38,087 bases of DNA from Chromatiaceae bacterium (GTDB taxonomy: Bacteria > Pseudomonadota > Gammaproteobacteria > DTRM01). The notes beneath the pieces were generated by a model. It did no database searches. It saw only the letters and a list, made by a program, of their open reading frames with translations, and had not been told where the DNA came from. The DNA is taken from the NCBI GenBank assembly GCA_012965975.1, contig DTRM01000042.1, forward strand, positions 1-38,087, read 5' to 3'. Every line of letters begins with the position of its first letter. Within the stretch, counting starts at the first letter, position 1. The position numbers and the translations under genes are program-made. Positions 1-38,087 of this stretch are shown piece by piece.

Positions 1-99
1 CGCCAAGCCACCGGTGCAGGATTCGGCGACGCTCAGCCTTAGACCTGAGCGGATCATGGACTGGGCCAGTACGGTGGCCATGCGTTTTGTTTCTTTCAC
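1..99 (-). CDS. pncC: PncC/CinA C-terminal domain protein, N-terminal part only
   Basis: The gene runs off the left edge; only about 33 codons are present. The reverse strand reads a helix followed by GLRLSVAESCTGGLA, which matches the conserved start of the nicotinamide-nucleotide amidohydrolase (PncC) domain, found alone or at the C-terminus of CinA. The family deamidates NMN to nicotinate mononucleotide in pyridine nucleotide salvage. I placed the start at a GTG (99-97) because GAGG lies about 11 nt upstream; an ATG at 81-79 is an alternative. The stand-alone form is suggested because no MoaB-like domain precedes it. It is divergent from mutS. Confidence 0.72.
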   Translation of the reverse strand, partial: MKETKRMATVLAQSMIRSGLRLSVAESCTGGLA

Positions 100-183
100 C
101 TGTAGATCACCCTCATGACACTTGGATGAATTGAAACACGATGGGTGAAATAAATCGCCTTGCTTGTCGCCATCAGTCTTGCC

Positions 184-201
184 GTACCCCCGACGGGGTA
201 C
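184..201. promoter_or_regulatory. Perfect inverted repeat in the pncC-mutS intergenic region
   Basis: The sequence shows GTACCCC, a 4-nt loop CGAC, then GGGGTAC. The 7-bp arms are perfect and no T-run follows, so it is not an obvious intrinsic terminator. It sits between two divergent genes and could be an operator, or a chance GC-rich hairpin. The rest of 100-361 holds a REP-like repeat and no convincing gene. Confidence 0.35.
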
Positions 202-242
202 TGGATTGTGCCGATGTTGGGCATGGGCTTTGAACCATGCTA

Positions 243-266
243 GCCCACTCCCTGAGGGAGAGGGCC
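243..266. repeat. REP-like dispersed repeat, copy 1
   Basis: CTCCCTGAGGGAG forms a palindrome preceded by CCCA and followed by AGGGCC. Related copies occur at about 3297, 9577, 9640 and 24020, always between genes. It lies in the leader region of mutS. Confidence 0.6.
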
Positions 267-361
267 TTTTTCTTGGGATGGGGGGGGCTCTTCCTTGAAG
301 GAGAGGTGATTATTGCTGATCGGCTTGAATCTTGGGCCCGGTGTCTTTACTCTTTCTCTCT

Positions 362-2962
362 ATGGGCACAACGCAGGAAAAGGTCAAAACCCCCGTCCAT
401 ACGCCCATGATGCGCCAGTATCTGCGCATTAAGGCTGAACATCCCCATATTCTGGTGTTCTATCGGATGGGTGACTTCTACGAGCTGTTTTTTGATGATG
501 CCCGACGTGCCGCCAGGCTGCTCGACATTACCTTGACGGCGCGTGGCCAGTCGGCGGGCGAACCGATCCCGATGGCGGGCATCCCTTATCATGCGGCGGA
601 AAATTATCTGGCGCGATTGGTTCGTCGTGGCGAGTCGGTGGCGATCTGTGAACAAATCGGCGACCCGGCGACCAGCAAGGGGCCGGTTGAACGTAAGGTG
701 GTCCGCATCGTCACGCCGGGGACGGTCACGGACGAGGCGCTGCTTGATGACCGTCGCGACAATCTGATCGTGGCACTGCACCGCAACGGAGAGGCCTTCG
801 GGCTCGCGGTACTGGATATGGCCAGTGGTCGTTTTGTGCTGATTGAAGAACGCGGTGATGAGGCCTTGCTGGCTGAAATCGAGCGCTTGCAACCTGCCGA
901 ACTGCTGATTGATGAAAATGCCACCCTGCCCGGGGATCTGCGTGATCTGTCTGGGTTATGTCGACGGCCGCCTTGGCACTTTGATCACGATAGCGCGCGG
1001 CAACTGTTGCTGGATCAGTTGGGTACCCATGACCTCAGCGGGTTTGGCTGTGAACAACACACGTTGGGGATATCCGCGGCTGGGGCACTGCTGCAATATT
1101 TGCAAGAAACCCAGCCCGGGCCACTGCCGCATATTCGTGCGTTGCATCATGAGTCGCACGATGACACCGTGGCGCTGGACGCGGCGACCCGACGCAACCT
1201 CGAACTCGAACACAGCCTCTCTGGACAACCCGAAGCGACGCTGGCGGGGGTCATGGATCGCACCGCGACCTCAATGGGAAGCCGTCTGCTGCGTCGCTGG
1301 ATCAATCGGCCCATCCGCGATCGCCAGCTACTGAACCAACGGCATGCGGCCATCGCGGCACTGCTGCAACACAACGACGACGAGCCGCTGCACGATCAGT
1401 TGCGCTCGATTGGCGATATCGAGCGCATTCTGTCGCGTGTATCCCTCGGCTCGGCACGTCCGCGTGATCTGACCACGCTGCGTGCCGCACTACAGGCCTT
1501 ACCTGATCTGCAAAAGGGATTGACGGAATTGCCTGCCGAACGCCTGCTGGCCATTCGTGAGCGTATCCGTGAACACCCGGAGACCGCCGACCTGCTCAGT
1601 CGCGCGCTAATCGAGTCACCACCCATGTTGATTCGTGACGGTGGCGTCATCGCGGGCGGCTACGATGCCGAACTCGATGAATTGCGCGCGCTGTCCGAAA
1701 ATGCCGATCAATATCTCACTGATCTTGAAAGCCGCGAACGCGAACGCACTGGCATTGCCACGCTCAAGGTGGGCTATAACCGTGTACACGGTTACTACAT
1801 CGAAATCAGCCGACTGCACTCCGATAAGGTACCTGCGGATTATCAACGCCGACAAACACTGAAGGCGATGGAACGCTTCATCACCCCTGAACTCAAATCA
1901 TTCGAAGACAAGGTATTAAGTGCACGCGGACGTTCTCTTGCCTGCGAAAAGGCCTTGTACGAACAGCTGCTACACACGCTGCAACAACAGTTGGCGCCGC
2001 TGCAAGACTGTGCGCAGGGACTCGCCGAACTGGATGTTCTGGTCAATCTGGCGGAGCGTGCGCGTCACCTGAACCTGCATCAACCTAGACTCAGCGACAA
2101 ATCCGGCATCCAGATCAAAGGGGGTCGTCACCCCGTGGTCGAACGCGCGATTGATCAGGCCTTTGTCGCCAATGACGTCAACTTAAACGAGCAGCGTCGC
2201 ATGCTGATTATTACTGGCCCCAACATGGGCGGTAAATCAACCTATATGCGTCAGACTGCATTGATCGTGCTACTCGCCTGCATCGGCAGTTTTGTGCCCG
2301 CAAAAAGTGCCGTGGTCGGTCCCGTTGACCGAATCTTTACCCGCATTGGCGCCGCCGATGATCTGGCTGGGGGACGTTCTACCTTTATGGTGGAAATGAC
2401 GGAAACCGCCAACATCCTGCATCACGCGACACGCAACAGTCTGGTTCTGATGGACGAGGTGGGACGCGGCACCAGCACCTTTGATGGCTTGTCGCTGGCA
2501 TGGTCGTGCGCAATCAGCCTAGCGGCCGAGATCCGCGCCTATACCCTGTTTGCGACACACTATTTTGAACTCACCACCCTGCCAGAAGACTATAGTGGTA
2601 TCGTTAATGTTCATGTCGATGCGATCGAACACGGTGATTCGGTGGTGTTTTTACATGCGGTAAAAGAAGGTGCCGCGAGCCAGAGTTACGGGCTGCAAGT
2701 TGCGGCGCTCGCGGGTGTACCCTTATCCGTAATTGCACGCGCCCGCGAACGTCTGCGACAATTGGAAGATATCGCGGCTCATCGCAATCCCAACATGGAG
2801 TCCGGTGACCAGATACCACTGTTCAATGCATCAATGCCCAGCCCGGTAATGGATTTTGTCGACGCCCTCAAACCAGACGATTTATCACCGAAACAGGCGC
2901 TCGAAACGCTCTATAAGTTAAAACAATTGCAACAAGCCGAATCATCAGAGACAAAAAAATAA
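362..2962 (+). CDS. mutS: DNA mismatch repair protein MutS
   Basis: MutS recognises mismatches and small loops and starts methyl-directed repair with MutL. The N-terminal mismatch-binding segment carries RMGDFYELF with the Phe-X-Glu motif. The ATPase domain shows Walker [14 protein letters not shown] near residue 620, Walker [17 protein letters not shown] near residue 695, and the FATHYFELT segment. The ORF track starts at a TTG (332) giving 876 aa. I prefer the ATG at 362 (866 aa) because [20 protein letters not shown] aligns with the usual MutS start; neither start has a clear Shine-Dalgarno sequence. The stop overlaps the fdxA ATG by one base (TAATG), so the two are probably co-transcribed. 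Confidence 0.97.
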
Positions 2963-3285
2963 TGACCTACATCGTTACCGAAAACTGCATCAAGTGTAAG
3001 TACACCGACTGTGTCGAGGTCTGTCCGGTTGATTGCTTTCATGAGGGTCCCAACTTTCTGGTGATCGACCCGGAGGAATGCATCGACTGCACACTATGTG
3101 TGCCCGAGTGTCCGATCGATGCGATTTATAGTGAAGATGATCTACCCGACAACATGCATCACTTTCTCGAACTGAATGAATCGCTGTCGGCGAAATGGCC
3201 GGTGATTACGGATCAGAAAGATGCGCCAGACGATGCCAATGAATGGAATGGCAAGCCGGATAAGCTTCAGTATTTGGAACGCTGA
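2962..3285 (+). CDS. fdxA: Ferredoxin FdxA, 7Fe [3Fe-4S][4Fe-4S] type
   Basis: This small (107 aa) soluble electron carrier resembles Azotobacter ferredoxin I. The N-terminal half carries [18 protein letters not shown] and [17 protein letters not shown], the cysteine spacing of one 3Fe-4S and one 4Fe-4S cluster, followed by the family's typical C-terminal extension ending near KLQYLER. It starts inside the mutS stop codon; a mutS-fdxA pair is also common in pseudomonads. Which electron-transfer partner it serves cannot be read from the sequence; dsr or fix-like partners are only speculation. Confidence 0.95.
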
Positions 3286-3296
3286 TTTAAAGAACC

Positions 3297-3325
3297 CTCA
3301 CCGCGGCCCTCTCCCAGACGATGGG
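3297..3325. repeat. Degenerate REP-like repeat, copy 2
   Basis: CCCTCACCGCGGCCCTCTCC followed by a G-rich stretch resembles the other REP-like copies but the second arm is decayed. It lies between the convergent ends of fdxA and the GGDEF-EAL gene. Confidence 0.4.
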
Positions 3326-3339
3326 GGGGATAAATCAGC

Positions 3340-5100
3340 TTACCGTGCAACCAATCGACGCGGGATCAGTGGGCTGTTGCCACTGACGTGATGGCCAAGA
3401 AATTCTGCAAAATCGTTGGCGCGCAAGGGCTTGCTATACAGAAACCCCTGCACTTGATCGCAGCCCTGCTCGGCAAGGATGCGCAACTGCCCTGGTGTTT
3501 CCACGCCTTCTGCGACAATGGTTTTCTTCAGTCGGTGTCCCATCGCAATGATCGCCGCCGTGATGGCTGCGTCATCGTCATTTGACTCCATATCACGTAC
3601 AAACGAGCGATCAATTTTTAACGTATCCACTGGAAAGTCTCGCAGGTAGCTCAGCGATGAGTAACCGGTGCCAAAATCATCAATCGCCAACTTCAGTCCT
3701 TGCGCCTTGAGTTCGTTGAGAATGTAACTACTCTCCAGCGTGTCGCGCATCACCATGGTTTCCGTCAACTCCAACTGAATCTGACTTGCGTTCACCGGGA
3801 CATTATCTAGGGTGCGACGAATCATTCGGGTCAAACCACCGCCACGAAACTGCCGCGCCGACAGATTGATACCGATCCGAATCGCTGGCAACCCCGCTCG
3901 TCGCCACGCCACCGCTTGAGAGCAAGCCGTATAAAACACCCATTCGCCAATACTGGAAATCAAATTGGTTTCTTCCGCCAACCCGATAAATGACTCGGGC
4001 ATAACCACGCAGTCACCATGGCCTGGATACCAGCGAATCAAGGCCTCCGCACCTAACAGCGTCTGCGTTTCAACGTCGACAATGGGCTGATAAAACAGCT
4101 CAAATTCTTCGCGCGCCAGTGCCCGTCGCAGGTCGCGTTCCAGCGTCAAGCGCTGCAGCATTTCGGAGTGCATGCCATCGGTGTAAATCTGGTAGGTGTT
4201 TTTACCTGAATCCTTGGCTCGGTACAGCGCCTTATCAGCATTCTTGAGCAACTCATCGGCGGTCTCACCACCCCCGGGGGCCATTGAAATACCGATACTG
4301 GTGCTGATAGTGACGTGTTGGCCAACGACACGATAAGGCTGGGCAACCGAGGCCAAGGCCTTTTCCGCCACCGAAATGACCGCATTGAAACTCGACGCAT
4401 CATCGAGCAACAGCGCAAACTCATCACCCCCCAAGCGGGCGACGGTATCACTCGCTCGCACACAACCCACCAAGCGCTGCGCAACATCTTTTAACAAGCC
4501 ATCCCCCGCGTCATGCCCAAACTGGTCGTTCACTTCCTTAAAACCATCCAGATCAAGAAACACGACCGCCGGCCCTTTCTTGTCACGATGATGGCGTAAC
4601 AACGAACGATCCAGTCGACGGGTGAACAATGTGCGATTCGCCAGTTCCGTCAGTGCATCGAAATGCGCCAGCCAGGTCAGTCGACGTTCGGTTTTCTTGC
4701 GTTCAATGGCATAGCGCATGACACGATACAGTTGTTCATGTCCTGTTTCCGAGCGCAGAAGAAAATCCTGGGCACCATGTTTGATCGCCTCAACCGCAAA
4801 TTCAGGATCGGCGTTATTGCTAAGTGCAATCACCGGCAGATCAGCCGTCAAGCTACGCAGTGCGGGAGGCAGGCTGCCGACAGGTAGGGTATCGGCAAGA
4901 TCAAGATCAATCAGTACGGTACAAAAGGATTGCTGCGACAACAACTGGCAGGCGTCCTCAATGCTCTCGATGTGCAGAATGTCGTACTGGGAGTCTGGCA
5001 GTTCGTCGAGCGCGCCTTCCAGCAGACATCGGTCCGCTGGGTCGTCACTGATCAGCAAGATATGCCGACCGATATTTTGTGATTCCGCCGCTCTACCCAT
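3340..5100 (-). CDS. REC-GGDEF-EAL cyclic-di-GMP signalling protein
   Basis: The protein (586 aa, no membrane segments) has an N-terminal response-regulator receiver (about residues 12-130), a GGDEF domain (about 145-310) and an EAL domain (about 325-570). GGDEF is intact (RLGGDEFALLL) and is preceded by RASD five residues upstream, the inhibitory I-site, so it can be expected to make and sense c-di-GMP. The EAL domain keeps EALIRW, DDFGTGYSSL and KIDRSFV, as expected for an active phosphodiesterase. In the receiver the phospho-acceptor region reads VLIDLDLAD, but the usual conserved Lys after beta-5 appears as Arg (DFLLRSE). No cognate histidine kinase is adjacent. It is monocistronic or pairs loosely with the cupredoxin gene upstream. 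Confidence 0.93.
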   Translation of the reverse strand: MGRAAESQNIGRHILLISDDPADRCLLEGALDELPDSQYDILHIESIEDACQLLSQQSFCTVLIDLDLADTLPVGSLPPALRSLTADLPVIALSNNADPEFAVEAIKHGAQDFLLRSETGHEQLYRVMRYAIERKKTERRLTWLAHFDALTELANRTLFTRRLDRSLLRHHRDKKGPAVVFLDLDGFKEVNDQFGHDAGDGLLKDVAQRLVGCVRASDTVARLGGDEFALLLDDASSFNAVISVAEKALASVAQPYRVVGQHVTISTSIGISMAPGGGETADELLKNADKALYRAKDSGKNTYQIYTDGMHSEMLQRLTLERDLRRALAREEFELFYQPIVDVETQTLLGAEALIRWYPGHGDCVVMPESFIGLAEETNLISSIGEWVFYTACSQAVAWRRAGLPAIRIGINLSARQFRGGGLTRMIRRTLDNVPVNASQIQLELTETMVMRDTLESSYILNELKAQGLKLAIDDFGTGYSSLSYLRDFPVDTLKIDRSFVRDMESNDDDAAITAAIIAMGHRLKKTIVAEGVETPGQLRILAEQGCDQVQGFLYSKPLRANDFAEFLGHHVSGNSPLIPRRLVAR

Positions 5101-5164
5101 GCCGCGAAGACCCCGCTCATTCGGCTTTGAGATAATAAGCGTATCGGCCTGATTTTATGGGACT

Positions 5165-5593
5165 TTAATAAGCAAAATCATTACTGAGATCGAACCGATA
5201 CTTGGCGCTGATCGACTGCTTTTCCTGCGGATACTGCCGTTGCAGAAACTCAATCAGATCATCTGCACACATGGTGTGGCAGTCAATGAACCCCTGCACC
5301 TCAACCAGCCCTAGGGTGTCAAAAACGACCTCTCGAGTCTGACCCTTTTTGCAGGAACCGAGATCAAACGACTCGGTTATAGAGTCGCTAAAAATGTTGT
5401 GATAGAACGGGTCGTTATTGGGAAAGCCAACGGATTGTCCTACCTTTATCTGCAGATGCTGCACGCTGAACGCTTTGTTCTTCTGGGATACTTCATGGTC
5501 TGCTGACTAGGCAATGCCGGCTTGTAGACCACCCAATACAATCCAGACCGTAAATTTCTGCGGGAAACGAAGCGATTGAAAAATAATATTCAC
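5165..5593 (-). pseudogene. Periplasmic cupredoxin-like protein interrupted by an in-frame TAG
   Basis: The ORF track gives only 99 aa from a GTG at 5464. Reading further upstream in the same frame gives a GTG at 5593, a hydrophobic signal-like segment FTVWIVLGGLQAGIA, a TAG codon at 5509-5507, and then SADHEVSQKNKAFSVQHLQI, which is the expected first strand of a plastocyanin-like domain (FPNNDPFYHNIFS, FDLGSCKKGQ). The TAG sits just at the expected signal-peptide junction, so the gene is either inactivated by one base change or contains a sequence error. The usual metal-loop C-x2-H-x2-M is replaced by DCHTMCADD, so copper binding is unproven. The ORF from 5464 alone would lack secretion and strand 1. 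Confidence 0.68.
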
Positions 5594-5673
5594 GCACTAT
5601 AGAGTCCAGATTTCGTGGCTTCTGGAGTCAGGATGATGGGGGGTGAAGCGTTGAATCCGGATCCGATGTCGGC

Positions 5674-6684
5674 CTAAAACCGCTCTAGGCTGTCTACCCG
5701 AATGTGTTCTGCTGCCGCACCCCACTCCACCAACAAGGCCTTTGCGGACTCAATGGCGGCACCGGGCGCAGTCACGTAAAAATCATAGCCAGACAAATCG
5801 GAGTGGTCCTCACGAATTATCCGCATTCGGCGTAGAAAGTCGGCCTCAAGGTCCTCAGGCTCGACGTGCTGGTTGCGCCCCAGCGAGGTATAGATAAACT
5901 CGTCAAATGCATCGGCCCAGGAGCGACAGTAATTATCCATATAGTGGCCATCCTCTTCGCTGGTGATCCAGTAGAGGTGCATGCCCTGATCCCGTTCCAG
6001 TGCTACCGCGTGTTCAATCAAACTCTTGATCGGGCCGAAGCCGATGTCATAGGCAATCATGATGATGGGGCGTTCAGATTCTTCATCCAGAATAAACGAA
6101 CCCCATGGGCCACGAATGTTTAACTTCGATGAAGTTTTCAGTGCCTCAAATATATATTGTGAAAACTCATCGTCCGGATTGTCACGAATATGAAACTGGA
6201 GATGCATGGCATTGCACGGACAACTGGCGACCGACTTGTTGCGCGGCCGAATACCATCGGCCAGCAATGTGACGTGTTGGCCGGCAAGAAAATGCAGGGT
6301 ACTGGATCGTGGCGTGCGCAACTGCAACAACATGATATGCTCGGCAACGCGCTCAATCTTGGTGACCTTGGTTTCAATTTCCTGAACGGGAATATCTTCC
6401 GGTCTGGAATACTCAAACGCCTCGATCACCAGATCGGATGCGGGCTTCGCTCGACATAACAATACGCCCCCAGCCGACTTGTCGGCCTCTGACAACTGAA
6501 AGTCGTGATGTTCAATCGATGCCAACTCGCCTTTTATGATACGTCCCTTGCAGTCACCACAGGATCCGCCGCTGCAACTGTAGTTGAGATTCATACCCGC
6601 CCTGAGTCCGGCCTCCAGCACGGTTTCATGCTCATCAATCTCAAAGTGATGCCCGCTAGGTTGAATGGTCACCGTAAACGGCAT
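5674..6684 (-). CDS. 2Fe-2S ferredoxin / ferredoxin-reductase fusion linked to dsrS
   Basis: The N-terminal domain (about 1-90) is a plant-type 2Fe-2S ferredoxin with CSGGSCGDC and a distal LLC. It is followed by an FAD-binding barrel (about 100-200) and an NAD(P)-binding-like domain (about 205-330). The layout is that of CDP-6-deoxy-glucoseen reductase / phenol hydroxylase reductase components. Two motifs deviate: the FAD motif usually R-x-Y-S reads RNKS, and the pyridine-nucleotide loop usually GGTGFAP reads YDIGFGP. Its ATG overlaps the dsrS stop (TGATG), so it is probably translated with dsrS and is the last gene of the dsr operon. A role in electron transfer to or from the sulfite reductase system is inference from position. 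Confidence 0.85.
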   Translation of the reverse strand: MPFTVTIQPSGHHFEIDEHETVLEAGLRAGMNLNYSCSGGSCGDCKGRIIKGELASIEHHDFQLSEADKSAGGVLLCRAKPASDLVIEAFEYSRPEDIPVQEIETKVTKIERVAEHIMLLQLRTPRSSTLHFLAGQHVTLLADGIRPRNKSVASCPCNAMHLQFHIRDNPDDEFSQYIFEALKTSSKLNIRGPWGSFILDEESERPIIMIAYDIGFGPIKSLIEHAVALERDQGMHLYWITSEEDGHYMDNYCRSWADAFDEFIYTSLGRNQHVEPEDLEADFLRRMRIIREDHSDLSGYDFYVTAPGAAIESAKALLVEWGAAAEHIRVDSLERF

Positions 6685-7817
6685 CAGATCTTGCCTGTGA
6701 GGATCGAAAACTGCTCAAAAACCGGGTTTGTCACCGGTTCGATCTTGCGGCGCATCAAGCTTCCAATCGCAGTTGAATGGGAAAATACAGGCCTGACCAC
6801 AGGATAACCCAAACTCGCCAGTATAATCATCGCGCGAATTTCTCGACTCAACTCCGGCAGCGCATCGCGCACTTCGATAAGACCTTCGGGTGTGATATCG
6901 GGCGCCTCGCCGGTGCTAATTGCATCCGCCAACTGCAGTACCTCGTCGATAATCAGATCCATATCTCGCACGGGTTTAAACGGCTTGGCCAAGGCGGCCA
7001 GGCTATCGAACAGCTCATTCACTACGTCCTGATTAAGTGGCTTTTCTAGTACCATCGCGGCAATATCGATCTGCTTTTGCCCTTGCGGGGAAAACAAAGC
7101 GAGCAGTGAGGCGGCAACGGGGTTTTCCATCTCGGCCAAAGACACCAACTTATTACGAGTTGTTTCGAGCTTGGGGTGAGGGCCACCGAGATCAAGTAAC
7201 GGTGCGGAATCACTGTTAAGAAAACCCAGAAGGTAGGCATTCTTGCGCTGCCCACTTTTCCACAATTTTTCCCGATCCTTGTCCGAGATCAAACCCGGCT
7301 GTAAAACCAGTTTCACCGACCGGGCCATCGCGATCGGGCTTTCTTCGAACGGAAGAAATTCAATTAAATATTCCGCCAAAATCGGCCCCATTGCACCGGC
7401 GACAATCTGATCACGTTCCAACATCCGCCTGGCGTGTTCCGCTTCTTGCCGCGTCCACCAAGCTCGCCGTGCGAGTTCATTGGTCAACCCCTCGGCACAC
7501 ACCACCGCAACGACGGCCTCGGGTTCACCCAGCAACAACAACTGAGCCAAATTGTCATCGCGCGCCTGCCCCATACGCGTCCAGCGCTTGAGAAACACCG
7601 GATAGCCACCGGGGGAGCCCATGACATGACCGGAAAGCAACTCTCGAACCAGCTTGATATACTTCTCATCGCGACAATTGGGGCTCAAGGTAACCTTGGC
7701 ATCACCATCGTCTGACAAGGCATGGACACTCATTGATGACTCATTGACCCGAATCGCGAGTGGCTCTGTAGCCAACATCACGTTCAGTCGCAGCGAGTCT
7801 TCTGCGGAAAGTGGCAT
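6684..7817 (-). CDS. dsrS: DsrS, cytoplasmic accessory protein of the dsr locus
   Basis: The 377-aa soluble protein occupies the position directly after dsrR and has the expected size of DsrS, the last gene of the A. vinosum dsr cluster. There is no signal peptide, membrane segment or cofactor motif I can recognise; much of it reads as amphipathic helices. DsrS is a poorly understood accessory protein needed for normal oxidation of stored sulfur. The assignment rests mainly on gene order and length. The start ATG at 7817 lies 14 nt after the dsrR stop, and the stop overlaps the next gene by one base. Confidence 0.82.
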   Translation of the reverse strand: MPLSAEDSLRLNVMLATEPLAIRVNESSMSVHALSDDGDAKVTLSPNCRDEKYIKLVRELLSGHVMGSPGGYPVFLKRWTRMGQARDDNLAQLLLLGEPEAVVAVVCAEGLTNELARRAWWTRQEAEHARRMLERDQIVAGAMGPILAEYLIEFLPFEESPIAMARSVKLVLQPGLISDKDREKLWKSGQRKNAYLLGFLNSDSAPLLDLGGPHPKLETTRNKLVSLAEMENPVAASLLALFSPQGQKQIDIAAMVLEKPLNQDVVNELFDSLAALAKPFKPVRDMDLIIDEVLQLADAISTGEAPDITPEGLIEVRDALPELSREIRAMIILASLGYPVVRPVFSHSTAIGSLMRRKIEPVTNPVFEQFSILTGKI

Positions 7818-7831
7818 ATTAGCGAACCCGA

Positions 7832-8140
7832 CTACGAACCCTTGGTGTGGGCTGGATCATTGGGGTTGGAAAAAATAAAATGCAATTCGCCTGGCTCAAT
7901 CTCAACAAAGTCGATGACTGTTCCTGCAAGCAAATCCGCTTGCTCACGAGAACAAATAATCATGATGCCTTCGCTCTCATAGCTTTCATCACCCTCAGCC
8001 GCGGCATCGAAACCCATTACGTAATTGAGCGAGCCGTCGTCCTTACGCTCAACCGCAAGGCGTAAGAGCATACCCGCCGAATCACCCTGCTCTGCCGCCT
8101 GTCGAATCTGCTCAGCCGCTGCTTCTGTCGCTGTAATCAT
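7832..8140 (-). CDS. dsrR: DsrR, A-type (IscA-like) protein without cluster cysteines
   Basis: The fold signature of A-type iron-sulfur carriers is clear (MITATEAAAEQIRQA at the start, IEPGELHFIFSNPN near the end). However, the three cysteines that bind clusters in IscA are missing: the C-terminal CGC region reads NPNDPAHTKGS, and the single Cys (IICSRE) is elsewhere. This loss is characteristic of DsrR in A. vinosum, where the protein is thought to act in dsr expression or assembly rather than as a cluster carrier. I chose the ATG at 8140 (102 aa) because it overlaps the dsrN stop as ATGA and has GAGGAG 11 nt upstream; the track's GTG at 8152 abuts that ribosome-binding site. Confidence 0.9.
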   Translation of the reverse strand: MITATEAAAEQIRQAAEQGDSAGMLLRLAVERKDDGSLNYVMGFDAAAEGDESYESEGIMIICSREQADLLAGTVIDFVEIEPGELHFIFSNPNDPAHTKGS

Positions 8141-9516
8141 GCCCGTGTACACTCCTCTACAAATTTCATAAACCGCTCAGCCCAGCAAAACTCACTGACA
8201 CTGCGCAAATGCGTATAACTCGCTAAAACATTCCGGTAAACGATGCCGTCGTGGTGGCCATCGACACCGCTGCCTCGCTGCACCTCATAGGCAAAGCGAA
8301 CGTCAGGCCCAAGATCCTGCAACCTTGAGTAGTGAAACTCATGCGCGAGAATCGTGTGCTCGCAATCGTCGCTCCCCACACACCACGGATGCTCCCCGGT
8401 CGGTTTTACTCGAGCATAGCCACGCCCCTGTGGCTTTTCCTCCATGATGACATCGGCCTGCAGTGCCCCCACCATACGGCTGGTACGCCCGTCAGACTGA
8501 ATTGACCGGGCAAGATACATCAAACCACCGCACTCGGCGTAGACTGGCATATCCGCTTCGATCGCAGCAAGGATCTGCCGCCGCATGGACTCATTGGCCT
8601 CCAATACAGACAGATGGGTCTCGGGGAATCCTCCACCAATAAACAACGCATCCACCTCCGGCAAATCAGAATCTCTTAACGGACTGAATGGGAGTAATTT
8701 TGCGCCGCAAGCCAGCAATGCCTCTAGATCGTCAGGATAATAGAATCCAAACGCATCGTCCTGAGCGATGCCAATGCGTAGTGGTCGCGATGCGGTATAG
8801 GCCGGTACCCGCTCTGCTACCGAGGCGATGCTGCCAGCGCTTTCACAGATCAACTGAACCGCGTCGAGATCAACCTGGTCGGCGATCAGCGAACCAATGT
8901 CAGCGATCTTCGCATCCGCGAGATCAGTTTCATTGCTTGGCATAAGTCCAAGATGTCTTTCAACAATCTCGAGCTTGGGGTCAACATGGACAGCGCCGAG
9001 TACGGGAACATCGGTGTAGTGCTCGATGACCGCTCTGAGTTTGGCCTCATGGCGACTGCCGCCTAGGCGATTGAGAATCACACCTCCGATTCGTATTTTT
9101 TTATCGAATGCCTGATAACCAAGGATCAGAGGCGCGACGCCACGGGTCATACCACGCGAATCAATCACCAGAATCACCGGTGCATCCAGCAGATGCGCCA
9201 AAGCCGCATTACTGTTACTGCCATCAAGATCGAGGCCATCATACAAGCCCTTGTTGCCTTCGATAATGGCGATATCCGACTCGGCGACCCGCCCGCCAAA
9301 GCCCTGCTGAATCGCCTGTTCTGACATGGTATAGAAATCGAGATTGAAACAACTTCGACCTGCGGCCCGTGACAACCATAGTGGATCAATGTAGTCAGGC
9401 CCTTTCTTGAACGGTTGTACCTTGAGGCCTCGCTGCGCGAATGCCGCGCACAAGCCGATGCTGATCGTAGTCTTACCAGAAGACTTGTGAGCGGCGGAAA
9501 TCAGACAGTGCGGCAT
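8137..9516 (-). CDS. dsrN: DsrN, siroheme (glutamine-dependent) amidase
   Basis: DsrN resembles cobyrinic acid a,c-diamide synthase (CobB/CbiA) and amidates siroheme to the siroamide prosthetic group used by sulfite reductase. The N-terminal ATP-binding domain begins MPHCLISAAHKSSGKTTISI with the CobB-type P-loop, and the C-terminal glutamine amidotransferase domain carries the nucleophile in AECGGLMYL after FIGGGFPE. The length of 459 aa is normal for the family. It is placed between dsrP and dsrR; its stop overlaps dsrR. A 210-bp spacer with two REP-like hairpins separates it from dsrP, so its transcript level may differ from that of upstream genes. Confidence 0.93.
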   Translation of the reverse strand: MPHCLISAAHKSSGKTTISIGLCAAFAQRGLKVQPFKKGPDYIDPLWLSRAAGRSCFNLDFYTMSEQAIQQGFGGRVAESDIAIIEGNKGLYDGLDLDGSNSNAALAHLLDAPVILVIDSRGMTRGVAPLILGYQAFDKKIRIGGVILNRLGGSRHEAKLRAVIEHYTDVPVLGAVHVDPKLEIVERHLGLMPSNETDLADAKIADIGSLIADQVDLDAVQLICESAGSIASVAERVPAYTASRPLRIGIAQDDAFGFYYPDDLEALLACGAKLLPFSPLRDSDLPEVDALFIGGGFPETHLSVLEANESMRRQILAAIEADMPVYAECGGLMYLARSIQSDGRTSRMVGALQADVIMEEKPQGRGYARVKPTGEHPWCVGSDDCEHTILAHEFHYSRLQDLGPDVRFAYEVQRGSGVDGHHDGIVYRNVLASYTHLRSVSEFCWAERFMKFVEECTRA

Positions 9517-9576
9517 AATCAGTCACCAAACGATACGGGGGCGAACCTGATTTGAGTAGGAACTTGATCACTACAT

Positions 9577-9611
9577 CCCTTCTCCCTGCGGGAGAAGGCC
9601 AGGATGAGGGA
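9577..9611 (-). repeat. REP-like repeat, copy 3 (inverted partner)
   Basis: CTTCTCCCTGCGGGAGAAGG is a perfect hairpin followed by CCAGGATGAGGG. It is in the opposite orientation to copy 4 about 30 nt away, giving a paired REP/BIME-like arrangement in the dsrP-dsrN gap. Confidence 0.65.
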
Positions 9612-9639
9612 ATATAAAATCATGATGTTAACCTTACAA

Positions 9640-9676
9640 CCCCCTCACCCTAATCCTCTCCCTGAGGGAGAGGGAA
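9640..9676 (+). repeat. REP-like repeat, copy 4
   Basis: This is the best-preserved copy: CCCTCACCCTAATCCTCTCC followed by CTGAGGGAGAGGG. The inner CTCTCCCTGAGGGAGAG is a hairpin. With copy 3 it could form strong RNA structures in the dsr transcript between dsrP and dsrN. Confidence 0.65.
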
Positions 9677-9726
9677 TTTATTTCTGCTAGTAGTGGGCGA
9701 GAAAGCCAGAATAAAGGCGACCCTGT

Positions 9727-10938
9727 TTAGCTGACGCTGGCGTCGACAACCTCATCCGATAGCGACTCGGGTAAGAAAGGCAACACCTTGGCCGCCACCG
9801 CAACAACGGCGGCCGACACTGCCACACCGCCGATACCCAACAAGATTTCAGGCAAGGAAGGAGTATAGCTACCCACCACGCCGTCAAAAAAGCTGCTTTC
9901 AATGATCTCTTTGTCAGGGAAGATTGGAAGTGGAAAGGCCTGGCCCCCAATCACGATGACATAAATCGTCGCCATACCGCCGGCGATCACCATCGCACAC
10001 GCGATTCCGATCCACTGCCGTGACTTACCCAAGGTCGGGTGATACACAACGGCTAGCGGCAATAACCCGCCCACCAGAATCGTGCCCGCCCAAAACAGGA
10101 AGGTGTAAATACCACCGTCAACCAAAATAAACCGCTCAACCGCATGATGCTCGGTCGCGTAGAGATTAGTCACATGCTGCACAATGACAAAGTAGAGAAC
10201 AGCGGCAACAAATACACCCAGAAGACTCTTCAGGCGCAATAACACCGCATCGCCAAGCGGACGATCCGTCCAGTTAAAACTCGCCATCAGCGTCAAAATA
10301 TAAATGGCCAGACCAAAGCTGAAAGACATGATGATAAACATCGGCGCCATGATCGCCGCATCATAACCCTGACGGGCAACCAAAAAGCCGAAGATGGAGC
10401 CAGTACCTGTGGTCAGCATCAAACGCCAAATAAAGGCAGCCGTTCCCGCCGCCTTCTTAAAGACATGCATTTTGTGTTCCATCATGGTCCAGATGTACAC
10501 AGCCACGATGCCGACAAAACCTGAATACAGAATGATATTCCAGGCGAAAATCGACTTGAAGTTATAGTAAGTCATCGCGATGATCAGACGATCAGGCCGA
10601 CCTAGATCCAGCAACAATACCATCAGCCCACCGATCAACAACGCAATCGCGAGCAGCGCCGACAGGCGCGCTAATGGGTCGTACATTTTACGCCCGAAAA
10701 CCGATGAAATGGACGCGACATTCAGCGCGCCCGAAGCGGCAACAATCAGGAAGATCGCAAATACGTGAGGCATACCCCAAACAATCTGATTGGTCATCCC
10801 GGTCACCCAGTGGCCGTTATGCTCCATATAATAGGCAGCGCCCATTCCCAGCATGATGACCGCAATCAAACCGGCCATCAGTTTGTAAAAACCGGGGCTT
10901 GGGCCCATCAGCGAGCGATAATGAGTTTGTGTTGCCAT
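9727..10938 (-). CDS. dsrP: DsrP, NrfD-like membrane quinone-interacting subunit
   Basis: DsrP is the integral membrane subunit (403 aa, about ten hydrophobic helices) of the DsrMKJOP transmembrane complex. It belongs to the NrfD/PsrC family, which exchanges electrons with the quinone pool and lacks hemes. Segments such as LMAGLIAVIMLGMGAAYYME and the repeated long hydrophobic stretches support this. It starts 3 nt after the dsrO stop, consistent with a tightly coupled dsrJ-dsrO-dsrP block. No anomalies were seen. Confidence 0.94.
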   Translation of the reverse strand: MATQTHYRSLMGPSPGFYKLMAGLIAVIMLGMGAAYYMEHNGHWVTGMTNQIVWGMPHVFAIFLIVAASGALNVASISSVFGRKMYDPLARLSALLAIALLIGGLMVLLLDLGRPDRLIIAMTYYNFKSIFAWNIILYSGFVGIVAVYIWTMMEHKMHVFKKAAGTAAFIWRLMLTTGTGSIFGFLVARQGYDAAIMAPMFIIMSFSFGLAIYILTLMASFNWTDRPLGDAVLLRLKSLLGVFVAAVLYFVIVQHVTNLYATEHHAVERFILVDGGIYTFLFWAGTILVGGLLPLAVVYHPTLGKSRQWIGIACAMVIAGGMATIYVIVIGGQAFPLPIFPDKEIIESSFFDGVVGSYTPSLPEILLGIGGVAVSAAVVAVAAKVLPFLPESLSDEVVDASVS

Positions 10939-10941
10939 AAC

Positions 10942-11697
10942 TTATAGCCCCTTGTAGCGCACGCCGGTGTTCAAACCCAGATCGGCACGCAACTGGCGCG
11001 TCGGGCTTGCCCGCAACTGACGCGAGATATCACTGTTGGGATCTTTCAGATCACCAATAATAATGGCGTGATGGCCTTCTGCCGCACAGGCTTCGGAACA
11101 AGCCGTCGAGCCATCACCCGCATCCAGCTTATGCACACACAGAGTGCAGGATTCAACGCACCCCTTGCCACGAGGCTGATGGGTCACCTGATTTTCCAAT
11201 ACTTCATGCACGAACGAACGAGCCTTGTACGGGCACGCCATCATGCAGTAGCGACAACCAATACAGGTATGACGATCGACTAGAACAATACCGTCTGCAC
11301 GTCGCATCGATGCGCCTGTTGGACAGACATCCACACAAGGGGCGGTTTCGCAGTGTTGGCACATGAGTGGCAGCGTATCGATATGACCGGTTGCCTTGTC
11401 CTTGATCGTAACTTTCCGTATCCACTGAGCATCCGTTTCGGGGCGTCCAAGATCTTCCAGTCCATGCTCATCATTACAGGCATCGACGCAGGCCTTGCAG
11501 CCATCGGCACATTTGGATGCATCGACCAACATGCCCCAGCGATTGTCAGAACTAGCAGGTTCGTCCAGTGCCTTGGCCTGTGCGCTGCCACTGGCGAGTA
11601 ACGAGGTTAGCGGTACGGTAGCTACCGCAGCGGTTGCCACACCCGCCTGACCAAGAAAGCGGCGACGGTATTGATTGATGTTGGCTTCAACACTCAT
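10942..11697 (-). CDS. dsrO: DsrO, Tat-exported ferredoxin-like iron-sulfur protein
   Basis: DsrO is the periplasmic iron-sulfur subunit of DsrMKJOP, related to NrfC/PsrB-type polyferredoxins. The N-terminus YRRRFLGQAGVATAAVA is a twin-arginine signal. Cysteine clusters follow: CADGCKACVDAC, CQHCETAPCVDVCP, CIGCRYCMMACP, and CVESCTLCVH with a distal ACSEAC, enough for three or four [4Fe-4S] centres. The start overlaps the dsrJ stop as ATGA. It is expected to pass electrons between DsrJ and the DsrP/quinone site. Confidence 0.95.
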   Translation of the reverse strand: MSVEANINQYRRRFLGQAGVATAAVATVPLTSLLASGSAQAKALDEPASSDNRWGMLVDASKCADGCKACVDACNDEHGLEDLGRPETDAQWIRKVTIKDKATGHIDTLPLMCQHCETAPCVDVCPTGASMRRADGIVLVDRHTCIGCRYCMMACPYKARSFVHEVLENQVTHQPRGKGCVESCTLCVHKLDAGDGSTACSEACAAEGHHAIIIGDLKDPNSDISRQLRASPTRQLRADLGLNTGVRYKGL

Positions 11698-12209
11698 TGC
11701 TGTTCACCCATGGTTTCCCACAACGCGAAGGATGAGTTCACCCCTTCAGGCGTCATTTTGTTTGCGTGATCACCGTGATACTGCTTCATCTGTGATGTTC
11801 CCAGCTTATGTCGATGCTTTGGCTCGCGTGGAACCGCGGCATGACACTGGAAACAATCAATACTGACCGAGGCAAAATTATGGCACGACTGACAAAACTG
11901 GCCATCACCATTAATGTTGGCCAACTCACCCGCATCATCCTTCTTTACGTGACACGCAACACACTCCGCAAGGCTATGCTGCTTGGTACGCACACCCTCG
12001 CGCAGTGTTATGTCACGCTGATGGAACAAGTACTCCATGTGATTTTTTCGCATGTCGGCAGTGGGCTCTACACAAGCCTCCTCGGTATAAGCCTTGGATC
12101 CGATCAAATGCTCGCGAGCGTCGTCAGCAAGCACCGTACCTACATTGACGAGCAGTAACCCGACAAATAGTCCACCGACAAGCTGACGGAAAGATCCCGC
12201 AAAACTCAT
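11694..12209 (-). CDS. dsrJ: DsrJ, periplasmic triheme cytochrome c
   Basis: This 171-aa protein has an N-terminal hydrophobic signal/anchor (LVGGLFVGLLLVNVGTVLA) and exactly three c-heme motifs, CVACH, CQSCH and CFQCH. A conserved-looking cysteine upstream (EEACVEPTADM) corresponds in position to the Cys proposed as an unusual axial heme ligand in A. vinosum DsrJ; that correspondence is from memory. It is the triheme subunit of DsrMKJOP facing the periplasm. It begins 9 nt after dsrL and overlaps dsrO. Confidence 0.95.
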   Translation of the reverse strand: MSFAGSFRQLVGGLFVGLLLVNVGTVLADDAREHLIGSKAYTEEACVEPTADMRKNHMEYLFHQRDITLREGVRTKQHSLAECVACHVKKDDAGELANINGDGQFCQSCHNFASVSIDCFQCHAAVPREPKHRHKLGTSQMKQYHGDHANKMTPEGVNSSFALWETMGEQQ

Positions 12210-12218
12210 AGAGATTCC

Positions 12219-14189
12219 TTATTCACCCAGACCCATCTTAATGTAACCCGTTGGGCACACTTCAGAACAGATATGGCAACCGATGCAACGATCATAATCA
12301 GTATCGACATATCGACCGGTTGTCTTGGCGTCCTTCTTAACACGGAAAACCGCATCTTGAGGACAGAAAATAACGCAGTTGTCACACTCAAAACACATGC
12401 CACAACTCATACAGCGGCCGGCTTCGGCCTGCGCATTCTCAGTCTCCAGACACAAAACACGTTCCTGGAAATGTCCGAGCACTTCTTCAGACGTCGGCAC
12501 AACCTCTTCGCGTCGCAGACGAGGTTCGTACCCAAAGTGGCCGAGAAACAATTCATCTGATGGAATAATTTCGTGCGCTGAGCGATCTTCGTAGTTATGA
12601 ACCGCGCGGTTATCCGTATTAGTACCACGACGAGCATCTTCTGTTGAATGCTCACCGGCGGGATCAAAGCCATCAGGTGACAAATCGACTTCTTTCAATT
12701 TATCCAACAGATCGAAGTGATGCACATCAACCTTGGGACGACGCGCATGTTCAGCGCCCGACATATACTCATGGATGGTTTCGGCAACGACCGATGCCTG
12801 ACCAATGGCAGTAGTCAACAAGTGTGGACGGATGATATCGCCACAGACGAAATGCCCTTCCTTACCCGGTACTTGGTAGTACTTATCAGCGTCAATCAGG
12901 CCGCGACCATTATCGAAGCCGTCCAAGCCCTCAAGATCGCCACCCTGACCAATCGCAGAAACGATCAGATCCGCCTCGAGATCAAACTCAGAACCCTCAA
13001 CCGGAGTGGGACGGCCATCAACCATCTCACACCTGGCCATACGCAAAGCGGTGGCACGACCGTTTTCATCCTGCACAACCAATACGGGCATCACGCCATC
13101 GAGAATGGTCACACCCTCCGTTAGCGCATCACTAACCTCATGCTCAGCAGCGGTCATGTCAGCTTTTGGAAACAAAGAAGTCAGGGTAACATCAGCACCT
13201 TCTCGTGCCGCCGTGTGTGCCGCATCGTGTGCAACATAACCATGAACAACCAATTCAGGGCGATCCTTAGGATTGATGTGCTCGATATGACCCAAACGAC
13301 GCGCAACAGAGACCACATCAATCGAGGTATCGCCACCACCCACACACACTACGCGATTGGCGGTGACGTGCAGACGACCTTGGTTAAACGCTTCCAGGAA
13401 GGCAACGCCGCTAACGCAATTCTCCGCATCAGAACCGGGACAAGGCAATGGCCGGCCAGACTTACAGCCTAGCGCCCACAAAACCGCATCATATTCTTCT
13501 TCGACGCTTTCCAGACTGACATCTTTACCCACACGCGTATTCAACTTGACGTCAATATCACCCATATCGATGATGCGCTGGATTTCATGGTCAAGAAAGT
13601 CTCGCGGGGTACGATAGCCTGGGATGCCATAACGCATCATGCCACCGAGTTCTTCATGATCATCAAAAATCGTGCTCGCATGACCCATACGACGCAACTG
13701 ATAGGCCGCAGCCATACCGGCAGGACCGCCACCGATGATGGCGACGCGCTTACCGGAAACAGGTGGTGGCGCCGGAAATTTATAACCCTTCTCCTTGGCG
13801 TTATCACCAATGAACTGCTCAACGGCATTAATACCGACGAAGTCTTCTACTTCGTTACGGTTACAGCCATCTTCACAGGGCGCTGGACACACGCGGCCCA
13901 TCTGCGATGGAAAAGGGTTGGCGTCGGTTGAACGCAGAAATGCATACTCCTGCCAGTCCATACCCTCTGGAGCTGGCTCCATCCCGCGCACGATACCCAG
14001 CCAGCCACGAATATCCTCACCGGATGGACAGCTGCCCTGGCAAGGTGGTGTCTTGTGAACATACGTCGGGCACTTGTGCGACGTATCCTCGACAAAAATC
14101 ATGTCGTGCATACTGCCCCATTCGTAATCGCCGTCATCATACTTGCGAAACGTTAACTTGGTACCGATCTCATCAGTAGGAGTGGACAT
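12219..14189 (-). CDS. dsrL: DsrL, iron-sulfur flavoprotein NAD(P)H oxidoreductase
   Basis: DsrL is the cytoplasmic oxidoreductase that couples DsrAB-dependent sulfur oxidation to NAD(P)+ reduction and is essential in A. vinosum. An N-terminal Cys-rich segment (CPAPCEDGCNRNE) resembles GltD. An FAD site IIGGGPAGMAAA lies near residue 153, a second nucleotide site VCVGGGDTSID near residue 285, and a C-terminal ferredoxin module carries CMSCGMCFECDNC and CIGCHICSEVCPTG. The length (656 aa) fits DsrL of sulfur oxidisers. AAGGAG lies 7-8 nt before the ATG. It is between dsrK and dsrJ, as in A. vinosum. Confidence 0.95.
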   Translation of the reverse strand: MSTPTDEIGTKLTFRKYDDGDYEWGSMHDMIFVEDTSHKCPTYVHKTPPCQGSCPSGEDIRGWLGIVRGMEPAPEGMDWQEYAFLRSTDANPFPSQMGRVCPAPCEDGCNRNEVEDFVGINAVEQFIGDNAKEKGYKFPAPPPVSGKRVAIIGGGPAGMAAAYQLRRMGHASTIFDDHEELGGMMRYGIPGYRTPRDFLDHEIQRIIDMGDIDVKLNTRVGKDVSLESVEEEYDAVLWALGCKSGRPLPCPGSDAENCVSGVAFLEAFNQGRLHVTANRVVCVGGGDTSIDVVSVARRLGHIEHINPKDRPELVVHGYVAHDAAHTAAREGADVTLTSLFPKADMTAAEHEVSDALTEGVTILDGVMPVLVVQDENGRATALRMARCEMVDGRPTPVEGSEFDLEADLIVSAIGQGGDLEGLDGFDNGRGLIDADKYYQVPGKEGHFVCGDIIRPHLLTTAIGQASVVAETIHEYMSGAEHARRPKVDVHHFDLLDKLKEVDLSPDGFDPAGEHSTEDARRGTNTDNRAVHNYEDRSAHEIIPSDELFLGHFGYEPRLRREEVVPTSEEVLGHFQERVLCLETENAQAEAGRCMSCGMCFECDNCVIFCPQDAVFRVKKDAKTTGRYVDTDYDRCIGCHICSEVCPTGYIKMGLGE

Positions 14190-14236
14190 CGTCTGTCTCC
14201 TTGCATTTATATTACAAAATTAATCCGAAAATCTGC

Positions 14237-15778
14237 TTATGCTGCGTCTTCCGCCGCTTCATCATCGTCGTCGACTATCTGGCCCGTCAGAATGATGGCG
14301 TTACTAAGAACTTGATGCAGACTCATAATCATATCCATCTCCATACCGTAGTAAGGGAGGACTTTGGCGAACTGGCTCTTACAAATAGCGCAGATCGCAA
14401 CCAAATTGGTAACACCGTACTCATCAACCACGTCTTGAAGAGCCTGCGCTCGTGGCACCATACCCTTGACGCGAATTTCCATCAGGTCATCGGTCAATAA
14501 GCCACCCCCACCGCCACAACAGAACGTGTGCTCGTGGATGGTTTCAGGCGCCATGTCGTGGAAATTATTACAGACAGCCTTGAGAATATCGCGAGGAATG
14601 GTGAACTGACCACCCGGCATATCACCCATTCTCGAGGCGCGGGCAACATTACAGGAATCGTGAAAGGTGATCACCAAATCATCATTACGCGACTTATCAA
14701 ACGTCAACTTGTCGTCCTGAATCAGATTGTGCGTAAACTCACAAATATGTTGCGGTATGGGATAGTTCTGATCAAGGAAGTCCCACGGACCCGCAAGCGT
14801 ATTCAAAAAGCTGTACGCGACGCGCCAAGCGTGTCCACACTCACCAAAAATAATTCGCTTAACGCCCAGATCCAGCGCCGCTTCGCGAATACGAATCGCA
14901 ACACGCTGCATGTTTTCGTAACTACCGATAAACATGCCAAAGTTCGCTGCTTCCGACGCGTGAGAACTCACGGTCCAACTCACGCCTGCCTCATGAAAGA
15001 CCTTGGCATAACCCATCAAACCATCCACATGGGGTTCGGCAAAGAAATCCGCGGACGGGGTAACCAGCAGAATATCGGCACCCTTAACATCTAACGGTAC
15101 CTTAACCGCAATGCCAGTCTCATCTTCAAGATCCTCTTCAAGACCTTCCAAGGTATCCGCCAACGCGCGTTCTGGCAGACCCAGATTATTACCAATCTTG
15201 TAAACCTTGCCGATAATTTCGTTGCAATACTTCTGGCCGAAACCAATGTGATCGAGAACTTCTCGTGCCGCCATTGAAATCTCAGCGGTATCAATGCCGT
15301 AAGGGCAATAAACCGAACAACGGCGACACTGGGAACACTGGTGAAAATAGGAATACCATTCCTTGATCACATCTTCGGTCAGATCGACCGCACCAACCAG
15401 TTTGGGGAAATACTTGCCAGCGAATGTGAAATAACGCCGATACACCGCGCGGAACAAATCCTGGCGAGCAACCGGCATATTCTTGGGATCACCTGTACCC
15501 AGAAAATAGTGGCACTTATCGGTACAGGCACCGCATTTTACGCATGAATCAAGAAACACCTGCAGCGAACGATACTTGCCCAGAAGCTCGCCCATCTTCT
15601 CGATGGCCTTCTCTTTCCAGCCTTCCTGAAACTCACCATTACCGCCTGGAAAGTCGAGCTGCACCTGAAACTTTTCGGCCGCAACGTAGGGCGAACTGTG
15701 CGCCATCGTGCCTTCGACCACGACCGGGATCTCAGGATACTTCTTAAGCTTAGGTATTTCGAAATCGACCTTGGCCAT
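14237..15778 (-). CDS. dsrK: DsrK, HdrD-like catalytic iron-sulfur subunit
   Basis: DsrK is the cytoplasm-facing subunit of DsrMKJOP and is related to heterodisulfide reductase HdrD. Two [4Fe-4S] motifs, CVKCGACTDKC and CSQCRRCSVYCP, lie in the N-terminal third. The C-terminal part has CCG-type elements (HDSCNVARAS and TFCCGGGGGLL) that hold the noncubane/special cluster thought to act on the DsrC trisulfide. It is 513 aa and starts 2 nt after dsrM. The acidic C-terminal tail (DDDDEAAEDAA) is typical of the family. Confidence 0.95.
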   Translation of the reverse strand: MAKVDFEIPKLKKYPEIPVVVEGTMAHSSPYVAAEKFQVQLDFPGGNGEFQEGWKEKAIEKMGELLGKYRSLQVFLDSCVKCGACTDKCHYFLGTGDPKNMPVARQDLFRAVYRRYFTFAGKYFPKLVGAVDLTEDVIKEWYSYFHQCSQCRRCSVYCPYGIDTAEISMAAREVLDHIGFGQKYCNEIIGKVYKIGNNLGLPERALADTLEGLEEDLEDETGIAVKVPLDVKGADILLVTPSADFFAEPHVDGLMGYAKVFHEAGVSWTVSSHASEAANFGMFIGSYENMQRVAIRIREAALDLGVKRIIFGECGHAWRVAYSFLNTLAGPWDFLDQNYPIPQHICEFTHNLIQDDKLTFDKSRNDDLVITFHDSCNVARASRMGDMPGGQFTIPRDILKAVCNNFHDMAPETIHEHTFCCGGGGGLLTDDLMEIRVKGMVPRAQALQDVVDEYGVTNLVAICAICKSQFAKVLPYYGMEMDMIMSLHQVLSNAIILTGQIVDDDDEAAEDAA

Positions 15779-15780
15779 CG

Positions 15781-16563
15781 TTATTGTCCTTCAGCGCTGT
15801 CGCGACTGCCGCGAGTATCGTCGTACTTGGCGGCCCAGGCAGCCAGATGACGCTTCTCGCGAGGGTTATCAACCTGGTTGCGAGTTGGGCTAAAAAATAT
15901 ACCCACTGCGTGTAGCAACTTGCTATAGGGAAATAAGGCCATCAGTACAGCCACCAGGCCCAAATGAATGAGTAAGGGTAAATCAACTGGCAGTTCACCC
16001 GGACTCAAACTCATCAAACCCAAGGTGAATTCCTTTAACTGAACAATGTCTGTGTGAAGGATAAATGACATGATGAGACCCGACGCCGCGATCCCCATTA
16101 GCCAAAACAACCAAATGAAATCCGACGGTGCGGATATGTAACGCACTCGATCAACCGCAAAGCGGCGCACCAGCAATCCGCCAAGCCCCGCAAGCATTGC
16201 AAAACCCGCGTACAGCCCAAATGGTTGTACCAAGCCGACCAACGGCCAAACCAATGGCGCCCAGAACCACTCTGGGTTAATGAAATAACGCAGGTGGCGC
16301 AACAGAACCAGAAACATACCAAAATGGAACATCCAGCCAAAGAGCCAGGTCCACAAGGTTGCCTTGAACAGGCTTTCAAAAAATACAACTTCACGAAACA
16401 GGCGCAACGCCACGCCAGTCCGCGTGACCGGTGCTGGTGTCGTAGGAATCTTGAGCGGTGCTGGTGTCTTAATATAAAGACGAATCCGGTAGGCAAGACC
16501 AGCCACCAGCGAAAACGTCGCCACATAAAACAGCAGAGCAAAAAAGATCGTCAGAAACGACAT
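15781..16563 (-). CDS. dsrM: DsrM, NarI-like membrane cytochrome b
   Basis: This 260-aa membrane protein shows five to six hydrophobic helices and the NarI-like arrangement (FHFGMFLVLLRHLRY and LLIHLGLVAVLMALFPYSKLLH), with histidines placed as heme b ligands. DsrM forms the quinone-reactive membrane pair with DsrK. It has an upstream GGAGG about 14-15 nt before the ATG. A hairpin in the 78-nt dsrC-dsrM spacer may lower its expression relative to dsrC. Confidence 0.94.
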   Translation of the reverse strand: MSFLTIFFALLFYVATFSLVAGLAYRIRLYIKTPAPLKIPTTPAPVTRTGVALRLFREVVFFESLFKATLWTWLFGWMFHFGMFLVLLRHLRYFINPEWFWAPLVWPLVGLVQPFGLYAGFAMLAGLGGLLVRRFAVDRVRYISAPSDFIWLFWLMGIAASGLIMSFILHTDIVQLKEFTLGLMSLSPGELPVDLPLLIHLGLVAVLMALFPYSKLLHAVGIFFSPTRNQVDNPREKRHLAAWAAKYDDTRGSRDSAEGQ

Positions 16564-16600
16564 GTTCCTGAGGGCCTCCGTAAAGTAGTTAAATAAATAA

Positions 16601-16625
16601 GGGGGCAGCTTTTACGCTAACCCCC
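16601..16625 (-). terminator. Hairpin between dsrC and dsrM (possible partial terminator or processing site)
   Basis: On the transcribed (minus) strand GGGGGTTAGC, a GTAAAA loop and GCTGCCCCC can pair, followed by TTATTTATTTAA. The T-run is imperfect, so leaky termination or 3'-end protection of the dsrC message is more likely than full termination. Confidence 0.5.
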
Positions 16626-16641
16626 TCACTCGTCGTCTAAA

Positions 16642-16974
16642 TTAGACGCAGCCAGTCGGCTTTGGAAGCCCCGCATATTTACAGGCCTGCTTCGCAGGAC
16701 CGTAAGGGAACAATTCGTACAGGTACTTGCTGTTGCCCTTGTCCTTACCTAGCTTCTTACCGATAGCCTTGGTCAGAACGCGAACGGCTGGAGCAATCTG
16801 GTACTCTTCGTAGTACTCACGCAGGAAGTTAATCACTTCCCAGTGGGTCTCAGTCAGTTCGGCATCATCAATAGCCGCCATTACGGTCGCTACTTCAGGC
16901 TCCCACTGATTCAGATCAGCCAGATAACCTTCTTCATCAGTCTCAATGGACTTTCCATTTACTTCGATAGGCAT
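16642..16974 (-). CDS. dsrC: DsrC, sulfur-carrier substrate protein
   Basis: DsrC (110 aa) carries sulfur to DsrAB and is released as a trisulfide handled by DsrMKJOP. The C-terminal arm is complete: ACKYAGLPKPTGCV with the two redox cysteines at about residues 98 and 109, ten residues apart, the second being penultimate. This distinguishes a true DsrC from TusE/RspA relatives that lack the first Cys. GAGGAG lies 7-8 nt before the ATG. Flanking genes are dsrH upstream and dsrM downstream. Confidence 0.97.
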   Translation of the reverse strand: MPIEVNGKSIETDEEGYLADLNQWEPEVATVMAAIDDAELTETHWEVINFLREYYEEYQIAPAVRVLTKAIGKKLGKDKGNSKYLYELFPYGPAKQACKYAGLPKPTGCV

Positions 16975-17019
16975 GTTGTGTCTCCTCGACGCTATATATT
17001 AATTTATGTGTGGTGACTG

Positions 17020-17325
17020 TTAAAGCCAGGACTGTACGACGTCATGCTCTGCGGCAAGTTCGACAAAACCCGTGTAATCGACGATCTTGACGCCATCAAT
17101 CACATCCTCATCAGTCATTCCTCGTGCATTCAGGTCTGGACCCAATACATAGACGCCAATATCGCCAATAGCATTGGAAACAACCGATTCGTTTGCGGCA
17201 CCCTTAAGCGCGGCAAATACCCCATCCTCTATCAGCAGGACGCTGCTACCCTTCTTCGCATGGCCCATGCACTGGGCAAATGAATTACGTTCGAAAGGTG
17301 ATTTGTTTACGGTATGCAGTAACAT
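17020..17325 (-). CDS. dsrH: DsrH, sulfurtransferase complex subunit
   Basis: DsrH is the smallest subunit (101 aa) of the DsrE2F2H2 hexamer, homologous to TusB. It keeps the characteristic cysteine near residue 19 (NSFAQCMGHAKKG) and the downstream SSVLLIEDGVFAA strand. AGGAG lies about 9 nt upstream of the ATG. It follows dsrF by 11 nt. Confidence 0.95.
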   Translation of the reverse strand: MLLHTVNKSPFERNSFAQCMGHAKKGSSVLLIEDGVFAALKGAANESVVSNAIGDIGVYVLGPDLNARGMTDEDVIDGVKIVDYTGFVELAAEHDVVQSWL

Positions 17326-17336
17326 TGCTTGATCTC

Positions 17337-17732
17337 CTAGAAACTCAGTACGACTTCGGCGTCTTCCATCAGGTCAGCCATCGCAGCATTGTCGATCACT
17401 TCAACATCAACAATCAGATCTTCGGTCGTTAAACCGCGCTCATCCATTGATTCCTTGGAAACGAACAGCTTTTCGACGTCATACATTTCAAGCGCACGAT
17501 AGGTGGGTGAAAAATTCTTCATACCCATACCATCGGTGTTCTGCCCTTTTTTGAGCTGATAAACACCATCATCCATAAACGCAAGACTGACATCCTGCTC
17601 AAATGCCGCACCGATCAAAACCACTTCAAGTGATTCCAGCGCATAGACAGTGCCGTAAGGCCCACGACGGTTAACGTACAAGAACTTCTTGCCGTTCATT
17701 TCGCCATCTTCTTCGTAATCTTCTTCAGACAT
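17337..17732 (-). CDS. dsrF: DsrF, sulfurtransferase complex subunit
   Basis: DsrF (131 aa) is homologous to TusC and forms the heterohexamer with DsrE and DsrH. The sequence FLYVNRRGPYGTVYALESLE and the later ALEMYDVEKLFVSKESM follow the DsrE/F fold. No cysteine is present in the active-site position, which is normal for the non-catalytic subunit in this complex. The N-terminus is acidic (MSEEDYEEDGEM). Confidence 0.94.
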   Translation of the reverse strand: MSEEDYEEDGEMNGKKFLYVNRRGPYGTVYALESLEVVLIGAAFEQDVSLAFMDDGVYQLKKGQNTDGMGMKNFSPTYRALEMYDVEKLFVSKESMDERGLTTEDLIVDVEVIDNAAMADLMEDAEVVLSF

Positions 17733-17746
17733 GAGATACCTTTAAA

Positions 17747-18139
17747 TTAGTCGCCGAAAACCAGCAGACGATCACTTTCGATACCGGCTTCGATCAACTG
17801 ACCAAGACCCGAAATGCGAAAACCTTCTGCAAGATTGTCTGCGTCTTTACCATTACGTTTGGACTCATCTGCATCGCAGATGCCACGTCGCTGGGCAGCC
17901 GCCACGCAAATCACCAGATCAACATTGTGATCTGCAGCCAGTTCGCTCCAGCGTTTGACGATATTACGATCGTCTTGGGGCGGCGTGGTCAAACGGGTGC
18001 CGTTGTTGACACCATCATGGTAGAAAAAGATGCGAAAGATCTCATGACCGGCATCAATTGCGGCCTTGGCAAAGTTATATGCCGAATCCGCAGCTTGGTG
18101 CTGGTATGGTCCTTCGTTAACTTGAATACCGAATTTCAT
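17747..18139 (-). CDS. dsrE: DsrE, sulfurtransferase subunit with sulfur-binding cysteine
   Basis: DsrE (130 aa) is homologous to TusD and donates sulfur towards DsrC. Cys78 (LVICVAAAQ) matches the position of the essential sulfur-binding Cys of A. vinosum DsrE; Cys88 (RGICDAD) is also present. The start MKFGIQVNEGPYQHQAADSA is typical. It lies 11 nt downstream of dsrB. The ribosome-binding site is weak (AAAGGGTC). Confidence 0.95.
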   Translation of the reverse strand: MKFGIQVNEGPYQHQAADSAYNFAKAAIDAGHEIFRIFFYHDGVNNGTRLTTPPQDDRNIVKRWSELAADHNVDLVICVAAAQRRGICDADESKRNGKDADNLAEGFRISGLGQLIEAGIESDRLLVFGD

Positions 18140-18150
18140 ATTCTGACCCT

Positions 18151-19224
18151 TTAGAAACGAATGTGCGTAGAGCTGTTGAGGCTCTGACGAGCACCACGCC
18201 AGTTATCAATGTGATACTTGGTAAATGGCAACGCGGTCAGCTCGAAGAAACGCGGCCAACCGATACGGTCGATCCAGTCGTTCATACGCTCCCAATCCCG
18301 CGCATCTTCCTTGTAGCATTTCAGAATCGTCTTCACGATTGCAGTAGCTTCAGGCCAGCGAGGTGGATTATTCGGGATGCCAGCCGCAACCAGTTTCTGG
18401 AAACTAGGCTTGCTGCGGGCGTTGGAGTGATTACCACCCACCCAAATAGCTAGCTTCGAGTGAACCGGATCATTAATCGCCATTGGCGGACAAGGTGGGA
18501 AACAAGCGCCACAACAAATGCACTTTTTCTCATCAACTTCCAGTGAAGGCTTGCCGTTAACCATAGCGGGACGAATCGCCGCAACCGGGCAACGCGCCAC
18601 AACAGAAGGTCGCTCACAGACATTAGACACCAGATCGTGGTTGATCTTCGGTGGCTTGGTGTGCTGAACGTTAATCGCGATGTCGCCCTGACCACCACAG
18701 TTAATCTGACAACAAGAGGTCGTGATGTGCACGCGGTTAGGCATGTTGCACTCTTTGAACTCGTCAATCAGCTCGTCCATCATCGACTTCACAACACCGG
18801 ATGCATCCGTACCGGGGATGTCGCAATGCAACCAACCCTGAGTGTGAGACAGCATAGCCACGGAGTTCTTGGTACCACCAACGATGAAACCAGCTTCCTC
18901 GATCGCATCAATTAGCGGCTGCACCTTGGCTTCATCGGCAACCAAATACTCCACGTTAGAGCGAATGGTGAAATGGATGTAACCATCGGCAAACTCATCA
19001 CCAATGTCACACAACTTGGTTAGTGTGTAGTGATCCAGAATTCGCTGGGTGCCACAACGCACAGTCCAAAGCTCATCACCACTGTAGGCAACATGAAGCA
19101 GCACGCCTGGACGTGGATGCTCGTGGTATTTCCACTGACCGAAGTTACGCAAGCTGACAGGATGCATGTACTGCATGCCATCCGGACACCCGCTTTCGAT
19201 GGGGGCTCTATGTTCAATTGCCAT
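18151..19224 (-). CDS. dsrB: DsrB, dissimilatory sulfite reductase beta subunit
   Basis: DsrB (357 aa) pairs with DsrA in the alpha2beta2 siroamide sulfite reductase, working here in the oxidative direction. Siroheme/[4Fe-4S] ligand regions are visible as TTSCCQINCGGQGD and NVCERPSVVARCPVAAI, and an inserted ferredoxin domain carries KKCICCGACFPPCPPM. GGAGG lies 8 nt before the ATG. The 111-nt spacer from dsrA contains a hairpin. Confidence 0.97.
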   Translation of the reverse strand: MAIEHRAPIESGCPDGMQYMHPVSLRNFGQWKYHEHPRPGVLLHVAYSGDELWTVRCGTQRILDHYTLTKLCDIGDEFADGYIHFTIRSNVEYLVADEAKVQPLIDAIEEAGFIVGGTKNSVAMLSHTQGWLHCDIPGTDASGVVKSMMDELIDEFKECNMPNRVHITTSCCQINCGGQGDIAINVQHTKPPKINHDLVSNVCERPSVVARCPVAAIRPAMVNGKPSLEVDEKKCICCGACFPPCPPMAINDPVHSKLAIWVGGNHSNARSKPSFQKLVAAGIPNNPPRWPEATAIVKTILKCYKEDARDWERMNDWIDRIGWPRFFELTALPFTKYHIDNWRGARQSLNSSTHIRF

Positions 19225-19265
19225 TCGTTATTCCTCCAAGACTTTTAAGCCAAAGGTTTACTGCA

Positions 19266-19287
19266 CCTCGGCCTAAAACGGCCAAGG
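19266..19287 (-). other. Hairpin in the dsrA-dsrB spacer
   Basis: The minus strand reads CCTTGGCC, loop GTTTTA, GGCCGAGG: an 8-bp stem with one G-U pair and no T-run. It lies between stop and start of two subunits needed in equal amounts, so an RNA-processing or stabilising role is more plausible than termination. Confidence 0.45.
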
Positions 19288-19335
19288 CACAATGTTTTTC
19301 TAGTGTCGGTTATTGATTCCGGTTTAGCAGACTAA

Positions 19336-20589
19336 CTAGCTAGCCTGATTATCAAACCACTTTTCAGCTTCTTCATCCCAACCATCCATACGGACGTAGG
19401 AACACTGACGCGGACTGTTAACCATGTTGGGATCAACCTCGATACCAATTCCCTCAAGGAAATTAGCCAGACCGATACGCTCAATCATCTCACCGCAACG
19501 CTCGTGCTCCAAGCCATTCTCAGCCCAGAAATCGATGGTCTCTTCAGCGATTTCAACAATGCGCTCGTAGTCTTCTTCGGTTTCCATCTTCAGGAACGGA
19601 ATGATGACGGTACCCATCAGATCACCGATCTTCAGAGTACGCTTACCACCCATCAACAGGGTAACGCCGTGATCCGTACCCGGATGCAATGCCTTTGGCA
19701 TCACGTTCAGGCAATGCATGCAACGCACGCAGTTACGGTTATCAACGGCGATGGTGTCGTCGTCATTCAGAGACAAGGACTGTGTTGGACAGCGAGTAAT
19801 CACATTATCAATCACATACTGACGACCCTTTTTGGCAACGAAAGCTTTCACTTCTTCGTCGTCAACCTGCATGTCATCACGCCAAGTACCAATCACCGCA
19901 AAGTCAGAACGCTCAATCGCATTCTGACAATCGTTTGGACAACCTGAAACCTTGAACTTGAACTTGTATGGCAGTGCCGGACGATGGACATCGTCGGTGA
20001 AGTTGTTCACTAGCTTGAGGTGCATCTTGTGCTCGTTGGTGCAAGACATCTCGCAACGCGCCGCACCGATACACGACATCGCGGTACGTACACAAGGACC
20101 CGCGCCACCCAGATCAAAACCGTACTCGTTGATCTCATCGAAAAAGTGCTGAGTGCCTTCGGTCGTGGTACCGATAAACATGATGTTACCGGTCTGACCG
20201 TGAAAGGTAACCATGCCAGAGCCATGATCTTCCCAGCTCTTGCCGAGCTGACGCAACATCGCAGTGGTGTAGTGGTTACCAGCCGGTGGCTGTACACGGA
20301 TGGTGTGAAATTCTTTTGACTCAGGAAATGCCTTACCGACTTCAGAAAAACGGGGGATGATACCGCCGCCATAACCAAAGACACTGACCGTGCCGCCCTT
20401 CCAGTAGCCCTTGCGGGTTTCGTAGGAGTGTTCCAACTGACCCAGCATCGAGTTGATAGTCTCGTTGATGCGCTGACTGGGAAATTCATCACGCATACGT
20501 TTGAAACCCGTGATGAAACTCGGCCATGGACCTTCTTCAAGCACATCCAGCATCGGGGTTGGATGGATTTTATCTTTATCTACCGCCAT
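19336..20589 (-). CDS. dsrA: DsrA, dissimilatory sulfite reductase alpha subunit
   Basis: DsrA (417 aa) holds the catalytic siroheme-[4Fe-4S] centre. The ligand motifs are CIGAARC (C-x5-C) and SGCPNDCQNA (C-x3-C), and a ferredoxin insertion shows RNCVRCMHCLNVMPKALHPG. AGGAG lies 7-8 nt upstream of the ATG. It is the first gene of the operon, with a 481-nt non-coding region before it. Association with dsrEFH and dsrL shows it is the oxidative type rather than that of a sulfate reducer. Confidence 0.97.
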   Translation of the reverse strand: MAVDKDKIHPTPMLDVLEEGPWPSFITGFKRMRDEFPSQRINETINSMLGQLEHSYETRKGYWKGGTVSVFGYGGGIIPRFSEVGKAFPESKEFHTIRVQPPAGNHYTTAMLRQLGKSWEDHGSGMVTFHGQTGNIMFIGTTTEGTQHFFDEINEYGFDLGGAGPCVRTAMSCIGAARCEMSCTNEHKMHLKLVNNFTDDVHRPALPYKFKFKVSGCPNDCQNAIERSDFAVIGTWRDDMQVDDEEVKAFVAKKGRQYVIDNVITRCPTQSLSLNDDDTIAVDNRNCVRCMHCLNVMPKALHPGTDHGVTLLMGGKRTLKIGDLMGTVIIPFLKMETEEDYERIVEIAEETIDFWAENGLEHERCGEMIERIGLANFLEGIGIEVDPNMVNSPRQCSYVRMDGWDEEAEKWFDNQAS

Positions 20590-20646
20590 GTCTGACTCCT
20601 AAGATATATACAGATTTCTATTTCGAAATCGTTGAGTGTCGCACCC

Positions 20647-20664
20647 GATTAACCAAGGTTAATC
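20647..20664. promoter_or_regulatory. Interrupted palindrome upstream of dsrA (candidate operator)
   Basis: GATTAACC-AA-GGTTAATC has perfect 8-bp arms around a 2-bp centre, 58-75 nt upstream of the dsrA start. The size and symmetry fit a dimeric regulator site near a transcription start. No regulator gene is adjacent, and the function is inferred. Confidence 0.5.
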
Positions 20665-20821
20665 AAGATATTCAAAATTCGTGGCTCAACTAAACCCTGA
20701 CCCAAAAGTCGGCTTGGACTGATCCAATGTCGCACCCTCGTAATCTGGGCACATCGCTCCTAACGGCCGGACTTCTACCCACATGAGTAAATCTATCCAA
20801 CAGAGACCGTTTCGACCACTG

Positions 20822-20929
20822 CCCCATAGGGGTATAGCCATACCCTATATATCCCTAAAGAGATATACCGCTTGAATCCGGCCACCTCGTCCCCATGGTA
20901 CTCCCATACTCAGATATATAAGGTATACC
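20822..20929. promoter_or_regulatory. Cluster of short palindromes with TATACC half-sites
   Basis: In order: CCCCATAGGGG (20822), GGGTAT-AGCC-ATACCC (20830-20845), a half-site GATATACC (20862) and the perfect palindrome GGTATACC (20922-20929). The repeated ATACC/GGTAT core within about 110 bp suggests multiple binding sites for one protein. Confidence 0.42.
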
Positions 20930-21012
20930 AATGGCTGGAATGGACAAAAGCCAGGCATTAGACCTTCGGCTACTCCTCGCGTAACTACGCAATTACCGGA
21001 GTATCCAAGGCG

Positions 21013-21041
21013 TTTTCATTAATAACAGCTCATTTTATAAT
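21013..21041 (+). promoter_or_regulatory. Sigma-70-like promoter for the oxygenase-Cmx6-rhodanese operon
   Basis: A perfect -10 hexamer TATAAT (21036-21041) has TTTTCA as -35 at 17-bp spacing. A transcription start near 21048 would leave a short leader before the ATG at 21071. Confidence 0.5.
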
Positions 21042-21070
21042 ATTAGCGAATTCAATCCAAGTAACCACCA

Positions 21071-21976
21071 ATGCTCAGGCGAATGAACACGCAAAACGAG
21101 GCTATTTTCATCCCCGGAAATGATCCGGCCTATCAGCGCTGGCGCAAGCAAAAACTTGTCCAGTACGAAGCCTGCGTGGCGGATCCCATCGTGTCGATCG
21201 AAAATCCTACCACCCTTAGCCCCGTTGAATCACACGCCCTGCGCCAGCGATGCGAGAAAATGAATGTGGTGATTTACGCGATGGACCCGCAACTCGACAT
21301 GGGCGAAAGTGATGTTGTGGCCCTGGGCCAACAATTGGGGTTGGTGCGACTGGACAACAATCTGTATGCGCAGAACGACTCCATCAGCGCTCTTGAGGTA
21401 TCGGATGCTGGACGTCAATCTGACTATATCCCTTACACCAGTCGGCCACTTAGCTGGCATACCGATGGCTATTACAACGCGGAGAATGAGGTCATTCAAG
21501 GCTGGTCGCTGCATTGCGTACGCAATGCCAAGCAAGGCGGATGCAATCAACTGCTCGACCATGAAATCGCCTATATACAGCTGCGGGATGAAGATCCACG
21601 CTATATTCAAGCGCTGATGCAGGATGATGTGATGACCATTCCCGCCAACATTGAGAACGGCGAAACCATACGACCCGAACGCACAGGGCCGGTGTTTTCC
21701 CTCCATAAACAAAGCCAACACCTGCACATGCGTTACTCGGCTCGCGCGCGCAACATCATCTGGAAAGATGATGACGTTACCCGCGATGCAGTAGACCGCC
21801 TCAATCAGATACTGACTAGGGACTCACCCTTCCACCTGTCGCATTGCCTCGAACCCGGACAGGGTGTCATCAGCAACAACGTGCTTCATAATAGAAGTGA
21901 ATTCCACGATCCCGACGATGCACCGGGACGACTAATTTTTCGCGCTCGTTATTACGACCGCGTGCAAGCAAACTGA
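21071..21976 (+). CDS. TauD/TfdA-like Fe(II)/2-oxoglutarate-dependent oxygenase
   Basis: The protein (301 aa, soluble) has the double-stranded beta-helix iron site of the TauD/TfdA family: WHTDGYY with His130 and Asp132, distal His273 (NNVLHNRSEF), and an arginine for 2-oxoglutarate (GRLIFRARY, Arg287 or Arg291). The substrate is unknown; related enzymes hydroxylate sulfonates such as taurine, betaines or small carboxylates. It is the first gene of a plus-strand operon divergent from dsrA and is followed after 9 nt by the next ORF. An ATG at 21083 (MNTQNEAIF) is an alternative start; neither has a strong ribosome-binding site. Confidence 0.85.
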   Translation: MLRRMNTQNEAIFIPGNDPAYQRWRKQKLVQYEACVADPIVSIENPTTLSPVESHALRQRCEKMNVVIYAMDPQLDMGESDVVALGQQLGLVRLDNNLYAQNDSISALEVSDAGRQSDYIPYTSRPLSWHTDGYYNAENEVIQGWSLHCVRNAKQGGCNQLLDHEIAYIQLRDEDPRYIQALMQDDVMTIPANIENGETIRPERTGPVFSLHKQSQHLHMRYSARARNIIWKDDDVTRDAVDRLNQILTRDSPFHLSHCLEPGQGVISNNVLHNRSEFHDPDDAPGRLIFRARYYDRVQAN

Positions 21977-21985
21977 GAAACCAAC

Positions 21986-22177
21986 ATGCTTTGGCTTAGC
22001 GAAATATTGATCCAAAACCCAACCCTTGAATCCTTCGATCAATTGATTGAGAAGGTTCACGATGGCGCGAGACAAGGCGAACGTTTTTTTCGCATGGACA
22101 TAAAACCCCCTTACCGAGACACGCCAGAAGACTGGGAGTTGCAACTCGAGTCTGCGTTCAATGGAGTAATCAAATGA
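21986..22177 (+). CDS. Small uncharacterised protein (63 aa)
   Basis: I do not recognise this protein. It is an acidic-to-neutral soluble chain, probably mainly helical (ESFDQLIEKVHDGARQGERF), with no cysteines or signal peptide. Its reality is supported by tight packing: 9 nt after the oxygenase and an ATGA overlap with the following gene. A partner or chaperone role for one of its neighbours is possible but not shown. Confidence 0.7.
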   Translation: MLWLSEILIQNPTLESFDQLIEKVHDGARQGERFFRMDIKPPYRDTPEDWELQLESAFNGVIK

Positions 22178-22890
22178 ATCTGTGGACACCAAAAGATGGT
22201 GCGGAACAAGCGTCATCCTCTATCGCACACGCCCTCGAGACCGAAGATCGGGCATTACTGGTTTCACGCTTGGGCGCGCTTGAAGACAAACTGCGTGAAC
22301 TACCGGACGACCCGAATAACCCCGAGCACCAACACACGATGCTGGAGATTGCCCGCACCCAGACCGGACTGAAAGAGCACCAAATTGCCTGGGACATTGC
22401 TCGACCCTTGTTCAGCGCATTTGCTGCCAGAGCAGATTGGGAGTCAGCGGTTGATGTTTGCGACGTGCTATTTCAAACCGGACTCGATGACTCCATGGCC
22501 GCATTGGGCAACGGGATCTGGCTGGCAGTCACCTACCCGATCGATGCCGAATTATCGGTTGCCTTGCTGCAACATATTGTCGAAGAAACCGCGGACGATG
22601 CCGATGGCGCTGCGGTCGCTGCTGCCACGGCCTCCTATCTGGTTGATATTCGAACCGAAGGCGAAGACCATGAAAAACTCTCTTTCTTCACCAACCAAAT
22701 GTTCGGTCAGGTCGCACGTCGTCACAGCGAGGTTGATAGTCAGGAGAAATTTGATTTCTGGATCGAAAAAATGGAACTCAATGACCCACAGAAATTTCTG
22801 CCGCGCCTGCGCAATGTCGTCGATGTACTGGTGCAAGAGGACTGGTGGGTTGATCGCGATGCACTGCGTGATGAATTGCCGGTAACCTAG
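22174..22890 (+). CDS. Uncharacterised helical protein (238 aa) coupled to the Cmx6-like gene
   Basis: I do not recognise a named family. The sequence is strongly helical and acidic, with possible helix-turn-helix repeats of TPR/ARM style (HQIAWDIARPLFSAFAARAD, WESAVDVCDVLFQTG). It has no membrane segment or catalytic motif. Its start overlaps the 63-aa gene (ATGA) and its stop lies 2 nt before the Cas6/Cmx6-like gene, so the three are probably translated together. A scaffold role is a guess from the repeat-like character. Confidence 0.72.
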   Translation: MNLWTPKDGAEQASSSIAHALETEDRALLVSRLGALEDKLRELPDDPNNPEHQHTMLEIARTQTGLKEHQIAWDIARPLFSAFAARADWESAVDVCDVLFQTGLDDSMAALGNGIWLAVTYPIDAELSVALLQHIVEETADDADGAAVAAATASYLVDIRTEGEDHEKLSFFTNQMFGQVARRHSEVDSQEKFDFWIEKMELNDPQKFLPRLRNVVDVLVQEDWWVDRDALRDELPVT

Positions 22891-22892
22891 CT

Positions 22893-23582
22893 ATGCATTG
22901 GAGTGATAAAAAGGCTGATAAAACATATGAGGTGCCCGATGACATCATTGACTTGTCGTTTAGTATTCGCTGCAAACATCTTCCGTTGGAACATGCTTAC
23001 AGCTTTACTCAAGCCGTTATGCGCGCGTTACCGTGGATTGAAAACGAACCGGACTGCGGCATTCATCTGATCCACGGCGCGGGCTCATCCAATGGCTGGA
23101 TACGCCCTGAGAACCCCGACACCGAACTACTGCATCTGTCGCATCGCACGCGCATGGCGATTCGCATCCCCAAGGGGCGCATTGACGACGCCAATAAACT
23201 CACCGGGAAAATATTGGATATTGACGGACACGAACTCACCGTCGGCGACAGCAAAATCAAGTCGCTTTCCAAGCTGGATACGATCTTCACCCGCTATCTG
23301 GTCACCGATCCGGGACTTGATGAAGCGGCCTTTGTCGAAAAGGTGATAAAAAGCCTGGAGGCAATGGATATTCCCGTGTACAAAATCCTGTGCGGTCTGT
23401 CCCATAATCTAAAAACACCGAATGGCCCGGTACACACGCGCAGCGTAATGCTGGCTGAACTTACCGCACAACAGTCTGTGTTGTTGCAACAACGAGGTCT
23501 GGGACCTCTCCGAACCATGGGCTGCGGTCTGTTCATCGCGCACAAAGGTATTGCCGCAGTAAAAGAGGCCAGCGAAAAATGA
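22893..23582 (+). CDS. Cas6/Cmx6-like protein (RAMP fold) without a CRISPR locus
   Basis: The 229-aa protein resembles the family named Cas6/Cmx6 from type I-MYXAN CRISPR systems. It starts with VPDDIIDLSFSIRCKHLPLE followed by IHLIHGAGSSNGW, and ends with the glycine-rich loop GLGPLRTMGCGLFIAHKG, the signature of Cas6 RAMP proteins. Canonical Cas6 proteins cleave CRISPR repeat RNA; His residues in SHNLKTPNGPVHTRS are candidates for function. No repeats or other cas genes occur in the window, so a CRISPR role is doubtful. It is placed between a helical protein and a rhodanese; its stop overlaps the rhodanese start. The family assignment is from remembered sequence pattern. Confidence 0.78.
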   Translation: MHWSDKKADKTYEVPDDIIDLSFSIRCKHLPLEHAYSFTQAVMRALPWIENEPDCGIHLIHGAGSSNGWIRPENPDTELLHLSHRTRMAIRIPKGRIDDANKLTGKILDIDGHELTVGDSKIKSLSKLDTIFTRYLVTDPGLDEAAFVEKVIKSLEAMDIPVYKILCGLSHNLKTPNGPVHTRSVMLAELTAQQSVLLQQRGLGPLRTMGCGLFIAHKGIAAVKEASEK

Positions 23583-23986
23583 TTATGCGTTTATCCAACT
23601 GGTTGACAGTCGTCAGTTTGAGCCTGATGATCATCTTCCCCGTCCACGCGAGTGAGGATTCAGAAATTAACAGTGCCGAACTTGCTGAGATGATCGCCGC
23701 CGGCAACGCGCCGGCGATCGTCGACACCCGGAGCACGTTTGAATACGAGGCCGGTCATATACCCGGTGCCATTCATATCCCGTTTTGGACTACGCTGTGG
23801 AACAGCGACAAGATTGTCGCCTCCGGTCACGATCCCGTCGTGGTCTATTGCGCACACGGTCCGCGCGCCTATGCAGCAGGCATGATGCTGGGATTAAAAG
23901 GCTTTCCCAATGTGGTTTACCTGAACGGGCACATGAGCGGCTGGAGCAAGGCTAAGTTACCGGAGACCGTCGGCAGCGAACCGTAG
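23579..23986 (+). CDS. Periplasmic single-domain rhodanese (sulfurtransferase)
   Basis: A signal peptide (LTVVSLSLMIIFPVHA, cleavage likely after Ala24) precedes one rhodanese domain. The active-site loop is VVYCAHGPRA with Cys91, matching the C-x2-G-x-R persulfide loop. VDTRSTFEYEAGHIPGAIHIP and VVYLNGHMSGW are the usual rhodanese signatures. It probably handles sulfane sulfur in the periplasm, fitting the sox/dsr setting. Its start overlaps the Cmx6-like gene by 4 nt, and it is the last gene of the operon. Confidence 0.92.
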   Translation: MIMRLSNWLTVVSLSLMIIFPVHASEDSEINSAELAEMIAAGNAPAIVDTRSTFEYEAGHIPGAIHIPFWTTLWNSDKIVASGHDPVVVYCAHGPRAYAAGMMLGLKGFPNVVYLNGHMSGWSKAKLPETVGSEP

Positions 23987-24019
23987 CCGAATCGTCGTTT
24001 TCGCGAATGCCTACTGCGG

Positions 24020-24048
24020 CCCCCTAACCCACTCCCTAAGGGAGAGGC
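24020..24048 (+). repeat. REP-like repeat, copy 5
   Basis: CCCCTAACCCACTCCCTAAG followed by GGAGAGG is another member of the dispersed repeat. It lies just after the rhodanese operon, in the convergent gap with the PiuC-like gene. Two short hairpins follow (GCCAC-GTC-GTGGC and CAGTGC...GCACTG near 24135-24170). Confidence 0.55.
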
Positions 24049-24184
24049 GATCTATTTCGGATCGCAAAAGGGGCGCACCGCATTGACGAGGCTATTGTCA
24101 CAATCGAATTCGCCACGCTTGAAATCGAGTCAAGCCACGTCGTGGCAGTGCAGTTGGGAATAGCACTGTAACCAGACCGACCGG

Positions 24185-24862
24185 CTACATATCCGCCCAC
24201 ATCCGAAACACATTGCTGTACACCGCGCTTAAACGCCGCGCTTGCTCTTCATTGTGTTGCGATGCAAGCAACTCATCGCGCACCACACCCAACTCATACA
24301 ACACTTGCCGCTGGGCGGGATCTCGAATAAGACTCTGTAGCCAAGTGACCGCCACCAGACGCTCACCACGCGTGACGTCAGCAACGTGATGCAGACTCGA
24401 CGATGGATACACGATGGCATCACCTGCCGGCAGTTTGACCTGCTGCTGTCCAAACGCCGTGTCGATTACCAATTCACCCCCGTCGTAATCGCTTGCGGGC
24501 GATAAAAAAACAGTGATGGATATATCGCTGCGATATTGCTGACCCGACGGTCCCATAACGGCGTCATCAACGTGTGCGCCGTAGCCCATCCCGGGTTGAT
24601 AGCGCACATAATAGGGCGCGGCAATTTGTCGTGGCATAGTCGTTGCAGCGTAGTCGGGATGAGTCACCAGCGCGCCCATCACCAGATTGTTGACTTGGTC
24701 AATCGGTAGAGAAGCGGGATCGGCTTCTTGATTATTTTTGACGCGGCGAGCGAGTTCCCCCGCAGACAATTTACCGTCAACAAAGGTTGCGTGTGCAAGC
24801 AAATCTCTCGCGACGACCAGTTGCTCGGCATTCAACACGCCCTTGATTTGATGCAACATCAT
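24185..24862 (-). CDS. piuC: PKHD-type Fe(II)/2OG hydroxylase (PiuC/YbiX family)
   Basis: At 225 aa with MLHQIKGVLNAEQLVVARDL at the start, this matches the PiuC/YbiX family. The iron ligands are His97 and Asp99 (YGAHVDDAVM) and His158 or His159 (SSLHHVADV), with Arg169 (RGERLVAVTW) for 2-oxoglutarate. Family members are often linked to TonB-dependent iron uptake, but no receptor gene is adjacent here. The substrate is unknown. It is divergent from the gene at 24937. Confidence 0.92.
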   Translation of the reverse strand: MMLHQIKGVLNAEQLVVARDLLAHATFVDGKLSAGELARRVKNNQEADPASLPIDQVNNLVMGALVTHPDYAATTMPRQIAAPYYVRYQPGMGYGAHVDDAVMGPSGQQYRSDISITVFLSPASDYDGGELVIDTAFGQQQVKLPAGDAIVYPSSSLHHVADVTRGERLVAVTWLQSLIRDPAQRQVLYELGVVRDELLASQHNEEQARRLSAVYSNVFRMWADM

Positions 24863-24936
24863 TAATCCCTGTATTGATCTGATAGAATAAACGCTGGCTA
24901 AGGCATTAACGCCATGTATTTTTTCTGGTTAAACAC

Positions 24937-25503
24937 ATGATACTCAAACTCATCATAGACGACAAAACCATCCCGCTTGAAGTCCCGGAGATGTTGCTGA
25001 CCAAGGCGCAAGGCTTTTTCGAGAAAATGGATCGCGATATGGATAAAGGCTGGCAAATCAGCCGGCAATGGGTCGACAACCCGGGCCCCGCAGATCGCTG
25101 CCGGATTGCGGCCGACAAACTGCATGGTGCGATGCACGCAGAGGACGAGAAACTTGGCATTCTGATGGCCGCCTACATCCTGAAGCATGCACCGGGAATT
25201 GACTCGGTCGATATCGACATGGAGGGGGAGATTCAAAACACCATCCTGATCATGAGTCCGGACTTTCCACCTCCGCAAGAGACTTTATTTGAGGGTGGTA
25301 TGTCGTCCGACGATGCCACCTCACAAGCCCACGAAGAATTCAGCAAGCTATACAAGGCTGGACGCAAGTTCCGCTATTCGACCAAAGACCTCGCAACCGA
25401 GCAATGGACCGAAGTTGCGGTAGCTGGCGATGAAGCTGAAGCTGAAACCATTCGTCAGAAAGCCATCGAAAATCGCATCAGAGCGTTATCGACAGGAAGA
25501 TAG
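24937..25503 (+). CDS. Uncharacterised soluble protein (188 aa)
   Basis: I do not recognise this protein. It starts MILKLIIDDKTIPLEVPEML, a beta-rich stretch, followed by helices with DKGWQISRQWVDNPGPADRC and an acidic, Gln/Glu-rich second half with little obvious fold (FEGGMSSDDATSQAHEEF). No signal peptide or metal motif is present. It is convergent with the receiver-like gene at 25511, 7 nt apart. No ribosome-binding site is evident; an 8-codon ORF ending in ATGA at the start codon is probably chance. Confidence 0.75.
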   Translation: MILKLIIDDKTIPLEVPEMLLTKAQGFFEKMDRDMDKGWQISRQWVDNPGPADRCRIAADKLHGAMHAEDEKLGILMAAYILKHAPGIDSVDIDMEGEIQNTILIMSPDFPPPQETLFEGGMSSDDATSQAHEEFSKLYKAGRKFRYSTKDLATEQWTEVAVAGDEAEAETIRQKAIENRIRALSTGR

Positions 25504-25510
25504 TCTGCCG

Positions 25511-25885
25511 CTACGAAGCCCCGACCAACTTTTCAAGCAACTTCTGATCAACCGGAAACGGCAACGCTTCGATAAATGGGAAGCGTTTTCGCAACACTTC
25601 AAATGGCGACAAATTTTCCTTTTCATAAAACACGATCAATCGAACAGCGGGATATCGTTCCAGTACCGCAAGCAACGTCTCAAGATTACTAAACCGATCG
25701 CGAAAATCGGGTTGAAAGTTAAACTCGGCAACCACTATATCTGGGACCGACTTTTTCATCGATGCCAGGGCCTTGCGCATGGAGGTCACTAACGTACAGC
25801 CATATCCGCAGCGCTTGTACAACGCAGAAAAATCCGGGTAGCCGCCCAGTTCGACGATCGCGAGCACCTGATTGTCATCGCTCAA
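25511..25885 (-). CDS. Receiver-like protein lacking phosphorylation residues
   Basis: This 124-aa protein has the length and strand/helix rhythm of a CheY-type receiver domain (VLAIVELGGYPDFSALYKRC; KKSVPDIVVAEFNFQPDF; VRLIVFYEKENLSPF; ALPFPVDQKLLEKLV). The phospho-acceptor Asp position holds Glu (VVAEF), the acidic pair near the N-terminus is missing, and the conserved Lys-Pro after beta-5 reads Phe-Pro. It would be a phosphorylation-independent receiver, if the fold assignment is right. Its start overlaps the GNAT gene upstream by 4 nt. The function is unknown. Confidence 0.7.
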   Translation of the reverse strand: MSDDNQVLAIVELGGYPDFSALYKRCGYGCTLVTSMRKALASMKKSVPDIVVAEFNFQPDFRDRFSNLETLLAVLERYPAVRLIVFYEKENLSPFEVLRKRFPFIEALPFPVDQKLLEKLVGAS

Positions 25886-26283
25886 TGATCGATCTCCTTG
25901 GTCATGTGAAAGTGGCGAATCTCGCCGAACAGGTGTTTGCTTTCAACACCTTTTTGATAACCGAACGCTTGATAAAAACCCAATGCTAATTCGCGTGCGT
26001 CGAGCACCATCATCGCGCCGCCGTGTTCACGCGCAACACGCTCCAGCGACTCAAGCAACGCCGCGCCGACACCCTGATGTCGATACGCCTCGACCACGGC
26101 CATGTAACGTATTCGCCACTGCGTTTGGTTCTCTGGCTGCACACGGCCTACGCCAATGATATCGTCATCCATCGTGGCGGCTCGATGAAGGGCTGTTGCA
26201 TCAAACGCGTCGCGCTCACTGCCTCGGGGCTGCCCCCACGGCGCACGCAACAACTGCCAGCGCAACTCAAAACAGGCCTCCAT
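25882..26283 (-). CDS. GNAT-family N-acetyltransferase
   Basis: The acetyl-CoA binding motif A is clear (IRYMAVVEAYRHQGVGAALL), followed by VLDARELALGFYQAFGYQ, the typical GNAT C-terminal part. The substrate is unknown. The open frame continues upstream of the ATG at 26283 as FRIIHPDRSQ, which looks like the missing first beta strand, so the true start could be a non-ATG codon further upstream, close to the end of the 2OG oxygenase gene. It overlaps the receiver-like gene (ATGA). Confidence 0.85.
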   Translation of the reverse strand: MEACFELRWQLLRAPWGQPRGSERDAFDATALHRAATMDDDIIGVGRVQPENQTQWRIRYMAVVEAYRHQGVGAALLESLERVAREHGGAMMVLDARELALGFYQAFGYQKGVESKHLFGEIRHFHMTKEIDH

Positions 26284-26318
26284 CTGCGAACGGTCGGGAT
26301 GAATGATGCGAAATGCGC

Positions 26319-26927
26319 TCAGGCAAACACCACCCAGGTCGTCGCGATATACTTCACACCCTTTTCCAGGGTCGCGCCGCGATGTTCATGGGTCCAGAAC
26401 GGCGGGAATAAAATCAGCTTGCCACGCTCTGGCTGGACGCTAATGTCCTGCAATAAAAACTCTGTCTCACCACCCGGACCCGGCACATCGTTCAGATACC
26501 ACAGCGCCACCAGCTGACGCTGGCTAAACGAATGACTGCCACCGTCGATGTGCCAATGGTAAAACTGACCGGGATCGGTACGCTGAATGGCATAGCCCAT
26601 ATCCTTAAACGAACCCTTGAAATAGGGATAGGCTTCACGAAACTCCAGAATCGCCTGCCCCATTGACTGAAACAGCGCACGATCAATATCCTTCCAGTCA
26701 TCTTTGCCGCTCAACGCAATATCCGTGGACTGCTTGATCGACTGGTCCTTGTTTTGCAGTTGACCAACCAAACCTTGGTACTGCTGATCCTGCTTTTGCT
26801 CAAAACGACGGATCATTTCCTCACACAGGTCCGCTGGCAAGGCCTGTTGTTTTTCAAACACAAACGAGTTTTCCTTGATCTCCTTGATCGTCGAGAGCTG
26901 AGATTGTGGTGATGCCTGTTTGCTCAT
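26319..26927 (-). CDS. 2OG-Fe(II) oxygenase (prolyl-4-hydroxylase-like)
   Basis: The protein (202 aa from the chosen start) has the iron site YHWHIDGGSHSF, then LVALWYLNDVPGPGGETEF and the distal FWTHEHRGATLEKGVKY, the pattern of prolyl-hydroxylase-like oxygenases. The substrate could be a protein or a small molecule. The track begins at 27023, but the ATG at 26927 (MSKQASPQSQ) overlaps the upstream stop as ATGA, and the preceding residues are a shadow of the neighbouring gene. It is translationally coupled to the gene at 26924-27973. Confidence 0.88.
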   Translation of the reverse strand: MSKQASPQSQLSTIKEIKENSFVFEKQQALPADLCEEMIRRFEQKQDQQYQGLVGQLQNKDQSIKQSTDIALSGKDDWKDIDRALFQSMGQAILEFREAYPYFKGSFKDMGYAIQRTDPGQFYHWHIDGGSHSFSQRQLVALWYLNDVPGPGGETEFLLQDISVQPERGKLILFPPFWTHEHRGATLEKGVKYIATTWVVFA

Positions 26928-27973
26928 AAAACCTTCGAACTGATTAGCTCTTCGATTGCCGAAGCGTCGGGTTGCCCATCGACACCGGGCAACGTCAATA
27001 CCTCGCGAATCAGCGCAAGCCAATGATCTGCACCCGCTGCAACGACTGTTTCCAGCGCACCCAAATCACCGTGATGACACCAACCATCATAGGCATTCAC
27101 AAGGGTGGGGGAAAGCTCACGGCGAAACCCGTCCAGACTGCCAAAATAAAAATGCAGAGAAGCCTCATGTCCATCGCTGATCAGTCGAGGCAATGTCGAC
27201 AAGCAGTCCGCCAGATTGTCACGCACGGCGCGCATTTGTAATTCAGCTCGACAACGCGGCAACGCAAGAATCCGTTCCGCCCAAGCCGGACCCACCTGCT
27301 CAGTGACCATCACTTCGCCTATTTCATGCCAGATGACACTCTGTGTCTCACGCTCGGCCATTTGATCCAGCGAAGTGACCTCATCAGTCTCGAAGTCATA
27401 ACAGGCGATGGCCTTACCCATCGCGTTGTCGGCTCGACTCCAGCGCCACTGCTCAATCTTTTCCCACAACATTCGACGCAGCGACTGGCTGCGCACATAG
27501 ATGGTTTGGCCTTGTGCCATCGCCGCTGGCGCGGTCAGATCACGTGCGTATTCACGTCCGCACACCAGAATACGATAATCGGAATGAATCTCGACCTGCT
27601 CCAGATCGGCAAGGAAAAACAACGGGCGACCGCCGGGACCGATGCCTGCGCCGTAGACCAGGTTATGGTCCAGTAAACGCTGATTTATATCATGGGCGGC
27701 AAACGGGTCAAACGATCGGCCCTCAACCCTGAGGGGGCGAAATTCTTCGTCATCAAGTGATTCCCACAGGGCTTCGCGTTCACCCAACCAACGCCCGATT
27801 TCCTCCCGAGGCAGCGAGTCGGTCAGCTCATAACCGGCCTCCCAGCGGAAAAACTCTCGCATTTTCAACAGGTAAATACACATCGTGTAATTTCCCGCAT
27901 GCCGGGCATCGGCAAGATTACAGTTGAAGCGTACGCTATCAATCAGTTGCTGATTTTGTGCCTCCACCGCCAT
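26924..27973 (-). CDS. Uncharacterised conserved protein (Sfum_1244-like)
   Basis: This is a 349-aa soluble protein with FNCNLADARHAGNYTMCIYL and MREFFRWEAGYELTD near the N-terminus. From memory this resembles a family labelled Sfum_1244; I cannot verify that here. A WHEIGEVMVTEQVG segment looks like a short HE-x-x-E element, but no complete metalloprotease motif is present. Function is unknown. It heads a minus-strand operon with the 2OG oxygenase, GNAT and receiver-like genes, and is divergent from the gene at 28030. Confidence 0.78.
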   Translation of the reverse strand: MAVEAQNQQLIDSVRFNCNLADARHAGNYTMCIYLLKMREFFRWEAGYELTDSLPREEIGRWLGEREALWESLDDEEFRPLRVEGRSFDPFAAHDINQRLLDHNLVYGAGIGPGGRPLFFLADLEQVEIHSDYRILVCGREYARDLTAPAAMAQGQTIYVRSQSLRRMLWEKIEQWRWSRADNAMGKAIACYDFETDEVTSLDQMAERETQSVIWHEIGEVMVTEQVGPAWAERILALPRCRAELQMRAVRDNLADCLSTLPRLISDGHEASLHFYFGSLDGFRRELSPTLVNAYDGWCHHGDLGALETVVAAGADHWLALIREVLTLPGVDGQPDASAIEELISSKVL

Positions 27974-28029
27974 TTCCTAGTAAACTACTCTGGTATTAGA
28001 GCCTAACACATCAGTTATGGAGTACGGTT

Positions 28030-28599
28030 TTGGCATTACGAATCAAAAGTCGCTGGCACGATTCCGAGCGCAACGAGAGCGTCGACAAGGGTCTAGATGA
28101 GCATGCAGGGGCATTGGCCTTTATCGCTTGGCGCATATCGCTGGAAAAAGCGCGCACACTGCACGGTGAAAATTATGACTATGACTCGGATGGCCAGCGC
28201 ATTGCAGTGATCTGTGAATACCTTACGTTTGTTGTGCAGAGCGCCGATCGCCTCGCCCACCCCATCATGGATGAGAACGCCCGCAGCCAATTTATCACCA
28301 CGTTGGCTCAGCGCATTGGCGACCACGTGCAAGACAATGCGGCCGACCTGTTTGGCCCTGGCGATTACAAGACCGGGTTCATCAACACGCTCAATGAGCG
28401 CTCGCGGGAGTATGCCGATTACGAATACACAGAAGAGGGGCCCAGCTATTCCTTCACCCGACACCTCGGGCACAGCATCCAAAAAATTATGGGGTTGAGC
28501 CAAACCAACAAGTGGGTAATCGATCAGGTAATGGAGATTGATGGACCGTGGATGACTGAGAATATCGAGGATTCGATGATGGATCTGCTGGACGAATAG
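28030..28599 (+). CDS. Uncharacterised soluble protein (189 aa), TTG start
   Basis: I do not recognise this family. It is acidic and helical (EHAGALAFIAWRISLEKART; YDSDGQRIAVICEYLTFVVQ), with no signal peptide. I accept the TTG start because GGAG lies 7 nt upstream and no in-frame ATG exists near it. It is followed by a strong bidirectional terminator. The 56-bp divergent gap with the Sfum_1244-like gene should hold both promoters. Confidence 0.75.
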   Translation: MALRIKSRWHDSERNESVDKGLDEHAGALAFIAWRISLEKARTLHGENYDYDSDGQRIAVICEYLTFVVQSADRLAHPIMDENARSQFITTLAQRIGDHVQDNAADLFGPGDYKTGFINTLNERSREYADYEYTEEGPSYSFTRHLGHSIQKIMGLSQTNKWVIDQVMEIDGPWMTENIEDSMMDLLDE

Positions 28600-28620
28600 G
28601 CCAGGAGTTTCTTACAGACA

Positions 28621-28651
28621 AAAAAAGGCCGGACTATGTCCGGCCTTTTTT
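28621..28651. terminator. Bidirectional intrinsic terminator
   Basis: AAAAAAGGCCGGAC, loop TAT, GTCCGGCCTTTTTT. The stem is perfect and flanked by A- and T-runs, so it works in both directions, serving the convergent genes at 28030 (+) and 28670 (-). Confidence 0.92.
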
Positions 28652-28669
28652 ATACCTTGCCAACCGCGA

Positions 28670-28867
28670 TCAGGATTTGATCCACTTATCGCAATTGTCT
28701 GTATTCTTGGACTCGCCATCTTCATAACCCGCCTCGTAGGCGTCGTTGATGCGCTGCTCTTCACGCTTGGGGTTGCCAAGATAGCCACCAATCCAGCCCT
28801 GAATGTACTCCCAGTCACAACCCTTGCTTTCGAGTGTGGTTACCGCATCATAATAAGTCTGGTTCAT
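28670..28867 (-). CDS. Small uncharacterised protein (65 aa)
   Basis: The protein MNQTYYDAVTTLESKGCDWE... is short, has two cysteines (GCDWEYI and DNCDKW) and the segment INDAYEAGYEDG. The last part faintly recalls the GY-rich helix of ribosome modulation factors, but I would not assign it. The track uses a TTG at 28882; the ATG at 28867 has a strong GGGAGG 7 nt upstream and is preferred. It ends at the shared terminator, so it is probably a single expressed gene. Confidence 0.72.
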   Translation of the reverse strand: MNQTYYDAVTTLESKGCDWEYIQGWIGGYLGNPKREEQRINDAYEAGYEDGESKNTDNCDKWIKS

Positions 28868-29088
28868 ACCAAAACCTCCCAAAAATCCTGTATTTAGGCG
28901 CGCATGCCATTAGGCTGCGCTGCCCGGTAAACAACCATTATTGCACAGCATTTCTGTCTACAGCAAGTCCGATAACCCACTGCAAACGCTGCGGGGAAGC
29001 GGGCAACCATCGTCAATAGTGCCTCAAATGCCAACCTACTGATAGAATACCGGACTTTGCACACCCATCTCGCCTTGAGTCCGTCACC

Positions 29089-30132
29089 ATGCGTCCGTCA
29101 CAACTCACCACTGTCCTTGAACAAGAATTCAGCAGCACGCTGGCGGGCCACCATACCCCGGTGATGCTGTGGGGCCCTCCCGGGGTCGGCAAATCCGACC
29201 TCGTTACCCAGATCGGTCAACATCATTCCGTGCCGGTGATTGATATTCGTTTGTCCCAACTGGAGCCCAGTGATCTTCGCGGCATCCCGTTTCGCTCAGG
29301 TGAGCAGGTTGAGTGGGCGATCCCGTCGATGCTGCCCGATGCCGAACGCCACGGCAACACGGGGATTTTATTTCTCGATGAAATCACCTCGGCACCCCCC
29401 AGCGTATCCGCGGCGGCCTATCAATTGATTCTTGATCGTCGCTTGGGTAGCTACACCATTCCCGACGGCTGGGCGATTTTTGCAGCCGGCAACCGTCAAG
29501 GTGATCGTGGCGTGACCTACACCATGCCGGCGCCATTGGCGAACCGCTTCTCCCACTACGACATCGACGTAAATCTCGATGATTGGGTGGCTTGGGCGTA
29601 TGAGCATGACATCAACGAAGCCATTATCGGATTCTTGCGCTTTCGCCCCGAACTTCTGTTTGATTTTGATCCGGCGCATAACCCGGTTGCGTTTCCCTCC
29701 CCTCGCACTTGGGAATTTGCACATCGGGCACTGAGCAAATTTGGCGGCCAACCTCTCGTGCTAACCAGTGCGCTACAAGCCTGTGTCGGACCCGCCGCCG
29801 GTATCGAACTGCGTGCCTTTGTCGACAATCTCGATCAGATGCCGGATCTTGATGCGATCGTGAAAGGCGAGGATGTCGCCGTTCCCAAGGAAATTGATTT
29901 GCAGTACGCGGTCGCCTCATCTCTGGTCGGTCGCGCCATCCGCGCGCAGAATCATGACAACGGCGTCGACACACAAGGACACATTCTGGACTACGCCATG
30001 CGTTTTCCACAGCGAGAGATGGGCGTAATGCTGGTGTCCGATATGCACCGCGCGATTGGCAACGACCTATTTTCGATCCCACAGTTCTCGCAATGGGCCA
30101 AGGCTGTGTCCGCCGTTATGTTGTATGAATAA
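29089..30132 (+). CDS. MoxR-family AAA+ ATPase
   Basis: The 347-aa protein carries Walker A GPPGVGKSDLV (about residues 29-37), Walker B GILFLDEITSAPP, and sensor-1 IFAAGNRQGDRG. The arrangement AMSLPxPLxNRF-like (TMPAPLANRFSHYDID) is typical of MoxR ATPases, which act with VWA-domain proteins as chaperone-like or cofactor-insertion machines. The partner gene begins 9 nt after the stop. The client protein is unknown. Confidence 0.93.
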   Translation: MRPSQLTTVLEQEFSSTLAGHHTPVMLWGPPGVGKSDLVTQIGQHHSVPVIDIRLSQLEPSDLRGIPFRSGEQVEWAIPSMLPDAERHGNTGILFLDEITSAPPSVSAAAYQLILDRRLGSYTIPDGWAIFAAGNRQGDRGVTYTMPAPLANRFSHYDIDVNLDDWVAWAYEHDINEAIIGFLRFRPELLFDFDPAHNPVAFPSPRTWEFAHRALSKFGGQPLVLTSALQACVGPAAGIELRAFVDNLDQMPDLDAIVKGEDVAVPKEIDLQYAVASSLVGRAIRAQNHDNGVDTQGHILDYAMRFPQREMGVMLVSDMHRAIGNDLFSIPQFSQWAKAVSAVMLYE

Positions 30133-30141
30133 AACCCATCG

Positions 30142-31437
30142 ATGGACATCGAAATTAAACTCGCCGCTGCACGCACCAAACTGATTCTCGACAAACCCTT
30201 TCTGGGTGCGCTGGTGCTGCGCCTGCCGCTGGTGAAAGCCGACCCAAAATGGTGTCGCTCAACCGGCACCGACGCGAAGAAACTCTACTATAACGCCAAC
30301 TATGTCGATGCACTGGATCTGGATCAGCTTCAGTTTGTGCTCGCGCATGAAGCCTTGCATTGTGCGCTGTCGCATTTTGTTCGCCGCCAACACCGCAATA
30401 AACACCGCTGGGATTTGGCTTGTGACAATGCCATCAATCCGTTGCTGTTGAGCGATGGACTCAAACCACCCGTTGGCGTCTGGGTAGATAAAAGTTTTGA
30501 AGGCATGACCGCCGAAGAGATCTATCCCTACATCGACGAAAACAATACCGATGAACCGATGGATCAACACATCTACGACGGCGAAGAACAGACCGGCAAC
30601 GATCACGACAAAGGCGTTGACGATCCCTCGGAGTCCCGCGACTCACCAGACTCCGGAGACAACGGTAATGATCAAGATGATGGTGAAAGTGATGGCGAAC
30701 AAGACTCCGACAACGGCGATGAATCGGGTGACGGCAATAATGACTCGCAACCGCAGGAGATCGGTGATGACCCGGGCGAGGATCGACCGCCACCATTAAG
30801 CCCCAGCGAGCGCGACTCGCTCTCGGTACAGTGGCAACAGCGTATGGCTGGCGCGGCACAGCAGGCCATGCAGGCGGGCAAACTCGGCGGTGCAATGGCG
30901 CGCCTGATCGATCACATGTTGCAACCCCAACTGCCATGGCGAATGTTACTAGCCCGTTACATGACTGCGGTGGCACGCGATGACTATAGTTACATGCGTC
31001 CATCGCGACGCGAGGGTGAAGCCATTTTACCCACCCTGCGCAGCAGCCAACTCAACGTCGTGGTCGCCATTGATACCAGCGGTTCAATTTCCGCAAGAGA
31101 ACTGGGGGAGTTTGTGTCTGAGGTCGATGCGATCAAAGGGCAGATGCGCGCCCGCGTGACCCTGATCGCGTGCGACAACGAACTCGTACCGGGTGGCCCT
31201 TGGATTTACGAACCTTGGGAAGAGATCACCCTGCCGCAACAACTCAGCGGCGGTGGCGGCACAAGCTTCGAGCCGGTATTCGAGTGGGTCGCCAATCAGG
31301 ACCAACAACCCGATCTGTTGCTGTATTTCACCGACGCGGAGGGCAGCTTTCCCAACATCGAGCCAAATTTCCAGGTCTTGTGGCTGGTTAAAGGCAAACA
31401 CAAGATCCCTTGGGGGCAGCGTGTCCAGCTAAACTAA
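30142..31437 (+). CDS. VWA-like / putative metallopeptidase protein (DUF2201), MoxR partner
   Basis: The N-terminal half has the zinc-type motif LAHEALHCALSH (HEALH near residue 70) characteristic of the DUF2201 N-terminal putative metallopeptidase domain. A long acidic low-complexity linker (about residues 145-215, Asp/Ser/Gly/Asn-rich) follows, then a C-terminal VWA-like domain with VVAIDTSGSIS as the MIDAS-type motif and a GGGGTSF loop. Together with the preceding MoxR ATPase it forms the usual two-gene module; role and substrate are unknown. No clear ribosome-binding site is seen, suggesting coupling to moxR. Confidence 0.92.
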   Translation: MDIEIKLAAARTKLILDKPFLGALVLRLPLVKADPKWCRSTGTDAKKLYYNANYVDALDLDQLQFVLAHEALHCALSHFVRRQHRNKHRWDLACDNAINPLLLSDGLKPPVGVWVDKSFEGMTAEEIYPYIDENNTDEPMDQHIYDGEEQTGNDHDKGVDDPSESRDSPDSGDNGNDQDDGESDGEQDSDNGDESGDGNNDSQPQEIGDDPGEDRPPPLSPSERDSLSVQWQQRMAGAAQQAMQAGKLGGAMARLIDHMLQPQLPWRMLLARYMTAVARDDYSYMRPSRREGEAILPTLRSSQLNVVVAIDTSGSISARELGEFVSEVDAIKGQMRARVTLIACDNELVPGGPWIYEPWEEITLPQQLSGGGGTSFEPVFEWVANQDQQPDLLLYFTDAEGSFPNIEPNFQVLWLVKGKHKIPWGQRVQLN

Positions 31438-31484
31438 GCCGGGATCGGGAACGCTACACTCGGAATTCGGTCTCACCCCCCATC

Positions 31485-32936
31485 ATGATAAAAAAACCAA
31501 TCTGCCATTATCTCAGTACGCTTATCCTGACCCTGCTGTTTCACGGCGGCGTATTAGCCGATAACAGTGATTTACCCGATATCGGCTCGACAACCAGTGA
31601 GGCCTTGTCACCGCTGCGAGAGAAAGCCCTGGCGGATGAGTTTCGCCATTATCTGCTGCGATCCAACCAAGTGATCGACGACCCGCTGGTCTCGGACTAT
31701 GTCCATTATATTGGTACACGACTGGCCTCGAATGCGGATCAAAGCCATCTCGGATTTACCTTCATGGTGATTGATGACCCGAGCATCAATGCCTTTGCCG
31801 GACCTGGCGGGGTGATCGGTATCCATACCGGACTTATTCTCGCGGCAAAGTCAGAAAGCGAACTCGCCGGAGTGCTCGGCCATGAAATTGCCCACGTGAC
31901 CCAGCGCCACTTGCAACGCGCTCTCGACGCGATGAATCGCCTGCAAATCCCCACCGCCGCGGCCTTGCTCGCGGCGATACTAATCGGCAGTCAATCACCG
32001 GAGCTGGCTCAAGCGGCGATATCCACCGTCTCGGCCGCCAGCATACAGCAACGAATCGACTTCACCCGTGACAATGAAAAAGAGGCGGACCGCATCGGCA
32101 TTAGTATTCTGTCGCGTGCCGGTTTTGATCCACTCGGTATGCCCGGTTTTTTTCAACGTCTGCAGGAAGTCCACCGTTATCAAGCGGCAGAGGCACCCGA
32201 GTTCTTACGTACCCACCCCGTCACCGAAGCACGTATCGCTGATGCACATAACCGAGCGCAATCCCTGCCCACTGTCGCCAAACAGGATGAAAGCCGCTTT
32301 CTCAAGATTCAGGCACGCCTCCAAGGCCTCGGACTCAACGCTCGTTTGGCTGAACAGCGCTTTCGCGCCACCCTGAATGGCGAACAGACACCCGCTGAAC
32401 GCTCGGCCACCCGCTATGGGCTTGCGGTGGCGCTTGAACAACTGGGAAAAACCGCTGAGGCACAGCAACTCTATCGCGATCTACTGGCCGAAAAATCCGA
32501 TGATATTTACTATATTCAAGGTCTCGCCAGCAGCATGGTCGCAGCTGGACAGGACGACAAAGCGATTACGGTCTACCAAAACGGTCTCGACCTGTTTCCA
32601 CTCAACCGAGGCCTCAGCCTCGGCCACGCACGCGCGCTCGCGAACTCCGGCCAATATACCCAAGCCCGCGGGCAACTCATGGCCCTGCTGGATCATCGCA
32701 GCGATGATGTCCAGTTATTGCGATTGTTGTCCAAGATCAGCGAAAAGGCGGGGGAATTTTCAGACAAACATCTATATCTATCTGAATACTATAGATTAAT
32801 TGGAGAACATGGCTATGCGGTGGAACAATTGGAGGAAGGGCTAAAACGCTCAAATCTGCCCTTTTATGACCGCGCCCGCCTGCAGTCGCGCCTAGATAAG
32901 CTGCGCGAGGAAGAAGCAGAAAAAGAACACGAATAA
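31485..32936 (+). CDS. bepA: BepA-like periplasmic M48 metalloprotease with TPR repeats
   Basis: BepA/YfgC maintains outer-membrane assembly by chaperoning or degrading LptD and BAM substrates. A signal peptide (YLSTLILTLLFHGGVLA) precedes the M48 domain with LGHEIAHVTQRH (zinc HExxH) and the third ligand in NEKEADRIGIS. The C-terminal third contains TPR repeats. I chose the ATG at 31485 (483 aa, close to the 487 aa of E. coli BepA); the track's start at 31410 adds 25 residues before the signal peptide. It is 48 nt after the VWA gene. Confidence 0.93.
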   Translation: MIKKPICHYLSTLILTLLFHGGVLADNSDLPDIGSTTSEALSPLREKALADEFRHYLLRSNQVIDDPLVSDYVHYIGTRLASNADQSHLGFTFMVIDDPSINAFAGPGGVIGIHTGLILAAKSESELAGVLGHEIAHVTQRHLQRALDAMNRLQIPTAAALLAAILIGSQSPELAQAAISTVSAASIQQRIDFTRDNEKEADRIGISILSRAGFDPLGMPGFFQRLQEVHRYQAAEAPEFLRTHPVTEARIADAHNRAQSLPTVAKQDESRFLKIQARLQGLGLNARLAEQRFRATLNGEQTPAERSATRYGLAVALEQLGKTAEAQQLYRDLLAEKSDDIYYIQGLASSMVAAGQDDKAITVYQNGLDLFPLNRGLSLGHARALANSGQYTQARGQLMALLDHRSDDVQLLRLLSKISEKAGEFSDKHLYLSEYYRLIGEHGYAVEQLEEGLKRSNLPFYDRARLQSRLDKLREEEAEKEHE

Positions 32937-33072
32937 GCGCGCCCAACACTTTTCATAAAAACTGCTTGTATTTACTCACACTTTGATTATCCTTAACGAA
33001 GTCAGAACATAAACTCATCCAGTCACTTAAGCCCTCTGACCATTGACTTTAGTCAGATACATTTTTGCCGCT

Positions 33073-33108
33073 AAACAAAAACAGTTTTTATTAAAACAGT
33101 TTTTGTTT
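33073..33108. promoter_or_regulatory. Tandem palindromes upstream of soxX
   Basis: Two copies of AAAAC-A-GTTTTT (33077-33089 and 33093-33104), each itself a palindrome, sit 15 bp centre to centre and are enclosed in a larger inverted repeat AAACAAAAAC...GTTTTTGTTT. This lies about 80-110 nt before the soxX start in an otherwise featureless 249-bp gap. It may be an operator for sulfur-responsive control; no regulator gene is adjacent. Confidence 0.5.
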
Positions 33109-33185
33109 GCTTCAAAATCGAAATAACAATAATGGGCCGTATGCCCATCTACAAACTAAAATTCGTGTCCCATAAGGAGGAGATC

Positions 33186-33548
33186 ATGCGGAAAGCCGCA
33201 AGCAATACCATCCTGAAAAGCTCACTGGCAATAATCATAGCGGGGATGGCACTCGTATCTGCATCCGCTATTGCAAGTTCTGTCGAAGAAGGTAAAAAAC
33301 TCGCGTTTGATCGCAAGCAAGGCAATTGTCTTGCCTGTCACATGATCGAGGGTGGTATCAGCCCGGGTGATATCGGTCCACCGCTGATTGCCATGAAGGC
33401 TCGCTTTCCCGATCGCGCCAAACTTCGTGCCCAGATCTATGACGCCACCGCTGCCAACCCGGAAAGCATCATGATTCCGTTTGGCCGTCACAAGGCATTG
33501 AGTGATGCGCAGATCGACAGCATTATCGATTACATGTACACACTTTAA
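33186..33548 (+). CDS. soxX: SoxX, monoheme cytochrome c subunit of SoxXA
   Basis: SoxXA starts thiosulfate oxidation by linking thiosulfate to the SoxY carrier. The protein (120 aa) has a signal peptide (SSLAIIIAGMALVSASAIA) and one heme motif CLACH, followed by the family segments ISPGDIGPPLIAMKARFPDR and MIPFGRHKALSDAQ. The track's start at 33132 is rejected because the ATG at 33186 has a very strong AAGGAGG 5 nt upstream. It is the first gene of soxXYZA. Confidence 0.95.
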   Translation: MRKAASNTILKSSLAIIIAGMALVSASAIASSVEEGKKLAFDRKQGNCLACHMIEGGISPGDIGPPLIAMKARFPDRAKLRAQIYDATAANPESIMIPFGRHKALSDAQIDSIIDYMYTL

Positions 33549-33593
33549 ATCACTGCATTATTTTTTATTTCTACCATATCTAGGAGTTCACGC

Positions 33594-34046
33594 ATGATGA
33601 ACATGAAACGCAGAACCATGCTCAAGGGAGCATTGATTGCGAGTGCAGCCGCACTTACCCCGCAAGCCGTGTTGGCCGCGTGGCCAAAAGAGGGATTTGG
33701 TGCCAAGTCGGTACCGGAAGCATTAATGGGTACCCTCGGTTCCGACTCGACCAGCCCCAGCGATGCAATCAAGATCAAGGCTCCCGACATCGCCGAGAAC
33801 GGTGCGGTGGTTCCGGTAACGGTCTCCACCACGCTGGCAGACGTCACCTCGATTTCTATTCTAGCCAGTGCCAATCCTTCGCCGCTGGCGGCATCGTTTG
33901 ATCTAGGCGCCGGCGCTGCCGGGTTTGTTTCTACCCGCATCAAAATGGGCAAAACGGGCGATATTGTTGCGGTCGTGAAATCGGGCGGCTCGCTGCACAG
34001 TAACCGCAAGGGCGTTAAGGTCACCATCGGTGGCTGTGGCGGTTAA
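33594..34046 (+). CDS. soxY: SoxY, thiosulfate-oxidation carrier protein
   Basis: SoxY carries oxidation intermediates on a C-terminal cysteine. The protein (150 aa) has a Tat-type signal (MKRRTMLKGALIASAAA) and ends with VTIGGCGG, the sulfur-carrier Gly-Gly-Cys-Gly-Gly arm. It is exported together with SoxZ. TAGGAG lies about 8 nt upstream of the ATG pair. It follows soxX by 45 nt. Confidence 0.97.
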   Translation: MMNMKRRTMLKGALIASAAALTPQAVLAAWPKEGFGAKSVPEALMGTLGSDSTSPSDAIKIKAPDIAENGAVVPVTVSTTLADVTSISILASANPSPLAASFDLGAGAAGFVSTRIKMGKTGDIVAVVKSGGSLHSNRKGVKVTIGGCGG

Positions 34047-34080
34047 TCCATCCTTTTCAAAAATTTAAGGAATTACTATC

Positions 34081-34392
34081 ATGGCAAGCATCAAGATTCG
34101 CGCCAAAAACAAATCAGGCGTAACGACAGTTAAATGTCTGATGACGCATCCGATGGAAACCGGGTCACGCAAGAACAAAAAAACCGGCAAGCTGATTCCG
34201 GCTCATTTTATTCAGGAGGTCACTGCCGGTCTGAATGGGACAACCGTGCTCACCGCACACTGGGGTGGCGGCGTGTCCAAAAACCCTTACATGTCTTTCA
34301 AACTCAATGGCGCAGCTTCAGGAGATTCTCTGAAGATTAACTGGGTTGATAACCAGGGCAACAGCGAGTCTGCAGAAGCGAAAGTCAAATAA
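34081..34392 (+). CDS. soxZ: SoxZ, partner of SoxY
   Basis: SoxZ (103 aa) has no signal peptide and is exported in complex with SoxY. The start MASIKIRAKNKSGVTTVKCL and the segments MTHPMETGSRKNKKTGKLIP and HWGGGVSKNPYMSFKLNG are typical. AAGGAATTA provides the ribosome-binding site. It lies between soxY and soxA. Confidence 0.96.
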   Translation: MASIKIRAKNKSGVTTVKCLMTHPMETGSRKNKKTGKLIPAHFIQEVTAGLNGTTVLTAHWGGGVSKNPYMSFKLNGAASGDSLKINWVDNQGNSESAEAKVK

Positions 34393-34443
34393 CATAGATC
34401 AACCGACTGTGCCCAATTAAATGATTTAGGAGGAAGGTGTCAG

Positions 34444-35274
34444 ATGAAACAGTCTTTACTAATAACAGCACTGCTTGGCATTCTGGGAACTCTACCCATG
34501 ACCGCGCAGGCAACACCCGCCGAGGATGTACAAACCTATCGGGATTTCTTTATGAAGCGATTCCCCGGTGTCCCACTGGAGGAGTTCGCCAATGGCGTCT
34601 ATTCCATTGATCAGGTCTCCCGTGACAGCTGGGAAGCGATTGAAGAGTTTCCACCTTACGAACCGTCGATTGAAGACGGTGAGGCCATGTGGAATAAAGC
34701 CTTTGCCAATGGCAAGAGCTACTCTAGCTGCTTCCCCGATGGCCCTGCCATCATGGGCAAATACCCACACTGGGACGATGGCAAGGGCATGGTGATGACG
34801 CTGCCCTTGGCAGTCAACAACTGTCGAACAGCCAACGGTGAAAAACCCCTCAAGTACGCCAAGGGTTCAATCAACAAACTGCTGTCCTACATCGGTTATG
34901 AATCTCGTGGTCAAGTCACCAATGTTGGGATTCCCAATGCGGCGGCGTTGGCGGCCTATGAAGATGGCAAACAGTTTTACTTTGCCCGGCGCGGTCAGTT
35001 GAACATGTCCTGCTCGCACTGCCACATGCAACAGTCCGGCAGACATCTGCGTACGGACGTGCTTAGCCCGGCCTTGGGACATACCACCGGTTTTCCGGTG
35101 TATCGTTCGAAGTGGGGTGGTCAGGGAACCTTGCACCGTCGCTATAAGGGTTGCAACAAGCAGGTACGAGCAAAACCGTTCAAACCTCAGGGTGAAGAGT
35201 ATCGTAATCTGGAATACTTTATGACCCACATGAACAATGGCATCGCAATTAATTCGCCATCCGCCAGAAAGTAA
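34444..35274 (+). CDS. soxA: SoxA, monoheme cytochrome c subunit of SoxXA
   Basis: SoxA (276 aa) has a signal peptide (LLITALLGILGTLPMTAQA) and a single heme motif CSHCH (MSCSHCHMQQSGRHLR). In place of the N-terminal heme of diheme SoxA there are lone cysteines (SSCFPDG and NNCRTAN) that could form a disulfide. The cysteine in YKGCNKQVRAKPF matches the modified (persulfide) heme-ligand Cys of the active site. AGGAGG lies about 7-8 nt upstream. It ends at a strong terminator. No soxB follows. Confidence 0.96.
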   Translation: MKQSLLITALLGILGTLPMTAQATPAEDVQTYRDFFMKRFPGVPLEEFANGVYSIDQVSRDSWEAIEEFPPYEPSIEDGEAMWNKAFANGKSYSSCFPDGPAIMGKYPHWDDGKGMVMTLPLAVNNCRTANGEKPLKYAKGSINKLLSYIGYESRGQVTNVGIPNAAALAAYEDGKQFYFARRGQLNMSCSHCHMQQSGRHLRTDVLSPALGHTTGFPVYRSKWGGQGTLHRRYKGCNKQVRAKPFKPQGEEYRNLEYFMTHMNNGIAINSPSARK

Positions 35275-35290
35275 GTATTAAAACCCAATA

Positions 35291-35320
35291 AAAAAACCCG
35301 GCTTGCGCCGGGTTTTTTTT
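35291..35320. terminator. Intrinsic terminator after soxA, bidirectional
   Basis: AAAAAACCCGGC, loop TTGC, GCCGGGTTTTTTTT forms a strong hairpin with flanking A and T runs. It ends soxXYZA and can also serve the minus-strand gene ending near 35345. Confidence 0.93.
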
Positions 35321-35344
35321 GTCCTTAACAAACCGGTATTAGAA

Positions 35345-35479
35345 TCATTCAATATTGGAATCGGTTCCGGTTGCTTGCAAATCTTCTTTGGGTTTTTCAA
35401 CCCCCTCCTTCTGTGGCTCCGGAGCGACCTGCTCGGCCACGTCACCCAGTAACGCCTCCACCGCATCCAGATTTGTCAT
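35345..35479 (-). other. Displaced C-terminal segment of the upstream membrane protein (frameshift)
   Basis: A second reading frame starting at MTNLDAVEALLGDVAEQ runs 44 codons to a TGA just before the terminator. It continues naturally from the DDAMDEL of the gene at 35442-36296 if one T of CTTAATG is removed. It lacks its own ribosome-binding site and looks like the original C-terminus. Confidence 0.6.
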
Positions 35480-36296
35480 TAAGCTCATCCATGGCATCAT
35501 CCTGAACCTCGGCCTGCGGCTCTGTTACAGGTTCGGGTGCCGCCCCTGCCCCTGCTTCTGCCAACATGTTCGCAATATCTTCATCGCTCGCCGTTGGCGT
35601 CACCTCAATCTCGATATCGTCATCGACATCGGTGGGATCAACCGGCGTTGCCATGACCCTGCCAGCATCAGTCTGTTCTTCACCTCGAGCAAACGCCAAA
35701 ATGGCATCCATGGTGACCATGCCCTCGCCATCCTGGTTCGAATACAGTTGGGTATATTCACCCAGCATTCGTCCCATCGTATCCATGGTGACGCTAATTT
35801 CATCACTCAACCGTTGGTTCTCCGACTTCAACCGATCAATCTCAGCAGACTGATCGGTTGCCGGAGCTGAAGCCGACGCATCCGCAGCGACGGGCACACC
35901 CTCCGCTCCGATATGCGCCGAAGATGCCTTGAGGTACTCCTGATAGGCCATACGAATACTTCCTACCGCACGGTCCAAACGGGAAAATTCGGCGGCGTTA
36001 CGGCCCACATAGACCTGGAGAAATTTCTGATAGAACGCTGCCTCAAGCGCCATAAACGCCTTTGCGTTCGACACGATGGCCTCGCCTTCAACCTCGGGAT
36101 ATTCCGATAACACCGACGCCAGCTCAGACTCCGCAGCCACCGAGCCCTTCTTGAACTTCGCAGCGAGTGCGGCTGCGGCCTTCATATCTCGACGCTTGCG
36201 TACCATCGATAGCGCCAGCAGTATCCCGGTCGTCACCAACAGCACGACCAGTATTTCGATCAATACGATAAACATCATTGTACTGATCTGCATCAT
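35442..36296 (-). CDS. Membrane-anchored coiled-coil protein with probable C-terminal frameshift
   Basis: The 284-aa product has one N-terminal membrane helix (MFIVLIEILVVLLVTTGILLA), a cytoplasmic helical region with a coiled coil (IDRLKSENQRLSDEISVTMD), and an acidic, Ala/Pro-rich tail. I do not recognise a named family. The called end KSGCGGGVTG is unlike the rest; the +1 frame continues as natural acidic sequence for 44 more codons, so the true end is probably 35345 and the gene carries a one-base indel or error near 35480. Its start overlaps the stop of the VWA gene upstream (ATGA). Confidence 0.75.
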   Translation of the reverse strand: MMQISTMMFIVLIEILVVLLVTTGILLALSMVRKRRDMKAAAALAAKFKKGSVAAESELASVLSEYPEVEGEAIVSNAKAFMALEAAFYQKFLQVYVGRNAAEFSRLDRAVGSIRMAYQEYLKASSAHIGAEGVPVAADASASAPATDQSAEIDRLKSENQRLSDEISVTMDTMGRMLGEYTQLYSNQDGEGMVTMDAILAFARGEEQTDAGRVMATPVDPTDVDDDIEIEVTPTASDEDIANMLAEAGAGAAPEPVTEPQAEVQDDAMDELNDKSGCGGGVTG

Positions 36297-38074
36297 GTCG
36301 CTACACTCTCCTCAAGCCCGAAATCGGTTTCTTTTTGTCCCTTGCGCCACATCCAGAAGCCAAGTCCAGCGCCACCCAGTAACAGCAGATTGGCCACACC
36401 CAGCGCAATCATTCCGATCATGTCTCCATCGGATGCCTCTGTGTCCGCTTCCATTTCCATCGGCTCTTCCTGCGGTGTTTTGGCGGCAGGTTCGGCTTCA
36501 CCTTTGGTGACGATGGGTACGACGGCAAGACCACCACGCTCAAGCACGATACGCTCCATGCGCACCTCAAAGGGTCGACCCCGAACGTTTTCCCCACGAA
36601 CGTCGATGGTCAGGTTGAGATCTCCCTGACCGATGCTGTCCGGTATATTGAGTTCCCAGACTCTGTCACTACTGCTTGTTACCGCCACGTCGAACTGCGC
36701 GCCAGTGCCATCGCTGGCTGACACATCGAACCTCATCGACTCGGGGGCAATCAACTCGAAGTCGCTACTCAACCACACTTGATGACCCCGCCATCTCGGG
36801 CTATCGATACGATCAACCTTCACTGTAATGGGTATCGGCTGAACCAGCACAGTCTGCCGTACTTCACGTTGAAAGGTTCCGCCATCAACGCTAAAGATGA
36901 CTTCATAGTGCCCCGCAACCAGCGCCTGCGACATGGTTGCGGAAAATACGCCCTGCTTACCCGACGGGCTGCCCTCGACCAGCTTTAATGGCAAACTCGA
37001 TTGCTCGCCATTGGCCGAGATTTGCTCCGCGTAGACCTCGACCAACTCCAGAAACTGAGGTTCGGTAACCACCTCACCATCCCTTAACACACGTGTCTCG
37101 ATCTCAAATTCTTCGCCGAGACTCACGTTGTTCGGTAATTCGGTGACCTCAATTTTGAGATCGGTCACCACCATGGCACGGTTATCGGGATCGACATCGG
37201 CAATGATTTCCCACTCACCCTCGATCGGCTCCTGAATCGTAATCATGTCGAAGGCATCCTCGTGATGCCATTGCAACGTAGAATAGCCCGATGCCTGCGT
37301 AACCTCGATACCGTTCGGCGCTTCCAACCGGGTAACTTCTGATCCTGGCTTACGGAAAACCAACAAAGTCACCTCGCGAATACCTTCATCGACCTTGAAG
37401 CGGTTGTCGCTCAAAGGCAGCGTATCGGGCGGGGCTGCCTTTTCAAACAAGTGCAGAAAAATACGTTGCAGCATATCGGCAGAAGCAACTTGCTCATTCC
37501 AGCCATCGGTGGCCAGCGACAGCTTCTGCATCAACTCATGATCGGCGTACTCAGACAAGGCGATGGTATGCACCTGAGCACCTGATTTTTTTAACTTCGG
37601 TATCAGCGTATCGATGATGCGGGCGCGCGACTGTTCGTTCTCACTTGCGTCTTTAGACACGTCGACCATGCCATCGGTTAATACGATCAAGTGGCGACGG
37701 GTGGCGGGGTCGGGTTCTTTCCAGTCTCGGGTCGAGCGTTTGAGCGCCTCTTCCAGATTAGTGAACATCGCGACCGATTTAATATCGCCCGCTGCCTTGG
37801 TCGCGGCCTTCTTCCACTGGGCATCAACCGGCCCGTGTTTCACCAACATGTTGGTAAAGGCGCCGAAGGTCCAGATACCCGCTTGGGTTCCCTGCGGCAA
37901 CAGACTGACCAACAGGCGCACCGCCGGCACCCGCAGATTTTGCGGGTCGTTTTTCTTCATGCTGCCGGAAATGTCCACCACCACGCGTACGTCGGGCACC
38001 GGAGCGGCTTGAGCCGCCACCAGTAACAAACTCATGCAAAGTGCCAGCAAGGCAACCAGATTGCGTCCGAACAC
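36293..38074 (-). CDS. VWA-domain periplasmic/membrane protein (TIGR03503-like)
   Basis: A signal peptide (LVALLALCMSLLLVAAQA) is followed by a von Willebrand A domain with the MIDAS motif DISGSM and a downstream LIVLTDGMVD (about residues 30-215). Several beta-sandwich-like regions follow, then a C-terminal membrane helix (MIALGVANLLLLGGAGLGFW) and short cytoplasmic tail. This is the layout of the family TIGR03503, function unknown. The track's TTG at 38080 directly abuts the AGGGGAG ribosome-binding site; the GTG at 38074, six bases later, is a better start (593 aa). It is coupled to the coiled-coil gene downstream. Confidence 0.82.
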   Translation of the reverse strand: MFGRNLVALLALCMSLLLVAAQAAPVPDVRVVVDISGSMKKNDPQNLRVPAVRLLVSLLPQGTQAGIWTFGAFTNMLVKHGPVDAQWKKAATKAAGDIKSVAMFTNLEEALKRSTRDWKEPDPATRRHLIVLTDGMVDVSKDASENEQSRARIIDTLIPKLKKSGAQVHTIALSEYADHELMQKLSLATDGWNEQVASADMLQRIFLHLFEKAAPPDTLPLSDNRFKVDEGIREVTLLVFRKPGSEVTRLEAPNGIEVTQASGYSTLQWHHEDAFDMITIQEPIEGEWEIIADVDPDNRAMVVTDLKIEVTELPNNVSLGEEFEIETRVLRDGEVVTEPQFLELVEVYAEQISANGEQSSLPLKLVEGSPSGKQGVFSATMSQALVAGHYEVIFSVDGGTFQREVRQTVLVQPIPITVKVDRIDSPRWRGHQVWLSSDFELIAPESMRFDVSASDGTGAQFDVAVTSSSDRVWELNIPDSIGQGDLNLTIDVRGENVRGRPFEVRMERIVLERGGLAVVPIVTKGEAEPAAKTPQEEPMEMEADTEASDGDMIGMIALGVANLLLLGGAGLGFWMWRKGQKETDFGLEESVAT

Positions 38075-38087
38075 AGTCAACTCCCCT

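Follow-up and report, generated by a model that had tools for sequence, protein, structure and literature searches.

Our analysis of a 38,087-nucleotide stretch of DNA, hereafter the window, revealed that the last gene of its dsr operon encodes a member of an undescribed, Dsr-restricted branch of a known superfamily, which we term the SCPC family. The protein carries a plant-type 2Fe-2S ferredoxin domain on a reductase fold in which the catalytic motifs have been replaced. The family is present in at least 70 genomes, and our literature searches found no description of it. As a leading but finely balanced reading, we propose that the SCPC protein acts as a Dsr-dedicated [2Fe-2S] sensor of redox or sulfur state, a pseudo-reductase working with a helix-turn-helix (HTH) protein.

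The gene in the window and its altered motifs

The window carries a complete dsrABEFHCMKLJOPNRS operon in the same gene order as that of A. vinosum, with the SCPC gene at its end:

5674 to 6684, minus strand: SCPC-family protein gene, plant-type 2Fe-2S ferredoxin plus degenerate FAD/NAD reductase domains, 336 amino acids
6684 to 7817, minus strand: dsrS, its stop codon sharing one base with the SCPC gene start codon (TGATG)
7832 to 20589, minus strand: remaining dsr operon (dsrR, N, P, O, J, L, K, M, C, H, F, E, B, A)

The open reading frame is intact and starts with ATG (6684–6682), which overlaps the dsrS stop codon TGA (6686–6684) by a single base, as the original prediction had described. 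A promoter and terminator scan around the SCPC gene yielded no more signals than shuffled sequences. Within the protein, the following features were located:

6442 to 6672, minus strand: Fer2 domain, residues 5–81; cluster cysteines 37, 42, 45 and 77, kept in 79 of 79 family members
6094 to 6372, minus strand: FAD_binding_6-like domain, residues 105–197
6232 to 6243, minus strand: RNKS, replacing R-x-Y-S, residues 148–151
6214 to 6225, minus strand: SCPC family signature, residues 154–157; N-x-P-x here in canonical paralogs
6031 to 6051, minus strand: YDIGFGP, replacing GGTGFAP, residues 212–218
5917 to 5943, minus strand: YMDNYCRSW, residues 248–256, the family-specific Y-x-x-N-x-x-R-x-W motif
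5752 to 5772, minus strand: TAPGAAI, residues 305–311, where the canonical GPPxM motif of the NAD(P) site is gone

The combination of a plant-type 2Fe-2S domain with a reductase fold, inferred earlier from the sequence, is borne out by Pfam matches above the cut-offs for Fer2 (4e-14) and FAD_binding_6 (5e-10), and both altered motifs named at that stage, RNKS and YDIGFGP, lie at the residues given above. The strongest signature, SCPC, is close to RNKS and had gone unmentioned. An AlphaFold model shows a confident three-domain fold (pLDDT 94.9), whose closest PDB matches by Foldseek are GcoB, BenC and T4moF. NAD_binding_1 (PF00175) scores only 13.4 bits (E = 0.13) against a cut-off of 22, and together with the loss of motifs this supports the earlier suggestion that the protein would not use NAD(P)H in the normal way.

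Reductases of the BenC/MmoC/T4moF/GcoB type, within the FNR superfamily, share the domain order and fold of the SCPC protein and provide its best PDB and NCBIfam matches. The window protein has their 2Fe-2S pattern (CxxxxCxxC plus C) and lacks R-x-[YF]-S, GGTGxAP and GPPxM; its NCBIfam scores fall far below the equivalog cut-offs (135 versus 430–500), and no oxygenase partner lies near the SCPC gene. By contrast, a canonical paralog from the same genome (G000:C142), of equal length and domain content and about 35% identical, retains every catalytic motif (R-R-A-F-S, GGGTGFAP and SGPPPM) and matches NAD_binding_1 at 75.8 bits. Motifs and Pfam results rule out an ordinary reductase for the window protein. 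A sequencing error or pseudogene is excluded by the intact reading frame, the high-confidence fold and the motifs shared across the family.

One may still consider a flavin reductase that is active despite its divergent motifs, binding flavin and possibly NAD(P)H in another mode and serving, for example, a monooxygenase or Fe-S maturation. The preserved fold would suit such an enzyme, as would the retention of the R and S of RxYS in the RNKS clade and the FAD_binding_6 matches in 31 of 44 short members. We regard it as very improbable, given the acidic residue in the pyrophosphate loop, the missing GPPxM, the exchange of the flavin-site aromatic for lysine and the failure to detect NAD_binding_1 in the window protein.

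Several other genes in the window deserve mention. A small open reading frame at 5165–5464 resembles the C-terminal part of a cupredoxin/plastocyanin-like protein, had no match in a Pfam search and may be a remnant. An apparently lone Cas6-family protein (PF09559, E = 1e-60) is encoded near the dsr operon at 22893–23582, and a homolog with 33% identity to it lies between dsrB and dsrC in genome G596 (locus L229). A DUF6866 protein and a divergent 189-amino-acid protein without a Pfam match (26924–28599) recur as a pair beside SCPC or dsrS genes (L096/L120, L102/L126, L188 and L229). A MoxR-type AAA ATPase is paired with a DUF2201 VWA/metallopeptidase protein at 29089–31437; since a homolog of the VWA gene adjoins dsrS in about 13 of 29 inspected dsrS loci, frequently accompanied by MoxR, the pair looks like an unrecognized accessory module of the Dsr system that might serve DsrAB maturation.

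A separate family almost confined to genomes with Dsr

Homologs were drawn from 56 relatives and then from 369 genomes of the class and 299 of the phylum. They split into a canonical set, with all motifs kept, and the SCPC set, and the branch between them has 100/100 support. The window protein displays each mark of the latter: [S/N/C]-C-P-C (here SCPC), an acidic/aromatic replacement of the GG pair (here YD), the Y-x-x-N-x-x-R-x-W motif (here YMDNYCRSW) and a host with oxidative Dsr.

Column statistics were calculated from 79 aligned SCPC sequences and 14 canonical homologs. S154-C155-P156-C157 is present in all 79, and seven further sequences carry N/C-CPC or SCPT. A complete RxYS occurs in none of 88 family sequences, with R148 in 31 and an aromatic residue at position 150 in 25 of the 79. 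In GGTG, the first glycine is lost, usually to Y, W or F, and the second has become D or E in 61 of 79; the C-terminal PPxM is lost across the family. The family-specific motif, in its fuller form Y248-x-x-N-x-C-R-[SA]-W-x-D-A, is conserved at Y (79/79), N (76/79), R (78/79) and W (74/79). For the two altered motifs, the loss of GG and of a complete RxYS holds across the family, with RNKS itself or RSKS recurring in 17 of 56 short homologs; neither change is due to chance or to a sequencing error. Flavin binding is possible, as some fused members (described below) retain the flavin-site aromatic residue and 20 of the 44 short members match NAD_binding_1. The change is one of re-purposing rather than decay.

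Within the class, dsrS was found in 104 and dsrB in 118 of 369 genomes. One or both genes occur in 68 of 70 SCPC carriers and in 58 of 299 non-carriers (Fisher 3e-36), figures that include among the carriers genome G067, later found to hold a fused copy (67/69 versus 59/300 before), and that come from a loose first-look genome search in which SCPC status was given only to the best matches retrieved and some genomes are incomplete. The association persists with one genome per family (30/31 carriers versus 27/125 non-carriers, p = 3e-15) and in the phylum sample, where dsrB is present in five of five carriers, the window genome among them, and in 45 of 294 non-carriers (p = 1e-4). In two carriers, G092 (about 90% complete) and G177 (72% complete), neither dsrB nor dsrS was found; same-family relatives of these genomes have dsrB (G213, G035) or dsrS (G284, G035). 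The canonical paralog clade (R-x-[FY]-S, GGTG, GPPPM) also occurs in genomes in which no dsr gene was found. The link to the Dsr system that the original prediction proposed is well supported by this distribution. It is one-way, with 38 genomes possessing dsrS and dsrB and no detected SCPC copy (39 before G067 was counted), so the SCPC protein is accessory.

The main rival to a sensor is a one-electron carrier of the rDsr pathway, in which the ferredoxin would shuttle electrons, independently of NAD(P)H, between DsrAB, DsrMKJOP or DsrL and another partner, the reductase domains serving only as a docking scaffold. An invariant 2Fe-2S site, a lost NAD site and the Dsr-restricted distribution are all in keeping with such a role, as are gene positions next to dsrL (G594) and within the dsr operon (the window, G015, G042 and G182). 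We nevertheless consider it unlikely. The 38 genomes without a copy argue against an essential carrier, a published study already names NAD+ with DsrL as the likely acceptor in vivo (PMC7596348), and the HTH partner described below would be left unexplained. DsrL itself, also an electron-transfer-type protein linked to rDsr, is encoded in the window operon (12219–14189). It belongs to the GltD-like NAD(P)H oxidoreductases, contains 4Fe-4S clusters and has an unrelated fold; the window protein lacks such a domain and has other Pfam domains.

Gene neighborhoods and the HTH partner

The SCPC gene adjoins dsrS in six genomes only (G000, the window genome, and G015, G042, G182, G289 and G246). The coupling to dsrS asserted at the outset is therefore real in the window, is a minority arrangement and is ruled out as a general rule. 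In other genomes the gene lies beside dsrAB (G310), or a fused copy stands beside dsrL (G594), upstream of MoxR–VWA and then dsrS (G620) or inside a dsrB–Cas6–dsrC locus (G596). The remaining genomes have an SCPC gene unlinked to dsr. A rough binomial estimate for 10 linked cases of about 90 gives p between 3e-6 and 9e-4, according to the span assumed. Of the combination that had been named as counter-evidence, homologs away from dsr loci and with standard motifs, only the first half was found: most homologs do lie away from dsr, yet they keep the altered motifs, and the proteins with canonical motifs form a clade apart. Betaproteobacterial homologs (Sulfuricella and others) are flanked by argG/yajQ/DJ-1 on one side and a GMP-synthase-like gene on the other; the surrounding DNA examined contained no dsr gene. 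GGDEF neighbors at 16 SCPC loci are probably background. A family of small Cys-containing proteins is encoded near or beside SCPC genes in seven loci (for example, L146 4233–4628, L047 10892–11299 and L161 3005–3454); a Pfam search with the L146 protein gave no match.

A DsrC/TusE-like gene adjoins the SCPC gene in L041, L155, L156 and L160 and is found in a fifth SCPC locus, L120. This arrangement, with the family-wide conservation of the CxC pair, raises the idea that the SCPC cysteines take or relay persulfide from DsrC/TusE-like carriers, the cluster providing redox control. Such a role in sulfur handling seems rather improbable to us, as the linkage is confined to a few related lineages, Cys157 is replaced by threonine in one member (L108) and the protein has no rhodanese or DsrE feature.

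About half of the SCPC members bear an N-terminal excisionase/MerR-like HTH and a coiled coil. This fused form, of about 490–550 amino acids (HTH, long coiled coil, Fer2, pseudo-reductase), occurs in 32 genomes, or 33 with G067. Pfam matches of the HTH (HTH_17, HTH_psq, Fis) all fall below the cut-offs, and the excisionase model matches it in two members. AlphaFold modeling of the fused form gives pLDDT values of about 85–92 over most of the HTH and 79–88 in the coil, with a strand–helix–helix–strand–helix topology followed by two long helices.

In eight genomes (G335, G116, G207, G124, G084, G239, G300 and G263), a separate HTH gene lies directly upstream of a short SCPC gene. Stand-alone HTH homologs were found in 20 of 37 genomes with only short SCPC genes, the search finding none in the other 17, and in 9 of 38 dsr-containing genomes without an SCPC gene (10 of 39 with G067 still included); the HTH family was found in none of 42 genomes without dsr genes. 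The homolog in the window genome (G000 C107:8495–8932) is distant (63.7 bits), unlinked to the SCPC gene and adjacent to dusA, and a fused HTH–SCPC gene also lies near dusA in G048. The simplest reading of these gene arrangements is that SCPC and HTH proteins would work together. The original prediction envisaged an additional electron-transfer partner of Dsr that would complement DsrL. A sensor or regulator is suggested at least as strongly by the HTH domains fused to SCPC proteins or encoded beside them.

A proposed sensor on a retired reductase scaffold

SoxR is a sensor composed of a MerR-type HTH, a coiled coil and a [2Fe-2S] cluster. The layout of fused SCPC members is analogous, with the differences that their cluster sits in a plant-type ferredoxin fold, that they contain a large pseudo-reductase part and that the window protein has no HTH on the same polypeptide. 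By this analogy, the loss of the NAD(P)H site, the retention of the cluster and the gain of an HTH partner would suit a SoxR-like sensor more than they would a reductase.

We propose the following model. A retired BenC/Fre-type reductase scaffold, its overall fold kept, would carry the [2Fe-2S] ferredoxin; NAD(P)H binding would be gone and the flavin site altered or lost. The invariant SCPC site and the conserved acidic residue in the former pyrophosphate loop would have taken the place of the catalytic motifs. In the likeliest version, the cluster, the SCPC cysteines or both would respond to the redox state of the Dsr pathway or to its sulfur (persulfide) state, and the signal would pass to the excisionase/MerR-like HTH–coiled-coil protein, whether fused, encoded directly upstream or, as in the window genome, encoded elsewhere. 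We infer this regulatory function, and with it the cofactors actually bound, DNA binding, and the signal and target of the SCPC/HTH pair. Counting against the model are the sub-threshold HTH scores, the missing HTH in the window protein, the distant and unlinked homolog in its genome, the short-only genomes in which no HTH homolog was found, the dsr-containing genomes that have an HTH and no SCPC gene, and the signs of possible flavin binding in some members. It is conceivable, if somewhat doubtful, that the family represents an undescribed class of redox- or persulfide-sensing Dsr regulator, a fused or split two-gene system with a SoxR-like layout, whose sensor would be a plant-type ferredoxin joined to an inactive BenC-type reductase that bears the invariant Cys-Pro-Cys site.

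In A. vinosum, mutation of dsrS reportedly alters Dsr protein levels. The SCPC family bears on how cells activate the dsr operon to oxidize stored sulfur, and on the roles of DsrR and DsrS. DsrR, encoded just upstream of dsrS, reportedly participates in the regulation of sulfur oxidation (PMC11406059) and A. vinosum dsrS has its own promoter (PMC3368242), so regulatory genes are plausibly located at the dsrR/dsrS end. Automated labeling of the SCPC protein as a ferredoxin reductase would mislead; the family is a candidate, concrete enough to be tested, for sensing redox or sulfur state or for carrying electrons without NAD(P)H.
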